This document shows, piece by piece, positions 1 through 64,000 of a DNA stretch of 64,000 nucleotides. Positions within the stretch are counted from its first letter, which is position 1, and every line of letters begins with the position of its first letter. The position numbers were made by a program, and so were the translations under genes. Below the pieces are notes generated by a model, which had not been told where the DNA came from, did not search any database, and was given only the letters and a program-made list of their open reading frames with translations. The DNA is from Fulvivirga sp. M361 (GTDB taxonomy: Bacteria; Bacteroidota; Bacteroidia; Cytophagales; Cyclobacteriaceae): the NCBI RefSeq assembly GCF_007097395.1, contig NZ_VKDC01000006.1, positions 272,073 to 336,072 of the forward strand. Reading direction: 5' to 3'.

Positions 1-2
1 AT

Positions 3-233
3 CCCAATCCTACGGAAGGACGCTTACAGATTCAATTTCGAAATAATAACACTCCGGTGTCTTTGGCGCTGTATTCTCCTTTAGGCAATAAAGTATATGA
101 ACAAACCCGTGTAATTACCGGCGATAAGATCACACTTGATTTAAGCAAAATAACATCTTCCGGTAAGGATATTTATCTCTTGCGTTTTGTTCAATCGGAT
201 AAACAAGTGAATCGAACGATAGTATTAGAATAG
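3..233 (+). CDS. C-terminal end of a T9SS-secreted protein (partial)
   Basis: The window opens inside a reading frame whose last 76 residues read P-N-P-T-E-G-R-L then a beta-rich stretch with S-P-L-G-N-K-V-Y-E and end in R-T-I-V-L-E before a TAG. The pattern (PNP start, hydrophobic-x-G turn, I-Y-L-L-R-F strand, basic C-terminal strand) is the type A sorting domain that directs Bacteroidota proteins through the type IX secretion system to the outside of the cell. The catalytic or binding part lies left of the window, so the role of the protein is unknown. It is on the same strand as the GH85 gene that starts six bases later, which suggests co-transcription with the glycan-degradation genes downstream. 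Confidence 0.8.
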   Translation, partial: PNPTEGRLQIQFRNNNTPVSLALYSPLGNKVYEQTRVITGDKITLDLSKITSSGKDIYLLRFVQSDKQVNRTIVLE

Positions 234-239
234 CACAAA

Positions 240-2231
240 ATGCCAAAGTTGAACTACGAAATGTTCCATAAAACACACCTATCTAAAATGTATATTGTAC
301 TCCGTAGTGTAGTAGGTACAACTTTGACATTTCTTCTTTTTTTATCAAGTAGTATTGCACAACCTACGTACGAGGCTAATCAACCTTATTCCTCCTATTG
401 GTTTATCAATGAATTCCTTCAATGGAATCCGGAAAAGGACCCTCATGCGAAATTTAATGTTAGCCATGTGGCGTTAAAGGCACGTTTTGTCGATTCCAGT
501 ACCCAGCTTCGACCTGAATTAAGCGCAGAGCCATCCATAGTTTCTCTTGTTCCCACATATCGTTCAACTTCTAAGCACCCTTCTCAGGGTTTTCAAACCG
601 TAGAAGAATATGCTTTTCCGTTTTGGCAATACATCGATTATTTCGTGCAATGGGGAGGTTCTGCCGGAGAAGGATTGATCGTAACCCCGGCTGTTCCTTG
701 GGTGGATGCGGCACATCGAAACGGTGTGAAAGTGTTGGGGACAGTGTTCTTCCCCCCAAATGCCTATGGAGGGAAAGAAGAATGGGTCAGAGAATTTCTC
801 CGGAAAGATGAACAGGGAAATTTCCCTGTAGCAGATAAAATGATTGAGGTGGCCGGATACTATGGGTTTGAAGGTTGGTTCATTAATCAGGAGACTAAGG
901 GTTTGAATGAGACTGATGCGCTGAACATGCAAGCCTTCCTGGCTTATTATCAGCAGAGATCCAAAGGGAGGTTTAAAGTGATGTGGTATGATGCCATGAT
1001 TGAAGACGGAAGAGTGATCTGGCAGGATGAGTTGAATCATCACAATTCAGGCTATTGGCAAAAGAATGATCAAAAATTGTCAGATATTTTATTCATTGAT
1101 TTTGGCTGGAGTACCACACAACAGGAGGATTCACATCAACGGGCCAGGGACCTTGGCAGGAGTCCGTGGGAACTGTATTCAGGGATCGATGTACAACAAA
1201 GGAGCTATAAATCCCCTGTCAACTGGAAAGGTCTTTACAAAAACGATAAACCCTATACAACGTCGATAGGTCTTTACTGGCCAAGTTCCACGTTCAACAT
1301 AGCACAAGACAAACAGCCGGAATCAGTCTATTTAGAAGAACAAAAATTTTGGAACGGGACCGTACTGGATGAAGATGTTCCGGCATGGCGATCCAAAGAA
1401 TGGAAAGGATTTGCCAGGTATTTTCCTGCCCGGTCCGTCCTCAGTGAGTTGCCATTTGTTACGAATTTTAATTATGGCCTGGGCAGGTTTTACAATGAAA
1501 AGGGAAAACGTCTTTCTGATGCTGAGTGGCATAACCTGAGCAACCAGGACATATTACCCACATGGCAATGGCAGGTAGATACCACAAAACTCGCTGCAGC
1601 TTTTGACTTTAATGAAAGCTACAACGGAGGCTCCTGTCTTCGATTCGATTTTAAGCAAAAAGATGAAGAGGTTTTTGTTCCATTGTATAAAACCAATTTT
1701 GATTTGCAAGGGAATGAAAAGATCGAACTGGTGGCTAAGGGAAAAGGAAAATTAAAACTGACGGTAAATTTTGCGAATGGAACGAGTAAAGATCATGCTG
1801 TTGAGGTGACCGAAAAATGGCAGTTATTCTCCTTTAAAACTCTTGACCACACATCTGAAAGAATAGTGAAGATCGGGATAAAAACACAAGGCAACGTTGG
1901 TGACTTTATTCATATCGGACAGCTGGCTGTGCGTGCAGGTACTCATACCAAAATTGCGAGACCAACGATTTCCTGTGAATCATTCATAAAAGGTGATAAA
2001 GCAGAAGTATACCTTCACATTGAAAGTGATAAAAATGGTCATCACCATAATATTTACCAGGTAAACCCCGACAAAAGCAAAACATGGCTTGGACAAACCC
2101 ACAGTACTGACTATTACTTGCCGGCATTACAAAAAGGTGCAAGCAAAACATACGCGATCATTGAAGTGGTTTCGGTGGCCAAAGATGGCAGTAAAAGTAA
2201 GGGGACAACCCAGAAAGTTTATTGGCAATGA
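240..2231 (+). CDS. GH85 endo-beta-N-acetylglucosaminidase
   Basis: Family GH85 enzymes cut the N,N'-diacetylchitobiose core of N-linked glycans and release the oligosaccharide from the protein. The call rests on the (beta/alpha)8 barrel signature: Y-x-D-Y-F-V-Q-W-G-G near residue 130, P-W-V-D-A-A-H-R-N-G-V-K-V-L-G-T around 160, and the active-site strand G-F-E-G-W-F-I-N-Q-E with Asn216 and Glu218, which match the Asn/Glu pair that runs substrate-assisted catalysis in this family. A C-terminal part from about residue 450 looks like beta-sandwich carbohydrate-binding or Ig-like domains. The N-terminus has a hydrophobic segment ending S-S-S-I-A-Q, so export is likely; the true start may be the ATG at 261 or 288, since the first 16 residues would make a long signal-peptide n-region. 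No T9SS tail is seen. It is the first enzyme of a one-strand run with GH38, GH3 and GH92 genes. Confidence 0.88.
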   Translation: MPKLNYEMFHKTHLSKMYIVLRSVVGTTLTFLLFLSSSIAQPTYEANQPYSSYWFINEFLQWNPEKDPHAKFNVSHVALKARFVDSSTQLRPELSAEPSIVSLVPTYRSTSKHPSQGFQTVEEYAFPFWQYIDYFVQWGGSAGEGLIVTPAVPWVDAAHRNGVKVLGTVFFPPNAYGGKEEWVREFLRKDEQGNFPVADKMIEVAGYYGFEGWFINQETKGLNETDALNMQAFLAYYQQRSKGRFKVMWYDAMIEDGRVIWQDELNHHNSGYWQKNDQKLSDILFIDFGWSTTQQEDSHQRARDLGRSPWELYSGIDVQQRSYKSPVNWKGLYKNDKPYTTSIGLYWPSSTFNIAQDKQPESVYLEEQKFWNGTVLDEDVPAWRSKEWKGFARYFPARSVLSELPFVTNFNYGLGRFYNEKGKRLSDAEWHNLSNQDILPTWQWQVDTTKLAAAFDFNESYNGGSCLRFDFKQKDEEVFVPLYKTNFDLQGNEKIELVAKGKGKLKLTVNFANGTSKDHAVEVTEKWQLFSFKTLDHTSERIVKIGIKTQGNVGDFIHIGQLAVRAGTHTKIARPTISCESFIKGDKAEVYLHIESDKNGHHHNIYQVNPDKSKTWLGQTHSTDYYLPALQKGASKTYAIIEVVSVAKDGSKSKGTTQKVYWQ

Positions 2232-2276
2232 AAGTGAAAACTATTTGTATATCCGGAAATTTGGAATAAAAAGCAT

Positions 2277-3845
2277 ATGAAATTAAATAAAATGTACGGG
2301 TTGATATTGTTGATAGGTTTCGCTTGTCAGCCCACCGATAAGGAATCAAATGATAAACCCCTTCCAAGAATAGCCATAGCCGGCCTGGCCATAGAGTCAA
2401 GTACGTTCTCACCGGCTAAAAGTACTGAAGAGGCTTTTCATGCACTTTATGGAGAAGACGTTTTTAACTATTTCCCTTTTCTGGCGGCAGATTCATCCGT
2501 GCGAAAACAAGCTGAATATTTCCCGGCGGTCAAAGGGCATGCACTTCCCGGCGGGATAGTGACCCGGGAAGCTTATGAATCACTTATGTCAAAAACGCTG
2601 GAAAGCTTAAAAGCTAACCTTCCTTATGATGGCCTCTTTTTTGACATTCATGGCGCCATGAGTGTGGAAGGATTAGATGATCCGGAAGGAGATATGATCA
2701 AAAGGATCCGGGAAGTAGTGGGGTACGATTGTGTGATCTCTACCTGTATGGACCTTCATGGCAATGTTTCAAAAAAACTGGCGGGAAACACGGACCTCAT
2801 TACTTGCTATCGTATGGCCCCGCATGAAGACGCTTTTGAATCAAAGCGAAGGGCCCTGACTAATTTACTGGACCGTCTGGAGAGCGGAAAAGGAAAGCCT
2901 GAGTACAAAGCCTGGATCCCGGTCCCCGTCTTACTTCCTGGCGAAAAAACCAGTACGAGAATTGAACCTGGAAAAAGCCTTTACGCCAGGGTGGCGCCAA
3001 TTGCAGAACAAGAGGGCATCATTGATGCTGCTATTTGGGTAGGTTATGCATGGGCGGATGAGCCTAGAAACCATGCAGTGGTGATGGTGACAGGTGATGA
3101 TAAATCCAAAGTGAAAGCCTCAGCGGAAAGTCTGGCCAACAGCTTTTGGGAGGCAAGGAATGATTTTGAATTTGTGGCCCCTACGGAACCTTTTGAAACG
3201 GCGCTGCAAATGGCTATCGAAAGTGATAAAAAACCATTTCTGCTTAGTGATATGGGAGATAACCCAACAGCAGGGGGCGCCGGAGATGTGACCTGGACAC
3301 TTAATGAATTGTTAAATACAGACGAGTTTAAAAAGGAAAATGGCAAATCACTCATTTACGCTTCCATACCAGGGCCACAATTAGTAGAGCAAGCCTTGCA
3401 AGTGGGAGTTGGTAAAGAAGTAGAAGCATATGTCGGGGCTGAAGTCGATGATCGCTATGCTGCCCCCATTCTATTGTTCGGTACGGTGAAGTCGATCAGA
3501 GAGGGGGACAGGCATGCTGAAGTGGAAGTAGTGGTAGAGGTAGGTAACATCTCCGTTATTGTCACTAAAAAACGTAAGCCGTATCATCGTGAGCATGACT
3601 TCACTCAATTGGAGTTGAATCCTCGTGATACAGATATTATAGTAGTTAAAATAGGGTACCTGGTCCCCGAGCTTTACAATATGCGCGGAGACTGGGTGAT
3701 GGCGCTTACTCCAGGCGGGGTTGATCAGGACCTGGAGAGACTGGATTATCAGCGCATTAAAAGACCCATGTTTCCTATGGATAAAAACATGACGGATGTG
3801 GACCTTAATGTTCGATGGATTGAAACCTCTAATTCGAAAATGTAA
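2277..3845 (+). CDS. M81-family (MlrC-like) metallopeptidase, lipoprotein
   Basis: The 522-residue protein has an M81 N-terminal domain (I-A-I-A-G-L-A-I-E-S-S-T-F-S-P start, D-G-L-F-F-D-I-H-G-A-M-S at about 120, T-C-M-D-L-H-G-N-V-S at about 155) and the MlrC C-terminal domain (D-M-G-D-N-P-T-A-G-G-A-G-D after about 315). The Asp and His residues in these motifs are the likely zinc ligands by analogy with MlrC, the enzyme that opens linearised microcystin. The substrate here is unknown. The N-terminus ends in G-F-A-C17-Q, a lipobox, so it should be membrane anchored, which is not typical of the family. It lies 45 bases after the GH85 gene and 78 before the GH38 start, in the same direction, so it may act on the peptide or amide part of glycopeptides; that is inference. 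Confidence 0.85.
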   Translation: MKLNKMYGLILLIGFACQPTDKESNDKPLPRIAIAGLAIESSTFSPAKSTEEAFHALYGEDVFNYFPFLAADSSVRKQAEYFPAVKGHALPGGIVTREAYESLMSKTLESLKANLPYDGLFFDIHGAMSVEGLDDPEGDMIKRIREVVGYDCVISTCMDLHGNVSKKLAGNTDLITCYRMAPHEDAFESKRRALTNLLDRLESGKGKPEYKAWIPVPVLLPGEKTSTRIEPGKSLYARVAPIAEQEGIIDAAIWVGYAWADEPRNHAVVMVTGDDKSKVKASAESLANSFWEARNDFEFVAPTEPFETALQMAIESDKKPFLLSDMGDNPTAGGAGDVTWTLNELLNTDEFKKENGKSLIYASIPGPQLVEQALQVGVGKEVEAYVGAEVDDRYAAPILLFGTVKSIREGDRHAEVEVVVEVGNISVIVTKKRKPYHREHDFTQLELNPRDTDIIVVKIGYLVPELYNMRGDWVMALTPGGVDQDLERLDYQRIKRPMFPMDKNMTDVDLNVRWIETSNSKM

Positions 3846-3923
3846 TACTCAAGCGTCGAAAACTAAAAGGCAAACCAGTCCCGTACGTTGAATGGAAATT
3901 TAGCACAAGAAAATAAACTAAAG

Positions 3924-6632
3924 ATGAAAACGATATTGGCCAAGGTTGTAATCCTGATCCACGTATTTGCCTTCACGTCAGGAAATCGAAGCGCATTAGC
4001 CCAGGAGACCTTTAATTGCGATGAGGAAACATACGAACTATTAAGAGCACTTTCAAAGTCAAAACTGGCGACAGGTAAGGTACTATTATTTACGACCACT
4101 CATGAAGATATTGCCTGGCTGAATGAACCGGAGATCTGTAAGATCGATCGGGATAACCTATGGTTGACCCCTTACATCAATCGATTGAAGAGGGAACCTG
4201 ACTTCAAAATGGATATCGAGCAATCTTCCATTGTAATGGAATACCTGCACCGGCATCCGGAAGAAAAAAAAGACTTCATTAAATTTCTTAAAGAAGGGAG
4301 AATATGTGTGGGAGGGGCTTATGTACAGGCTTACGAAGAGATGTATTCGGGAGAAGCTTTGACCAGGCAATTTTACCTCGGCACAAAATGGATGCAGGAT
4401 AACCTGGAAGGGTATCAGACCAATACTTATTTTAATAACGATGTTCCCGCCAGAACTATGCAAATGCCGCAATTGGCTAGTAAAGCAGGAGTAAACAATT
4501 TTGTTTTTGCGAGGCACATCAAAGGGTTATTTTACTGGGAAGCTCCTGATGGCTCGAAAGTGCGCTGTTATAGTCCCGGTAATCATTACATGGAGTTTTA
4601 CAATCTGTTAGGGAGAAGTGATGAAGGTGCGGTAAAACAAATGGCAAAAGATGCCGTGGATTGGTACACGAAGTACAACAATCAAACGGCAGATAATTCC
4701 GTTATGCCTGCCATGTTGAATTATGAATTTATCTGGGACCAAAAACCCGTGGAAAACTGTGTTCCTTTCATCAATAAATGGAATGAGATAAAGTACATAA
4801 AGGCAGAGGGTAAAAAACGTGTCAAAGTTGATTTACCCAAATTCAATTATGCCACGGCGGATGAGTTTTTTGAAAAAGCAACGGCAACTACAGCGATCGA
4901 AAAGACCATTAAAGGAGATCGTCCCAATACATGGGTATATATTCATGGAGCTGCGCATCAACAAGCCATAAAAACAAGCAGGGAAGGGGATATTTTACTA
5001 ACGCAGGCTGAAAAATTTGCCACAGCTGATGCATTGGTCGAAAACTCATTTAGAAAGTACCCGGAACAAGCCTTAAAAGAAGCATGGGAGGCTAAAGTTT
5101 ACCCGGACCATGGCTGGGGGGGTAAAGGGGGTGATGTTACTGATAACCTTTTTTTACAGAAGTTTATTATCGCGAAATCCAAAGCGGAAAAAATAGTAAG
5201 CCAATCGATCAGGGATATTGCCGGAAAAATAATACTTGATTCAAAAAAAGGCACCCCGGTTGTTGTATTCAACAGCCTGAGCTGGGAACGAACGGATCCT
5301 GTCAGCTTTAGCATAAACTTTGGTCCTGACGAAGCTGAAAACATTTACCTGGTTACTGAAAATGGGGCCAACGTATCCGTACAACTGTCTGAAGTGGAAC
5401 ATTACCCTAATGGATATTTACAATCTGCCGTTGTCAACTTTGTCGCCGAAAAACTTCCTTCCATTGGGTACAGGACTTTTTATTTAAGGCCAGCCGGGCC
5501 GGTAGGGTCTAACACGGGTAAAAAGACTGAAAATGCCTATGAAAATGATTTTTACAAAGTAAGATTTGGCCATGGAGGATTGGAAAGCATTTTTGATAAA
5601 GCCCTGAAAAAAGAACTGATCAACACCACTACATTCAAAGCGGGTGAAATATTTGCCATGCATTCTGAAGGTAATGGCGCTGGAGAGTTTGCTGAAGTGC
5701 AGCAACCCGATCTGACCTTTTTTGATAGACTGGGTACAGGGGTCACAAATTGGGAAGTAGATGAGCAGGGTCCCGTTTACACCTCATTCAAAATGAGACA
5801 ACCTATGAAGGAGGCTGTTGTTGAAATGAAGATCACACTTTACAACACCGCCAGGAGGATAGACTTTACAGTGGATCTTTTAAACTGGGCCGGAACCCTT
5901 TACAGGGAGTTTAGAATAGCCTTTCCGTTGAACATGGAAGATGGGACCGTTACTTATGAAGTTCCGTTTGGTGCAGTGACCATTGGTAAAGATGAACTGA
6001 GAGGTAACGGAGGTGAATATTATAATACGCCTGTACGAGAAATTCATCCAAGAGCTATTGAAAACTGGATATCTGCCAGCAATTCGGATTATGGAGTAAC
6101 CATCAGCTCAAGTGTAATAACAGCTGACTGGATGGACCCTGTCGATTCATTGAGTAGACAGACCATTTTGCAACCGATCCTCCTGGCGTCCAGAAAAAGT
6201 TGCCATTGGGAAGGAAACACCTACCATCAAACGGGAGACCATCATTTTTCATTCAGTTTCACCTCCCATCATACCGGCTGGAAAAATGGTCAGCGCTTTG
6301 GAAAGCAGGCAAATGAAAAAATACATGTAGTAGTCGATCCGAGATCTTTTCGTGAAACGACATTACCCGAAAAACTCAGCTTTTTTAAAACTGATCAGGA
6401 CAACCTGATAATTTCTACCGTCAAAAAAGCAGAAGATGACCAAAGTACGATACTCAGGGTATATGATACGGATGGAAAAGGTGTTGATGCCTCCATTTCT
6501 ATTTTTAAACCTGTAAGTAATGTCCAATTGACCAATTTAATTGAAGAGCCCATCAGGGAATTAAAATCAGAGGACGGAAATATCCAACTGAAGGTAGGTC
6601 ATAATGCCATTGAGACTATAAAAATCGAATAG
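3924..6632 (+). CDS. GH38-type alpha-mannosidase, exported
   Basis: The protein resembles GH38 retaining alpha-mannosidases. The N-terminal metal motif H60-E-D62 in T-T-H-E-D-I-A-W-L matches the H-x-D zinc site. N-N-D173-V-P-A sits where the catalytic nucleophile Asp lies, although the usual D-x-F-G context is altered. Further GH38 features are A-G-V-N-N-F-V-F-A-R, F-Y-W-E-A-P-D-G-S, and the helical middle domain with D-H-G-W-G-G-K-G-G near residue 395, followed by large beta-sandwich domains. The ATG at 3924 is chosen over one at 3888 because it gives a clean signal peptide of about 27 residues ending A-L-A-Q. It lies in a same-strand run with GH85 and GH92 genes, pointing to mannose removal from N-glycans. 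The loosely conserved active site leaves linkage and sugar preference open. Confidence 0.83.
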   Translation: MKTILAKVVILIHVFAFTSGNRSALAQETFNCDEETYELLRALSKSKLATGKVLLFTTTHEDIAWLNEPEICKIDRDNLWLTPYINRLKREPDFKMDIEQSSIVMEYLHRHPEEKKDFIKFLKEGRICVGGAYVQAYEEMYSGEALTRQFYLGTKWMQDNLEGYQTNTYFNNDVPARTMQMPQLASKAGVNNFVFARHIKGLFYWEAPDGSKVRCYSPGNHYMEFYNLLGRSDEGAVKQMAKDAVDWYTKYNNQTADNSVMPAMLNYEFIWDQKPVENCVPFINKWNEIKYIKAEGKKRVKVDLPKFNYATADEFFEKATATTAIEKTIKGDRPNTWVYIHGAAHQQAIKTSREGDILLTQAEKFATADALVENSFRKYPEQALKEAWEAKVYPDHGWGGKGGDVTDNLFLQKFIIAKSKAEKIVSQSIRDIAGKIILDSKKGTPVVVFNSLSWERTDPVSFSINFGPDEAENIYLVTENGANVSVQLSEVEHYPNGYLQSAVVNFVAEKLPSIGYRTFYLRPAGPVGSNTGKKTENAYENDFYKVRFGHGGLESIFDKALKKELINTTTFKAGEIFAMHSEGNGAGEFAEVQQPDLTFFDRLGTGVTNWEVDEQGPVYTSFKMRQPMKEAVVEMKITLYNTARRIDFTVDLLNWAGTLYREFRIAFPLNMEDGTVTYEVPFGAVTIGKDELRGNGGEYYNTPVREIHPRAIENWISASNSDYGVTISSSVITADWMDPVDSLSRQTILQPILLASRKSCHWEGNTYHQTGDHHFSFSFTSHHTGWKNGQRFGKQANEKIHVVVDPRSFRETTLPEKLSFFKTDQDNLIISTVKKAEDDQSTILRVYDTDGKGVDASISIFKPVSNVQLTNLIEEPIRELKSEDGNIQLKVGHNAIETIKIE

Positions 6633-6820
6633 GGTGAGTTGACCATGGGAATAAATATGGAAGAGCGCAACCGAAATCAACTTCTCTCCGGAGTGGCAGA
6701 TTTTGTATTAAGGATTTCGGGGCTGGTGTAATAGCCGGGCCAGGCTATGGATATAAAAATATGAGAAATACTTCGAAGTATACACTTTAAATAGATGACC
6801 AAAACTCTAATTATACCAAC

Positions 6821-9481
6821 GTGAACAGATATTATATACTACTCATCGCATTACTTTTTATCGGTTGCGAACCGGAAAACAATACACCTGCATATAGAGA
6901 CAAAGGATTAGCTGTGGAAGCCCGGGTAGCCGATCTTCTATCAAGAATGACATTGGAAGAAAAGGCGAAACAACTGGATATGTATTCGTCCCATGATCTG
7001 GTGACCAACGGTAGATTATCTATTGAAAAAATGGATAAACACTTAAATGGTATCGCCATGGGATCCATACGTGATTACTATCCGGAATCCGCAGAAGCTG
7101 CCAATGAAGTTCAGAAATACATTATTGAAAATACACGACTTGGAATCCCTGCATTGATCATTGAGGAATCATTGCATGGATATGTTGGTCATCATGCTAC
7201 TGCATTTCCGGTTCCTATAGGGATCAGTAGCACATGGGATGTAGAGCTCATTGAGAAAATCGGAAAGGTAATCGGAACAGAGGCCCGTTCGGTGGGTGTT
7301 CATCTGGGGTTGTCTCCTGTATTAGGTTTGGGAAGAGAACCACGTTGGGGAAGAATTCAGGAAACGTTTGGTGAAGATCCCTACCTGGCCGCCAGAAGTG
7401 GTGTGGCAATGGTAAAAGGAATGCAAGGTGAAGATCTGTCAAATGATGATGCGATTGTAGCCGAACCCAAGCATTACGGAATTCATAGTATACCCGAAGG
7501 AGGCAAAAATACAGCTCCGGTTTACATAGGTGAACGTGAGGCACGTAGCAACTTCCTTTATGTTTTTGAAAAAGCTTTTAAAGAGGCGGGCGCTTTAGGG
7601 GCGATGGCTGCTTATCACGATTGGGACGGCATACCCGCCTCTGCAGACCCATGGCTGTTGAAAGACCTGTTGCGGGATGAGTGGGGATTTAAAGGAATGG
7701 TCATTTCCGACCTGGGAGCCATCAATAGATTACAAGGAGCACATTTTACGGCAGAAACCCCTAAAGAAGCAATCACTGCGTCCATAAGCGCAGGTATGGA
7801 CATGCAGTTCTATGATTATGCCCACGATACCTATCAGCAATCCATCATCGATGGCGTAAATGATCAAACACTGAAAATAGAAGATCTTGACAGAGCAGTA
7901 TCCAGTGTGCTTTATGTGAAATTTAGGTTAGGGCTTTTTGAAAATTCTTATACTGACACTGCTTTGAAAGCAGAAAGATATCATTGCAAGGCACACCAGG
8001 GTATCGCCCTGGAATCAGGCCAAAAATCCATTACCTTATTGCAGAATAAGGATAATGTCCTGCCATTGAGCAATGATATGAAAAATATTGCCCTCATAGG
8101 CGAATTAGCCGGTGAGGGACTTCTTGGTGGTTATTCACCTAAAAGCGCGGTTGGGGTGCCGATCACAGAGGCATTTAAAGACACACAATACAATGTTGAA
8201 TTTGTAGATATTGGTGTCCCGGGAAATTATTTCGAACAAATAAATACCCGGTTTCTGTTTACTAAAAAAGGAGAGCAGGGTATTGATGTCGAATATTTTA
8301 ACAATGCCGATTTATCAGGAAATCCTGCGCTTACCAGGGTTGAATATGACCTGGAGAACGATTGGCACAACAATACCCCGGCTGCAGGTATTTCTTCAGA
8401 TAACTTTTCAATTCGTTACAGTGGTTATATCGTACCGGAATTTACCGGGATCTATGCGTTTGATCTTTGGGCTGATGATCTGGGGAAACTCACCCTTGAT
8501 GGAAAAGTAGTTATTGATAGTTGGAATAAGGATTTTAAAAGAACATGGTCCTCAACACGGTCGAAAAATGAAGTCTATTTAGAAAAAGGAAAAAAGCATT
8601 TTCTTAAATTGGAGATGGCCGAACTGGACGAATTTACAGGCATATTCCTTCGCTGGAAATTTGCTGCCAATAAAGGGGAAAGCATGTTTGAAAAGGCAGC
8701 AAAAGCGGCTAAAAGAGCTGATGTCGCCGTGTTGGTGCTAGGTGAAAAAATGGATGAAGTAGGCGAAGGTCTGGATAAGGTAAGTCTTGAGCTTAACACC
8801 TATAGCAAGCAGCTATTGAATGAAGTGGCTAAGTCAGGTACTCCAATTGTTTTGGTGCTTCAAAACGGAAGACCCATCGTATTGACCGAAGAAAGTGAAA
8901 AAGTGGATGCTATTGTTGAAACATGGTACGCAGGAGAATTCTGCGGACCAGCAACGGTGGATGTACTTACCGGAAAGGTAAACCCCTCAGGGAAATTGCC
9001 AGTTTCATTTCCTCATAATAGCGGGCAAATTCCGATCTACTACAACCATAAAAGATCGGCCAACCGTACCTATGTGGATGGTAACAATCAGCCTCTTTTT
9101 GCATTTGGACACGGATTAAGCTACAGCAAATTTGAGTACACGGACCTAAAAATAGCGCAGGCAGAAATAGCTAAGGATCAAAACCAAAAGGTGAGTTGCA
9201 GGATCAAAAATGTTTCTGATCGAAAAGGAACGGAAGTTGTTCAATTATACATCACCGACAGTTTTAGTTCTGTGACCACTCCTGTCATGCAACTGAGAGG
9301 GTTTAAAAGAGTTGAATTGGATGCAGGACAAGAAAAAGTAGTTGAATTTGTGTTGTTACCTGATGACTTGGCACTGTGGAATGCTGAAATGAAACGGGTT
9401 GTGGAGCCTGGAGAGTTCAAGGTAAAGGTTGGTGCTGCATCCGATGATATTAAGTTAACATCTACCTTTCGTGTAAAATGA
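6821..9481 (+). CDS. GH3 beta-glycosidase with PA14 domain, lipoprotein (first of tandem pair)
   Basis: The protein is a GH3 family enzyme of about 886 residues. Visible parts are the N-terminal TIM barrel (L-L-S-R-M-T-L-E-E-K-A, G-R-E-P-R-W-G-R, E-P-K-H-Y), the nucleophile strand G-M-V-I-S-D297-L-G, the alpha/beta sandwich domain, a PA14 insertion at about residues 488-615 (V-E-Y-F start, F-D-L-W-A-D-D-L-G core), and a C-terminal fibronectin III-like domain. The usual S-D-W around the nucleophile is S-D-L here. PA14 domains often bind or shape substrate recognition in GH3 beta-glucosidases. The start is a GTG at 6821; the ATG at 6795 runs into a stop. F-I-G-C16 is a lipobox, so it is probably an envelope lipoprotein. 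The substrate may be a beta-linked glucose, xylose or N-acetylglucosamine; the context suggests a glycan core sugar, but this is not shown by sequence. Confidence 0.88.
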   Translation: MNRYYILLIALLFIGCEPENNTPAYRDKGLAVEARVADLLSRMTLEEKAKQLDMYSSHDLVTNGRLSIEKMDKHLNGIAMGSIRDYYPESAEAANEVQKYIIENTRLGIPALIIEESLHGYVGHHATAFPVPIGISSTWDVELIEKIGKVIGTEARSVGVHLGLSPVLGLGREPRWGRIQETFGEDPYLAARSGVAMVKGMQGEDLSNDDAIVAEPKHYGIHSIPEGGKNTAPVYIGEREARSNFLYVFEKAFKEAGALGAMAAYHDWDGIPASADPWLLKDLLRDEWGFKGMVISDLGAINRLQGAHFTAETPKEAITASISAGMDMQFYDYAHDTYQQSIIDGVNDQTLKIEDLDRAVSSVLYVKFRLGLFENSYTDTALKAERYHCKAHQGIALESGQKSITLLQNKDNVLPLSNDMKNIALIGELAGEGLLGGYSPKSAVGVPITEAFKDTQYNVEFVDIGVPGNYFEQINTRFLFTKKGEQGIDVEYFNNADLSGNPALTRVEYDLENDWHNNTPAAGISSDNFSIRYSGYIVPEFTGIYAFDLWADDLGKLTLDGKVVIDSWNKDFKRTWSSTRSKNEVYLEKGKKHFLKLEMAELDEFTGIFLRWKFAANKGESMFEKAAKAAKRADVAVLVLGEKMDEVGEGLDKVSLELNTYSKQLLNEVAKSGTPIVLVLQNGRPIVLTEESEKVDAIVETWYAGEFCGPATVDVLTGKVNPSGKLPVSFPHNSGQIPIYYNHKRSANRTYVDGNNQPLFAFGHGLSYSKFEYTDLKIAQAEIAKDQNQKVSCRIKNVSDRKGTEVVQLYITDSFSSVTTPVMQLRGFKRVELDAGQEKVVEFVLLPDDLALWNAEMKRVVEPGEFKVKVGAASDDIKLTSTFRVK

Positions 9482-9556
9482 TTATTGGCTACTTCCCTGG
9501 AGGGAGCAACCGAACCAATGATTTGACCAAAAAGGAATAGAATAAATAATGAAAGT

Positions 9557-12208
9557 ATGAGATGGAATTATTTGTTTTTTGGGATCATCTTCTCAGTTGC
9601 AGCTTGTATAACGGATCAACCTGTTCCTGCTTATAAGAATGCAGCACTGGATACTGAACAACGGATATCTGACCTTTTATCAAGAATGACACTGGACGAA
9701 AAAATCAGGGAACTGGATATGTATTCATCTCATGATTTGATTGAGGCCGGAAAGTTATCGGTTGAGAAGGCAGAAAAAGTATTAAAAGGAATGAACATTG
9801 GTTCGATTCGCGATCTGTATCCTGAGTCTGCTGAAATTTCTAATGAAATACAGAAATATATCATTGAAAATAACCGGCTCGGCATACCTGCATTAGTGAT
9901 CGAAGAGGCGTTACACGGGTACCTGGGAAAAGGTGCTACCTCCTTTCCGGTACCTATTGGTTTGGGAAGTATGTGGGATGTAAAAGCGATGGAGAAAATT
10001 GGAAAAGTTATCGGATCTGAGGCTCGCTGTGTCGGTGTGCATCTCGTGTTAGCGCCAACTTTGGGTTTAGGCAGAGAGCCTCGTTGGGGACGCGTGCAGG
10101 AGACCTATGGCGAAGATCCGTATTTGGCCGCAAGAAGTGGAGTGGCCATCATTAGAGGTATGCAAGGTGACAATTTAAGTGATGATGATGCCATAGTAGC
10201 TGAACCAAAACACTTTGGTATTCATAGTATTCCTGAAGGAGGAAAGAATACTGCGCCGGTTTACATTGGAGAACGGGAAGCCAGAGGTAACTTCTTATAT
10301 GTCTTTGAAAAAGCGTTTACAGAAGCCGGAGCATTGGGTGCTATGGCTGCCTATCACGAATGGGATGGTGTGCCCGCAGCGGGAGATCCATGGTTGCTAA
10401 AAAAAGTGCTACGGGAAGAATGGGGTTTCAAAGGTATGGTAATTTCCGACCTTGGAGCCATTGCAAAACAGCAAGTGGTACACTTTACAGCAAAAAACCC
10501 TAAAGAAGCTATTGCCAGTTCGATCCGCGCCGGATTGGACATGCAATTCTATGACTACAAACATGAAGTCTATGCGCAAAGCATAAGAGACGCTTTGGAT
10601 GAAAAATTATTGACTTTGGCAGATATAGATAGGGCTGTTTCAAGCGTATTGTATGTGAAATTCAAATTAGGATTATTTGAAAACCCCTACACCGATGCGT
10701 CTTTGAAAGCTACCCGGTACGGTAACAAGGCGTCTGAACAACTGGCCTTGGAATCAGCTCATAAATCCATCGTACTACTACAGAATAACAATGACATCCT
10801 GCCCCTGGAAGACAAGTTTAAAAATATTGCCATTATTGGAGAACTGGCTGCTAAACCTTTTTTGGGAGGATATTCACGAAGACCCGAAGGTGAAATATCC
10901 ATGGTTGAAGTGTTCAGGGAAACAGACTATACCATTGATTTTGTAGATGTTGGAGTTCCCGGAGGTATCATGGAAGAAATTGATGAACGATTTCTTCTCA
11001 CAGAAAATGGAGAAAAGGGGCTTTTGGCAGAGTACTTTACGAATACGGATTATTCAGGTAACCCCGCGCTGACCCGGGTAGAAACCAAATTAGAACAATA
11101 CTGGCACAATCTCAGCCCTGCACCCGGGATCCCCAGTGATAATTTTGCCATTCGCTGGACCGGCTATATTGTTCCCAAACTGGACGGTATATATGACTTT
11201 CAGGTATGGGCCGATGATTTGGGAAGGCTCACAATCGATAATAAAGTATTGATAGATAGTTGGGATAAGAAGTTCAAAAACTCCTGGTCTAAAAAGAGCA
11301 TACGTTTAGAAAAAAACCGAAAATACCCTGTTAAACTTGAATTGGTAGAATATGATGAGTTTGCAGATATCAAGATCCGCTGGAAAATTAATCCCGACGC
11401 TAAAAAAGAGACCATGTTTGAAAAAGCAGTGAGATCGGCACGTAAGGCTGATGTAGCGGTGTTGGTATTAGGTGAAAAAGACCCTCACGGAGAGGGGAGG
11501 GACAAGGTGGACCTTGAATTGAACCCCTATAGTAAAAGGCTATTAAGCGAAGTGGCGGGAACCGGGACACCTATTGTTCTTGTGCTTAAAAATGGCAGAC
11601 CTTTAGTGTTGAAAGAAGAAGTGGAACTGGCAGATGCCATAGTGGAAACATGGTATGCCGGTGAAAAAGGAGGTCAGGGTATTGTGGATATCTTAACAGG
11701 TAAAGTGAACCCTTCGGGAAAGTTGCCGATATCTTTTCCCAGGGCCAATGCGCAGCTTCCTATCTATTACAACCAAAAGAAATCGGCAAACGCTACCTAT
11801 GTAGATGAAAGTAATAAACCATTGTTTGCTTTTGGTCATGGACTCAATTACAGTCAATTTGACTATTCTGACATAAGCGTTGAAAAACCTGTCATTTCAA
11901 CAACTGAGGAACAAAAAGTTAGGGTGAAAATTAAAAACACTTCGGATCGAAAAGGTACTGAGGTTGCTCAGTTATATATAACCGATAGCTATAGTTCTGT
12001 TAGCACCCCAAGGATTCAACTCCGGGGATTTCAGCGAGTGGAACTTGCTCCTGACGAAGAGAAAGAGGTGGAGTTCACCCTGCTGCCTGACGATCTGGCA
12101 CTCTGGAATGTGAATATGCAACGGGTGGTTGAGCCAGGCCAGTTTGAAGTGAAGGTGGGAGCTGCCTCCGATGACATAAGACTGAACACAGTTTTTGAGG
12201 TAGAGTAA
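9557..12208 (+). CDS. GH3 beta-glycosidase with PA14 domain, lipoprotein (second of tandem pair)
   Basis: This is a close paralogue of the gene 75 bases upstream, with the same order of domains: GH3 barrel with nucleophile Asp298 in V-I-S-D-L-G, alpha/beta domain interrupted by PA14 at about residues 488-610, and fibronectin III-like end. Long blocks are identical, for example G-R-E-P-R-W-G-R, E-D-P-Y-L-A-A-R-S-G-V-A and H-S-I-P-E-G-G-K-N-T-A-P-V-Y-I-G-E-R. The C-termini are also nearly the same. A lipobox at V-A-A-C17 predicts an envelope lipoprotein. The pair clearly came from tandem duplication. Differences cluster in the PA14 domain and in the segment after it, for example M-D-E-V-G-E-G-L-D in the first copy against D-P-H-G-E-G-R-D here, so the two may differ in linkage or length preference. 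Confidence 0.88.
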   Translation: MRWNYLFFGIIFSVAACITDQPVPAYKNAALDTEQRISDLLSRMTLDEKIRELDMYSSHDLIEAGKLSVEKAEKVLKGMNIGSIRDLYPESAEISNEIQKYIIENNRLGIPALVIEEALHGYLGKGATSFPVPIGLGSMWDVKAMEKIGKVIGSEARCVGVHLVLAPTLGLGREPRWGRVQETYGEDPYLAARSGVAIIRGMQGDNLSDDDAIVAEPKHFGIHSIPEGGKNTAPVYIGEREARGNFLYVFEKAFTEAGALGAMAAYHEWDGVPAAGDPWLLKKVLREEWGFKGMVISDLGAIAKQQVVHFTAKNPKEAIASSIRAGLDMQFYDYKHEVYAQSIRDALDEKLLTLADIDRAVSSVLYVKFKLGLFENPYTDASLKATRYGNKASEQLALESAHKSIVLLQNNNDILPLEDKFKNIAIIGELAAKPFLGGYSRRPEGEISMVEVFRETDYTIDFVDVGVPGGIMEEIDERFLLTENGEKGLLAEYFTNTDYSGNPALTRVETKLEQYWHNLSPAPGIPSDNFAIRWTGYIVPKLDGIYDFQVWADDLGRLTIDNKVLIDSWDKKFKNSWSKKSIRLEKNRKYPVKLELVEYDEFADIKIRWKINPDAKKETMFEKAVRSARKADVAVLVLGEKDPHGEGRDKVDLELNPYSKRLLSEVAGTGTPIVLVLKNGRPLVLKEEVELADAIVETWYAGEKGGQGIVDILTGKVNPSGKLPISFPRANAQLPIYYNQKKSANATYVDESNKPLFAFGHGLNYSQFDYSDISVEKPVISTTEEQKVRVKIKNTSDRKGTEVAQLYITDSYSSVSTPRIQLRGFQRVELAPDEEKEVEFTLLPDDLALWNVNMQRVVEPGQFEVKVGAASDDIRLNTVFEVE

Positions 12209-12350
12209 GTAGATCGAGATGGTTTGAGATTAAGAATAATGGAAGAAAAAATTCAGTGGATCAGATGGCAATCTTGTGTTTAGCTCAATCGGAAAGTTTA
12301 AAAGCACTTTTTATGAATAGACCCTTTCAAAAAGCAATATAAGTAATCGT

Positions 12351-14999
12351 ATGAATCAACAGATGATCAAAATCACCACCGCATTATTGGTTATGGCAGT
12401 ATTCTCAGGCTGCAGTCATACCCGGGAAAACGCTGTTTCCTTACCTGAAAAAGGATTTCTCAGGTATGTAGACACCAGGGTAGGGACAGCTCCCAGCATA
12501 GCCGATGTAACTGTCACCGAAACCGAAGAACCTTTGGGGTATGTTTCTCCTATTGTAGGAAATCCATCCGCCTTAACACACTGGACCCCTCAAACGGCTA
12601 AGTGGACAAAACGCGTAATTACGGTTCCCGTTCCTTATTGGTACGATCAGGAAAAGATCCAGGGTTTTCGCGGCACACGTTATCCCAATGGAGCTGTTGT
12701 CGGAGATTGGGGCCCCATGTCATTAATGCCCATGACAGGACAGGTTAAAATAGATGCTGATGCCCGTGCTTCAAAATTTAGTCACGATAGTGAGACCGCT
12801 AAACCCCACTATTACTCGGTGAACTTAGACGATTATGATATAAAGGCTGAATTTACAGCGGCTTCAAAAACCGGATTCTTTCAATTTACTTTTCCCGAAT
12901 CCGAGTCCTCTTCTGTGGTTTTTGATGGCGTATATGTTCCCGGGTATTATAAGGTGATACCTGAGCGAAATGAGATTGAAGGTTACATGGTTATTGCGGG
13001 GCATTTCAAAAACCACTTTGTGGCCAGGTTTGATAAAAAATTCGAAGCATACAATGTGGATCTGTTGCCTGATGTAGTTGATGCCGGTTTGGTTCCTGAC
13101 GGATTCAAAGCAAAGTACTACAATAACGACAAATTGGAAGGGGAACCTGATGTACTCGTGAACTATTCCGAATTGAATTACAATTGGTTGAAAGCACCGG
13201 CCGAAGGCGTTAAGGATGATTTCTTTTCGGCGATATATACGGGTACGCTGGTGGCAAGGCATACCGGGGAGCATACATTTGAATTAACCACCAAAGACGG
13301 TACCCGAATGTATATAAACGACGAAAGGGTAATTGATCAATGGATGTATAGAGCCACGGGGACCAACATACACAAGATGAACCTTACCAAAGGGCAGCAA
13401 TACGAGATACGTATCGAATATTACGACGGTTCAAGTACGACTGAAATGCAACTTAGATGTTCAGAACCAATGAAGCCGGATCCAAAACTGGGTTCTCAAA
13501 TGGCGCTTAAAGGAGCTGATGGGAATGCAGTATATGTAACTTTTGCCACCGGGGACCAGGAAAAAGTGAGAATGAAAGTGAGTACTTCTTTGATTGATAT
13601 AGCACAGGCCCGGGCAAATATGGAGGAAGAGTTTCCGGATTTCGATTTTGACAAAGCGGTGGCAAAAGGGGCTGATGTTTGGGAGAAAGAGTTAAATATG
13701 ATCCAGGTAGAAGGTACCGAAGATGATAAAGCTATTTTCTATACCGCTTTAACCAAATGTTTCGTAAATCCACGCAACTTAAATGAAGGTGGGAGATATT
13801 TTAGCCCATTCGATTTTCAAGTTCACGAAGGAGAGATGTATACCGATTTATCTATATGGGATACATTCCGTTCGTTACATCCTTTATGGGTGATTTTGAA
13901 ACCCCGGGAAACTACTGATATTATTAACGGTATGTTGAATACCTACCAGCAAGGAGGTTGGTTGCCTAAATGGCCAAATCCCTGGTATCGCAGTATTATG
14001 ATGGGAACGCATGCCGATGCAGTGATTGCTGATGCTTACATAAAAGGTATTCGGGGTTTTGATGCTGAGTTGGCTTTTGAGGCCATGCTGAAAAATGCTA
14101 CTGAAAAAGGAAATCGTGGTTTTTCAGGTCGGGTAGGTATAGAGTACTTCAACGACATTGGTTATGTGCCTACCGATATTTTTGGGTTTTATGGCGAACC
14201 TGTGGCAAGAACACTTGAGTTTTCTTATGATGACTATTGTATTGCTCAAATGGCAAAAGCTTTAGGTAAAGAGGAGTATTACACTGAGTTTATGGAACGC
14301 TCAAAGCGCTATGTTAATGTCCTCGATAAAGAAACAGGCCTGGTTCGCGGGAAAAAATTGAATGGTGAGTGGCTTCCGCCATTTGATAAAAGCATTAGTG
14401 TTTGGGCACAGGGAACAGATCACGATGCAGAAATATATTATAAGAACCATACCCTGTTAGTGCCCCATGATATTCCCGGATTGTCTGATTTTATGGGTGG
14501 GGACGACAAACTGATAGACTATCTTGACGAGTTTTTCGAAAAGGACATGTATTACGTAGGGGACGAATTCTCTATGCATGCACCATATATGTATAATAGT
14601 TTAGGCGCACCATGGAAAACTCAAAAAGTTGTTCGTGATATGTTGGCTAAATATTTCTTTAATGACGTCGGGGGACTTCCTGGCAATGATGATTGTGGTC
14701 AGGTATCCTCCTGGTATGTGTTTGGCGCTATGGGTTTTTACCCGGCAAACCCGGGAGATCCGATCTATCAGATCTGTAGCCCGGTGTTTGATAAGGTCCA
14801 AATGAACGTGGGAAAAGGAAAGGTATTTACAGTGATCGCTGAGAATAACTCAAAAGAGAACCTGTACATACAATCGGCAACATTAAATGGAGAGCCATAT
14901 AATTTGAGTTGGTTGCACCATGATGCTGTAATAGAGGGGGGCGAACTGGTTTTTGAGATGGGCCCGGAACCCAATAAAAACTGGGGATTACTACAATGA
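12351..14999 (+). CDS. GH92 alpha-mannosidase with PA14 insertion, lipoprotein
   Basis: GH92 enzymes are calcium-dependent inverting exo-alpha-mannosidases that trim high-mannose N-glycans. The family opening is Y-V-D-T-R-V-G-T after the lipoprotein signal (F-S-G-C21). The helical catalytic domain carries L-S-I-W-D-T-F-R-S-L-H-P-L, L-P-K-W-P-N-P, S-Y-D-D-Y-C-I-A and G-N-D-D-C-G-Q with Asp780 and Asp781, the segment holding catalytic-base and calcium-site acids in characterised members. At 882 residues it is about 120 longer than the second GH92 in this window, because a PA14 domain (about residues 245-380, F-K-A-K-Y-Y start, Y-I-N-D-E-R-V-I-D-Q-W core) is inserted between the N-terminal beta-sandwich and the catalytic domain. 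The two tandem genes upstream also carry PA14. It sits 142 bases after the second GH3 gene on the same strand. Confidence 0.92.
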   Translation: MNQQMIKITTALLVMAVFSGCSHTRENAVSLPEKGFLRYVDTRVGTAPSIADVTVTETEEPLGYVSPIVGNPSALTHWTPQTAKWTKRVITVPVPYWYDQEKIQGFRGTRYPNGAVVGDWGPMSLMPMTGQVKIDADARASKFSHDSETAKPHYYSVNLDDYDIKAEFTAASKTGFFQFTFPESESSSVVFDGVYVPGYYKVIPERNEIEGYMVIAGHFKNHFVARFDKKFEAYNVDLLPDVVDAGLVPDGFKAKYYNNDKLEGEPDVLVNYSELNYNWLKAPAEGVKDDFFSAIYTGTLVARHTGEHTFELTTKDGTRMYINDERVIDQWMYRATGTNIHKMNLTKGQQYEIRIEYYDGSSTTEMQLRCSEPMKPDPKLGSQMALKGADGNAVYVTFATGDQEKVRMKVSTSLIDIAQARANMEEEFPDFDFDKAVAKGADVWEKELNMIQVEGTEDDKAIFYTALTKCFVNPRNLNEGGRYFSPFDFQVHEGEMYTDLSIWDTFRSLHPLWVILKPRETTDIINGMLNTYQQGGWLPKWPNPWYRSIMMGTHADAVIADAYIKGIRGFDAELAFEAMLKNATEKGNRGFSGRVGIEYFNDIGYVPTDIFGFYGEPVARTLEFSYDDYCIAQMAKALGKEEYYTEFMERSKRYVNVLDKETGLVRGKKLNGEWLPPFDKSISVWAQGTDHDAEIYYKNHTLLVPHDIPGLSDFMGGDDKLIDYLDEFFEKDMYYVGDEFSMHAPYMYNSLGAPWKTQKVVRDMLAKYFFNDVGGLPGNDDCGQVSSWYVFGAMGFYPANPGDPIYQICSPVFDKVQMNVGKGKVFTVIAENNSKENLYIQSATLNGEPYNLSWLHHDAVIEGGELVFEMGPEPNKNWGLLQ

Positions 15000-15239
15000 T
15001 CCGGATGTTTTAAACACGAGCCGGATAATGGTAAGAAAGTGAGAATAATGACCTTCGGTTTTGGTCAGGTCGATTATTGAGATCTCTTGTTATCGTGCAT
15101 TGAACTCATTTCGACGTTAGATCGGAAGATGTATATGGCCTGACATACGTCATCAAAAGACTCTTTTATCTCATGAAAGAAATAGCTACGAGATTATACA
15201 ACGATATGAATAGTTAAAATCACCAAAATAATAAGCATC

Positions 15240-17672
15240 ATGAATTTCCTCACTCTTAAAACAGTCTTTCGCCTTTTCATGAAAAACAAGTTTGTTTTTT
15301 CATTATGCGCTATTGGTTTAAGCGCTGGTTTTGCAGTATTTATTAGTGTTTTTATGCATTATCGATTTGAGCATAGTTACGATACGATACATACGAATGC
15401 CAAAAATATATATCGGATGCACTCCGTTTATGGAACGGATGACGGGTATATGAACACGTATGCCACCACTGACAATGGTTACGGACCTACCCTGAAAGAA
15501 GAGCTTCCACAGGTGCTGGATTATGTGAGAATACTGTCCTATCAGTCTGAAAGAATAGTAAGCTATGCTCCCGAAAATGGATCTGTTTTGAAATTCCGTG
15601 AGCCAAATGTTTTCCTGGTCGATTCTAATTTCTTTTCCTTTTTTGATTACAAATTAAAAACAGGTACGGCAGATGATGTGCTAAACAAACCAAATACCAT
15701 GGTAATTTCCGAGAGCGCCGCCCAAAAGTTTTTTAAGAATGAGGACCCCATAGGAAAGTCTTTAAAAGTATCCACAAATGGTGATCCGTTTGAGTGTGAG
15801 ATCACAGGTGTTTTTTATGATATCCCCGCTAACTCAAACCTGCAATTCAATTTTCTGATGTCAATGGGGACGCAAAAGCAGCGTTGGCAAGGGATGGATA
15901 ATTCTTGGAATTATGCCATTTCATACACCTATTTGCATTTGACAGAGCATACTGACATCGAAAAATTTGAAGATCAAATTATGGAGGTTTTCTTTAAAAG
16001 GAGTGGTGTGGTAGCTGCAGGTGATTTAATCTATGATATGGAATTAGTACATTTTCCTGAGATCCATCTTAATGAACCATTACAATGGGAACATGAGAAG
16101 AAAGGAAATAGAGAAGAAACCAAATATCTATTAGGGATTTCTATCATAATCATTCTTATTTCATGGTTGAATTACATGAACATAAGTACTTCTCTGGCCA
16201 CTCAACAGAACAAAAACACACGTATAAAATCAATTCTTGGAGCGGGAAAACTTCAACTTATTTTTCAGTTTATTGGCGAAGCATTTTTTATAAACCTGAT
16301 TTCAGTTTGTCTTTCGATCCTCTTTATCTTTCTGGCTGCCCCTTTGATCGATGCATTTTTCCAACACGGAGGGACAGGCTTTATTTTTGACGATCTGTTT
16401 ACTTTAATAGTAGTGGCCGGTATCTTGTTGGTCGGAACTTTTTCATCCGGGATTATTTCAGCTGTCTTCTTTTTTATAAATAATTCTGACTTTTTATTAA
16501 AGCCAACTTCAAAAAGTTCAGGTTCCCGGTTCAGGCGAATAATGGTAGTTGCCCAGTTTACAACTGCCGTAATGCTGATCATTGGTGCTACACTGGTTTA
16601 CAAACAGGTTCAGTTCTTACGTTTCCAGGACCTTGGAATGGATTTAAACCAAATGATAGTCATTAAATCTCCCACAGGTAGTGACGCAAACCCGGAGGGG
16701 TTGAATAGGATCCGTCAATCTCTTGCAAGCAATCCGGCAATCACCAATGTTTCTGCAGGTAGTGATATCCCCGGGCAGTTTATCGATATGGGATATATGA
16801 TTGATAGAACCACTATTGATCCACCTGTCAATGAAATAGTTGATGGCGGGCAAATTGATTTTGACTATGTTAAGACGCTTGGTTTAGAACTCGTGGCAGG
16901 GCTTGATTTTGATGAAAAAATGAATACCGAACGTAAGGTATTGATCAATGAAGAGATGGGCAGACTTCTAAAATTTAAAAGTCCTGAGGAAGCGGTTGGC
17001 AAACAGGTTCAGTTGCCTGAAGTCTATCAAAATGAACCGGTTACTATATTGGGTGTATTGAAAAACTATCGGCAGCAATCACCTACCCATGATTTTAAAC
17101 CGGTATTCTTTTATTGCCGTGAACAGGACTGGCTACGGTATAACTATTTTGTCATCCGGTATAATGGAAAGACCCAGGATGTAATTTCAGACTTGAAGGA
17201 TAAATGGATCGAGGCGTTTCCTGCCAGCTCATTTGATTATTATTTTCTCAATGACCATTATGAAAAACAGTATAGTGGAAATGTTCGTTTTGGAAAGCTA
17301 TTTGGCGTCCTCTGTATTATGGCAGTTTTAATCTCTGTGCTTGGACTATTGGGCTTATCAATAAACACCACTCAACGAAGAATTAAAGAAATTGGGATTA
17401 GAAAAGTAAATGGCGCCCGGGTGGAAGAAGTGTTGGCTATGTTGAATAAAGACTTTGCCCAATGGATTATTATCGCCGTTATTATAGGAAGCCTGTTAGC
17501 CTATTTTATAATGCAAAACTGGCTTAAAAACTTTGCCATACAAACGACTATGAGTTGGTGGATTTTTGCATTGGCAGGGGTGTTGACATTGACAATTGCC
17601 TTATTAACCGTCAGCTGGCAAAGCTGGCGGGCAGCTACAAGAAACCCTGTGGAGGCATTGCGACATGATTAA
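15240..17672 (+). CDS. FtsX/MacB-type ABC transporter permease
   Basis: The 810-residue protein has the duplicated layout of large Bacteroidota MacB-like permeases: an N-terminal membrane helix at about residues 19-41, a periplasmic MacB-PCD domain with R-M-H-S-V-Y, I-S-E-S-A-A-Q-K-F-F and G-V-F-Y-D-I-P-A-N-S-N-L-Q-F, an FtsX block at about 295-440 with I-K-S-I-L-G-A, a second periplasmic domain, and a final FtsX block with I-K-E-I-G-I-R-K-V-N-G-A. It has no prefix domain, unlike the two permeases at 46306 and 48951. No ATPase gene is adjacent. It is embedded between two GH92 genes in the same direction, 48 bases before the next one, so it may belong to the same operon; whether it exports a product, moves lipoproteins or senses envelope stress cannot be told. 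Confidence 0.87.
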   Translation: MNFLTLKTVFRLFMKNKFVFSLCAIGLSAGFAVFISVFMHYRFEHSYDTIHTNAKNIYRMHSVYGTDDGYMNTYATTDNGYGPTLKEELPQVLDYVRILSYQSERIVSYAPENGSVLKFREPNVFLVDSNFFSFFDYKLKTGTADDVLNKPNTMVISESAAQKFFKNEDPIGKSLKVSTNGDPFECEITGVFYDIPANSNLQFNFLMSMGTQKQRWQGMDNSWNYAISYTYLHLTEHTDIEKFEDQIMEVFFKRSGVVAAGDLIYDMELVHFPEIHLNEPLQWEHEKKGNREETKYLLGISIIIILISWLNYMNISTSLATQQNKNTRIKSILGAGKLQLIFQFIGEAFFINLISVCLSILFIFLAAPLIDAFFQHGGTGFIFDDLFTLIVVAGILLVGTFSSGIISAVFFFINNSDFLLKPTSKSSGSRFRRIMVVAQFTTAVMLIIGATLVYKQVQFLRFQDLGMDLNQMIVIKSPTGSDANPEGLNRIRQSLASNPAITNVSAGSDIPGQFIDMGYMIDRTTIDPPVNEIVDGGQIDFDYVKTLGLELVAGLDFDEKMNTERKVLINEEMGRLLKFKSPEEAVGKQVQLPEVYQNEPVTILGVLKNYRQQSPTHDFKPVFFYCREQDWLRYNYFVIRYNGKTQDVISDLKDKWIEAFPASSFDYYFLNDHYEKQYSGNVRFGKLFGVLCIMAVLISVLGLLGLSINTTQRRIKEIGIRKVNGARVEEVLAMLNKDFAQWIIIAVIIGSLLAYFIMQNWLKNFAIQTTMSWWIFALAGVLTLTIALLTVSWQSWRAATRNPVEALRHD

Positions 17673-17720
17673 TACAATTTTCAGATTCAGCTATTTAATC
17701 TCAAATAAGCCCTTTTTAAA

Positions 17721-20003
17721 ATGAAACACGGGATTATAAATATTTCAATCTGCCTTTGTTTAGGATGGCTTGGTTCATGTACTGATCATCCGGAAAGTAT
17801 AGATTATACCAGGTATGTGGATCCATTCATTGGCACTCAAAATGAAGGGCATTGCTTTCCAGGTCCTACAACTCCATTAGGTATGGTACAAGTAAGTCCG
17901 GAATCCTATAACGAGCATTATGAAGGTTATGAGATGGACCATATAGCCGGGTATCAGTACAATGATCCATGGATTATTGGATTTACTCAGACCCACCTGA
18001 ATGGAGTAGGATGCCCATCCATGTCTGATATCCTGTTCATGCCTTATTGTAACAATGATGTGGACCCCTCATCACGGTCCAATTTTCGTTCTGTGTATAA
18101 CAAGGAAAAAGAAGAAGCTTCGCCTGGATATTATCAGGTTTACCTGGATGATCATAATGTAAACGTAGAGCTCACTGCTTCCGAACATGTGGCGTATCAC
18201 CGGTATACATTTGATCATCCCGAATCGACAAAACTGTTAATAGACTTACAATATGGTGTTTCATGGGATATTAATGCCGTTCCTGATAATATACTCGAAG
18301 CCTACCAACAGTTTGAAGATGATTACACATTGTCAGGTTATCGAAAAGCCAGTGTATGGGCCGAACGTGATTTATACTACGTAATAAAATTCAATCAGAA
18401 AATCGTAGAAAAGGACAGCTTAGCCCCACCTGACGATAAAGATGAGAAGGCCCCCCGGTTTATCCTTGAATTTGATATGGACAAAAGCAACCAATTGGAA
18501 GTGCTGATTGGTTTATCAACCGTCGGCATAAAGGAAGCAAAGGAAAACCTCGAGGCCGAAATCAACGCATGGCAGAGTTTTGAGCTAATCCGAACACAAA
18601 CTAATCAAAAATGGAATGAAATCCTCAAGAAAATTGAGGTGACAGGAGATCATGAGAAGAAGGCTTCGTTTTATACTTCTTTGTATCATTTGTATATCCA
18701 ACCCAATAATATTGCAGACCTTGATGGAAGGTACAGGACGGATAAAGGGGTCGTAAAATCATCGGGCCGTAAGTTTTATTCTACATTATCCTTATGGGAT
18801 ACCTACAGGGCAGCCAATCCTTTGTACACCATCCTCAGCCCGGATATGGTGGGGGATATGGTCACTTCCATGCTGGATAGTTACCATAATATGTCCGTAG
18901 ATCCTGACAATCCAAATGAGGCTAACAGGTATTTGCCACGTTGGCAGCTATGGGGTAAAGAGACACATACAATGGTGGGCAATCACGCCGTACCGGTAAT
19001 CGTAGATGCCTGGTTAAAAGGAATAAAACCATCGAATTATACCGATGAGCAAATCTTTGAAGCGGTCTGGAGTTCAGTAACTAAAGAGCACTATCGCAAT
19101 CATGTACAGTTGATTGATTCATTTGGCTATATTCCGTACGACGTACGATTATCCAAAATTGATGATGGCAGAGAAACCGTATCAAGACTTTTGGAAAATA
19201 GTTATGATGACTATGCAGCAGGATTGCTGGCGGATGAACTGGGTAAGCAAAAAGAGTCGAACTTTCTGAAAAACAGGGCCGGGTTTTATAAAAATGTATA
19301 TGATAAAGAAAGCGGGTTCATGCGAGGTAAAAATGCATATGGAGATTTTAAAAGAAATATTGATCCGTCCGAGGTAGTAGGAGAGTGGTTGGAAGGGTCC
19401 GATTTTACGGAAGGGAATGCTTACCATTACCAGTTTCATGTCCTGCATGATGTCCCGGGATTAGTAAAGTTGATGGGAGGGAAGGACGTTTTTGCTAAAG
19501 AACTTGATTCCATGTTCTATTCAAAATCCAAACCTGAGGTTAAAACATTGGTTTGGAATATTCATGGTACTTTGGGGCAGTATTGGCATGGAAACGAACC
19601 TTGTCATCATGTACCCTACTTGTATAAGTATACCCACCAGCCTTATAAGACAGATAAAATAATTCGTACACTGGTAGATGATTTTTATGACAATGAGCCG
19701 GACGGACTCATGGGAAATGACGACTGTGGTCAAATGTCTGCCTGGTATATGTTTTCTACGCTGGGTTTTTATCCGGTAAACCCGACGGGTGGCGAATATA
19801 TCCTGGGAGCCCCGCAGATGGAGAAAGCGGTGATTAACCTTCCCAATAGCAAAAAATTCAGTGTGGAGGCTAAAGACCTGAGCGAACAGAATTATATTGT
19901 ACAATCCGTACGATTGAATGGAGTACTATTGGATAGAAACTATATTATGCATGAAGAAATTGTGAGTGGCGGTAGCCTTATATTTCAAATGGGCCCGGAG
20001 TAG
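17721..20003 (+). CDS. GH92 alpha-mannosidase, lipoprotein
   Basis: This is a 760-residue GH92 enzyme without the PA14 insertion seen in the paralogue at 12351. The start Y-T-R-Y-V-D-P-F-I-G-T followed by G-H-C-F-P-G-P-T-T-P-L-G-M-V-Q-V-S-P is the family hallmark. F-T-Q-T-H-L-N-G-V-G-C, L-S-L-W-D-T-Y-R-A-A-N-P-L, E-N-S-Y-D-D-Y and G-N-D-D-C-G-Q-M-S-A-W-Y (Asp667, Asp668) complete the signature. G-W-L-G-S-C20 is a lipobox. It is expected to remove terminal alpha-mannose from N-glycan arms as an inverting exo-enzyme; linkage preference is not readable. Two GH92 enzymes of different architecture in one locus suggest division of labour between linkages. It closes the one-strand run and converges with the lipoprotein gene ending at 20042. 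Confidence 0.92.
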   Translation: MKHGIINISICLCLGWLGSCTDHPESIDYTRYVDPFIGTQNEGHCFPGPTTPLGMVQVSPESYNEHYEGYEMDHIAGYQYNDPWIIGFTQTHLNGVGCPSMSDILFMPYCNNDVDPSSRSNFRSVYNKEKEEASPGYYQVYLDDHNVNVELTASEHVAYHRYTFDHPESTKLLIDLQYGVSWDINAVPDNILEAYQQFEDDYTLSGYRKASVWAERDLYYVIKFNQKIVEKDSLAPPDDKDEKAPRFILEFDMDKSNQLEVLIGLSTVGIKEAKENLEAEINAWQSFELIRTQTNQKWNEILKKIEVTGDHEKKASFYTSLYHLYIQPNNIADLDGRYRTDKGVVKSSGRKFYSTLSLWDTYRAANPLYTILSPDMVGDMVTSMLDSYHNMSVDPDNPNEANRYLPRWQLWGKETHTMVGNHAVPVIVDAWLKGIKPSNYTDEQIFEAVWSSVTKEHYRNHVQLIDSFGYIPYDVRLSKIDDGRETVSRLLENSYDDYAAGLLADELGKQKESNFLKNRAGFYKNVYDKESGFMRGKNAYGDFKRNIDPSEVVGEWLEGSDFTEGNAYHYQFHVLHDVPGLVKLMGGKDVFAKELDSMFYSKSKPEVKTLVWNIHGTLGQYWHGNEPCHHVPYLYKYTHQPYKTDKIIRTLVDDFYDNEPDGLMGNDDCGQMSAWYMFSTLGFYPVNPTGGEYILGAPQMEKAVINLPNSKKFSVEAKDLSEQNYIVQSVRLNGVLLDRNYIMHEEIVSGGSLIFQMGPE

Positions 20004-20041
20004 CCATTATTGAGTAATTGAAATGGCCTGTTACTTCAAGC

Positions 20042-20512
20042 TTATCCAGGCTGCCCGTAAGCGACCCGGATGTATTTTTCCAGTATGTTACGTTTAATAT
20101 TAGCTTCTTTTACCTCTTCCAATCCATGTTGAATGAGTGTATCTCCTTTTATTTCAATGGTAAATGGGAAGCTGTGACCTCGGATTGCCTCTGCACTGGT
20201 ATAGTTCAGTGTTTCCGTATATTTATTGCCAACTAATGTATAGGAGCCACCTCCGGCGTAGAAGCCATTACCATCATTATGGTTTTGATTAAAAAACGCA
20301 AAGTGGTCCTTGTTGATAATTTTAACAAAGTCTGTTTTAGTCAGGTCCTTAATGTCCAGGGAGTCATTTTCCCGGATCTCGCCATATACCATTTTCCAGG
20401 TTCCCTCGATTGTATTCAAACGTTCAGTTTCCTGTGAGGATGAATCTGTTTTTTCTTCATTACAGGAGCTGATTACTAAAGCCAGGATAGATAAAATCAC
20501 AATTTTTTTCAT
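20042..20512 (-). CDS. small lipoprotein, lipocalin-like
   Basis: The predicted product is 156 residues from the ATG at 20512, which gives a clean lipoprotein signal with V-I-S-S-C17-N; an upstream ATG at 20548 would add 12 residues before the signal and is less likely. After the signal comes I-E-G-T-W-K-M-V-Y-G, then alternating strands such as F-A-F-F-N-Q-N and Y-T-L-V-G-N-K-Y-T-E. The G-x-W opening with a small beta-rich body is usual for lipocalin-like domains of Bacteroidota lipoproteins, so a ligand-binding envelope role is possible, but no residues show what ligand. It converges with the GH92 gene at 20003. A 27-base element shared with the gene at 22345 lies 88 bases upstream of the start. 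Confidence 0.72.
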   Translation of the reverse strand: MKKIVILSILALVISSCNEEKTDSSSQETERLNTIEGTWKMVYGEIRENDSLDIKDLTKTDFVKIINKDHFAFFNQNHNDGNGFYAGGGSYTLVGNKYTETLNYTSAEAIRGHSFPFTIEIKGDTLIQHGLEEVKEANIKRNILEKYIRVAYGQPG

Positions 20513-20599
20513 ATTCGAGTGCATAGTTGTTTTTGCGTAGGCAGTCATTTATTTTGCTTGTTGATAAGGCTTCCCGTTCATTCGACATAGTCTGATTTT

Positions 20600-20626
20600 A
20601 AACAATCGCTTATATCCCGTGAGTGA
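20600..20626 (-). repeat. upstream element, copy 1 (shared with 22370-22396)
   Basis: These 27 bases match the segment at 22370-22396 at 23 positions, including an 11-base identical block (AAACAATCGCT). Both copies lie upstream of a minus-strand gene, and both are followed on the plus strand by a second similar block ending in TATTTGA (about 20631-20644 here, 22415-22427 there). The function is unknown; a shared promoter or operator, or a small dispersed repeat, are the choices. Confidence 0.5.
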
Positions 20627-20712
20627 GGCTTCCGGCTATATTTGAAGGAAATCATGAGTTCATTACTTAAGGTAGCTCTAAGGTATTCCAGCACCTTTGA
20701 CAGGTTACTTTT

Positions 20713-21267
20713 TTATTCTTTTTTAACCTCATACCATAGTTCTACCATTCCGTCCTTGTAAGCGGTTACATCTTTTAGGTGCAATAGCTCCTCCTGGCCA
20801 ATATAGTCAAAAAACAATGTTCCACCCCCCAGGATAACAGGCATGATGGCAATGATTATATCGTCCGCCAGTTTTAAACGGATAAAGTCTTTGGCAAGCC
20901 TGGCGCCACCCACCAGCCATATATTCTTGTAGTTTGGTTTTAGTCGTTCATTTACCAATTTGTCCAGATCCCCCGAGTAGAATTGGACACTTCCTCTTTC
21001 AGTCGTCAGACCTCTGTTCGTCAAGACGATCACCGGTACATCACCATAAGGCCATCCAAGTTCCAGTGCATGTTCATAGGTTCGGGAGCCCATTACGTAG
21101 CAGTCTATCGTCTTGAGAAACTCTGCCACCACTTCTTCGCTGAGCGTAGTGCCCTTCTCGTAATGGTCCGTCGATTGAAGCCATGAAACACTCCCGTCTT
21201 TTTTGGCGATAAAGCCATCTAGACTTGATACCATGTGTAAGGTTATTTTGGAGGTGTCAATAGTCAT
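20713..21267 (-). CDS. RibD C-terminal / dihydrofolate reductase-fold protein
   Basis: The 184-residue protein belongs to the dihydrofolate reductase-like family related to the RibD reductase domain. The N-terminal strand-loop M-V-S-S-L-D-G-F-I-A-K-K-D-G, the V-M-G-S-R-T-Y-E helix start, V-P-V-I-V-L-T-N-R, I-W-L-V-G-G-A-R-L-A (the NADPH-binding Gly-Gly) and P-V-I-L-G-G-G-T-L-F-F are all in place. These proteins are presumed NAD(P)H-dependent reductases of small folded substrates; the physiological substrate is normally unknown. It stands alone between two minus-strand genes, about 200 bases from each. The family is common as accessory stand-alone genes in soil and marine Bacteroidota. Confidence 0.88.
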   Translation of the reverse strand: MTIDTSKITLHMVSSLDGFIAKKDGSVSWLQSTDHYEKGTTLSEEVVAEFLKTIDCYVMGSRTYEHALELGWPYGDVPVIVLTNRGLTTERGSVQFYSGDLDKLVNERLKPNYKNIWLVGGARLAKDFIRLKLADDIIIAIMPVILGGGTLFFDYIGQEELLHLKDVTAYKDGMVELWYEVKKE

Positions 21268-21343
21268 TGAATGGAAAGAGGCTAATGAATATGATACACT
21301 TATCTATACCACATATAAAACTAAACGATTTTTAGGTTTTATG

Positions 21344-21370
21344 AAAAAACCTTCCTTTTTTCCAGGAAGT
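21344..21370 (-). terminator. possible intrinsic terminator for the gene ending at 21470
   Basis: Read on the minus strand, CTTCCT and AGGAAG (21351-21356 with 21364-21369) form a six-base stem with a seven-base loop, followed by a run of six T residues (21344-21349). It lies about 100 bases past the stop of the minus-strand gene 21470-22345. The stem is short, so strength is uncertain. Confidence 0.4.
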
Positions 21371-21469
21371 CCTGACAAGCGCCTTAATGTTTTTACAGAT
21401 AACCTTTAAGAATTTGCCTTCTACAAACTGACGGCATAGATGTTTGCCGAAACGAAAGGCTGATATTTT

Positions 21470-22345
21470 TTATTCACACATGGCATCTAAGTAGAAACTC
21501 AAATTCTGCTCCCCTTTTGTCCAATGGTCCATTGCTTTATCTCTGAAATAAGCAGTGTGAGTGGGTGAACCGGCTGTTGAAATGGCAAAATATTTACTAT
21601 TTTCATGTGCTTTAACACTTTCAAGCCATTGTATGGTAACGGCTGCTTCTTTGATGTCATCATTAAAGTAAATGTCGTATGGCGTTAAATCTACCTGGTG
21701 CCAACCTAAATAGCCGTCTTTAATGTCGAAGATGATGTTTTTTTTAACGATGAGATCTGTTGGTAGACCATCTTCTATTTTATAAAAGTTCAGTCTGAAT
21801 TTCAGGGAGGAAAAATCATTGGAAGTTATATTAAAACTTAGCGCATCAATGCGGCAGTTTTTCCTGATCTTCAATTTCATTCCTCTTTCTTTGCTCAGCC
21901 GGTCATCCACCTCTTTTTCATAGAACGAGTAAAAATTTAAATGCAACAATCCAAGTCCTTTTGATGATCGTCCGATTTTTTTTGGTCTGAGCTCAATTTT
22001 TTTTGAGCTTATTACCACTTCATCCAAGGCTACATTTTCCGGAAGAAGCAGTATCGTTTTGTGATCATTTTTAAGTTCTGAAATCTGATACCTTTGAGTG
22101 ACAAAACCCACATGTGAAAATAACACAGTGTCGTCAGCGGTTATTTTTTCATTTAGTCGGAGTTTATACATTCCTTCTATAGTAGAAACGGTGCCTGCAG
22201 TTTTGTTCTTAATTCCAATGTTTACATAAGCCATGGGCTCATTGTTTTCTGCATTTTTGATCTTCCCTGTAATAACATTTTCCTGACCATAAGACGTTAA
22301 GCAGACTATGAAAGGGCTTAATAAAAAGATAACTGATTTTTTCAT
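21470..22345 (-). CDS. CarboxypepD_reg-like domain protein, exported
   Basis: The 291-residue protein has a signal peptide ending L-T-S-Y-G-Q, then a carboxypeptidase-regulatory-like beta-sandwich at about residues 23-110 (V-I-T-G-K-I-K-N-A-E-N-N-E-P-M-A-Y-V-N-I-G and G-T-V-S-T-I-E-G-M-Y-K-L). This is the domain found at the N-terminus of SusC/TonB-dependent receptors, here ending in the familiar L-D-E-V-V-I-S. Instead of a receptor plug and barrel, the rest is about 180 residues rich in beta strands (L-S-F-N-I-T-S-N-D-F, W-H-Q-V-D-L-T-P-Y), seen in Bacteroidota proteins of unknown role. It is likely periplasmic or outer-membrane associated. It does not couple to an adjacent SusD gene. Confidence 0.78.
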   Translation of the reverse strand: MKKSVIFLLSPFIVCLTSYGQENVITGKIKNAENNEPMAYVNIGIKNKTAGTVSTIEGMYKLRLNEKITADDTVLFSHVGFVTQRYQISELKNDHKTILLLPENVALDEVVISSKKIELRPKKIGRSSKGLGLLHLNFYSFYEKEVDDRLSKERGMKLKIRKNCRIDALSFNITSNDFSSLKFRLNFYKIEDGLPTDLIVKKNIIFDIKDGYLGWHQVDLTPYDIYFNDDIKEAAVTIQWLESVKAHENSKYFAISTAGSPTHTAYFRDKAMDHWTKGEQNLSFYLDAMCE

Positions 22346-22369
22346 TCAACGTTTTTCTACTAACAATTA

Positions 22370-22396
22370 AAACAATCGCTCTTATCCTGTGCGTGA
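22370..22396 (-). repeat. upstream element, copy 2 (shared with 20600-20626)
   Basis: This is the second copy of the 27-base element described at 20600. It starts 25 bases upstream of the minus-strand start codon at 22345, close enough to overlap a core promoter. The rest of the 430-base gap to the plus-strand gene at 22863 is AT-rich and shows no gene. Confidence 0.5.
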
Positions 22397-22862
22397 TACC
22401 TATCCAAAGGTCTCTGGCGGTATTTGACAAAAAAATGGATACCTAAAGAGCTCATATTGCGATGGGATACTTGTTAATAGTCTTTCCTCGACCGAGGTAC
22501 TTTTGATGCCATTGCCATATGCATTTATAAACGTAAGTGAACAGCCATAAATTATACTCGTCTTGACATACTTGTCTGCTGAAATGAAACGTAGGTAGAG
22601 CTATCCACGCCTATCGTAATAAATCATCTTTCAATCTTTTTTACATACCATTTGAGTTCATTGTCCATGATTTTGTCCATAGCTGAATCTTGGTGGGCAT
22701 CGGTTATTCTCCAAACTTTAAATCTTAATTAAATAATTATAAATGAGGTAATAATCATGCACATGAATTATTTACTCAATGCCTGACCCGAAAGCCTTTG
22801 TAGAAAACTCAGAATGGAATTATCCTGGGATAGCAATGGCTCTTACCTCAATTGTGTTAAGA

Positions 22863-25088
22863 ATGATGATCAACCCTGTAAGAACCCTTAAAGCTACGTT
22901 AGTTGTCGGTAGTCTGCTTGCAATAACCGGCTTCAGCACCAGATCCGTGCCGCCTGGTTCGTCTGGTGGAGTTGCTATTATGGAACAAACCATGTCGCCC
23001 CCACCTATTTTTACCTATGTGGGACAAGGCTTTGACGTATCTGCAGCCGTGCATGCAAGTGATTTTTCAGTGGCTGGTCAGGAAAGTGATCCACGGGGGA
23101 TAACCTTTAGTTTAGATGGCCTGAAAATGTTCATAATAGGAATAGTTGACCATGCAGTAGTGGAGTATAACCTGGAAAAAGCATTCGATGTATCTACGGC
23201 AATCTACGCAGGTTCCTCGGAGGAGTTTTCAGTAGCTGACCGCGAGATGAGTTCGCAGGAATTGATCTTTAACCCGGATGGTACAAAGATGTTCATCATA
23301 GGGGCAAATGAAAATGCGGTGATAGAATATGATCTGGGAATTGCCTATGACGTGTCCACTGCTATCTATGGGCGTGAGTTTTCAGTAGCTAATGAAGAGG
23401 GTACTTCATTGGACCTGGCCTTTAGTTCAGATGGCCTGAAAATGTTTATCGTAGGGTTTGATAATGGTGAGGTAGTAGAGTATAATCTGGGAATCGCCTA
23501 TGATGTATCCACAGCGTTGTATGCAGGTGCGTCGGAAAGTTTTAGCGTAGCTGATCAGGAGATCAGGCCCCGGGGTATGACCTTTAGTTCGGATGGTATG
23601 AAACTTTTCATTATTGGGTCCGATGGACGTGCGGTAGTGGAATATAGCCTGGGAATAGCTTATGACGTATCCACTGCGGTGTATGCCGGTGCATCGGAAG
23701 AATTCTCGGTGGTTACCGAAGAGTCACTTCCACAAGGGATCACCTTTAATCCGGACGGCACAAAAATGTTCATTATCGGGTCCAACGGAGATGCAGTAGT
23801 AGAGTATACCCTGGCATCGATGGTAGACTACCGGGAAAACGGTACCGAGAATGTGATTGATATTGATGCGAATGACAGTTTTGGCGGAGCGAATGACAGT
23901 GTCACTTACCACCTTAAAGGTGCGGATGCTTCATTGTTCGATATTGATGCTTCAGGTGCGATTACTTTCAATACGGCCCCGGATTTTGAGGACCCGAAAG
24001 ATGAGGATCGGGACAACATTTATGTGATGAAGGTGATTGCGGAGAATGACATTGGTAAGTCTTGTCAGTCCATCATAATCCATGTTTCAGATATGGATGA
24101 CATGGCGCCTACTGTAATCACACGGGATATTACAATCTCACTTGATGCTACGGGTAATAGCTCCATCACCCCTGACCAGGTAAATAGTGGAAGCTTTGAT
24201 AACGTAGGTATCATGTTCCTGTTACTGGATAAAACGGAATTCACCTGCGCCGATATAGGTACGCACGAGGTGACCCTTACCGCCTCTGATGATAATGGCA
24301 ATACCGCTCAGGGAACAGCTCTCGTTACCGTGGTTGACGACTTAGTACCAACTACAGTGGTTGTTCAGGATCTTAAACTGGAACTGGATGCTTCCGGTAT
24401 AGCTTCGGTCACCGCAGCTCAGGTCGATAATGGCAGCAGCGACAATTGCTCAGTCGCCTCATTGACACTTGACCAAACTGAGTTTGATTGCTCTCATCTA
24501 GGGACAAATACAGTTACATTAACTGTCGCGGATGGCAGTGGCAATATGAGTTCGGCTACCACCACTGTCGAAGTTGTAGATAACTTCCCCCCGGTATTGA
24601 GCAGCTGCCCGACGGATATTACCGCTATAGACCCTGTTGTCTTTTACGATCTTCCTGAAGCTGGTGACAATTGTTCCATAACCTCAACCTCGCTGGTGGA
24701 GGGGTTAGAAAGTGGTTCCCGGTTCCCGTTAGGCGTTACGTTAGTCACTTATGGGTTTACAGACCCCAGCGGAAATGCCAGTACCTGTAGTTTCCGAGTG
24801 ATCATCAATGAAAAAGAAATGACATTAGACATTCCAACGGCTTTTTCACCGAATGGCGACGGGGTGAATGATACCTGGAATATTTTAAACATTGACCGGT
24901 ACCCTAATGCAAGGCTGCGGGTGTTTGACCTATCCGGTAGAGAAGTGTTTTCTTCCATAAGTTATGAACGAGAGTGGGACGGTAGCTACCGAAGTAAGAT
25001 ACTACCGGCGGCTTCCTATTATTATGTCCTTGACCTGAACGTTCCGGACGATAAGAAATTGAAAGGAAAGATAACCATTATCAAATAA
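22863..25088 (+). CDS. large repeat protein with cadherin/HYR-like domains and T9SS type B C-terminal domain
   Basis: The ATG at 22863 is preferred over one at 22779 because it gives a usual signal peptide (V-R-T-L-K-A-T-L-V-V-G-S-L-L-A-I-T-G-F). The mature protein has five about 50-residue propeller-like repeats (F-S-V-A ... F-x-x-D-G-x-K-M-F-I-I-G ... V-V-E-Y-x-L-G-I-A-Y-D-V-S-T-A), a cadherin-like domain (D-Y-R-E-N-G-T, then D-F-E-D-P-K-D-E-D), Ig-like and HYR-like segments (D-D-L-V-P-T-T-V-V, D-N-F-P-P-V-L-S-S-C-P) with paired cysteines, and a gliding-motility-type end: I-P-T-A-F-S-P-N-G-D-G-V-N-D-T-W. That end is the type B sorting domain of the type IX secretion system. It is a probable surface or released adhesin-like protein. 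The PorP/SprF gene follows four bases after its stop, which is the normal pairing for type B cargo. Confidence 0.87.
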   Translation: MMINPVRTLKATLVVGSLLAITGFSTRSVPPGSSGGVAIMEQTMSPPPIFTYVGQGFDVSAAVHASDFSVAGQESDPRGITFSLDGLKMFIIGIVDHAVVEYNLEKAFDVSTAIYAGSSEEFSVADREMSSQELIFNPDGTKMFIIGANENAVIEYDLGIAYDVSTAIYGREFSVANEEGTSLDLAFSSDGLKMFIVGFDNGEVVEYNLGIAYDVSTALYAGASESFSVADQEIRPRGMTFSSDGMKLFIIGSDGRAVVEYSLGIAYDVSTAVYAGASEEFSVVTEESLPQGITFNPDGTKMFIIGSNGDAVVEYTLASMVDYRENGTENVIDIDANDSFGGANDSVTYHLKGADASLFDIDASGAITFNTAPDFEDPKDEDRDNIYVMKVIAENDIGKSCQSIIIHVSDMDDMAPTVITRDITISLDATGNSSITPDQVNSGSFDNVGIMFLLLDKTEFTCADIGTHEVTLTASDDNGNTAQGTALVTVVDDLVPTTVVVQDLKLELDASGIASVTAAQVDNGSSDNCSVASLTLDQTEFDCSHLGTNTVTLTVADGSGNMSSATTTVEVVDNFPPVLSSCPTDITAIDPVVFYDLPEAGDNCSITSTSLVEGLESGSRFPLGVTLVTYGFTDPSGNASTCSFRVIINEKEMTLDIPTAFSPNGDGVNDTWNILNIDRYPNARLRVFDLSGREVFSSISYEREWDGSYRSKILPAASYYYVLDLNVPDDKKLKGKITIIK
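23064..23813 (+). repeat. five in-frame tandem repeats of about 150 bases
   Basis: The DNA encodes five consecutive units of 48-51 residues, each with F-S-V at the start, N/S-x-D-G-x-K-M/L-F-I at the middle and E-Y-x-L at the end. Each unit looks like a propeller blade or blade pair. The DNA copies are partly diverged, so this is an old amplification rather than a recent expansion. Confidence 0.8.
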
Positions 25089-25092
25089 CCGT

Positions 25093-26061
25093 ATGACCAG
25101 CAGATTATATATCGCCGTACTTCTGATGGCTGTTACTTTACAAGGCAAAGGTCAGAGTGACCGGTTGCCGGTTCAGTATTTCCTGACGCCTTCCCTTGTC
25201 AACCCTGCATTGAGTGGAAAAGGCAATAATATTGAGTTAAGGGTAGGTTATCGTCATAGGGTGATTGGGATTGATGGTAGCCCGGCGACCTATTTTTTCA
25301 ATGGAGAAAAGACCTATTTCCCACAAGGTGGTATCGCTGATCGTCTGCGGAGAAAAATGGCTGAATGGACGGGACACCAAAATACTGAAGTTTCCGGGCT
25401 GTTAAAAGTTGATGTGGGTGCCTTTGCGATAAGAAGTGAACAAGGGGCCTTTCAACACCTGGAAGCCGGTTTCAATACTGCGATACATGTTCCTGTTGGC
25501 TCCAGGTCATTCTTATCATTAGGCATATCACCGAGAATACGCAATAACCGGATCGATCTTTCCGACCTCGTAGTCAGGGATGCCGCGATGGACCAATCGT
25601 ATCAATCCTTACTATTGAACGGGACTTCAAATACGTATTTTAATATCAATTCAGGGTTTTCTTTTCATTCAGGTGAATTTTTGATTGCCTATGGCATAGA
25701 TAAGTTGGCCAATGCCCTGGTCTCAGGAAATGAGGATTTAGCGATTGATGATGCCGTGGAACATCGTTTTATGGGGAGTTATAGTCTGTTGATAAACCCT
25801 GACATGGAGCTGATACCTACTGCACTGATCAGAATAATTTCGGCTTTCCCTGTCTTTTACGATGCCGGTGTTCGCTGGAGATACAAACGTAATATCTGGG
25901 CAGGCCTTTCGTACAGAAGCAATAAAACTCTCCTTGGCTCATTAGGTTTCACAACAAATCACGGCATCGTATTTGGGTACAGCTATCAGCACCGCAGTGC
26001 AGGTTTGGATGACTTTAACAACGGAAGCCATGAAGTCGTTCTTGGATTGAGCATTGAATAG
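25093..26061 (+). CDS. PorP/SprF family type IX secretion outer-membrane protein
   Basis: The 322-residue protein shows the PorP/SprF pattern: signal peptide ending G-K-G-Q, then L-P-V-Q-Y-F-L-T-P-S-L-V-N-P-A-L-S-G (the family's Y-x-x-N-P-A motif), and a series of amphipathic beta strands ending with F-G-Y-S-Y-Q-H-R and H-E-V-V-L-G-L-S-I. Members form outer-membrane barrels that partner with type B cargo proteins of the type IX secretion system and keep them on the surface. It starts four bases after the type B cargo gene at 22863, so the two are almost surely co-transcribed and dedicated to each other. Confidence 0.9.
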   Translation: MTSRLYIAVLLMAVTLQGKGQSDRLPVQYFLTPSLVNPALSGKGNNIELRVGYRHRVIGIDGSPATYFFNGEKTYFPQGGIADRLRRKMAEWTGHQNTEVSGLLKVDVGAFAIRSEQGAFQHLEAGFNTAIHVPVGSRSFLSLGISPRIRNNRIDLSDLVVRDAAMDQSYQSLLLNGTSNTYFNINSGFSFHSGEFLIAYGIDKLANALVSGNEDLAIDDAVEHRFMGSYSLLINPDMELIPTALIRIISAFPVFYDAGVRWRYKRNIWAGLSYRSNKTLLGSLGFTTNHGIVFGYSYQHRSAGLDDFNNGSHEVVLGLSIE

Positions 26062-26117
26062 TTTTACAGGTACAAGGTGATTGGGAGGGTATACAGTGAA
26101 GTATCTTTAAACCTTAC

Positions 26118-26349
26118 CCTGGTTGTAGCATTAGCATAGCGACGCTACGACCTCGATGTTACCAAGAGCGTCCGCTCGATCTGTTTTGTAACACACCAGC
26201 TTTATCGAAAAAGAAATAAATTTCCGGCAAAAGCTCAATGCCACTCATTATACCCATAAGTATATAAAGCCCATCTATTGATGCAGCCCGAGCGGACGCT
26301 CTATACAGTTGTAGGTCGTAGGACCGCTACGCTTAACCGACGACCAGGA
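26118..26349. repeat. long imperfect inverted repeat, MITE-like
   Basis: Two arms of about 65 bases (roughly 26118-26183 and 26284-26349) are imperfect reverse complements around an AT-rich core of about 100 bases. Identical blocks in the arms include AGAGCGTCCGCTCG (26165-26178 against 26289-26302 reversed) and CTACGACCT. The element fills the gap between two convergent genes (PorP/SprF ending 26061, XRE regulator ending 26363). The arms are richer in G+C than the surroundings. No open reading frame and no clear target-site duplication are seen. It could be a non-autonomous transposable element, a REP-like element, or a long hairpin that ends transcription from both sides. Confidence 0.6.
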
Positions 26350-26362
26350 TGCTAAGAAAAAC

Positions 26363-26794
26363 CTACTTCTGCCCCTTCAAAAACTTCTCCATCATCACCA
26401 CCTTCTCCCGCTCACTTTTCAGCAAGGCTTCGTACAGTTTTTCGTTTTTTTCAAGTGCCTCTACCCATTTCTCGATAGGGTTGAAAGTGCATTGATAGTT
26501 GACATTTACTAATTGACTTGTGCCTTCCAGCTTGGGTTCGTGGTTGTGTTGAATATTATAAATGGTCTGTTCTTCATTAAAACCCTTTATAGCTTCCGGC
26601 TTTACGCCCAGTGCATCAGCAATTTGTTCGAGTGTGTCGTTTTCCACCTCTTCATTACTCTCAATATTGGAAACGGTTTGTTGAGTTACCCCTAGCTTTT
26701 CTGCTACGGTCTCTTGCTTTACACCCAGGATCTCACGCATACGACGAACGTTTCTTCCAAGGTGTTTTGATCGGGGTGTGGTAGTACTTTCCAT
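26363..26794 (-). CDS. XRE-family transcriptional regulator
   Basis: The 143-residue protein has a helix-turn-helix of the Cro/C1 type at about residues 13-68: N-V-R-R-M-R-E-I-L-G-V-K-Q-E-T-V-A, then L-G-V-T-Q-Q-T-V-S-N-I-E (recognition helix) and L-E-Q-I-A-D-A-L-G-V. The C-terminal half ends in a lysine/glutamate-rich helix (K-W-V-E-A-L-E-K-N-E-K-L-Y-E-A-L-L) that could be a short coiled coil for dimer formation. This is the usual design of small Bacteroidota XRE regulators. Direct repeats of TACAAAC, 20 bases apart, lie about 50-80 bases upstream of its start and could be its operator. Its targets are unknown; the nearest gene is the divergent propeller protein at 27281. Confidence 0.88.
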   Translation of the reverse strand: MESTTTPRSKHLGRNVRRMREILGVKQETVAEKLGVTQQTVSNIESNEEVENDTLEQIADALGVKPEAIKGFNEEQTIYNIQHNHEPKLEGTSQLVNVNYQCTFNPIEKWVEALEKNEKLYEALLKSEREKVVMMEKFLKGQK

Positions 26795-26845
26795 AGCGTT
26801 AAAGTTATTAAGATTTTATACATTCCGGGTATTGCGTTAGTAAAA

Positions 26846-26872
26846 TACAAACAGGATTTGTGAAGTACAAAC
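26846..26872 (-). promoter_or_regulatory. TACAAAC direct repeats upstream of the XRE gene
   Basis: TACAAAC occurs at 26846-26852 and again at 26866-26872, exactly 20 bases apart, so both copies face the same side of the helix. They lie 52-78 bases before the start of the minus-strand regulator. On that strand they read GTTTGTA, so a TTTG -33-like motif of Bacteroidota promoters overlaps them. An autoregulatory site is a reasonable guess. Nothing else was recognised in the roughly 490-base gap 26795-27280 beyond a weak inverted repeat at 26985-27013. Confidence 0.35.
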
Positions 26873-27280
26873 CGGGCCCCTTTGCCGTGACACGTAAAAT
26901 GACTCAACTCACGTCTGACGATTAGGAGATTGCTTCTTCCTCCCGCTTCGTCATCAATATACGTTGGAAATTAAAGCAATGTCGTCACCCAAGTCGTCAG
27001 TCAAGCTTGGTGATTCTACGACCAGGAAGTTTTTCAAATCATTGCCCCGAACTATCCAGCCATGATATAGAGGGACTTGTGAGAATCTTGTATCATAGTT
27101 TAGGACAGGATAGTAGAGACATTGTAGAGATGAAATCTTAGCATATCACCCTATTTCACAGTAGCATTACGGTTGTTCATAGATCAAACCGGAAAGGTAA
27201 ACCTTGATCTATGTCGTAAACGTAACAGTGTGTTCTACTCACCTGGTAGTCTGACATGCCGGGTGTTAACCTCTAATGCA

Positions 27281-29782
27281 ATGCTAACACGATCAATTTT
27301 TTGCGTATTTATTCCGATATTTTTAACGTTTGCTGTCAATGCTCAATGGACTGAACAAGTTCTTCTTACGGATCAGAACTTGTATGACATAGCTTTTGTG
27401 ACTGAAAACGAAGGTTGGGCCATCGGCCTGGAAGGAACTATGCTGCGCTACGAGGGTAGTGAGTGGAAAAAGGAAGCATCGCTAACAGGGAACAGCTTTA
27501 ATCGTATAACTTTCACTTCTGATACGGAGGGTTGGGCAATTACCGGTGAAGGTAAAATATTCCGCTATAATGGCACAGAATGGTCATTGAATTTCAGTGC
27601 GGGTAAAGCGTTGTACACACTACATTTTCTGGAAACCGGAGAAGGCTATGTTTCCGGATCGGATGGCTATATAGCCTACTACAGCGGGAGTGAATGGACC
27701 GAAGGAAATATAGGTTTCGATGTGATCTCACTTGCTTCTTATTTCTCCGACAATAAGAACGGATGGATATCATCGGGAGCTGGTTTAATGTACCAATTCA
27801 AAGATTCAGTCTGGTCCGAGATTAATATAGCCGCTACCGGCGCTTTTTTTGAAATGGACTTTATCGCACCGGATAATGGGTATGCAGTGGGTTTTGACAA
27901 TACGATCTGGCATTATGATGGAAACTCCTGGAGTCTCGACTACACCAGCACAACCAACACCAACCAGTACCTGACAGATACCTATTTCTTAGATGAAGAT
28001 CATGGCTGGGCCGGGGGTCAGGGAACACTTTTTACCTACCGTTACGGTGTATGGCAGGAAGAAGCTATCAATCAGGATTGGGAGATATGGGGTTTTCATT
28101 TCACTGATCCCTTTAACGGGTGGGCAGTAGGATCTGACGGCCTGCTACTACAGTATACTGACCTGTTAGATTGGCAGCCGGTCAATGCCATTCCGTCTAA
28201 CCTGTTCATCACTGAAATTAGCCGTGGTCCGAATGGAGACTTATATGCTATTGGGCATACAGAAAATGAGATTATCGCTGATTCAGAAGCCGGTTTGTAT
28301 AGATCGTCGGACGGCTTAAACTGGCAGAAAATATCTTCAGACCTGGATCTGCTGGCCCGGACGAACACCATCCTGGCTCTTGATGGAGTATTACTCGTTT
28401 CTGGCATGGATACGGAATTCAATACAATACTCCATAAATCTACCGATGGAGGCCTGACCTGGACACAGTCTGATACAGGGCTATCTGAACACACGTCAAT
28501 GGAAGATATGGCCATAGATGAAAACGGAGTAGTATATGCAGTGGCCAATTATTTCTACCCGGAGCTCTACAAAAGCGAAGACCTTGGAGATACCTGGACG
28601 CTCATTACTACAAGTGGTTTTTCTACGCCGACAGATGTTTCAGAGGCTGACTTCGTTAACATCGCTGCGATAGGAACGACGCTTTTTGTTTTTCACCAGG
28701 ATACCGAGAATGGTATCAGGGGAATTTATACTTCCGCGAATGGTATGGATTGGACAGTATTGGAGAATACCCCGGATGAGCTATTTGCAGCAGACTTGCA
28801 TGCAGGTGAAAATGGCTTGCTCTATGCTTCCGGAGCTATAGTGGGTAGTGAGATAGTGGGGGCTGTTTATGCTTCATCAGATATGGGTAACTCCTGGTAC
28901 GATGTTTATGCTGAGGGCCTGGGAGGCATCTATACTTCTATCACCTCGTGGGGCACCGAACTTTTTTTGAGCACCTTTGCCGGTTCCTCTAATGAGCGCA
29001 TTTTTGGTGTATTCACCACACTAAAACCGACACCACAATCTATTGATTTTGGAGCGCTGCTTTCCAAAACATATGGTGATGACCCGTTTGAACTTACTGC
29101 ATCGGCAAGTTCCGGATTACCTGTAACCTATAATAGCTCAAATGAGGAAGTCGCTGTGATCATTGATCAGTCCATTCATATAAATGCAGCAGGTTCTTCC
29201 ATTATAACGGCTTCTCAGCCAGGGAATGACTCTTTTGCAGCTGCTGGTAATATAGAACAACTATTAACCGTAAATAAGGCTACACTAAATGTTAGTGTAG
29301 CCAATGTTTCGCGCAAGGAGGGGGAGGTTAATCCGGATTTTGCAGTAAGCTATTCAGGTTGGGTGAATGAAGATGATGTCAATGACCTTGACACAAAGCC
29401 TGTAGCTTCGACCATCGCTGACGTATCCAGCGCAGGAGGTACCTATCCCATTACGATATCAGGAGGCCTGGACAATAATTATACTTTCAACTACTCAGAA
29501 GGTATTCTTACCGTTGAAGTGATCACGTCCCTGGCCGATAACAGTTTGATACAAACCCAGCTGTTTCCTAACCCTGTACATAACCGACTCATGGTAATTC
29601 CCGGAAGATCTATGGCATCTGCAGAGTTATTGGTCTATAATGCCAACGGTATGGTGATTCACAACAAAGCACTTGATCCGGTTACTACTGAATTGGATTT
29701 TACTTCTTATCCGAATGGCGTTTACCTCTTGAAAATAATTTCAGCGGAAGGAATTGCTTTTCATCGGGTGATCAAGGAATAA
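27281..29782 (+). CDS. T9SS-secreted propeller/YCF48-like protein with MBG domains
   Basis: The ATG at 27281 gives a signal peptide (L-T-R-S-I-F-C-V-F-I-P-I-F-L-T-F-A-V-N-A-Q); a longer frame from 27173 only adds unlikely residues. The N-terminal 300 residues repeat F-x-x-E-N-E-G-W-A-I-G and L-x-R-Y-E/N-G-x-x-W motifs, as in YCF48-like seven-bladed propellers. Residues about 310-580 have sialidase/BNR-like repeats (S-x-D-G-L-N-W, S-T-D-G-G-L-T-W-T, S-E-D-L-G-D-T-W). Then come MBG-type domains (Q-S-I-D-F-G-A-L-L-S-K-T-Y-G-D and L-N-V-S-V-A-N-V-S-R-K-E-G) and a T9SS type A sorting end (L-F-P-N-P-V-H-N-R-L, G-V-Y-L-L-K-I-I). No catalytic residues stand out; it is probably a surface-binding or matrix protein. 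Confidence 0.83.
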   Translation: MLTRSIFCVFIPIFLTFAVNAQWTEQVLLTDQNLYDIAFVTENEGWAIGLEGTMLRYEGSEWKKEASLTGNSFNRITFTSDTEGWAITGEGKIFRYNGTEWSLNFSAGKALYTLHFLETGEGYVSGSDGYIAYYSGSEWTEGNIGFDVISLASYFSDNKNGWISSGAGLMYQFKDSVWSEINIAATGAFFEMDFIAPDNGYAVGFDNTIWHYDGNSWSLDYTSTTNTNQYLTDTYFLDEDHGWAGGQGTLFTYRYGVWQEEAINQDWEIWGFHFTDPFNGWAVGSDGLLLQYTDLLDWQPVNAIPSNLFITEISRGPNGDLYAIGHTENEIIADSEAGLYRSSDGLNWQKISSDLDLLARTNTILALDGVLLVSGMDTEFNTILHKSTDGGLTWTQSDTGLSEHTSMEDMAIDENGVVYAVANYFYPELYKSEDLGDTWTLITTSGFSTPTDVSEADFVNIAAIGTTLFVFHQDTENGIRGIYTSANGMDWTVLENTPDELFAADLHAGENGLLYASGAIVGSEIVGAVYASSDMGNSWYDVYAEGLGGIYTSITSWGTELFLSTFAGSSNERIFGVFTTLKPTPQSIDFGALLSKTYGDDPFELTASASSGLPVTYNSSNEEVAVIIDQSIHINAAGSSIITASQPGNDSFAAAGNIEQLLTVNKATLNVSVANVSRKEGEVNPDFAVSYSGWVNEDDVNDLDTKPVASTIADVSSAGGTYPITISGGLDNNYTFNYSEGILTVEVITSLADNSLIQTQLFPNPVHNRLMVIPGRSMASAELLVYNANGMVIHNKALDPVTTELDFTSYPNGVYLLKIISAEGIAFHRVIKE

Positions 29783-29972
29783 GGGGATGTAGGTAAGTGA
29801 TATTGATCGTCTCGCCTTTTTTCACCGATACTGCTAGCCTTTAAATAAGCCTTAGAGGTGGGAAAGACGTGGCAGTCTCCTCATCGTCGGACATGAGTCA
29901 GGTTGCCCGGTCTCATACCCACTAACTGATCACTTTTAGCATATTTACTATACTACTTATCCTGAATCCACT

Positions 29973-30268
29973 TCATTTTAATAGCTTCTTTTCAAAGAGT
30001 ATCTTAAACACATCTTCTTTTAACCTGCGCGCCGTAGTTAATAGAAAGAAGTAGTTTCTCCATCTATCATGCCCAGACTCATTCCCGGTCGTCGTGAATC
30101 CATCATATAAGCATCAAAATTCTTATGGACCAACAGGTCCAGTTCAGACTTAAGCGGGTTGTCGGTGGCTAATTTTTCAATGGTGGTTCCGTTGTCATCT
30201 TTGCATCCTGTAAAAAAAGGACAAAGTGTAAGTAGAAGAATGGTAAAATAAGAATCGAACATATGCAT
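29973..30268 (-). pseudogene. truncated serine hydrolase (beta-lactamase-like) lipoprotein remnant
   Basis: From the ATG at 30268 the frame reads a lipoprotein signal (L-C-P-F-F-T-G-C), then K-D-D-N-G, and L-D-L-L-V-H-K-N-F-D-A-Y-M-M-D-S-R-R-P-G-M-S-L-G-M-I, which is the N-terminus of class C beta-lactamase-like serine hydrolases. It stops at 30038 after T-S-F-Y. One base further, another frame continues N-Y-G, as the family would, and a third frame runs to a TGA at 29973. The S-x-x-K and Y-x-N motifs of the enzyme are absent. So the gene has lost most of its length and is frameshifted. The flanking stretch 29783-30865 holds no other gene that I can support. Confidence 0.6.
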
Positions 30269-30838
30269 ATTTTTTTTAGGTAAAACAGCTTCTTTAAGCT
30301 CGTTATCAGAAATCAACTTGACGAGTGGTGGGTATAAATTGACCAGAGGTAATAAAATGGACTTGTGAAAATGGGGTAGCAATTGTCTCAGACACTGTAT
30401 TCAAACAATTGCGCAAGGGGAATCAATAAATATTCCTTAATTAAGCTAGTTGAAAATTGACTTTTATGAACCTTCAATGCTGTTTATTCAATATGCGTAT
30501 GCAATGGGGATAATTAACAATTTTGATCACAGTCAGACCTATCCGTATTTAGGTGAATGGCAAGAAGTTTAAATGGTGCATATGACACAACAGGATGGTT
30601 TATGGTTAAGAAAGGCATTATATTACTTATTTCAAGGATGAAGCGACCAGGTGTGGTACACTATCAGGTTTAACTTCGGGTTAAGATGATTCTAATCACA
30701 GCTTTATGATTTACCTTTGGCCAGGTATCCAATGGGGAGCGTAATAATAGTATTGTCCATGAAATAGATGATGATCTATAAACGAGTATGGCATGTAAAT
30801 AACTTAACTTTATACAACCTAACTAAACCTAATATTGA

Positions 30839-34072
<3,234 letters not shown>

Positions 34073-34151
34073 GAAAGCAGAGAGCAAAGGGCCTGGAGCA
34101 TGGTATATTAGAGGGAAAAGCATAGTGCATGAGCTGGATGCTGGATACTGG

Positions 34152-34175
34152 TGACATGACACTAGTGTCGTGTCA
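34152..34175. repeat. 24-base palindrome
   Basis: The sequence reads the same on both strands except at one symmetric pair (T against G). Its centre GACACTAGTGTC is a perfect 12-base palindrome. The left 16 bases recur at 34356-34371. It may be a protein-binding site or the footprint of a mobile repeat. Confidence 0.6.
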
Positions 34176-34258
34176 ATGCTCAATTGACGTTTAGAGTTAG
34201 ATTATAAACGCTATTTTCAGTGTTGGAAAGTTCTCGGCCAGTCAGCAATCTGCAAAGG

Positions 34259-34306
34259 GCAGTAGGCAAAAAAATGGAAGTTGTCCCATATTTTTTTGCC
34301 TACTGC
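34259..34306. repeat. 17-base-pair perfect stem-loop
   Basis: GCAGTAGGCAAAAAAAT at 34259-34275 is the exact reverse complement of 34290-34306, with a 14-base loop. It contains an A-run in the left arm and a T-run in the right arm. It could act as a transcription terminator for the GH2 gene, about 190 bases upstream, but it also belongs to the repeat-rich region and may be part of a small mobile element. Confidence 0.65.
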
Positions 34307-34921
34307 CGACTTTAAGAATGAGACCTAAAAAATAGTGTAACCGCCATTTGAGGTGTGACATGACACTAGTGACTAACTACTGGCTGGGTGTTGGTATTTT
34401 TACATGACGTTCATGCCGACTGCCTTTTGCCTATTGCTTCCGGCAGGGAGAGTGAAGATGGAGCCAGGTACTGCGTATTGGCTACTTGTTACTGGGGACT
34501 AACTACTGGCTACTAGGATGCTGGTAACTGGTAGCTGAACATTTCCTGTTATTTTATTTTTTAAAGAAAGTCTTGTATACTTTATAAGACGATAAGATTT
34601 CCGGATCAAATGCATAAGCCATGGATATCCATCCGCAGGTGGAGAAGCATTAAATGTTAAGTATACAAAAGCTATTATGACTAATTCATTGACTTATAGT
34701 TAGTTCTGTGAGCAGCTGAAGTGATCGAAGCATCCCGAGGTGGAACAAGGTCAGTGATTATTCCAAAATTCGTATTTATAGGTATTCTGTTGCGAGATAA
34801 TGGTTGTCCGTAGAAGGTCATACGTCGTTTGGATATTTATTTGAAAGGATCAATTACATTCTTTGAAGTTTCAAGGCAACTTGATTAAATTACTTAGAGA
34901 TTTCTCCAAAAGAATTTCGGA

Positions 34922-35542
34922 ATGAAAGACGATAAAAAAATTATAAAAAAAGGGGTTAGTAGACGTGGGTTCTTAAAAGGAGCAGGATTGACGACTGCCG
35001 GTACGATCGTGTTGCAAACAGGTGTGTTGGCCAAAACCAAAGAGAACAGTGTCCAGTCAAAGACAGTAGGTCCTGGTCCGGTAAATGTGGAAATGAATGT
35101 TAACGGAAAGACAAGAAGCTTGACGATTGAGCCGAGATCCACTTTGGCCCAGGCCCTTCGGGATGAGATTCAATTAACCGGCACCAAAATGGTTTGTGAC
35201 AGAGGAGCTTGTTCGGCATGTACCGTCTGGGTGGATGATATTCCTGTAAATGCATGCATGACCTTTGCCATGGATGTGGGGGATCGGAAAGTGGTAACTA
35301 TAGAAGGGCTTGCTGAAAATGGCAAGCTGCATCCTATTCAAGAAGCATTTATTGATCATGATGCTACACAATGTGGGTATTGTACGCCAGGTATGATCAT
35401 GAGTACGGCCCACCTCTTAAAAGAGAATCCTAATCCTACGCTGGAAGATGTGAAACACGCAACACGAGGTAATTATTGTCGGTGCGGTACTTATCCACAT
35501 GTTTTTAAAGCCACTTTGGCAGCAGCCAAAAAAATAAAATAG
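34922..35542 (+). CDS. Tat-exported [2Fe-2S] subunit of molybdenum aldehyde oxidoreductase (PaoA-like)
   Basis: The 206-residue protein begins with a twin-arginine signal (S-R14-R15-G-F-L-K-G followed by a hydrophobic stretch), so the folded complex is expected to leave the cytoplasm by Tat. The mature part has a plant-type [2Fe-2S] domain (C92-D-R-G-A-C97-S-A-C100) and an alpha-helical second [2Fe-2S] domain with Q-C-G-Y-C-T-P-G and Y-C-R-C-G-T-Y. This is the small subunit of xanthine-oxidase-family enzymes and passes electrons from the molybdenum site to FAD. Its stop is two bases before the start of the large subunit. The signal and the 4Fe-4S-type FAD partner downstream make it most like E. 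coli PaoA (YagT), part of the periplasmic aldehyde oxidoreductase. Confidence 0.92.
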   Translation: MKDDKKIIKKGVSRRGFLKGAGLTTAGTIVLQTGVLAKTKENSVQSKTVGPGPVNVEMNVNGKTRSLTIEPRSTLAQALRDEIQLTGTKMVCDRGACSACTVWVDDIPVNACMTFAMDVGDRKVVTIEGLAENGKLHPIQEAFIDHDATQCGYCTPGMIMSTAHLLKENPNPTLEDVKHATRGNYCRCGTYPHVFKATLAAAKKIK

Positions 35543-35544
35543 CC

Positions 35545-37836
35545 ATGGATACCAAGAAGATAAAAATGCCCTACGGCATATCAGAGGACGCCATCACTGA
35601 AGTTGAAAGGGAAGTGCCGTTGAATGAGCCCGATGCCTGGCCGGTAAATGAGAAATTGAAGCATGTAGGCAAAAGAGTAAAACGTCTGGATGCGTATGCT
35701 AAGGTTACCGGAGAAGCCCGATATACCTCAGATATCCAGTTGTCAGGCATGTTGATCGGTAAGATGCTCATTTCTGCACACCCTAACGCAAAAATCCGGT
35801 CCATAGATACCTCTGCAGCGGAGAAGCTGCCCGGTGTATATGCTGTACACGTGATAAAAAATGAGGAAGAAGAAGCGTATCCGGTGGTTCGCTATGCAGG
35901 ACAGCCTATAGCCGCGGCAGCTGCAGTTACGGAAGCGGTAGCTGAGGAAGCGGTGAGATTGATAAAAGTAGATTATGATACCCGTCCGTTTGTGGTGGAT
36001 ATTGAAAAAGCCATGGACCCCGAAGCACCGGTGGTCTATGAAGCCCCGGTAGAGCAAAAGGCCTCGGAAGGTGGGGAGGAAATAGAAAGTGGGTTGAAAT
36101 TAACCGGTAATGTTAGAGGGCCTAATGAAGGAAGACCCAGGGGAGAACTTACTTCGGGGTTTGCTGAAGCAGATATTGTGGTGGAGAATACCTATCGGAC
36201 ACAGGTCCAGACACATAATGCCCTGGAATCGCATGGAATGATCGTTGATTGGAAACCCGATGGAGTAACTATTTATGCTTCGACACAAGGGACACAGGGG
36301 GTACGAAATGAATTTGCAGACTTGTTTGATCTGCCGAGGAGTAAAGTGCGTGTATTGGTGGAGTTTATGGGCGGTGGTTTTGGTGCTAAACATGGCCTGG
36401 GAACCCACGGAGCGGCAGCGGGACACCTGGCAAAAAAGACAGGCCGCCCGGTAAAAATGATGGCTACGAGAAAAGAAGAACAGATATCCCAGGGAAATCG
36501 TCCTAACTCGATACATCATCTGAAAGTAGGTGTAAAGAAAAGTGGAGAACTAACGGCCATAGAGCAAAAGTCATATGGAACAGCTGGAGTGGGCCTGGGG
36601 GCCGGAGTAGGAGGAGTGGCCCAATCTATGTATACCTGCCCTAATTTTAAAACGGCGCAATACGACGTATTTACGCATGCCGGTCCCGGAGCTGCCTGGC
36701 GCGCACCGGGGGCGGTCCAGGGAATTTTTGGGTTAGAACAGATGATGGATGAACTGGCGGAAAAAATCGGTATTGATCCGCTGGCATTCAGAGATAAGGT
36801 CGATCCCAGTAGAGTACGGAAGGCGGGTCGAAAAGTGGGTGCCGAACGGATGGACTGGTCGAGAAGAAAACCAACAGGCTCTGATCCCGGTATCATCAAA
36901 AAAGGGATAGGTATGGCGCAATCCAGCTGGTGGCGGATCCATTCGATCAATGCTACAGCAGAGGTGAAAATATTTAAAGATGGCGCTATCGAAGTACGAT
37001 CGGGTGTACAAGACATTGGTACGGGTACCAAAACGATCCTTGCGCAGGTGGTAGCGGAAGAGTTTGGCCTTGAGCCTGAAGATATCATGGTACGCATTGG
37101 AGATACGCTGTTTCCTGATGCGCCGGGTTCCGGTGGAAGTCAGGTGACTGCTTCCATCACTCCGGCAGCCAGAAATGCAGCGTACCAGGCTAAGTTGAAG
37201 CTTTTTAATATGGTAGCTTCAAACCTGGAAACCGATGTTTCCGACTTGAAAGCGGCTGATGGTTACATATTTTCATCAAAGGATGAAACTAAGAAAATGA
37301 CTTTTAAAGAAGCATTGAAATCCATGCCGGTGAGCCAGATTACGGCCACAGAAAGCCGTACAAAAGAATATGACGGAGACTATTTACATTGGGACCTGGG
37401 GGCTGTGCAGTTTGTAGAACTTAGTGTAGACACTGAAACCGGGTTCATAAAAATTGACAAAGTGGTGGCTGCACATAGCTGTGGCAGACCTATTAATATC
37501 ACTCAACTTGAGAGCCAGATCAATGGAGGAATTATCCAGGGGATATCATATGCTATATATGAAGATCGTATTCTCGATCGAAACACGGGCCATATGGTAA
37601 ATCATACGCTGGATACTTACAAGGTGCCGTATGCCATGGACATTCCTGAAATAGATATAGCACTCATGGAAGACTATAATGCTAAATCTTCGACAGATGC
37701 TTATGGTATTGGAGAACCCTCGAATATTGCTACGGCAGCGGCTATTGCCAATGCCGTATATAATGCCATTGGAGTAAGGATCAAAGAGATCCCGATCACA
37801 CCGGCAAAAGTACTTGAAGCCTTAAACAAAGCTTAA
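35545..37836 (+). CDS. molybdopterin-binding catalytic subunit of aldehyde oxidoreductase (PaoC-like)
   Basis: The 763-residue protein is a xanthine-dehydrogenase-family large subunit. It has the N-terminal hammerhead domain (V-K-R-L-D-A-Y-A-K-V-T-G-E-A-R-Y-T-S-D), the molybdopterin-binding G-G-G-F-G-A-K, A-W-R-A-P-G and G-S-G-G-S-Q-V-T-A, and the C-terminal Y-G-I-G-E-P-S-N in which the Glu corresponds to the catalytic base of the family. The enzyme should oxidise aldehydes (or related carbonyl or heterocyclic compounds) to acids. It has no export signal of its own, as expected if it rides with the Tat-tagged small subunit. It follows that gene by two bases and precedes the FAD gene by 11 bases. 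Confidence 0.92.
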   Translation: MDTKKIKMPYGISEDAITEVEREVPLNEPDAWPVNEKLKHVGKRVKRLDAYAKVTGEARYTSDIQLSGMLIGKMLISAHPNAKIRSIDTSAAEKLPGVYAVHVIKNEEEEAYPVVRYAGQPIAAAAAVTEAVAEEAVRLIKVDYDTRPFVVDIEKAMDPEAPVVYEAPVEQKASEGGEEIESGLKLTGNVRGPNEGRPRGELTSGFAEADIVVENTYRTQVQTHNALESHGMIVDWKPDGVTIYASTQGTQGVRNEFADLFDLPRSKVRVLVEFMGGGFGAKHGLGTHGAAAGHLAKKTGRPVKMMATRKEEQISQGNRPNSIHHLKVGVKKSGELTAIEQKSYGTAGVGLGAGVGGVAQSMYTCPNFKTAQYDVFTHAGPGAAWRAPGAVQGIFGLEQMMDELAEKIGIDPLAFRDKVDPSRVRKAGRKVGAERMDWSRRKPTGSDPGIIKKGIGMAQSSWWRIHSINATAEVKIFKDGAIEVRSGVQDIGTGTKTILAQVVAEEFGLEPEDIMVRIGDTLFPDAPGSGGSQVTASITPAARNAAYQAKLKLFNMVASNLETDVSDLKAADGYIFSSKDETKKMTFKEALKSMPVSQITATESRTKEYDGDYLHWDLGAVQFVELSVDTETGFIKIDKVVAAHSCGRPINITQLESQINGGIIQGISYAIYEDRILDRNTGHMVNHTLDTYKVPYAMDIPEIDIALMEDYNAKSSTDAYGIGEPSNIATAAAIANAVYNAIGVRIKEIPITPAKVLEALNKA

Positions 37837-37847
37837 ATCCCTTAGAT

Positions 37848-38855
37848 ATGAATAACTTTAGCTGGTATGATGCTACCACCCTAAAAGAAGCGCAAAATGA
37901 GGCAGACACTACTGTTTCCGATATGCTGAATAAAGATAAAAAGGGTTCTTCTATCATTAAGTCGGGAGGTATTGATGTGATGGACCTGATGAAAGAAGGC
38001 TTGATCACACCTGAAAAAATAGTGAACATCAGGAATATACCGGGACTTGATAAAATTGAATTTGATACAAAAAAAGGAGTAAGAATAGGGGCTAACGTTA
38101 CCCTTTCTGACATTGAAAAGAATAGTGTCATCAGAGATAATTATCAAGCCCTGCAACTATCGGTATCTAAGGCAGCTACACCTCAGTTGAGAAACATGTC
38201 CACCATCGCAGGTAACCTGGGGCAACGGACAAGGTGTTGGTATTTCAGGTCTGTAGAACATGACTGTTTGCGGAAAGGAGGAAGTACTTGTTTTGCTAAG
38301 AACGGGGAAAACGATTACCATGCTGTGATGAATAATGGAAGCTGCGCCAGTGTTCATGCCTCATCTATTGCCACTGCGCTCTTAGCATTTGGAGCAGTTT
38401 TGGAAATAGCCCTTGAAAATGGAGAAAAAAAAGAAGTTCCGATAGAGAACTTCTTTGTTACCCCTTACGAGAACATAAAAAATGAAAATGTCCTCAAAAG
38501 CGGAGAGATTATCACGGCAATCGTTTTGCCCGCGGTGAATAATAAAACCAAAAGTTACTACATCAAACAAGGTGCGCGGCAATCGTATGACTGGGCTTTG
38601 GCGGATGTAGCTGTAGTGGTTGAACTGTCAGGAAAAAAATGTAAAAATGCCAGAATTGCTTTAGGAGCAGCCAGCCCGGTACCCATCAGGGCCAATAGTG
38701 CAGAGTCGATATTAACAAACGAAGGTATTTCGGAAAGTAGTGCCAAAGCGGCAGCTGAGGCTGCTATGGAGAAAGCTACACCATTGGAAAAAAATGCCTA
38801 TAAAGTAGCCATTTTCAAATCAATTCTTCAACGAGCGATATTAAAAACAGTATAA
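37848..38855 (+). CDS. FAD-binding subunit with extra 4-Cys cluster (PaoB-like)
   Basis: The 335-residue protein has the FAD-binding PCMH fold (I-K-S-G-G-I-D-V-M-D-L, P-Q-L-R-N-M-S-T-I-A-G-N-L-G-Q) and the CO-dehydrogenase-flavoprotein C-terminal domain. Unlike xanthine dehydrogenase it carries an insertion with four cysteines, Cys130 (R-C-W-Y-F-R), Cys140, Cys148 and Cys166 (G-S-C-A-S-V-H), as in E. coli PaoB and 4-hydroxybenzoyl-CoA reductase beta subunits, where they hold a [4Fe-4S] cluster. So electrons from molybdenum probably pass two [2Fe-2S] clusters to FAD and this cluster. The gene order here is small, large, FAD subunit rather than the E. coli order. A very small cysteine-rich gene follows after 11 bases. 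Confidence 0.92.
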   Translation: MNNFSWYDATTLKEAQNEADTTVSDMLNKDKKGSSIIKSGGIDVMDLMKEGLITPEKIVNIRNIPGLDKIEFDTKKGVRIGANVTLSDIEKNSVIRDNYQALQLSVSKAATPQLRNMSTIAGNLGQRTRCWYFRSVEHDCLRKGGSTCFAKNGENDYHAVMNNGSCASVHASSIATALLAFGAVLEIALENGEKKEVPIENFFVTPYENIKNENVLKSGEIITAIVLPAVNNKTKSYYIKQGARQSYDWALADVAVVVELSGKKCKNARIALGAASPVPIRANSAESILTNEGISESSAKAAAEAAMEKATPLEKNAYKVAIFKSILQRAILKTV

Positions 38856-38866
38856 TTAAAGATCTG

Positions 38867-39073
38867 ATGGATAACAAAAGATGCCGTTTTTTTAGGGCCA
38901 AAAGTCCGTATCATGGAGCAATTTCCGGAGGCGACCCAATCATTGGTTTGAACGATGATAACCTGGCCAATTGTTGGTGTGTGAAAACCCAGGGTCCTGC
39001 GGCGCCTGATAATGGTTATGTGGCCCCAGCATTATGCATAGAAGGGAGAACATGTTTCGTCACATCAGCGTGA
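38867..39073 (+). CDS. small cysteine-rich protein downstream of the molybdoenzyme operon
   Basis: The frame encodes 68 residues with five cysteines: Cys6 (R-C-R-F-F), Cys36 and Cys38 (N-C-W-C-V), Cys57 and Cys63 (L-C-I-E-G-R-T-C). It also has Y-H-G-A-I-S-G-G-D-P and G-P-A-A-P-D-N-G-Y-V-A-P-A. It has no signal peptide. It starts 11 bases after the FAD subunit, on the same strand. Composition and position suggest a real gene rather than chance, but I recognise no family; metal binding or delivery of a cofactor to the adjacent oxidoreductase is only a guess. In another frame the downstream sequence stays open to about 39138, so a frameshift that cut the protein short cannot be excluded. Confidence 0.5.
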   Translation: MDNKRCRFFRAKSPYHGAISGGDPIIGLNDDNLANCWCVKTQGPAAPDNGYVAPALCIEGRTCFVTSA

Positions 39074-39204
39074 CCTGAATGTGTATAAAACCACCCGCTA
39101 TTTCACTGTTCAAAGATGGCCCGAAATAAACCCGGGTTGAAAGATCACGGATACCTATGGTCTATATTGCCCGGATTCCGTTTTGCCTGAAAAAAGTATA
39201 GGGC

Positions 39205-40011
39205 CTATTCCCAGGTCATGTGTAAATTAGCCCGTACGGATGGTGTTTCTATTTCATAGACCCTGGCAAAATTGTCATCATTACCTTTATTTGCTTTATG
39301 GGTAAGGCTGTAGGGGTTGAACCGGACAACACCCATAGAGGTTATAGGTTGGCAACTGATCTGTTGGGGAGAACCTTCTGCATCTACAAAATGTAAGAAA
39401 AACTCACTTGAGGCCTGAACGGAAATATCAGAGCGTGATTCGGTACCCTTAACAGCAGAAAGTATGAAAGGCAGACCGTTTTCAATATCTACGTTCCAAT
39501 CAATCGAAAACCGGCCCGGACAAGTACTGGTGGGTATGGTGATCACAGAAATATCAGGATTATCGCCGGTACCATCCCAGGAATTTCCGGAAGGGTCTAA
39601 AGGATTAACATAGGTAAGCTCTATCTGGTCAATGGTGACTTTGCCAGGGATGTTGGTCACTTCAAAATACTGGTCTACTGTCATATGCTCGTCGAGACTA
39701 GAGGCGGTCAATTCGATCAATATCCATTGGTTTTCCTGGATAAAGAAAAAGGAATTTTCATCGAATGAAGTACTCCTTGTATAGCTATTTGAAATATAGG
39801 GTTCGCCGTTATTTTCATCCGCCAGCCAAAGGTTCCAGAAGTAGGTGTCGGCGTTTACTGACCTGTTCATAAGGATAACTTTTCCCGGAATATTCTCATC
39901 CATGGTAATATCAAAAGAAGCTGTCAGCCCCTGGCTGGAAGGGTCATCTTCACTCTCACAGGCCTGAAAACAACCTGTAATGACGAGGGTATAAAGCAAT
40001 ATTTTTTTCAT
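39205..40011 (-). CDS. lipoprotein of unknown function
   Basis: The 268-residue product has a lipoprotein signal (I-T-G-C14 or F-Q-A-C18, followed by E-S-E-D-D, an acidic start often seen in surface lipoproteins of Bacteroidota). The first part after the signal resembles a PKD-like domain in outline (A-S-F-D-I-T, S-V-N-A-D-T-Y-F-W-N-L). The rest is beta-rich with T-I-D-Q-I-E-L-T-Y and W-D-G-T-G-D-N-P-D. The function is not recognisable. It converges with the oxidoreductase operon and lies about 200 bases from the divergent MFS transporter. Confidence 0.65.
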   Translation of the reverse strand: MKKILLYTLVITGCFQACESEDDPSSQGLTASFDITMDENIPGKVILMNRSVNADTYFWNLWLADENNGEPYISNSYTRSTSFDENSFFFIQENQWILIELTASSLDEHMTVDQYFEVTNIPGKVTIDQIELTYVNPLDPSGNSWDGTGDNPDISVITIPTSTCPGRFSIDWNVDIENGLPFILSAVKGTESRSDISVQASSEFFLHFVDAEGSPQQISCQPITSMGVVRFNPYSLTHKANKGNDDNFARVYEIETPSVRANLHMTWE

Positions 40012-40208
40012 TCTGTGAAGAAATGTGATTTAATGGATCGTTGCAATTTTTTTTACTGACAAATAGCATTTTGAAAGTTTTATAGTAGCAATTTAGCGCA
40101 AAGCATACCGATAAAAGGTCCTGTAATAAGGACCCGGTAATAGTGGTTTTTAAAGTGAAAGTAACCTTCTACTATTGAACACTTGGAATAGATGGAAATC
40201 TATGCTTA

Positions 40209-41393
40209 ATGACCGATGAAAAAATGAATAAAGAAAGGTTAGCAGTTAGTTTCATATTCTTCATTAATGGCTTTACATATGGAAGCTGGGTTTCCAGATT
40301 GCCAAAATTCCAGGAAGAATATGGTATGGACAATGGAATGCTGGGAATAGTTTTACTGGTACATGCTATCGGTGCACTATTTTCTATGCCACTGGCCGGC
40401 TGGCTGATCGTTAGAAATGGGAGTCAAAGAATCACACTGTTTTCCTTATTCATTTTTTGCAGTCTTACGGCTTTTCTTCCGATGATGCCGAATATCATGA
40501 CGTTGGCCATTTGGTTAGGTATAATGGGGATATTATCAGGAGTACTGGATGTATCAATGAATGCGCAAGCCGTTTTAGTCGAACAACGGGCAGATAAGCC
40601 TATTATGTCCTCTTTTCACGCTTTTTTCAGTATCGGAATGATGGTAGGGGCCGGGTTGGGTTCATTTTTTGTTTACCTGGGCCTGACCTTAACACATCAT
40701 TTGATCATAGCCTCTCTTTTTGGTCTGGTGGTAGCTGCCTGGAGTGTTGGTCAGCTCATTCCTGATCATGCTGACCCTTCCGGGAAGTCGGAAAGTGTTT
40801 TTTTTCGTCTTCCGAATAAGAGCCTGGTAGGGATTGGTTTGATAGCTTTTTGTGGTTTGCTGGGAGAAGGAGCAATGGCAGACTGGAGTACCAGCTACCT
40901 GGAAAACTCACTACTGGCAAAAGAAGCCATTGCCCCACTTGGATTAGTCGCATTTTCAACGGCGATGACATTGACACGTTTATCCGGGGACTGGGGCAGA
41001 AAAACCATGGGAGATGATACACTTCTTATTATTTCAAGCAGCACGGCTATTGTTGGGATGCTGATCGTCATTTTTGGCGTCTTTGTACCGGTTGTTATTT
41101 TTGGGTTTTTCCTGGTAGGGCTGGGGCTGGCCATCATAGTACCTATAGCCTACAGCAAAGCGGGGAGTATCAAAGGGATAGCTCCCGGACTGGGCATCAG
41201 CATGGTAAGTACCTTGGGATATTCCGGCTTTCTTTTTGGACCACCAATTATTGGCTACCTGGGGGATGTATTTAATCTTCAGGTAGCTTTCTTATTTTTA
41301 TTGTTGCTCTTTGCCGTCATGCTTTTTATAAGCTGGCTCAACCCAAAATATCAGGCTGCCAGAAAAAACGCTGAAATAGATCCGGGAGAGTGA
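40209..41393 (+). CDS. MFS transporter (YbjJ/FucP-like)
   Basis: The 394-residue protein has about 12 membrane helices. The N-terminal half has F-F-I-N-G-F-T-Y-G-S-W-V-S-R-L-P-K-F-Q and L-P-L-A-G-W-L-I-x-R-N-G-S type loops, and the middle holds D-V-S-M-N-A-Q-A-V-L-V-E, typical of the YbjJ-like branch of the major facilitator superfamily. W-x-S-x-L-E and G-D-W-G-R-K follow in the second half, with I-A-P-G-L-G-I-S-M-V-S-T-L-G-Y-S-G near the end. The substrate is unknown; sugars or related compounds would fit the group. It is a stand-alone gene. Confidence 0.88.
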   Translation: MTDEKMNKERLAVSFIFFINGFTYGSWVSRLPKFQEEYGMDNGMLGIVLLVHAIGALFSMPLAGWLIVRNGSQRITLFSLFIFCSLTAFLPMMPNIMTLAIWLGIMGILSGVLDVSMNAQAVLVEQRADKPIMSSFHAFFSIGMMVGAGLGSFFVYLGLTLTHHLIIASLFGLVVAAWSVGQLIPDHADPSGKSESVFFRLPNKSLVGIGLIAFCGLLGEGAMADWSTSYLENSLLAKEAIAPLGLVAFSTAMTLTRLSGDWGRKTMGDDTLLIISSSTAIVGMLIVIFGVFVPVVIFGFFLVGLGLAIIVPIAYSKAGSIKGIAPGLGISMVSTLGYSGFLFGPPIIGYLGDVFNLQVAFLFLLLLFAVMLFISWLNPKYQAARKNAEIDPGE

Positions 41394-41565
41394 AAGACAA
41401 CCCGGCTTTTAAGTGAGACAGTTTTATTTTCAACAGACTAAGACCAGGTAAGCCTGGGAACTTCTTCGGGTGAAAAATGTTGTAAATCCAAACATTTTAT
41501 CGCATTAGCAGGAAAAATAGCGTAGATTTTAAGTCTGGAACGTTCACCCCTAAAAGATTGATAAC

Positions 41566-43017
41566 ATGATTACACTTTGCATTTCCATAATAGTATTGAT
41601 CATAGGGTATTGGCTCTATGGCAATTTGCTTGAACGTGTTTTTGGAGTTGAGGCAGAACGACCTACTCCTGCTCAGTCGAGGGCAGACGGTGTGGATTTT
41701 GTGCAACTACCCATATGGAAGATATTCCTTATCCAGTTCCTTAACATCGCCGGGCTGGGTCCCATTTTTGGGGCCGTGGCCGGAGCGCTTTGGGGACCTG
41801 TGGCTTTTCTCTGGATTGTACTCGGCAGTCTCTTTGCAGGGGGTGTACACGACTATTTTTCAGGGATGATGTCCATCCGTCATGAAGGTAAAAGTATTTC
41901 GGAAGTATCAGGATACTACCTTGGTAATGGAGTGAAGCAGTTTATGAGATTATTTACCGTTCTGCTCATGATTATCGTAGGGGCTGTCTTTCTTCTGGGG
42001 CCGGCTAAGATCCTCGCCGGTATGAGTGAAGGATACATAGGGTTAAGTGCATGGGTCATGATCATCCTGGTGTATTATATTCTATCTACCATATTGCCGA
42101 TCGATAAAGTCATTGGCCGCTTTTATCCCATCTTTGGTTTTGCGTTGATCTTCATGGCGCTTGGACTATTCATGGCCATGTTTGCCAAAGGGATGTCCGT
42201 ACCGGAGCTTTCGTTTGCCAGCTTTGGTAACTTTCATTATCAAAGTGAATCATTCCCGGTATTCCCGATGCTCTTTGTAACGATTGCCTGTGGCGCCATT
42301 TCAGGCTTTCATGCTACACAATCACCTATCATGGCGAGGTGTATATCGAATGAAAGACAAGGCAAAAAAGTCTTTTACGGAGCCATGGTTACGGAGGGAG
42401 TGGTAGCTTTGATCTGGGCTGCTATTAGCATGAGTTTCTTTGGCGGTATCCAGGAGCTGAACCTGGAGATGCTTGATAATAATGACAATACTGCTCTGGT
42501 AGTGAATACAATTTCTAATGGCGCCTTAGGGAAAATAGGTGGATTACTGGCAATATTGGGTGTGGTAGCGGCCCCCATCACTTCCGGTGACACTTCATTC
42601 AGAAGTGCCAGAATAATCATTGCTGATTTCATGAAAAGCGATCAAAAATCAATAAAAAACCGCTTGCTGATCAGTATGCCGTTATTCCTGGTCGGGTATT
42701 TACTTACCCTCATCAATTTCGGAGTAATATGGAGATATTTTGCCTGGACCAATCAAACATTGGCTACCGTAGTATTATGGACGGTGACGGTGTATATGAT
42801 CAAAAAAGGAAAATCGTATTGGATAGCTCTGATACCGGCAGGCTTTATGACCTCCGTAGTTGTTTCGTACATTCTTCTTGCTCCGGAAGGTTTTGGGTTA
42901 CCGGTAGATCTTTCCATCTATATTGGCGTGATCACTGCTTTTGTATCTATGCTTTTTGTCTTAATAAAAACAGGTCAGCGCAAATTAAAACCGGATATTG
43001 AGACCCTTGCCGAATGA
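41566..43017 (+). CDS. cstA: CstA-family carbon starvation / peptide or pyruvate transporter
   Basis: The 483-residue integral membrane protein has the CstA domain: P-T-P-A-Q-S-R-A-D-G-V-D-F-V near the start, F-L-N-I-A-G-L-G-P-I-F-G-A-V-A-G-A-L-W-G-P, G-G-V-H-D-Y-F-S-G-M-M-S-I-R-H-E-G and F-H-A-T-Q-S-P-I-M-A-R. It is shorter than E. coli CstA (about 700 residues) and lacks the C-terminal extension, as in many Bacteroidota forms. Family members import peptides or pyruvate, mostly when carbon is short. It follows the MFS gene by about 170 bases, so they may be separate units. Confidence 0.9.
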   Translation: MITLCISIIVLIIGYWLYGNLLERVFGVEAERPTPAQSRADGVDFVQLPIWKIFLIQFLNIAGLGPIFGAVAGALWGPVAFLWIVLGSLFAGGVHDYFSGMMSIRHEGKSISEVSGYYLGNGVKQFMRLFTVLLMIIVGAVFLLGPAKILAGMSEGYIGLSAWVMIILVYYILSTILPIDKVIGRFYPIFGFALIFMALGLFMAMFAKGMSVPELSFASFGNFHYQSESFPVFPMLFVTIACGAISGFHATQSPIMARCISNERQGKKVFYGAMVTEGVVALIWAAISMSFFGGIQELNLEMLDNNDNTALVVNTISNGALGKIGGLLAILGVVAAPITSGDTSFRSARIIIADFMKSDQKSIKNRLLISMPLFLVGYLLTLINFGVIWRYFAWTNQTLATVVLWTVTVYMIKKGKSYWIALIPAGFMTSVVVSYILLAPEGFGLPVDLSIYIGVITAFVSMLFVLIKTGQRKLKPDIETLAE

Positions 43018-43105
43018 AGTATGATGTCTTGCAGGTCTACAAGTTTTTAATGGGGTCATTCTATATACAGAGACATTTCTTGTAATTTGATGTTTATTCC
43101 GGACC

Positions 43106-43834
43106 ATGAAAGCGCTTTTCAGATATACTTTAAGGATACTCTCAACCCTTTTATTGTTGGTGGTCGTGGTATTAGTGACCGTATTGTTGCAGCAAGTGGA
43201 CCCGGAGCAAAAAAGACCTGCCATTGAAACCTATTCCTTTGCGGATACACTGGCCAACCGGGAATATGACCTGGATAGTTTAAGAGCTATTATAGGTGAT
43301 AACAAAGGTCTTCCTGAAGGGTTTGAAATAGCGGCGGCCATTGCTTATTCTGCCTACCCGCAATTGAAAGAGGTAAACATTGATATGATACTTACGCAGA
43401 CGGGTGCACCAATGGAAGCTACGGTGGATATCTGGTCACTGTTTGGTTCTGGTAAGCATCGGCAATATCTTATTTTATTGAATGATGCCCAAAACACCTT
43501 TTTTGACCCGATCCTGTTACGGGCACTCCCGTTTGATGCTCAGGTGGGGATTTTGGCACACGAACTGGGGCATGTAGCCTATTACCATAAGCTGAGCCTG
43601 TTTCAATTTGGTAAATGGGGATTGAAATATTTGAAGAGCAATGAATTTCGTGCGTCCCACGAGCGCACCACCGATCTGATGCCGGTATATCATGGATTAG
43701 GGAGTCAGATCTACCAGTATGCCTCGTTTGTTCGGAATGATCCCACCTGTAAGTCTCTGTATGAAATGGAAAAAGATTTCATAGATACCTATTATATGAC
43801 GGACCGGGAGTTGTGGGAGGTGATAAATGAATAG
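43106..43834 (+). CDS. membrane-anchored small zincin-like protein
   Basis: The 242-residue protein has one N-terminal membrane helix (L-S-T-L-L-L-L-V-V-V-V-L-V-T-V-L-L) and then a soluble domain with H152-E-L-G-H156, the zinc-binding and catalytic motif of gluzincin/M48-like peptidases. About 38 residues later comes A-S-H-E-R-T-T-D-L-M, where the Glu or Asp may be the third ligand. It is much smaller than usual M48 enzymes. The substrate is not known; membrane proximity suggests envelope protein turnover. It lies between the CstA-family transporter and an amidohydrolase, same strand, about 80-90 bases from each. Confidence 0.65.
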   Translation: MKALFRYTLRILSTLLLLVVVVLVTVLLQQVDPEQKRPAIETYSFADTLANREYDLDSLRAIIGDNKGLPEGFEIAAAIAYSAYPQLKEVNIDMILTQTGAPMEATVDIWSLFGSGKHRQYLILLNDAQNTFFDPILLRALPFDAQVGILAHELGHVAYYHKLSLFQFGKWGLKYLKSNEFRASHERTTDLMPVYHGLGSQIYQYASFVRNDPTCKSLYEMEKDFIDTYYMTDRELWEVINE

Positions 43835-43854
43835 CTGGTAAAATTTAAGATGAT

Positions 43855-43862
43855 TAGTTTTG
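43855..43862 (+). promoter_or_regulatory. possible -7 promoter element (TAnnTTTG)
   Basis: TAGTTTTG fits the -7 consensus TAnnTTTG of Bacteroidota sigma-ABfr promoters and lies 50 bases before the amidohydrolase start. No convincing TTTG -33 element was found at the right distance, so support is weak. Confidence 0.3.
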
Positions 43863-43911
43863 TAGCTTTATATAGAATCGAAAAAATAGATTTGATGAAA
43901 AGTTCTTTGTT

Positions 43912-45630
43912 ATGAAATGCATTAAGATGGTTCTTGTCCTCTGTTTTTCATTACCATTCATGGTCATGGGACAGTCCTTGTTGATCAGGAATATTAACGT
44001 AATAGATGTAAACACAGGGGACTTAAAAGCTGATCAGGATGTCCTTGTAGTGGATAATAAGATAAGCAAGGTAGGAAAACGCTTAAAAGGGCCTGAAGGT
44101 GCCATCACGCTGGAGGGTGTCGGAAAATTTTTGATGCCCGGCTTGATAGATGGGCATATTCATTTTTTCCAAACAGGTAGCGTTTATACCAGGCCTGACG
44201 CTATTGATCTGAGACAAATGAGGTCATACGAAGAAGAGCGGGAACTAGCCTTTGAGAGTATACCTGACCAGTTCTTGCGCTACCTGCGTCTGGGCATTAC
44301 CACAGTGGTAGATGTAGGCGGGCCATTTCAAAACTTTCAGATCAGGGATGAAGTAACCCAACAGCACCTTTCTCCGAATGTCTTAGTCACCGGACCGCTT
44401 TTTTCTTCAGTAAGCAGAGAGAAATTAGCGCTGAATGATCCGCCGATCGCCAAAATACCCACTATTGAAACAGCAGATTCTCTATTTGATAAAATGCTGA
44501 CTTACGATCCTGATCTTATTAAGATCTGGTACATTGTGTCTAAGGAACTTCCTGCGGAAAAGACCTACCCGGTCATGGCTCATATTGCAAAAAGGGCCAG
44601 GGAAAACAATTTGCCGTTGGCGGTTCATGCTACTAACTTGAATACGGCTAAGCTGGCGGTAAAAATTGGGGCAGATGTATTGGTACATAGCGTAAGTGAC
44701 CAGGTAGTGGACCACGAATTTATCACTGCCTTAAAACAAAATGATGTCACTTACATCCCGACCTTACTGGTAGGTAAAAACTATGGCAGGACTTTTTTAT
44801 CCAGTCCGTCCAATCATCCGCAGGACCTGGCGTGGGCTGATCCCTTTCTTTACGGAACATTAACCGACCTGTTAAAATACAATGAAAAAGACCTGCCTCA
44901 AAGAGTTGTCAGGCTAAGAGATAATCCCGGGCAGATTTGGGAAAGTTATGCCAAAAGTGATTCCATTATGGATATTAACCTTTACAAGCTGGTTAAGGCA
45001 GGAGTAAATATAGCTACCGGTACTGATGCCGGAAATATCGGTACGATGCATGCCTCGTCCTATTTTCAGGAATTGGAATCTATGCAACGTGCAGGGTTAA
45101 GTACAGAAGAACTGGTGAAGGCCTCTACCATCCAGGCTGCCAAAGCGTACGGTCTGGATAAAGAACTGGGAACCATTGAAGCCGGTAAACTTGCTGACCT
45201 GATCGTTTTAGATAAAAATCCACTGGAATTAATGGATCATCTTAATACGATCGAGTATGTAGTCAAGAGTGGCAGGTTGATAAAAACGGATACATTGATA
45301 AAGGAATCACCTGCCGAGGTGGTTCAAAGACAGGTAAATGGCTACAATGCCCGGAATATCGATGCCTTTATGGCGACCTATTCCGATGACATTGAACTTT
45401 ATAGATTTCCGGATGAACGTTTTGTAAAAGGGGAGGAAGAAATGAGGAACAGATATGCCAAAATGTTTGAAATGACCCCTAATCTTTATTGCGAGATAAA
45501 AAACAGGATGGTGTTGGGAAATAGGGTCATTGATCAGGAATATGTGAGGAAAAATGATGCATTTGTCAATGCAATAGCCGTTTATGAGGTGAACGATGGT
45601 AAAATAACGAAGGTGACATTTATTAAATGA
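43912..45630 (+). CDS. amidohydrolase fused to an NTF2-like domain, exported
   Basis: Residues about 20-440 form an imidazolonepropionase-like amidohydrolase: signal peptide ending M-V-M-G-Q, N-V-I-D-V-N-T-G-D, P-G-L-I-D-G-H-I-H-F (HxH metal pair), H-A-T-N and H-S-V-S ligands, and G-T-D-A-G-N-I-G-T with the catalytic Asp, followed by L-G-T-I-E-A-G-K-L-A-D-L-I-V-L. From about residue 455 a second domain (Q-V-N-G-Y-N-A-R-N-I-D-A-F-M-A-T-Y-S-D-D-I-E) is a SnoaL/NTF2-like fold that ends the protein. Such fusions are known in Bacteroidota; the substrate could be a peptide-like or cyclic amide. The NTF2 part may help binding or oligomer assembly. A TAGTTTTG at 43855-43862 matches the TAnnTTTG -7 motif. 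Confidence 0.87.
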   Translation: MKCIKMVLVLCFSLPFMVMGQSLLIRNINVIDVNTGDLKADQDVLVVDNKISKVGKRLKGPEGAITLEGVGKFLMPGLIDGHIHFFQTGSVYTRPDAIDLRQMRSYEEERELAFESIPDQFLRYLRLGITTVVDVGGPFQNFQIRDEVTQQHLSPNVLVTGPLFSSVSREKLALNDPPIAKIPTIETADSLFDKMLTYDPDLIKIWYIVSKELPAEKTYPVMAHIAKRARENNLPLAVHATNLNTAKLAVKIGADVLVHSVSDQVVDHEFITALKQNDVTYIPTLLVGKNYGRTFLSSPSNHPQDLAWADPFLYGTLTDLLKYNEKDLPQRVVRLRDNPGQIWESYAKSDSIMDINLYKLVKAGVNIATGTDAGNIGTMHASSYFQELESMQRAGLSTEELVKASTIQAAKAYGLDKELGTIEAGKLADLIVLDKNPLELMDHLNTIEYVVKSGRLIKTDTLIKESPAEVVQRQVNGYNARNIDAFMATYSDDIELYRFPDERFVKGEEEMRNRYAKMFEMTPNLYCEIKNRMVLGNRVIDQEYVRKNDAFVNAIAVYEVNDGKITKVTFIK

Positions 45631-45898
45631 CCACCTGTTCTTCATTTGGTGTGATGGTGATTTATAGAGAGCTCCTATGGTCCATTGCCGGGACCACCCC
45701 GGAATACACGGGTGATCAAATACCAAATTTTTTGTTCGTGTAGTTTTAAGGTAGGTTATGATACTTTCTACCGGGTTATTGATATTTTCTTAAATATCAT
45801 TAAAGCATTCAAATTGCTCTCAGGTTCAAGTAATACGGCTTTCAGGCGGCTTGTTCTGTTGAATTTTTTCGGGCATTGCTACTGTTTTAAATTATATT

Positions 45899-45949
45899 TT
45901 ACAGACAAAGGTAAACTTAATTGAAGCTGTTCCGTATATTACAGACAAA
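45899..45949 (+). promoter_or_regulatory. TTACAGACAAA direct repeats upstream of padR
   Basis: The 11-base sequence TTACAGACAAA occurs at 45899-45909 and again at 45939-45949, 40 bases apart (about four helical turns). The second copy ends 16 bases before the PadR start. An operator for autoregulation is plausible. The rest of the 335-base gap 45631-45965 is AT-rich without a visible gene. Confidence 0.4.
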
Positions 45950-45965
45950 ATGAAATTAAATAACG

Positions 45966-46304
45966 ATGAATAGAATACACCTGGGTGAATTTGAAGAACT
46001 TGTTTTACTCACAGTGGGCGTACTCTATCCTGACGCATATGCTGTAGCCATCACCAAAGAAATCACGGCACAATCCGGCCGGTCTGTGAATGTCAGTGCA
46101 GTTCATAAGTCATTGTACCGCCTCGAAAATAAGGGGATGCTTACCTCAGAACTCAGTGACCCTGAATCAAAAAGAGGAGGGAAGAGGAAACGGTTATTCA
46201 GTATTACACCTTTTGGAAAAAAGGCTTTGGACGAGTCCATGGAGCTAAGGATGAGCCTCAGGAAACAAATACCCGAGCTGGCGTTTAAATGGCAAATCAG
46301 CTAG
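45966..46304 (+). CDS. PadR-family transcriptional regulator
   Basis: The 112-residue protein has the PadR winged helix: H-L-G-E-F-E-E-L-V-L-L-T-V-G-V-L, Y-A-V-A-I-T-K-E-I, V-S-A-V-H-K-S-L-Y-R-L-E-N-K-G-M-L (recognition helix and turn) and R-G-G-K-R-K-R-L-F-S-I-T-P-F-G wing. The C-terminal part is short, as in stand-alone PadR-s1 types. It leads straight into the permease gene; its stop codon is one base before that gene's ATG, so the two are co-translated. PadR next to prefix-domain FtsX permeases is a frequent arrangement in Cytophagales and suggests control of these permeases. Confidence 0.9.
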   Translation: MNRIHLGEFEELVLLTVGVLYPDAYAVAITKEITAQSGRSVNVSAVHKSLYRLENKGMLTSELSDPESKRGGKRKRLFSITPFGKKALDESMELRMSLRKQIPELAFKWQIS

Positions 46305-46305
46305 A

Positions 46306-48942
46306 ATGTGCAGAAAAACGGATATACCGAAAATACCTCACGCATTATTCAAGTGGTACTGCAGGCCGGAAAGGTATGAGGAATTGCATGGTGACCTGGA
46401 GGAGTTCTTTTATGAAAGAGTAGATGAATACGGTGCCACCAAAGCCAGGTTATACTATTTGCTGGATGTAATCCGCTGTTGCCAGTCCTATGCCTGGAAA
46501 AAAACCGGACGTCAAACCAACTTAACGATTAGTATGTTCAGAAACTTTTACTTCACTGCCATTAGAAATCTCATTAAGAATAAGGGCTATTCATCTATTA
46601 ACATAGCTGGCCTGACCATCGGGATGACGAGCTTTATTTTTATTAGCCTGTTTATTGTCAACGAGTTAAGTTATGATCGATTTCATTCTGACTATAAAAA
46701 TATATATCGGGCGAGGTCAGAAGGGCAAATTCGGGCACAACGGGTAGATAATGCCACTACTCCTTCACCAATGGCCAAGACCTTACTCAATACTTATCCC
46801 GAGGTGGTGAAGGTTACCCGTGTCAGAAAAAGCGATCCTTTGCTGGTGGAGAAAGGAAGTAGTAAGATCAATGAGGAGGGTATACTGTATGCAGATTCCA
46901 CCTTTTTTGACGTATTTGACTTCAACTTGGTGGAAGGAGACCCGGCTACTGCTTTGGTTCATCCAAGGTCAATGCTATTGACAGAAACGTATGCCAAAAA
47001 ATATTTTGGAGAAGAAGAACCTATAGGTAAGCACTTAAGTATCGAAAAGGACACGATCCTATATACAATAACCGGTGTGTTAGAGGATGTCCCGGCAAAT
47101 TCACACATTCAATTTAACATGCTGTGCTCCATGAGTTCCAATGCCTCCTGGGACAATGACCGTTGGGTGGACGGACTTTTTTACACTTATGTGATACTCG
47201 CTGACAAGGTGAATGTAGAAGCCCTGGAGGAGAAAATGCAAGACCTCGTATACCAATATTTGGCGCCTGAGATAGAATATTACACAGAATTGACCATGGC
47301 GGAATGGGAAGGCTCGGGCAACCATGTTACGTATAGTCTTTTTCCTGTTAAGGACATTCACCTTTATTCGAAGAGTATCAGAGAAATTGGGGTGAATGGC
47401 AATATCTCCTACATATATATTTATTCTGTAATAGCCCTGATCATAGTATTCATTGCCATATTCAATTTTATCAACCTGGCCACTGCACAATCTACATCAA
47501 GAGCAAGAGAAGTAGGAGTGAGGAAAGTAATGGGTTCCACGAAAACAGGGTTGATATACCAATTCATATTCGAGTCTGTTATCGTTTCATCGATCTCCAC
47601 CATTCTTGCGGCAATACTAGTGACTGTGTTTATGCCATCTTTCATCCATTTGGTCGGTAAACCTCTGACCTTTGGACTTACCTCCAGTTATATCGGATTG
47701 CTGGCCCTATTTGGTTTGACCATTGTAGTGGGTGTACTGGCCGGTAGTTATCCTGCATTTGTTTTAGCCACTTCTAAGCCGGTAGATGCATTAAAGGGAG
47801 CATCACGTTCAGGTTCCAGGGTGGGGTGGCTACGCAATTTTCTGGTGATCATACAATTTGCCGCTTCCATTGTCATTATTATAGGGACCCTAGTGGTGTA
47901 CTATCAGATTGATTTTATGCTGACTAAAAACCTTGGGTTCGACAAAGAGCGTACCTTGGTGATCAGAAGACCTGATGCATTGGCAAATAATTTGGAAGCC
48001 TTTAAAAATGAGCTGCTCCTGGACCCTGCGATCAGTGCTGTGGTTAACTCTAAGACCATCCCGGGAAAAAACTACGCAATAAGGTCTTATCGCCGGAAGG
48101 ATCGTTCTGAAACACACATATTTAAAAACAATCAGGTGGGTTTTGGATATGAAGCGGTCATGGGGCTTGAATTAATTTCCGGCAGGTATTTCTCTCAGGA
48201 ATATAGTTCCGATTCCAATGCTGTTATCATCAATGAGTCAGCTGCAAGATCACTTGGTTTTGAGGACCCGATAGGTCAAAATTTAACCTCTTCGTTTAGA
48301 AGGGGAGAGCTATTGGAGATTATTGGAGTGGTAAAAGATTATAATATAGAATCACTACATAGGCCCATTGAACCTACATCCCTGGAATTGAGGCCAACTA
48401 CTACCAAAGGATATATCAGTGTGAAAATGACAAGTGATCTTAATGTGCGTGAGACAATACAATATATCGAGAAGGCCTGGCACACTCATTCGGATAAGCC
48501 CTTGCAATACTTTTTCTTTGATGAAGATTACGAGAACCTCTATAGATCTGAATCAGCTACAGGAAAGGTCTTCGTTGTATTTGCCGCACTTTCCATTTTT
48601 ATTGCCTGCCTGGGATTGATTGGGTTAATTGCCTATACCATTGCTGTTCGTAAAAAGGAAATAGGAATAAGAAAAGTGCTGGGGGCGAATACAGGCATTC
48701 TGATACGGTTATTGTCAAGTGAAATAGTCCGGCTGATCATTATTGCTACCCTGGTTTCATGGCCCCTGGCATATTTTGCAACCGATTACTGGCTTCAAAA
48801 TTTTGCAGATCGCCTGGACATTGACCTCTGGATCTATGCCGTACCTACGCTTATTGTACTATTGATAGGCTGTTTGGCGATCAGTTTCCAAACGATCCGG
48901 GCCTCCCTGAGCAATCCTATCCACGCATTGAAGGAGGAATAA
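46306..48942 (+). CDS. ABC transporter permease with N-terminal permease prefix domain (copy A)
   Basis: The 878-residue protein has an N-terminal prefix domain of about 75 residues (I-P-H-A-L-F-K-W-Y-C, Y-E-E-L-H-G-D-L-E-E-F, K-A-R-L-Y-Y-L-L-D-V-I-R-C-C), then a membrane helix, MacB-PCD periplasmic domain (L-T-E-T-Y-A-K-K-Y-F-G-E, G-V-L-E-D-V-P-A-N-S-H-I-Q-F), an FtsX block (R-A-R-E-V-G-V-R-K-V-M-G), a second periplasmic domain and a final FtsX block (R-K-K-E-I-G-I-R-K-V-L-G-A). Such proteins are half of a MacB-like mechanotransmission complex, needing an ATPase that is not beside it. The prefix domain is predicted to be cytoplasmic and may contact other proteins. It starts one base after the PadR stop. 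Confidence 0.9.
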   Translation: MCRKTDIPKIPHALFKWYCRPERYEELHGDLEEFFYERVDEYGATKARLYYLLDVIRCCQSYAWKKTGRQTNLTISMFRNFYFTAIRNLIKNKGYSSINIAGLTIGMTSFIFISLFIVNELSYDRFHSDYKNIYRARSEGQIRAQRVDNATTPSPMAKTLLNTYPEVVKVTRVRKSDPLLVEKGSSKINEEGILYADSTFFDVFDFNLVEGDPATALVHPRSMLLTETYAKKYFGEEEPIGKHLSIEKDTILYTITGVLEDVPANSHIQFNMLCSMSSNASWDNDRWVDGLFYTYVILADKVNVEALEEKMQDLVYQYLAPEIEYYTELTMAEWEGSGNHVTYSLFPVKDIHLYSKSIREIGVNGNISYIYIYSVIALIIVFIAIFNFINLATAQSTSRAREVGVRKVMGSTKTGLIYQFIFESVIVSSISTILAAILVTVFMPSFIHLVGKPLTFGLTSSYIGLLALFGLTIVVGVLAGSYPAFVLATSKPVDALKGASRSGSRVGWLRNFLVIIQFAASIVIIIGTLVVYYQIDFMLTKNLGFDKERTLVIRRPDALANNLEAFKNELLLDPAISAVVNSKTIPGKNYAIRSYRRKDRSETHIFKNNQVGFGYEAVMGLELISGRYFSQEYSSDSNAVIINESAARSLGFEDPIGQNLTSSFRRGELLEIIGVVKDYNIESLHRPIEPTSLELRPTTTKGYISVKMTSDLNVRETIQYIEKAWHTHSDKPLQYFFFDEDYENLYRSESATGKVFVVFAALSIFIACLGLIGLIAYTIAVRKKEIGIRKVLGANTGILIRLLSSEIVRLIIIATLVSWPLAYFATDYWLQNFADRLDIDLWIYAVPTLIVLLIGCLAISFQTIRASLSNPIHALKEE

Positions 48943-48950
48943 AACGATAA

Positions 48951-51551
48951 ATGAAAACAAATAACAACATACCGAAGATACCTCACGCTTTATTCAAGTG
49001 GTATTGCCAGCGGGAAAGGTACGAGGAACTGCATGGCGACCTGGAGGAATTCTACTATGAAAGAGTGGATGAATACGGGGTTACCAAAGCCCGTTTATAC
49101 TATCTACTGGATGTAATCCGCTGTTGCCAACCTTATGCCTGGAGAAAACCAAAGGGTCAGACTAACTCAACGATTATCATGTTCAGAAACTACTCAAAAA
49201 CGTCACTCAGAAGATTAATGAAAAATCCGATGAGTTCTTTTATCAATGTCTTTGGATTATCTGTTGCCATAGGTATTTGTATGCTCGTGTATGCTTTTAA
49301 CGGCTGGGTGAGTGGTGTGGATCAGTTTCATATAAACAAGGAGAAAGTCTACCTGGTCACCATTTTTGTAGACAGAGATGGCACACTACAGCAAAATGGG
49401 CAAACACCAAGGCCATTGGCGGAAATGTTGAAAGGAGATTTTGGACAGATACAAAAAACCTGCAGAGTAAAGGATGGGAACGTTGTAGTGAAATACGAAG
49501 ATAACGTCTTTCATGAGCGTGTTAGATACGTTGATCCTGAATTTCTGGAGATGCTCACCTTCCCGTTGAAGTGGGGATCGATTCGTTCTTTGCAGGATCC
49601 TAACAGTATTATTCTCAATGAAGAAATGTCGGTTAAGTACTTTGGGGCTGAGAACCCTGTCGGTAGCGATATTCTGATGATCTTTGATGAGAATAACAGT
49701 AAAGCTTTCAAAGTAGGGGGTGTGGCAAAAGCGTTCCCTGATTCACATGCTATTCATTTTGACTTTCTGGTCAACTTTGAAAATATAAAAGCGGCTGATC
49801 CTGCCTATGACACGCACGATTGGAGTGCCTTCATAGACGCGACACTGATCCAGGTGGATGATCCATGTCATATCCCTGCTATAGATAAGAGAATGGTACG
49901 GTACAAAAAAATGCAAAATGAAGCCCAGGAAGACTGGGCCATTTCATCTTTTGCCTTTGAACCACTGGCCACACTGTATGAAAATTCTGTTAACATAAAA
50001 AATAGCATTTCCAGTCCTTATTACTACAGCAATCACCAGGCGCGCATTATTCTGTCCATTCTGGCTTTGTTCATGCTGGCTCTGGCCTGTTTTAACTACA
50101 TTAACATAGCTATTGTCTCCGCAGCCAAAAGGTTGAAAGAAATAGGCTTAAGAAAGGTGATCGGCGCTAATCGCAGGATGGTCATTATACAGTTTTTAGC
50201 TGAGAATATGTTTGTGACCTTTTTTGCGTTGATCATAGGCATTGTTTTGGGCGTTACCGTTATTATCCCATGGTTTGAAGAGCTCAATAACTTCAGTACA
50301 GATTTTGAGCTTTTGGATGGGAAACTTTGGATATTCCTCACTTTAGTATTGTTTATAACAGGATTCTTATCTGGTATTTATCCGGCTTTTTACATTTCAA
50401 AATTTCAGGTGGCCACCATTTTTAAAGGCTCTGCGCAGTTTGGCAGGAAGAACAGGATGACTGAAGTGTTTTTAGGCTTTCAATTGATCTTGTCATGTAT
50501 TCTTATTGTATGTGCTGTGGTATTCACTCAAAATAATGACTACATGGCGAATCGCAGCTGGGGGTATGATCCGGGACATGCACTTTATGTAAACGTGCAC
50601 GACTATGCTGCCTTTGAACAATTAAAAACGGCTATAATACCGGACCCAAATATCGTATCTGTCTCAGGCTCGGAAAATCACCTGGGGCGAAGTCATGTAA
50701 CCACGGTTTTGCATTTTCCTGACCGGTACTACGAAGTAGATCAATTAGCGGTGGATGCTCATTATTTTGAAACGATGGAATTGGAACGGGTTGCCGGAAG
50801 ATTATTTTATGAAGATGCTGAAAATGACAAACGGACCGTGGTGGTAAATGAACTTTTAGTCAAAAATCTCGAGCTAAATAATGCTTTAGGGACACAGTTT
50901 GAGATAGATAGCATACAGCACGAAATTATTGGTGTCGTAAAAGACTTTCATTCTTACAGTTTTGCCGAGGCAGTGCAACCCACCATTTTCAGGGTGGCTG
51001 ACGAAAAGGAATTCCAATACCTGTCCATGCGGGTAACTCCCGGGACAGAAATGGAGACGTACAAAACCTTACAATCCCAATGGGCAACACTATTTCCCGA
51101 GATCCCTTTTCAGGGAGGATATCAGGAAGACGTATGGGGCAATTATTTTGAAGAGGTTGCCAGTCATGGACAATTTTGGAGGATAGTGGCGTTCATCGCG
51201 ATTTTATTGGCCGGTTTGGGCTTGTTTGGCCTGGTCTCGCTTAATGTAGCAGGAAGAGAACGAGAGTTCAGCATCCGAAAAGTATTGGGTGCCAGGCTAA
51301 TAAATATAGCCGTGAATATGATCAGGCAGTATATAGGGCTGTTTGCACTGGCCTTGCTGATAGGTGCTCCTCTCAGTTATTATTTGATCACTATGTTTTT
51401 TGATTTAGTGTATGAGTATCATATACCCATCAACTATACAGGAGTAGTCATTTCTGTGCTGATGCTCACTGGTGTTTTACTAATTGTGATTTCCTCACAG
51501 CTTGGGCAAATCTCCAGGTCTAACCCGGTAGACGGATTAAAAGCGGAATAA
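48951..51551 (+). CDS. ABC transporter permease with N-terminal permease prefix domain (copy B)
   Basis: The 866-residue protein begins eight bases after copy A. Its prefix domain is nearly the same as that of copy A: 63 of 74 residues are identical by eye, and the DNA is similarly close. Beyond about residue 75 the body is only distantly related (MacB-PCD with L-N-E-E-M-S-V-K-Y-F-G, FtsX blocks with L-K-E-I-G-L-R-K-V-I-G-A and E-F-S-I-R-K-V-L-G-A). So it is a MacB/FtsX-type permease of a different subfamily wearing the same adaptor. It is presumably co-expressed with the PadR gene and copy A. No ATPase gene lies in the operon. Confidence 0.9.
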   Translation: MKTNNNIPKIPHALFKWYCQRERYEELHGDLEEFYYERVDEYGVTKARLYYLLDVIRCCQPYAWRKPKGQTNSTIIMFRNYSKTSLRRLMKNPMSSFINVFGLSVAIGICMLVYAFNGWVSGVDQFHINKEKVYLVTIFVDRDGTLQQNGQTPRPLAEMLKGDFGQIQKTCRVKDGNVVVKYEDNVFHERVRYVDPEFLEMLTFPLKWGSIRSLQDPNSIILNEEMSVKYFGAENPVGSDILMIFDENNSKAFKVGGVAKAFPDSHAIHFDFLVNFENIKAADPAYDTHDWSAFIDATLIQVDDPCHIPAIDKRMVRYKKMQNEAQEDWAISSFAFEPLATLYENSVNIKNSISSPYYYSNHQARIILSILALFMLALACFNYINIAIVSAAKRLKEIGLRKVIGANRRMVIIQFLAENMFVTFFALIIGIVLGVTVIIPWFEELNNFSTDFELLDGKLWIFLTLVLFITGFLSGIYPAFYISKFQVATIFKGSAQFGRKNRMTEVFLGFQLILSCILIVCAVVFTQNNDYMANRSWGYDPGHALYVNVHDYAAFEQLKTAIIPDPNIVSVSGSENHLGRSHVTTVLHFPDRYYEVDQLAVDAHYFETMELERVAGRLFYEDAENDKRTVVVNELLVKNLELNNALGTQFEIDSIQHEIIGVVKDFHSYSFAEAVQPTIFRVADEKEFQYLSMRVTPGTEMETYKTLQSQWATLFPEIPFQGGYQEDVWGNYFEEVASHGQFWRIVAFIAILLAGLGLFGLVSLNVAGREREFSIRKVLGARLINIAVNMIRQYIGLFALALLIGAPLSYYLITMFFDLVYEYHIPINYTGVVISVLMLTGVLLIVISSQLGQISRSNPVDGLKAE

Positions 51552-51697
51552 TAGCACTCGTTGCGTTCGAAATAGTGACCCGTTAGCCGGGCGGTTGGAA
51601 AAGAGGTGTGTATTGTACTGTTCCGCCGTAACAATCCTGATACTGAGTCGTCATACTGTAATAGATAATTAACAAGCCACTAGTGGGTTAAAAACAA

Positions 51698-52549
51698 ATG
51701 ATAGTCAATCACAAAACCATTGACCTGTTTGATAAACCTTTATTTACCTGGGTGAATATCCGTACTCCCATGGAGACAAGTGTTCCCTTACCTTCTGAGG
51801 CATGTTTTGCCTATATTATAGATGGAGATGATCAGGTGGTATCTTTTGAAGACGGAATTAGGGTAGAAGCAGGTCAGGCCATACTCTCATTATGTGGTCA
51901 AATGATGGGACATACGCTTTCAGAGCAGGAATATGGACAATTCACTTCCATAATCGTTCATTTTCATAAAGAGGTGCTGTTAAAGGTCTATGAGAATGGT
52001 CCGCCTCCTTTTTGGAAAGAGTTAGAAGAACCTGTTACGCAATACATTGTGCAAATGGCTGCATCGGAATTGGTAAAACAGTATTTTGCCGGAGTGGCTT
52101 GTTTCTTTCATAATAGAGAGGCCATATCCCAGGACATCCTCATCCTGAAGTTAAAGGAAATTATCCTTCTCCTTTTACAAACCAAAGATGCACCTGTGGT
52201 CACAAAGATCATGAGCAGCTTGTTTTCTCAACGTACCTTTGGTTTTAAGGAAATAGTGGAAGCGCATATCTGCGGTCCGGTAACCACTGAGAATTTGGCC
52301 TTGCTTACCAATAGAAGCATTTCCACTTTTAAGCGTGAGTTTAAAAAGATCTACAACACTACACCCGGAAATTATATCATCAACAAAAGGGTGGAAAAGG
52401 TAGCTAAATTACTTAAGGTGTCCGATGAAAGTATCAGTAGTGTGGGATACGAATGTGGATTTAGTAGTCCCGCACACCTTTCGCGTGTGTTCAAAACTAA
52501 ATATGGCATGACACCGAGTGAGTATCGTTTGAACCTTTCAGATAAGTGA
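51698..52549 (+). CDS. AraC-family transcriptional regulator
   Basis: The 283-residue protein has an N-terminal cupin-like ligand domain (A-C-F-A-Y-I-I-D-G-D-D-Q and V-E-A-G-Q-A-I-L) and two C-terminal helix-turn-helix motifs: L-A-L-L-T-N-R-S-I-S-T-F-K-R-E-F-K and I-S-S-V-G-Y-E-C-G-F-S-S-P-A-H-L-S-R-V-F-K, ending with the typical G-M-T-P-S-E-Y-R. The ligand is unknown. It may control the genes that follow on the same strand (a small ferredoxin-like protein and an MDR oxidoreductase). Confidence 0.92.
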   Translation: MIVNHKTIDLFDKPLFTWVNIRTPMETSVPLPSEACFAYIIDGDDQVVSFEDGIRVEAGQAILSLCGQMMGHTLSEQEYGQFTSIIVHFHKEVLLKVYENGPPPFWKELEEPVTQYIVQMAASELVKQYFAGVACFFHNREAISQDILILKLKEIILLLLQTKDAPVVTKIMSSLFSQRTFGFKEIVEAHICGPVTTENLALLTNRSISTFKREFKKIYNTTPGNYIINKRVEKVAKLLKVSDESISSVGYECGFSSPAHLSRVFKTKYGMTPSEYRLNLSDK

Positions 52550-52666
52550 TCGGATGTTTCAGATAACATCAACGTGTATTATTTAACGACTTTTGTGTCA
52601 ATAAATACACGAAATATGGCGTGTCAATTCGTATTTTTCTCCATCACAGTTTTAAAAAATATGCCT

Positions 52667-52885
52667 ATGGATGTATTGATATTTAAAACCAACATTTCCT
52701 CGAAAAAAAGTGTCCTGGAACTTGAGCCTGTTCTTGAAGAGCATCCTTATGTTATCATTTGGTCAGTGGATACGGAAGATATAGATAATGTATTGAGAGT
52801 AGAAACTTCAGGAAACATAAGCGAATACGACATTATTGATCTGGTCAGGACAAATGGATTCTATTGTGAAGTATTGGGTGATTAG
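52667..52885 (+). CDS. small ferredoxin-fold protein, unknown role
   Basis: From the ATG at 52667 the product is 72 residues: M-D-V-L-I-F-K-T-N-I, then a helix (L-E-L-E-P-V-L-E-E-H), strands V-I-I-W-S-V-D and V-L-R-V-E-T, a second helix and N-G-F-Y-C-E-V. This beta-alpha-beta-beta-alpha-beta pattern resembles heavy-metal-associated (HMA) folds but has no CxxC metal site. Small proteins with this look recur in Bacteroidota next to AraC or oxidoreductase genes. Upstream starts at 52661 or 52574 exist; the latter would add a stretch unlike the family. It lies 15 bases before the MDR gene and probably shares its transcript. Confidence 0.65.
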   Translation: MDVLIFKTNISSKKSVLELEPVLEEHPYVIIWSVDTEDIDNVLRVETSGNISEYDIIDLVRTNGFYCEVLGD

Positions 52886-52900
52886 CGTTCATTTTAGACT

Positions 52901-53890
52901 ATGAAAGCAATTGTTTGGACAAAATATGGAACCCCTGATGTGCTGGAATATAAAGAAGTGGCAAAACCTGTTCCTAAAGACGATGAAGTATTGATCAAAA
53001 TTAATGCAGCATCCGTAACACCGGGAGATTGTGAGATCCGAAGGTTTGACATCCACGTGCTATTCTGGCTGCCACTACGTATTTATATAGGGATCAGAAG
53101 GCCCAGGCACACTATGTTGGGAATGGAGCTTTCCGGAGAAATAGAGGCCGTAGGTAAAGAGGTGAAACGTTATAAGAAAGGTGACCAGGTATTTTGTGGC
53201 ACAGGTATGCGTTTTGGCGCCTATGCCGAATATAAATGTCAAAAGGATACTTCTTTCATGGCCATAAAACCAGTCAATATGAGCTATGAAGAGGCGGCTA
53301 CAATTCCTACAGCAGGCATAAATGCATTGCACTACCTGAGAAAAGGAAATATTCAGCCTGGTGAGAAGCTTTTGATCAACGGTGCGGCAGGGTGTTTTGG
53401 TACTTACGCCATACAAATTGCTAAAATGATGGGAGCGGAAGTGACCGGTGTCGACAGTACAAAAAAACTGAAAAAACTACTTTCCCTGGGCGCAGATCAT
53501 GTCATTGACTATACGCAGGAAGACTACACCCAAAACGGGCAGACCTATGATGTCATTTTTGATGTAGTAGGGAGAGGCTCAGTTTCAAAGGCGATGAGGT
53601 CGCTAAAGAAAAACGGACGTTATGTTTTATCCAGTCCATGGGTTCTGCAGGTGGTGCAAGGGCTTTGGAGTGAAAGGATAAACAACTTGCCGGGCCGGCG
53701 AACAGGCAAGAAATTTATCTTTGAATTAGCGAGTGAAAAGACGGAAGATCTTGCTTACCTCAAAGAATCTGTTGAGGCAGGTAAGCTAAAAGCAGTCATT
53801 GACAGGACCTACTCTTTGAAACAGACCTCAGATGCACACCGATACGTGGAAACAGGCGAGAAAATAGGTAATGTGGTCATCACCATCTAA
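52901..53890 (+). CDS. MDR-family NAD(P)H oxidoreductase (quinone oxidoreductase-like)
   Basis: The 329-residue protein is a zinc-free medium-chain dehydrogenase/reductase: M-K-A-I-V-W-T-K-Y-G-T-P-D-V-L, G-M-E-L-S-G-E-I-E-A-V-G in the catalytic domain, and the nucleotide-binding N-G-A-A-G-C-F-G-T-Y-A-I-Q-I-A-K followed by G-A-D-H-V-I-D-Y. The C-terminal I-D-R-T-Y-S-L-K-Q-T-S-D-A-H-R-Y is the family's end. It probably reduces quinones or enones with NAD(P)H. It follows the small ferredoxin-fold gene by 15 bases and the AraC gene by about 350. Confidence 0.9.
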   Translation: MKAIVWTKYGTPDVLEYKEVAKPVPKDDEVLIKINAASVTPGDCEIRRFDIHVLFWLPLRIYIGIRRPRHTMLGMELSGEIEAVGKEVKRYKKGDQVFCGTGMRFGAYAEYKCQKDTSFMAIKPVNMSYEEAATIPTAGINALHYLRKGNIQPGEKLLINGAAGCFGTYAIQIAKMMGAEVTGVDSTKKLKKLLSLGADHVIDYTQEDYTQNGQTYDVIFDVVGRGSVSKAMRSLKKNGRYVLSSPWVLQVVQGLWSERINNLPGRRTGKKFIFELASEKTEDLAYLKESVEAGKLKAVIDRTYSLKQTSDAHRYVETGEKIGNVVITI

Positions 53891-54326
53891 AGAGAGCAGG
53901 GGCATGGCGCCTAGGGCGAGGAGGAATGAGCATGGTGCAAAGATTCCTTATCAGCCCAAATTAAGCATTTGAGATCCTGAATGTATTTTCACACTCTGTT
54001 TCTTTAATAAACTACTTATAAACGTGGAATACATAAGTAGATGGTATGCTCAAATTAAACTACCTTTATACCTTCCTTTAATTATTCTTTTTCCGGACGC
54101 TCTGTTTAGTTCATTTATCCCGCTTATGTTATGGGGATAAATAAAGGTTAATTGCTGGTATATTGATGTACCGCTGGTTCTGTTTTCTTGAAAGTTTGGC
54201 CATTCCAGGCTTAAAAATGGCCCGCTTCGCTTCACCGACCAGTAAGTGATTTCAACGGGTTTGTGAAAACCATTATTCTACTTTTTTTATATATTGTACT
54301 ATAATATAATATATAGAACTAAAACA
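53891..54326. other. non-coding gap before the cellulase regulator
   Basis: The first 55 bases carry a degenerate AGCATGG/GGCATGG-type repeat that resembles the start of the gap at 34079. The remainder is AT-rich upstream DNA, ending in a run of T and TATA just before the regulator's start. A 61-codon minus-strand frame at 54050-54235 has no recognisable protein features. I see no gene here. Confidence 0.5.
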
Positions 54327-57300
54327 ATGAATAAGACTGCTTATTATTGTATTACTCTTTTATTATTGACTTTTTATTCTTTTGGGCAGGTATCAGACTT
54401 ACACGTCAAAAGATACACCAAGAAGGAGGGATTGTCCAGTAACAATATTACTTCTTTTGCGCAAACTCAGGACGGAAAATTATGGATCGGTACCACCGAC
54501 GGCTTAAATCGATTCGATGGTTATGAGTTCAAGGTGTTTCGCAATAATCCCGGAGACTCAACAAGCATTAGTGACAATAATATTACGGCTCTTTTTGTAG
54601 ACCACCTTGGTAGTTTATGGGTAGGTACTGAAAATACAGGACTCATTAGATACCATCCTGAAAGCGAAAGTTTTGAAAGATTTGCTCATGCTCCTTATCA
54701 AAGTAATACGATCAGTCACCCTTACATAACTTGTATTAAGGAGGATTTCAACCAACAACTTTGGGTTGGGACTATTATGGGGCTGAACTTATACCGTAGA
54801 GCCGAAAATGATTTTAAAAGATATTTTTTTGAAACAAGCCTGCTGCTGGATGATAAGTCAATGGCGCGGTTAAAGAAGGTTGACATCCCCAATGGAATAT
54901 TATCCCGGCTTTCCTTTATGAAAGACTCTATATTTTCTAATCAGGTATTATTTAATTCTGCCTTGCAACAGCTATTTGATGAAAGAGAATTGACGGTTTT
55001 TAAGGATGATATCTACCGCAGTTGCCACGTTCAACGAAATGCTTCACATATTAGAGTAATAGAACCCGATACAAAGGGAAACCTTTGGGTAGGTTATGAT
55101 GATGCCGGATTAAGCTATTTTAACCCACACACCAATCATTTGATCAAGTTTGATAATGAGCTGGAATCCGCTAAAATGGAAAAACAACGAATAGGAGCGC
55201 TGCTGGCCGATACCGACGTTCTTTGGATTGGCTTTCTGAACGGTTTTTTGTATAAGCTGGATATAGCATCAGGTAAGTTAGAAAAGATAGCATTGCCCGG
55301 TGATCCGGGCAGTATCGAAACCTTACTGAAAGATAAACAGCGTTCAATTTGGATAGGGGATAACTCAGGGTTGTATCGCAAAAAAAAGGAGGATATATTT
55401 TTTACATCCTACTTAATTGATCCGTTGAACGAGTGGGGCGTTTCAACTCATTCGGTGAAAACGATTTTTCAGGATAACCAGGATAACATTTGGTTAGGCA
55501 TCGTTCAGGGAGGAATTAACCAGATTTTGAGCGATATACCGTTCAGTACCTATAGTAATAGCCGGTCCAGTGATTTTCGGCTGACTAAAAATTCTGTTTC
55601 AAGTGTATTAGAAGACTCAAAAGGACGTCTATGGATTGGATACTATACGGCAGGAATAGATCTCTGGGATAAAACGGACAGTACGATCAGACACTTTGAA
55701 TATAGTAAAAGCGATCCGTTTTCATTGGGGAAAGGCACTGTTTTCTCCATATTCGAGGATAGTGAGGGGCGTATTTGGGTAGGAACGTATGAAGGAGGGT
55801 TACAGGAATACATTCCTTCCTTAAACCGTTTTGAATCTCACCTTTATGATCCGGCAAAGGACAATACTATTTCAGGCAATGATGTACGTTGCATCAAAGA
55901 AGATCGTGACGGCAACCTGTGGCTGGCAATTCATGGGGGTGGTGTGAATAAATTTCAGAAGTCCACAGGCACCGTTACCCGGTATTATGCTGATTACCTT
56001 AATTGGGAAAATGCATTAAGCGACAATTGGGTCTATACCCTTGAAATTGGTCGTGAAGGGAATGTTTGGATCGGCAGTGTGGCTGGCCTTACAGTATTTG
56101 CACCTGAGAAGAATCAATTTCTGACATATAATACTCAAAACAGCGATTTAAGTCATGATAAGGTGAGAGTGCTGCATGAAGATACTAATGGCATAATCTG
56201 GATTGGCACTGAAAGCGGTTTAAATAGATTCAATAAAGCAGATGGTTTATTTAGTATGGTCACATCAGAAGATGGGTTGATTGATAATACCGTTACTGGA
56301 ATTGTATCGGACTGTAATGATCACTTATGGGTATCTACCAAAAACGGTTTGTCAAAAATAGACGTTGTGACTGAGGATGTACACTCATTCACAGAGTCCG
56401 ATGCATTTGAATCAAATGAATTTTTTGCAGGTGCTCATACCGTTGGAAAGGACGGGGCCTTGTATTTCGGAGGGTTTCAGGGTTTGCTTACACTACATCC
56501 GGATGCGTTAGAGCTTAAGGACCCGGAAATCCTGTTAAGTCTTACAGGGGTCAGCATAAACCATAAAAACAACCATCAATTACTGCAATCAACCGATCCT
56601 TATGGTTGCTGTAGTACTACATTGCACTATAACCAGAATCATATCAGGTTCAATTATGTAGGGATCAACTTTCAACACTCAAGGCACATACAATACGCTT
56701 ATCAACTGGAAGGGTTTGACAGAAGCTGGAATTATGTAGACAATAGCAAGGAAGCCACCTATTCCAATTTACCCCCCGGAAAATACAGGTTTATGCTCAA
56801 AGCATCGGTGGGAAACAATCAGTGGATAGAACCTCAAATGCTCATGAGATTTGAAATTGATCCGCCATTCTGGAAAACATGGTGGGCTAAGTTGTTTTAT
56901 ATTGTGCTGATAATAGTTTGGATAGCTATTTATAAATGGTACGTAATCAGGAAAGAACGCAGGAAAAGTGACCTAAAATTTGCACTTTTTCAAAAAGACC
57001 TTAAAGAACAGCTTGATTCGCTCAAAATCAAATTTTATGCTGATATTTCAAAAGAACTACAATCTCCATTTAACCTTATCAGACGACCGTTACAAAAGCT
57101 TATCTCTGAAAATGATTCCATTTCTCCGGAAACCCGTATGACGTACTTTAAATTAATTAGTCAAAATGCGAGAAAGGTGATCACGCTGATAGAACAACTA
57201 TCTGATATATCAAGGTTTGATACTGTTTCAACACAGTTGAGCGTTTCTAATTATGATATTGTTCATTACTGTCAACAATTGTCGGACGTATTCAGAAGTA

Positions 57301-58205
57301 AAGCGGACAAACGTCATTTGGGGCTTGTATTTGAGAGTAATAAAGAAGCAGCTGAAGTATTTTTTGACGTTGCAAAACTTGAAAAGATAATGCATTCTTT
57401 GATTTCTTACGCTGTTCAACGAGCCCATCCAAATAGTCAGGTTAAAATTGGTCTTGAACTACATACGGTGGAATCACCAGAGTTACCCAGTGGTTTGAAA
57501 AGAGTTAAAAAGGCCTTGGAGTTTGCTAAAATTACAGTAGGTCATGCCTGCCTGCCCATGACGGATCAAAAAGAAGGAGTGGATGATTTTAGGGAGGAAG
57601 AACAAATCGTAGAAACAAACTATGCTATGGCGTTGGTCAAACAATTAACCGCAGTACATCTTGGCACATTCAACTTGTCTATGGACGAAGAAAAAACAAA
57701 TTATACGGTTTGGCTTCCGGTGGATAAAGATGTATTTAAGACCGGGGAATTCATACCGGTTCCTGATGTAGACGTAAGAATGCTGGAACTCAAATCTTAT
57801 CTGAGTTCAGAACTTCTGGAAGATCGCTTTGCGGAGGTCCACTCATTTTCTGAAAATACTGCCAATCCCCGTTATGACGATTCTCCCTTCATGGTCCAGC
57901 TGTATGAAATCGTGGATGCGCAATTGGCCGATGATCAATTCGGACCGGAACATTTGGCTGATTATATGAACCTGAGCAGGTCGCAATTGTATAAAAAGGT
58001 GAAGTCATTTACCAAACTTTCCGTAAGTATACTTATCAGAAACAGGAGGTTATCAAAGTCATTGGAACTACTGAGCTACATGGAGCATAACATCTCGGAA
58101 ATAGCCTACGCCGTTGGCTTCAGAGACCCCGGGTATTTCACAAAATGCTTCAAGGAGATGTATGGTAAATCTCCTTCCGAATTTGTACAGGCAGACGGAA
58201 CTTAA
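54327..58205 (+). CDS. HTCS-like regulator with pseudokinase and no receiver domain
   Basis: The start at 54327 gives a signal peptide (C-I-T-L-L-L-L-T-F-Y-S-F-G-Q). The 1292 residues show about 14 regulator-propeller repeats (L-W-I-G-T-T-D-G-L-N-R-F and variants) to about residue 755, a Y_Y_Y domain (about 775-850, Y-Q-L-E-G-F-D-R-S-W-N-Y-V), one membrane helix (about 853-875), a histidine-kinase-fold region, and a C-terminal AraC helix-turn-helix pair. The kinase region is degenerate: F-Y-A-D-I-S-K909-E-L replaces I-S-H-E-F/L; the N-box Asn is Tyr1028; the G1 box D-x-G-x-G is H1073-A-C-L-P; G2 lacks glycines. Only about 55 residues separate it from the AraC domain, so there is no receiver domain. 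The gene is continuous, so this is not a recent frameshift. It lies directly before GH9 and GH5 cellulase genes and is likely their regulator. Confidence 0.9.
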   Translation: MNKTAYYCITLLLLTFYSFGQVSDLHVKRYTKKEGLSSNNITSFAQTQDGKLWIGTTDGLNRFDGYEFKVFRNNPGDSTSISDNNITALFVDHLGSLWVGTENTGLIRYHPESESFERFAHAPYQSNTISHPYITCIKEDFNQQLWVGTIMGLNLYRRAENDFKRYFFETSLLLDDKSMARLKKVDIPNGILSRLSFMKDSIFSNQVLFNSALQQLFDERELTVFKDDIYRSCHVQRNASHIRVIEPDTKGNLWVGYDDAGLSYFNPHTNHLIKFDNELESAKMEKQRIGALLADTDVLWIGFLNGFLYKLDIASGKLEKIALPGDPGSIETLLKDKQRSIWIGDNSGLYRKKKEDIFFTSYLIDPLNEWGVSTHSVKTIFQDNQDNIWLGIVQGGINQILSDIPFSTYSNSRSSDFRLTKNSVSSVLEDSKGRLWIGYYTAGIDLWDKTDSTIRHFEYSKSDPFSLGKGTVFSIFEDSEGRIWVGTYEGGLQEYIPSLNRFESHLYDPAKDNTISGNDVRCIKEDRDGNLWLAIHGGGVNKFQKSTGTVTRYYADYLNWENALSDNWVYTLEIGREGNVWIGSVAGLTVFAPEKNQFLTYNTQNSDLSHDKVRVLHEDTNGIIWIGTESGLNRFNKADGLFSMVTSEDGLIDNTVTGIVSDCNDHLWVSTKNGLSKIDVVTEDVHSFTESDAFESNEFFAGAHTVGKDGALYFGGFQGLLTLHPDALELKDPEILLSLTGVSINHKNNHQLLQSTDPYGCCSTTLHYNQNHIRFNYVGINFQHSRHIQYAYQLEGFDRSWNYVDNSKEATYSNLPPGKYRFMLKASVGNNQWIEPQMLMRFEIDPPFWKTWWAKLFYIVLIIVWIAIYKWYVIRKERRKSDLKFALFQKDLKEQLDSLKIKFYADISKELQSPFNLIRRPLQKLISENDSISPETRMTYFKLISQNARKVITLIEQLSDISRFDTVSTQLSVSNYDIVHYCQQLSDVFRSKADKRHLGLVFESNKEAAEVFFDVAKLEKIMHSLISYAVQRAHPNSQVKIGLELHTVESPELPSGLKRVKKALEFAKITVGHACLPMTDQKEGVDDFREEEQIVETNYAMALVKQLTAVHLGTFNLSMDEEKTNYTVWLPVDKDVFKTGEFIPVPDVDVRMLELKSYLSSELLEDRFAEVHSFSENTANPRYDDSPFMVQLYEIVDAQLADDQFGPEHLADYMNLSRSQLYKKVKSFTKLSVSILIRNRRLSKSLELLSYMEHNISEIAYAVGFRDPGYFTKCFKEMYGKSPSEFVQADGT

Positions 58206-58373
58206 GGCACTCGTTTTAGTAAACCATTCCTTTATTTGATATCTCAAAAAATGCCTTTAATGATTATTCAGAGAGGTTAAGAGACAATATTCCAATCATG
58301 AGACAATAATCCAAGTGGCATTTTAGTCCCAGTATTCGATACTTTAATCAACATCATTCCATAGAGAGAGCGA

Positions 58374-58381
58374 TACATTTG
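58374..58381 (+). promoter_or_regulatory. possible -7 promoter element before the GH9 gene
   Basis: TACATTTG matches the Bacteroidota -7 motif TAnnTTTG and ends 27 bases before the GH9 start codon. A TTTG -33 motif is not clear at the usual distance, so control by an activator such as the upstream regulator would fit. Confidence 0.4.
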
Positions 58382-58408
58382 ATTTAAGTAAACCAAAAAT
58401 CAAATCAT

Positions 58409-61400
58409 ATGAAAAACACCAACTGTTGGATGGTATTTACCATTCTTCCACTCCTGATGCTGGTTATAAATTTCAGCTCTGCACAGGAGTACAACTATGG
58501 AGAAGTATTACAGAAATCACTCTTCTTTTATGAGGCCCAACAATCCGGGAAGTTACCGGCCTGGAACCGCGTATCATGGCGCGGAGATGCAAATGTAAAT
58601 GATGGACAAATTGAAGGAATTGATGTGTCCGGCGGATGGCATGACGCGGGAGATCATATTAAATTCGGATTGCCTATGGCGTTTTCCGTGACAGCGCTCA
58701 ATTGGGGCTTCCTGGAATATCAACAGGCTTATGTTCAATCTAACCAGGATGAGATATTCAAGAATAATATCCGCTGGGTCACTGATTATTTCATCAAATG
58801 TCATATCGGGCCTACAGAATTTGTGGCACAGGTTTCAGATAAATCTACAGATCATTCACTTTGGGCAGCGGCAGAACTCACTGAGTTATATACCGCGCGA
58901 AAATCATACAGCGTGACTGCTGCCAATCCTGGCACAGATGTAGTCTGTGAAACAGCCGCCGCCCTGGCATCTGCCAGTATTATTTTTAAAGACAGTGACC
59001 CTGCCTATAGTGCAGAACTCATTGATCATGCCGTTTCGCTGTACAATTTTGGAGATCAGTATCGCGGATTTTATACCGGAGCGGTGCCGGCGGATTGCTG
59101 TTATCCTTCCGGAAACTACTTTGATGAACTGGTATGGGGTGCGCTGTGGCTTTATAAGGCTACCGGTGATATCCAGTACCTGCAAAAGGCCGAAGCCGAA
59201 TATGACAATATGATCAACAACCCGGCAGGCAGGCCTGTGGATTACCTCTGGAGCCTGGTATGGGAGGATAAGTCGTATGGCAGCTTTGTGTTATTGTCGA
59301 TGCTTACTGATAATCAAAAGTATAAGGATGATGCAGAAAGACATCTCAACTTCTGGACAGATGAGATCACCTATTCCCCGGGAGGGCAGGCATGGCTATT
59401 TCAGTGGGGATCTTTAAGGCATTCAGCCAATGCAGCCCTTACAGCCTTCATTTATGCGGATAATGTGGCCACTCCCAACAAGGCCAAATACATTAATTTT
59501 GGCGAACGTCAGATAAACTATATCCTGGGTGACAACCCTGATAACAGAAGTTATGTGATCGGTTTTGGTAATAACCCGCCCAAAAACCCTCACCATCGTA
59601 GTGCACATGGCTCCTGGGAGGGTACCGATCGCGGTCTGCCCATACCGGCGGCGCATACATTATACGGTGCATTGGTAGGAGGGCCCGGAGCTGCAGATGA
59701 TCAGCACACGGATGTTACTACCGATTTCCAGGAGAACGAGGTGGCCGTAGATTATAATGCTTGTTTCCAAGGCGCTATTGCCCGGATGCAGCAAGTGTAT
59801 GGCGGTACACCACTGGCAAATTTCCCTGTAGATGAAGTGCCCGGCCGTGATGAGATATTTTCAAGTACCAAATTGAACAGCCTGAATGCTACAAGTGCTA
59901 CCATCTCCATGGATGTGAGCAACTATTCAGCCTGGCCCGCACGGACACTTACAGGTCCTTCGGTAAGGTATTACATGGATATCTCCGAGTCAGTAGCAGC
60001 CGGATATTCCATCAATGACTATGACATTTCTTTATCGTTTGGTGAAGGCGGAGCCACATTTGCGGGGCCTATAGTGGTGGATGCGGCCGCTAATACTTAT
60101 TATGTGGAGGTTACCTGGGCGAGCGATGTTATAATAGCGCCTGCCGGTTATAATAACAATGCAAAAGAAGCGCAAATACAGATCAGGGTAAATACGGGTG
60201 TACCTTTTGACCTTGGCAATGATTGGTCAGGCAGCGATTTGACCAGTACCGCACAAGTCATTGCTAACATACCTATTTATGAAGGCGGGGTATTAGTCGG
60301 TGGGCAGGAACCTGGCCCGGCAGGACCTTCTTATACAATCACTGCGTCAGCACAAACCGGGGGAACCATCTCGCCAAATGGTGTAGTTACCGTTGCTGAA
60401 GGTGGTAGCCGTACTTTTATAATTACCGCCAATAATGGATTCGAGATAGATAATGTAACCGTTAATGGGGATACCGTTGGAGCTGTTGCAAGCTATACAT
60501 TTACCAATGTTCAATCCAATGGTACCATTGTGGCAAGTTTTGCCGAAGTGATCGTTCCTACCTATACCATTACTGCCACTGCAGGAATCGGAGGGTCGAT
60601 AAGTCCGGTGGGAAGCGTAATAGTGTCAGAAGGTAACGACCAGGTATTTACGATTAGTCCTGACCCTGGATTTGTTATTGACGATGTCCTGGTAAATGAC
60701 ATTTCTGTGGGGAATGTAGCTACGTATACTTTTGCAAATGTTATCTCCGACCAGACCATTTCAGCATCTTTTATAGCAGGCAATCAGCGTCCGGTAGCAC
60801 GTGCGTCAGCTACTCCTGTTTCCGGTGCAGCGCCATTAACCGTGGACTTTGATGGTAGTGGTTCTACCGATCCGGAAGGAGATGTACTCACCTACAGTTG
60901 GGATTTTGGTGATGGCGCTGTGGCCAGTGGTGTAACGGTTACTCATATTTATGCCTTGGCAGGAAGCTATACGGTTATACTTACGGTCACAGATGTTTCA
61001 GGGGGAGTTGGTAGTGATACCATAGCCATATCCGTTACCGGTGATGGTGGTCCGTGTGCCTTTGATACCCCACGACCTACGCCGTTGCCTACCGGACATA
61101 CCTCTTTTGACCATATTTTTGTAATAGGTACAGGAGGGCCGGACCTATCCAATGTATCGAATTTCACCATTAACTGGGACCTGGAAAATAACGGTCTTTG
61201 GCAGTTTTCCATGAATACCAATAATGGTATTCCCAGCTGGTGGAATGATTTAAGGGCCAACATGACTTACCAGTTTTCTTCTCCACAACCGGACCTTAGT
61301 TTTGTAAATACAGGCTTCCAGGGAATGGACGGTGATTATTATGTAACCTGGGACAACGGTAATTTCGTAATGGTCTCAAAAACGGTGGATTTTACGATCT

Positions 61401-61726
61401 ATTGCTCTACATCTGCAACACCTCCTGATTGTTCCGTATCCAATGCAAGAAAGCTTGCCGATGGCAGCTCTGTCGTTAGCGGAATCCAGGGCCTTTCGGT
61501 TTATCCCAACCCATTCAATGAGTCCATCCAAATTGCCTTACCGGACAGACACGTTGAGTCGATCACTGTGTTCGATGCGATGGGAAAAGAGATGTTACGA
61601 CTAAACCATGAAGAAATTTCTGACAGGCAGGTAATTGAACTAAGTCCAAAGTTCAAAAAGGGGCTGTACATGCTACACATCGAAGGAGCAGATTGGCTGG
61701 AAGTATTAAAAGTACTAAAGAACTAA
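58409..61726 (+). CDS. GH9 endoglucanase with CBM3-like, InlB-type repeat and PKD domains, T9SS cargo
   Basis: The 1105-residue protein has a signal peptide (V-I-N-F-S-S-A-Q), a GH9 catalytic domain (about 28-465) with the nucleophile-water Asp pair in G-G-W-H-D79-A-G-D82-H, N-P-H-H-R-S-A-H-G, and the acid Glu444 in Q-E-N-E-V-A. Next is a CBM3c-like module (about 485-630, N-Y-S-A-W-P-A-R-T-L, Y-Y-M-D-I-S-E), typical of processive GH9 endocellulases. Two InlB-type repeats (G-G-T-I-S-P-N-G and G-G-S-I-S-P-V-G) follow, then a PKD domain (about 790-880, D-P-E-G-D-V-L-T-Y-S-W-D-F-G-D-G), a roughly 115-residue unassigned domain, and a T9SS type A end (V-Y-P-N-P-F-N-E-S). It should cut cellulose outside the cell. 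It lies 204 bases after the regulator gene. Confidence 0.93.
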   Translation: MKNTNCWMVFTILPLLMLVINFSSAQEYNYGEVLQKSLFFYEAQQSGKLPAWNRVSWRGDANVNDGQIEGIDVSGGWHDAGDHIKFGLPMAFSVTALNWGFLEYQQAYVQSNQDEIFKNNIRWVTDYFIKCHIGPTEFVAQVSDKSTDHSLWAAAELTELYTARKSYSVTAANPGTDVVCETAAALASASIIFKDSDPAYSAELIDHAVSLYNFGDQYRGFYTGAVPADCCYPSGNYFDELVWGALWLYKATGDIQYLQKAEAEYDNMINNPAGRPVDYLWSLVWEDKSYGSFVLLSMLTDNQKYKDDAERHLNFWTDEITYSPGGQAWLFQWGSLRHSANAALTAFIYADNVATPNKAKYINFGERQINYILGDNPDNRSYVIGFGNNPPKNPHHRSAHGSWEGTDRGLPIPAAHTLYGALVGGPGAADDQHTDVTTDFQENEVAVDYNACFQGAIARMQQVYGGTPLANFPVDEVPGRDEIFSSTKLNSLNATSATISMDVSNYSAWPARTLTGPSVRYYMDISESVAAGYSINDYDISLSFGEGGATFAGPIVVDAAANTYYVEVTWASDVIIAPAGYNNNAKEAQIQIRVNTGVPFDLGNDWSGSDLTSTAQVIANIPIYEGGVLVGGQEPGPAGPSYTITASAQTGGTISPNGVVTVAEGGSRTFIITANNGFEIDNVTVNGDTVGAVASYTFTNVQSNGTIVASFAEVIVPTYTITATAGIGGSISPVGSVIVSEGNDQVFTISPDPGFVIDDVLVNDISVGNVATYTFANVISDQTISASFIAGNQRPVARASATPVSGAAPLTVDFDGSGSTDPEGDVLTYSWDFGDGAVASGVTVTHIYALAGSYTVILTVTDVSGGVGSDTIAISVTGDGGPCAFDTPRPTPLPTGHTSFDHIFVIGTGGPDLSNVSNFTINWDLENNGLWQFSMNTNNGIPSWWNDLRANMTYQFSSPQPDLSFVNTGFQGMDGDYYVTWDNGNFVMVSKTVDFTIYCSTSATPPDCSVSNARKLADGSSVVSGIQGLSVYPNPFNESIQIALPDRHVESITVFDAMGKEMLRLNHEEISDRQVIELSPKFKKGLYMLHIEGADWLEVLKVLKN

Positions 61727-61733
61727 CCGGTAG

Positions 61734-61756
61734 AGGGAGCATTAAGCCCCCTTTTT
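61734..61756 (+). terminator. terminator-like hairpin between GH9 and GH5 genes
   Basis: AGGGAGC (61734-61740) pairs with GCCCCCT (61746-61752) with one mismatch and a five-base loop, followed by four T residues. It begins eight bases after the GH9 stop and lies 23 bases before the next start. It may stop most transcripts or lower expression of the second gene. Confidence 0.55.
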
Positions 61757-61778
61757 ATCAACTAAATCAAATAGCAAT

Positions 61779-64000
61779 ATGAAAATATTAAAAACCAACC
61801 GTCTATTGTTTTGGGTAATGTGTCTGATGTTTTTAACCATGCATCAGGTCAGCGGCCAGCAATGCACAGGCAATTATCTGACTGCTTCAGGAAATAAACT
61901 ATATGATGCGCAGGGAAAAGTAGTAAGATTAACCGGTATCAACTGGTTCGGGTTTGAAACATCCAACAGGGCTCCTCATGGATTATGGAGCCGTGACTGT
62001 AAGAGTATGTTGATGCAAATCAAAGACCTGGGATTCAACTCCATAAGAATTCCGTGGAGTAATGCTATCCTGGAACCGGGAGCCACCATGTCCGGGATCA
62101 GTACCGCTCCTGTCCCTGATCCGTATACGGGAAGAATACTTAATGAGGTAGAAGGAAGTCTGACAGACCCATTGGACCTGCTGGACCTGATGGTAGATTA
62201 CTGCCAGGAGCTGAACCTGAAGATCATCCTGGATAACCATTCCAGGCAGCCGGATGGATACCTTTCCGAAGAGCTATGGTATACAGACATTACGCCTCAT
62301 GAAAAATGGATTGAAGATTGGGTATTTCTGGCAGATAGATATAAGAACAAGGACGCTGTAATCGCCATGGACATTAATAACGAACCTCATGGCAAGAACG
62401 GAAACGGCTCAAGGTGGGGGAGTGGTGATATAACCTCAGACTGGAGGCTTGCAGCAGAAGCCTGTGGAGACGCTATACTGGCAGTAAACCCCAATGTACT
62501 CATTATGGTGGAAGGTGTGGAAGAATTTGAAAATGAAACCTATTGGTGGGGAGGTAACCTGAAAGGCGCCGCCAGTTACCCGGTAAGGCTTTCAGACCCT
62601 TCCAAACTGGTGTACTCACCGCATGAATATGGTCCCACGGTATTCCAGCAGACCTGGTTTAGTGATCCCACTTTTCCAGGTAATATGCCAGCCATCTGGG
62701 AAGCCAACTTTAACTACCTGCATACACAAAACATTTCTCCCTTGTTTGCCGGTGAATTCGGCATTAAAACACAGGGTGGGGTAGATGAGGTTTGGTTTGA
62801 TACCTATTTGGCATTTATGGGTGAAAAAGGATATTCGTGGAGCTTTTGGTGCTGGAACCCTAATTCAGGGGATACAGGAGGCATCCTGACGGATGACTGG
62901 AGCTCGATCCATGATTGGAAAATGAATAAGTTGATCCCCCATCTGGATGCAGAGATCCCGAACGGTATCGGGACCGGATGTGGTACAACTTTTGAAATTA
63001 CGGCCACAGCGGGTTCCGGGGGCAGTATTTCCCCTGTCGGATCAGTGGTTGTTCCTGAAAACAGTGACCGCTCCTTTGTCATTACGGCCTCTTCCGGATA
63101 CGCGATCGATGATGTGCAGGTGGATGGCGTGTCTGTAGGAAATGTTGGTAATTACACTTTTAGTAATGTTACGGTTAACCATACGATTAGCGCGAGTTTT
63201 GTGCTTGACAATACTTCTTCCGAATATCCCGCCGGATCACCGGTTGCCATTAACGGAAAACTCAGTGTCTCAGGTAATCAGATGGTCAACGAGTGTGGAA
63301 ATACAGTTCAATTACGAGGAATGAGCACGCATGGACCCCAGTGGTTTGAAAACTGCTATACCACCGGTTCATTAGATGCACTTGTCAACGATTGGGGCAT
63401 TGATATATTCAGGATTGCCATGTATGTGGAAGAAGGTGGGTACGTGAATAACCCGGATTACTGGAAGAACTGGATTGACAATATGGTAGACGAATGTGCC
63501 AGCAGAGGAATCTATTGTATGATTGACTGGCATGTATTAAACCCGGGAGATCCGAATGCCAATATTGTAGCTGCCAGGGATTTTTGGTCTTATATGTCAG
63601 CCAAACACACAGGTAAAAAACATGTTATCTATGAAATAGCCAACGAACCTAACGGCGTTACCTGGCCGCAGGTAAAGACCTATGCTGAAGACATTATTCC
63701 AAGGATCAGGGCAAACGACCCGAGCACAATAGTAATTGTAGGAACACCTACCTGGAGCCAGGATGTGGATGTGGCGGCAGCCGATCCTTTGAATTACAGT
63801 AACCTGATGTACGCCCTGCACTTCTACTCCGGTACACACACAGACTGGCTGCGGGCTAAGGGAAATACTGCGCTGAATGCCGGACTCGCACTATTTGTCA
63901 CCGAGTTTGGTACTAGCCAGGCTACGGGTGATGGAGGACCTTACCTAGCTGAAACTCAGAATTGGATGGATTGGATGAGTGATAATAAGGTCAGTTGGAT
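61779..64000 (+). CDS. double GH5 cellulase, partial at window end
   Basis: The frame stays open to the last base, giving at least 740 residues without a C-terminus. After a signal peptide (M-H-Q-V-S-G-Q) comes a first GH5 domain (about 30-385): T-G-I-N-W-F-G-F-E-T, acid/base Glu202 in D-I-N-N-E-P-H-G, nucleophile Glu326 in F-A-G-E-F-G. A single InlB-type repeat (about 400-475) very like the second one of the GH9 protein joins it to a second GH5 domain from about 485: V-Q-L-R-G-M-S-T-H-G-P-Q-W-F, acid/base Glu623 in E-I-A-N-E-P-N-G and nucleophile Glu709 in V-T-E-F-G-T. The second is like GH5 subfamily 2 endoglucanases; the first is a different GH5 branch. It probably cuts cellulose or related beta-1,4-glucans outside the cell in concert with the GH9. 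More domains and a T9SS signal may follow beyond the window. Confidence 0.9.
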   Translation, partial: MKILKTNRLLFWVMCLMFLTMHQVSGQQCTGNYLTASGNKLYDAQGKVVRLTGINWFGFETSNRAPHGLWSRDCKSMLMQIKDLGFNSIRIPWSNAILEPGATMSGISTAPVPDPYTGRILNEVEGSLTDPLDLLDLMVDYCQELNLKIILDNHSRQPDGYLSEELWYTDITPHEKWIEDWVFLADRYKNKDAVIAMDINNEPHGKNGNGSRWGSGDITSDWRLAAEACGDAILAVNPNVLIMVEGVEEFENETYWWGGNLKGAASYPVRLSDPSKLVYSPHEYGPTVFQQTWFSDPTFPGNMPAIWEANFNYLHTQNISPLFAGEFGIKTQGGVDEVWFDTYLAFMGEKGYSWSFWCWNPNSGDTGGILTDDWSSIHDWKMNKLIPHLDAEIPNGIGTGCGTTFEITATAGSGGSISPVGSVVVPENSDRSFVITASSGYAIDDVQVDGVSVGNVGNYTFSNVTVNHTISASFVLDNTSSEYPAGSPVAINGKLSVSGNQMVNECGNTVQLRGMSTHGPQWFENCYTTGSLDALVNDWGIDIFRIAMYVEEGGYVNNPDYWKNWIDNMVDECASRGIYCMIDWHVLNPGDPNANIVAARDFWSYMSAKHTGKKHVIYEIANEPNGVTWPQVKTYAEDIIPRIRANDPSTIVIVGTPTWSQDVDVAAADPLNYSNLMYALHFYSGTHTDWLRAKGNTALNAGLALFVTEFGTSQATGDGGPYLAETQNWMDWMSDNKVSW

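Follow-up and report, generated by a model that had tools for sequence, protein, structure and literature searches.

The regulatory gene at 54327..58205 of the window, the whole 64,000-nucleotide stretch of Fulvivirga sp. M361 DNA analysed here, probably encodes a transmembrane one-component regulator of cellulase genes, derived from the hybrid two-component systems (HTCS), in which a ligand would gate the DNA-binding domains by a direct conformational signal. HTCS are major glycan switches of Bacteroidota. The protein bears on two questions about them: what keeps a sensor from permanent activity when it shares a chain with its DNA-binding domain, and to what extent signalling depends on phosphate. 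As in a one-component regulator, a single chain carries the sensor, the membrane helix and the DNA-binding domain, without a phosphorelay. The gene is organized as follows:

54327..58205, + strand: HTCS-derived regulator, phospho-dead, 1292 aa (ORF, Pfam search, alignment to orthologues)
54399..56666, + strand: periplasmic sensor with Reg_prop propellers, residues 25-780 (Pfam, alignment)
56667..56855, + strand: Y_Y_Y domain, residues 781-843 (Pfam)
56874..56951, + strand: membrane helix, residues 850-875 (hydropathy)
57006..57221, + strand: dead dimerisation/His domain, residues 894-965 (Pfam, alignment)
57051-57053, + strand: Lys909 replacing the acceptor His (alignment to intact orthologues)
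57222..57752, + strand: dead ATP-binding domain, residues 966-1142, N/G1/G2 boxes lost (alignment, predicted fold)
57753..57881, + strand: linker at the former receiver place, residues 1143-1185 (alignment, no Response_reg match)
57882..58202, + strand: AraC-type DNA-binding domain, residues 1186-1292 (Pfam, alignment)

The reading frame has no internal stop. A Pfam search at E<=10, in which the program's filters remove most matches above about 0.1, finds the Reg_prop/Y_Y_Y periplasmic sensor of an HTCS, with ten Reg_prop stretches, and its C-terminal AraC-type DNA-binding domain (HTH_18, residues 1210-1288, E 1.7e-18). Together with hydropathy and the ORF, this bears out the earlier note, which had read propellers, Y_Y_Y domain, membrane helix and DNA-binding domain in one intact frame. 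The window protein is 42-45% identical to three intact sister proteins over the sensor (residues 25-850) and 56-59% over the DNA-binding domain (1186-1292). The gap between kinase and DNA-binding domain measures about 50-55 residues, varying with the domain ends chosen, close to the 55 or so given in the earlier note; judged by eye, a remnant of the last receiver helix may persist inside the linker.

The chemistry of phosphotransfer is lost throughout. Residues 885-1170 had been singled out for a profile and structure check: HisKA stays below threshold (17.5 bits against a cut-off of 26.9), HATPase_c has no Pfam match at E<=10, and a kinase fold is predicted at modest confidence. The receiver is likewise absent, as had been claimed, with no Response_reg match at E<=10 and a gap in the alignment at its place. 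Alignment to intact orthologues confirms each proposed substitution (acceptor His to Lys909, N-box Asn to Tyr1028, G1 Asp to His1073) and the loss of the G2 glycines; the further changes are N1024S, K1031Q, G1075C, G1077P, G1096E, G1098N and G1100A. Of the ten catalytic positions, chosen by the H/N/G1/G2 box definitions, none is kept, compared with 25 of the 43 further positions in this region at which all nine intact orthologues agree (Fisher p 0.0008). With no acceptor His, no N, G1 or G2 box and no receiver phospho-Asp, phosphotransfer within the protein would be precluded, a conclusion the sequence supports. An assembly artefact at the receiver was considered and judged unlikely, because the missing part leaves the reading frame undisturbed and none of the ten catalytic positions survives in the kinase either.

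Kinase ancestry is still recognisable at the sequence level, since residues 894-1133 match T. maritima HK853 (phmmer, E about 3e-9 to 4e-9). The domain resembles a pseudo-histidine kinase, with catalytic residues lost and the fold apparently kept; the AF2 model (mean pLDDT 64.5) is biased toward a kinase fold because its other alignment rows are intact kinases. Judging from these alignments, the phospho-dead state is not a habit of the source genome: in the 14 HTCS paralogues compared (L059-L072, from a genome total of at least 14), the His, the second N-box Asn and the receiver Asp are present without exception; in L071, Asn replaces the G1 Asp.

Thirteen orthologues were found, nine of them intact HTCS and four without phosphotransfer. 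In a tree built from the sensor region alone (21 rows), the window protein and the relatives G004, G006 and G007 form one phospho-dead clade (support 100/100), with the intact G009, G020 and G001 as its sister (100/99). The acceptor His and the receiver Asp are present in all 14 remaining rows; in one row, G528, the G1 Asp is replaced by Asn. The tree and the 13-member orthologue group thus establish descent shared with intact HTCS. No homologue sharing Lys at the H-box was found. Eight genus genomes hold an orthologue, one copy each at E<=1e-110, so that no close intact twin of the regulator is at hand.

The three phospho-dead relatives (1163-1171 aa) lack, by alignment, the entire kinase and still have a dead receiver, in which the phospho-Asp is replaced by Lys or Arg and the conserved Lys by Tyr or Thr; its Pfam scores are 35.8, 32.9 and 27.0 bits against a cut-off of 30.2. 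The window protein keeps the opposite half, a dead kinase without a receiver, and all four proteins retain sensor, membrane helix and DNA-binding domain. Aligned in this way, sister lineages have discarded opposite halves of the phosphorelay. The earlier note had proposed a one-component regulator that keeps a kinase-like dimer fold and signals by shape change of a membrane-bound dimer instead of phosphotransfer. The one-component design, the lack of internal phosphotransfer, the retained function and the cellulase link are supported; the dimer fold cannot be a general requirement, because the kinase is missing altogether from the nearest phospho-dead relatives.

The genes and sites downstream of the regulator, all on the + strand, are:

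58281..58312, + strand: proposed operator, direct repeats GAGACAATATTCC / GAGACAATAATCC, 19 bp apart
58313..58355, + strand: possibly two more degenerate units, which align to units 3-4 in relatives
58409..61726, + strand: GH9 cellulase with CBM3, PKD and secretion tail; proposed target
61779..63998, + strand: GH5 cellulase; proposed target, running beyond the window

Two cellulase genes do adjoin the regulator, as first described. They are separated by 52 bp and probably lie on the same transcript; the GH5 protein has 1106 aa on the full contig. Cellulase genes (GH9, GH5, GH48) adjoin the regulator gene in all four phospho-dead species, and a cellulase gene is close to 11 of the 13 orthologues, which supports, on genomic context, a link between the regulator and the adjacent cellulases. 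The two exceptions, G353 and G419, sit in a mannan-type locus without adjoining cellulases, so the ligand need not be the cellulose fragment originally suggested.

Upstream of the cellulase lies a tandem repeat, GACAATANT(N10)GACAATANT, which we propose as the regulator's operator. Across 15 genus genomes the exact pattern GACAATANTN{9,11}GACAATANT has four matches, one per phospho-dead genome and none in the other 11, and each begins 121-126 bases before the cellulase (2 matches for the reversed-pattern control). The three intact sister genomes carry a variant, TACAATAGTN{9,12}GACAATANT, at the corresponding position (3 matches; control 0). Both patterns were derived from these same upstream regions. 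More distant orthologues (G019, G485, G578) have single GACAATANT units upstream of a neighbouring gene, a result that shuffled sequences match often (19-39%). No wider regulon was seen in a two-mismatch search, whose 108 matches equal the background (119 in the control). A looser pattern in the regulator's own genome gave 3 matches (reversed control 1), two of them outside the locus and within other ORFs, and was set aside.

Frames are intact in all four phospho-dead genes. For the pair G006/G007, which excludes the window protein and has a dS of 0.8-2.5, omega is lowest in the linker and DNA-binding domain taken together (0.024), followed by the dead receiver (0.052), the sensor (0.075) and the membrane stub (0.33). 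In the more distant pair G006/G004 the dead receiver has an omega of 0.28, so its constraint may be weaker over longer times; other regions are saturated. The window branch accounts for 0.125 of tree length in the DNA-binding domain, 0.175 in the sensor, 0.257 in the His domain and 0.268 in the ATP domain. The dead kinase share is about 1.5 times that of the sensor, a pace that fits loss of most of the kinase role. The helix stretches SRSQLYKKVK and DPGYFTKCFKEMY, which we take to be recognition helices, are identical in the window protein and the intact G001 and G020; the second differs at three positions between the kinase-less relatives and the window protein. Overall, this pattern of conservation supports retained function.

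Constitutive activity is the main rival in our ranking: a membrane-tethered activator would always be bound to DNA, its own expression or other factors would set the cellulase level, and the sensor would be a relic or an anchor. This is possible, though clearly less probable than ligand gating. According to Gao 2024 (PMC11253607), the receiver of Bacteroides HTCS inhibits DNA binding and dimer tethering can activate; the window protein, having lost this inhibitory part, could be constantly active, and the three kinase-less relatives carry Phe in place of the His of the inhibitory S/CHIP loop. A relic sensor should drift, however, and this one is conserved, both in its identity to the intact sisters and in its low omega in G006/G007, within an undamaged frame.

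RetS pairs with GacS, and the dead kinase could similarly pair with an intact kinase or HTCS that supplies the signal or its control. In its favour, a kinase fold can still be recognised, a Foldseek search with the predicted fold places RetS, the RetS-GacS complex and DivL within its 50 best matches, and HTCS paralogues are numerous in the genome. Such a partner is nevertheless improbable: three sister species have lost the kinase region and kept the same repeat, the eight genus genomes with an orthologue hold no second one at the threshold given above, and no paralogue match has a DNA-binding domain more than 40% identical. Decay of a gene that has yet to gain a stop, which the earlier note would have read from intact homologues such as the nine found, is unlikely and the least probable reading. 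In its favour are the changes at all ten catalytic positions, the loss of the receiver and the faster evolution of the kinase part. Against it, the frame, helix stretches and repeat are kept; identity to the three intact sister proteins is higher for the DNA-binding domain of the window protein (0.56-0.59) than for that of G353, itself an intact orthologue (0.51); and the phospho-dead state is common to four species across long branches.

The favoured reading is ligand gating without phosphate. The sensor tree, the relatives that lost the other half, the low omega in one relative pair and the conserved repeat give new support to a one-component design without internal phosphotransfer, to retained function and to the cellulase link. 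That the protein has lost this chemistry and still appears to control the adjacent cellulase genes suggests a direct mechanical switch. The propeller/Y_Y_Y sensor would detect a soluble product of cellulose breakdown in the periplasm, and binding would alter the geometry of the membrane dimer. This change would be transmitted along the membrane helix and the helices of the dead kinase straight to the tethered AraC-type domains, which would occupy the conserved GACAATANT direct repeats and turn on the GH9-GH5 genes; no phosphate would be passed within the protein. The conversion may have taken place a single time, in an ancestor shared by the four species, or independently in two sister lineages; the dead module apparently retained differs between the lineages.

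A phosphorylation-independent HTCS has already been proposed, and the present regulator is a variant, not a new class. For BT4236 of B. thetaiotaomicron, with Gln848 for the acceptor His, such a mechanism is suggested by Gao 2024 (PMC11253607); like the window protein it is an HTCS without the acceptor His, but its receiver is described there as keeping a contact motif, whereas the window protein lacks receiver and ATP boxes. Conventional HTCS of Bacteroidota share with the window protein the Reg_prop/Y_Y_Y sensor, membrane helix, AraC-type output, siting beside glycan-degradation genes and, by the tree, descent; they differ in having the acceptor His, ATP boxes and receiver, without which internal phosphotransfer is not possible. 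ToxR and CadC are transmembrane transcription regulators. Neisseria Rsp is another example, as introduced in PMC10269533, and regulators of this type resemble the window protein in joining sensor, membrane helix and DNA-binding domain within a single polypeptide. What sets the window protein apart is the size of its propeller sensor, the AraC-type output and the dead kinase that it has inherited between the membrane and the DNA-binding domain. In pseudo-histidine kinases and pseudo-receivers (PMC12632262) the fold is kept without catalytic residues, as appears to be the case in the dead domains here. The dead domain of the window protein shares its chain with a DNA-binding domain, in contrast to DivL and RetS. 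These two pseudo-histidine kinases act on partner proteins.

We put at about even the chance that the four species and their sisters form a natural series, in which one cellulase regulator lost its phosphorelay by opposite halves and kept its target and DNA site. If so, the membrane sensor of an HTCS can drive the DNA-binding domain directly, the phosphorelay is a removable layer, and loss, not fusion, offers a route from two-component systems to one-component membrane regulators. A single orthologous regulator would have lost its relay by two contrary routes, with sensor, DNA site and target apparently conserved. Matched proteins on similar operators (intact; dead kinase and no receiver; no kinase and dead receiver) make the question directly testable, and a candidate operator for cellulose genes is provided.

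Searches for other relay-less HTCS were also carried out. Among the titles and abstract openings listed from the open-licence literature, none describes an HTCS without kinase or receiver, which does not prove that none has been published. When residues 940-1292 were searched against 390 genomes of the order (E<=1e-22), the window protein's own match was the only one listed that spans the junction of kinase and DNA-binding domain, a weak result because only five candidates per genome were scored. A kinase-less search of 395 genomes of the phylum, again with five candidates per genome, gave matches in at least 124 genomes; by motif check alone, the best 20 loci look like ordinary HTCS, because 17 carry the acceptor-His motif and the other three the N-box.

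The window protein is best read as a regulator that has been kept, with a DNA site and target older than the loss of phosphotransfer; this reading is well supported. Its reading frame, 54327-58205 (forward strand), is stop-free and encodes 1292 residues. Pfam places ten Reg_prop stretches, a Y_Y_Y domain (781-843) and an AraC-type HTH_18 domain (1210-1288) in it, HisKA stays below threshold, and residues 850-875 are a hydrophobic helix. HATPase_c and Response_reg are not listed at E<=10, which bears out the missing receiver proposed in the earlier note. A sequence search of solved structures relates the sensor to the HTCS sensors 4a2l and 3v9f, and matches the histidine kinase HK853 to residues 894-1133 (E about 3e-9 to 4e-9). 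From these Pfam and structure matches, the protein therefore retains a kinase-derived region, and its receiver is gone. An AF2 model of residues 846-1292 (mean pLDDT 64.5, pTM 0.39) was built on an alignment that also included five HTCS and one plain kinase; because these six are intact kinases, the model is biased. Its predicted fold returns HK853 as the top Foldseek match (1.7e-11), with RetS and DivL also among the matches, and in an in-house structure aligner it resembles the ATP-binding domain of ThkA (Z 17.6, 134 aligned, rmsd 3.8) and a YesN DNA-binding domain (Z 17.4, 103 aligned, rmsd 1.4).

Whole-protein searches covered overlapping sets of 15 genomes of the genus, 390 of the order, 390 of the family and 150 of another family; two candidates per genome were scored in the order and family searches. 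Including the window's own, 13 orthologues form one tree group (100/100). Six more matches (E 1e-106 to 1e-117) lie outside it, and one match on a short contig was left out of the set. Nine of the 13 are intact HTCS of 1406-1467 residues, from the relatives' genomes G009, G020, G001, G353, G419, G401, G019, G578 and G485. The orthologues of G006, G007 and G004 (1163-1171 residues) run from the sensor through the membrane helix into a stub of some 50-60 residues, followed by a receiver-like domain and then the AraC domain; they have no kinase. In their receivers, which score 35.8, 32.9 and 27.0 bits against a Pfam cut-off of 30.2, Lys/Arg replaces the phospho-accepting Asp and Tyr/Thr the conserved Lys.

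A maximum-likelihood tree of 21 rows was limited to the sensor region, because lost domains must not drive topology. The window protein and the three kinase-less proteins form one clade (100/100), whose sister group is the intact G009, G020 and G001 (100/99). The clade of four is recovered again (97/96) when the tree is built from the DNA-binding domain only. The acceptor His and receiver Asp are retained in the other 14 of the 21 rows, including G528, from another genus, where Asn replaces the G1 Asp. Phosphotransfer was lost either once, in the ancestor of the four, or twice, in sister lineages through deletion of opposite modules.

The kinase region has 53 positions invariant across the nine intact orthologues. 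Ten of these lie in the H, N, G1 and G2 boxes as usually defined; the window protein keeps 0/10 of them and 25 of the other 43 (Fisher p 0.0008). On alignment to the intact orthologues, every residue substitution by which the earlier note had called the kinase dead is correct. At the sequence level, phosphotransfer within the window protein is shown to be impossible. Fourteen HTCS paralogues were fetched from the same genome and aligned, and none of them has lost the His, the receiver Asp or the second Asn of the N-box. One of the 14, at locus L071 (G000 C87:19400-24400), reads INSGST at G1, with Asn for Asp, as in G528, and Thr for Gly; its His and receiver Asp are retained, and its kinase is possibly partly impaired.

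Omega was derived from Nei-Gojobori counts. For G006/G007, with dS of 0.8-2.5 and so near saturation, the sensor gives 0.075 and the dead receiver 0.052; the linker together with the DNA-binding domain gives 0.024, and the membrane stub 0.33. In the more distant pair G006/G004 the dead receiver has 0.28, the remaining regions being saturated; receivers of intact pairs give 0.039 (G001/G020) and 0.10 (G001/G009) for comparison. The window protein is without a close relative in the sample, and its rate was judged by its share of tree length on a fixed topology: 0.125 for the DNA-binding domain, 0.175 for the sensor, 0.257 for the His domain and 0.268 for the ATP domain. Its output domain is the most constrained part; its dead kinase is relaxed yet still recognisable.

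Inspection of the sequence upstream of each cellulase gene revealed direct repeats, GACAATA(G/A/T)T, as a candidate site. Those of the window (58283-58310) precede the GH9 start by 106 and 125 bases; G006, G007 and G004 have four units spaced by 19, 19 and 21 bases. The exact pair GACAATANTN{9,11}GACAATANT has 4 matches in the 15 genus genomes (reversed-pattern control, 2), once in each of the four genomes with a phospho-dead regulator and always upstream of the adjacent cellulase. The variant TACAATAGTN{9,12}GACAATANT has 3 matches (control, 0), which take the same position in G001, G009 and G020. Both patterns were derived from these same upstream regions, so presence there is no test; absence elsewhere in the genomes is. 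None of 100 shuffles reproduces the window pair, and the observed unit number is reached by 2.3% of intergenic shuffles of the window, by about 1% of those of G009, G001 and G020, and by 0/2000 of those of G006, G007 and G004. Lone units allowing two mismatches are no commoner in the window than expected by chance, the genome-wide count at two mismatches is background, and single units in G019, G485 and G578 are matched by 19-39% of shuffles. At L090:4143-4842 in G578, a PKD/cytochrome c protein is preceded by one GGGACAATAGTACA element; as a lone unit this is not above chance. In the DNA-binding domain, two helix stretches, which we take to be the recognition helices, are identical between the window protein and the intact G001 and G020; the kinase-less three match the window protein in the first and depart from it at three residues of the second.

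Mechanistically, the ligand would alter the membrane dimer and so shift the DNA-binding domains; the ligand's identity is a guess from the neighbouring genes. The main rival is constitutive activity. In Bacteroides HTCS the receiver inhibits the DNA-binding domain, as reported by Gao and colleagues (PMC11253607), and receiver loss in the window protein therefore takes away the usual brake, which is why this rival ranks first. Phe replaces His in the S/CHIP brake loop of G006, G007 and G004; the intact sisters are already off consensus there (RNLP, RHLP, SHLP), which may have eased the change. The same authors take Gln for His in BT4236 as suggesting a phosphorylation-independent mechanism (PMC11253607). 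HTCS are a known class, and so are membrane-bound one-component regulators (PMC10269533) and pseudo-kinases and pseudo-receivers (PMC12632262). The literature searched yielded no HTCS lineage that shed its relay by opposite routes yet retained its DNA site.

Of the 13 orthologues, 11 have a cellulase gene nearby.

Genes near the orthologues
Window: GH9 (58409-61726) and GH5
G009, G020, G001: GH9
G019, G485: GH9 and GH48
G578: GH48
G401: GH9 one gene away, at the contig end
G006, G007, G004: GH5 and GH48
G353: GH26, GH130, GH1 and a symporter among scanned neighbours
G419: GH26 among scanned neighbours

By gene content, the G353 and G419 orthologues sit in what is a mannan-type locus, and the orthologue group seems to have switched substrate. 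These loci, L057 and L088, also encode another AraC-family regulator, 294 aa long. The GH48 near the intact G485 orthologue is split into two ORFs (L091:15953-19183), by a frameshift or sequencing error. The proteins encoded at L143, L152 and similar loci are some 690-720 aa long and share 43-49% identity with the window protein in their AraC-type domain; in L143 and L152, the two scanned, this domain is N-terminal and followed by TPR repeats, without kinase or receiver. Three further features lie upstream in the window:

43912-45630: amidohydrolase fused to a SnoaL-like domain
46306-51551: tandem pair of MacB/FtsX-type permease genes (878 and 866 aa)
51698-52549: AraC-family regulator of its own, carrying an ExsA_N domain and encoded two genes before the window regulator
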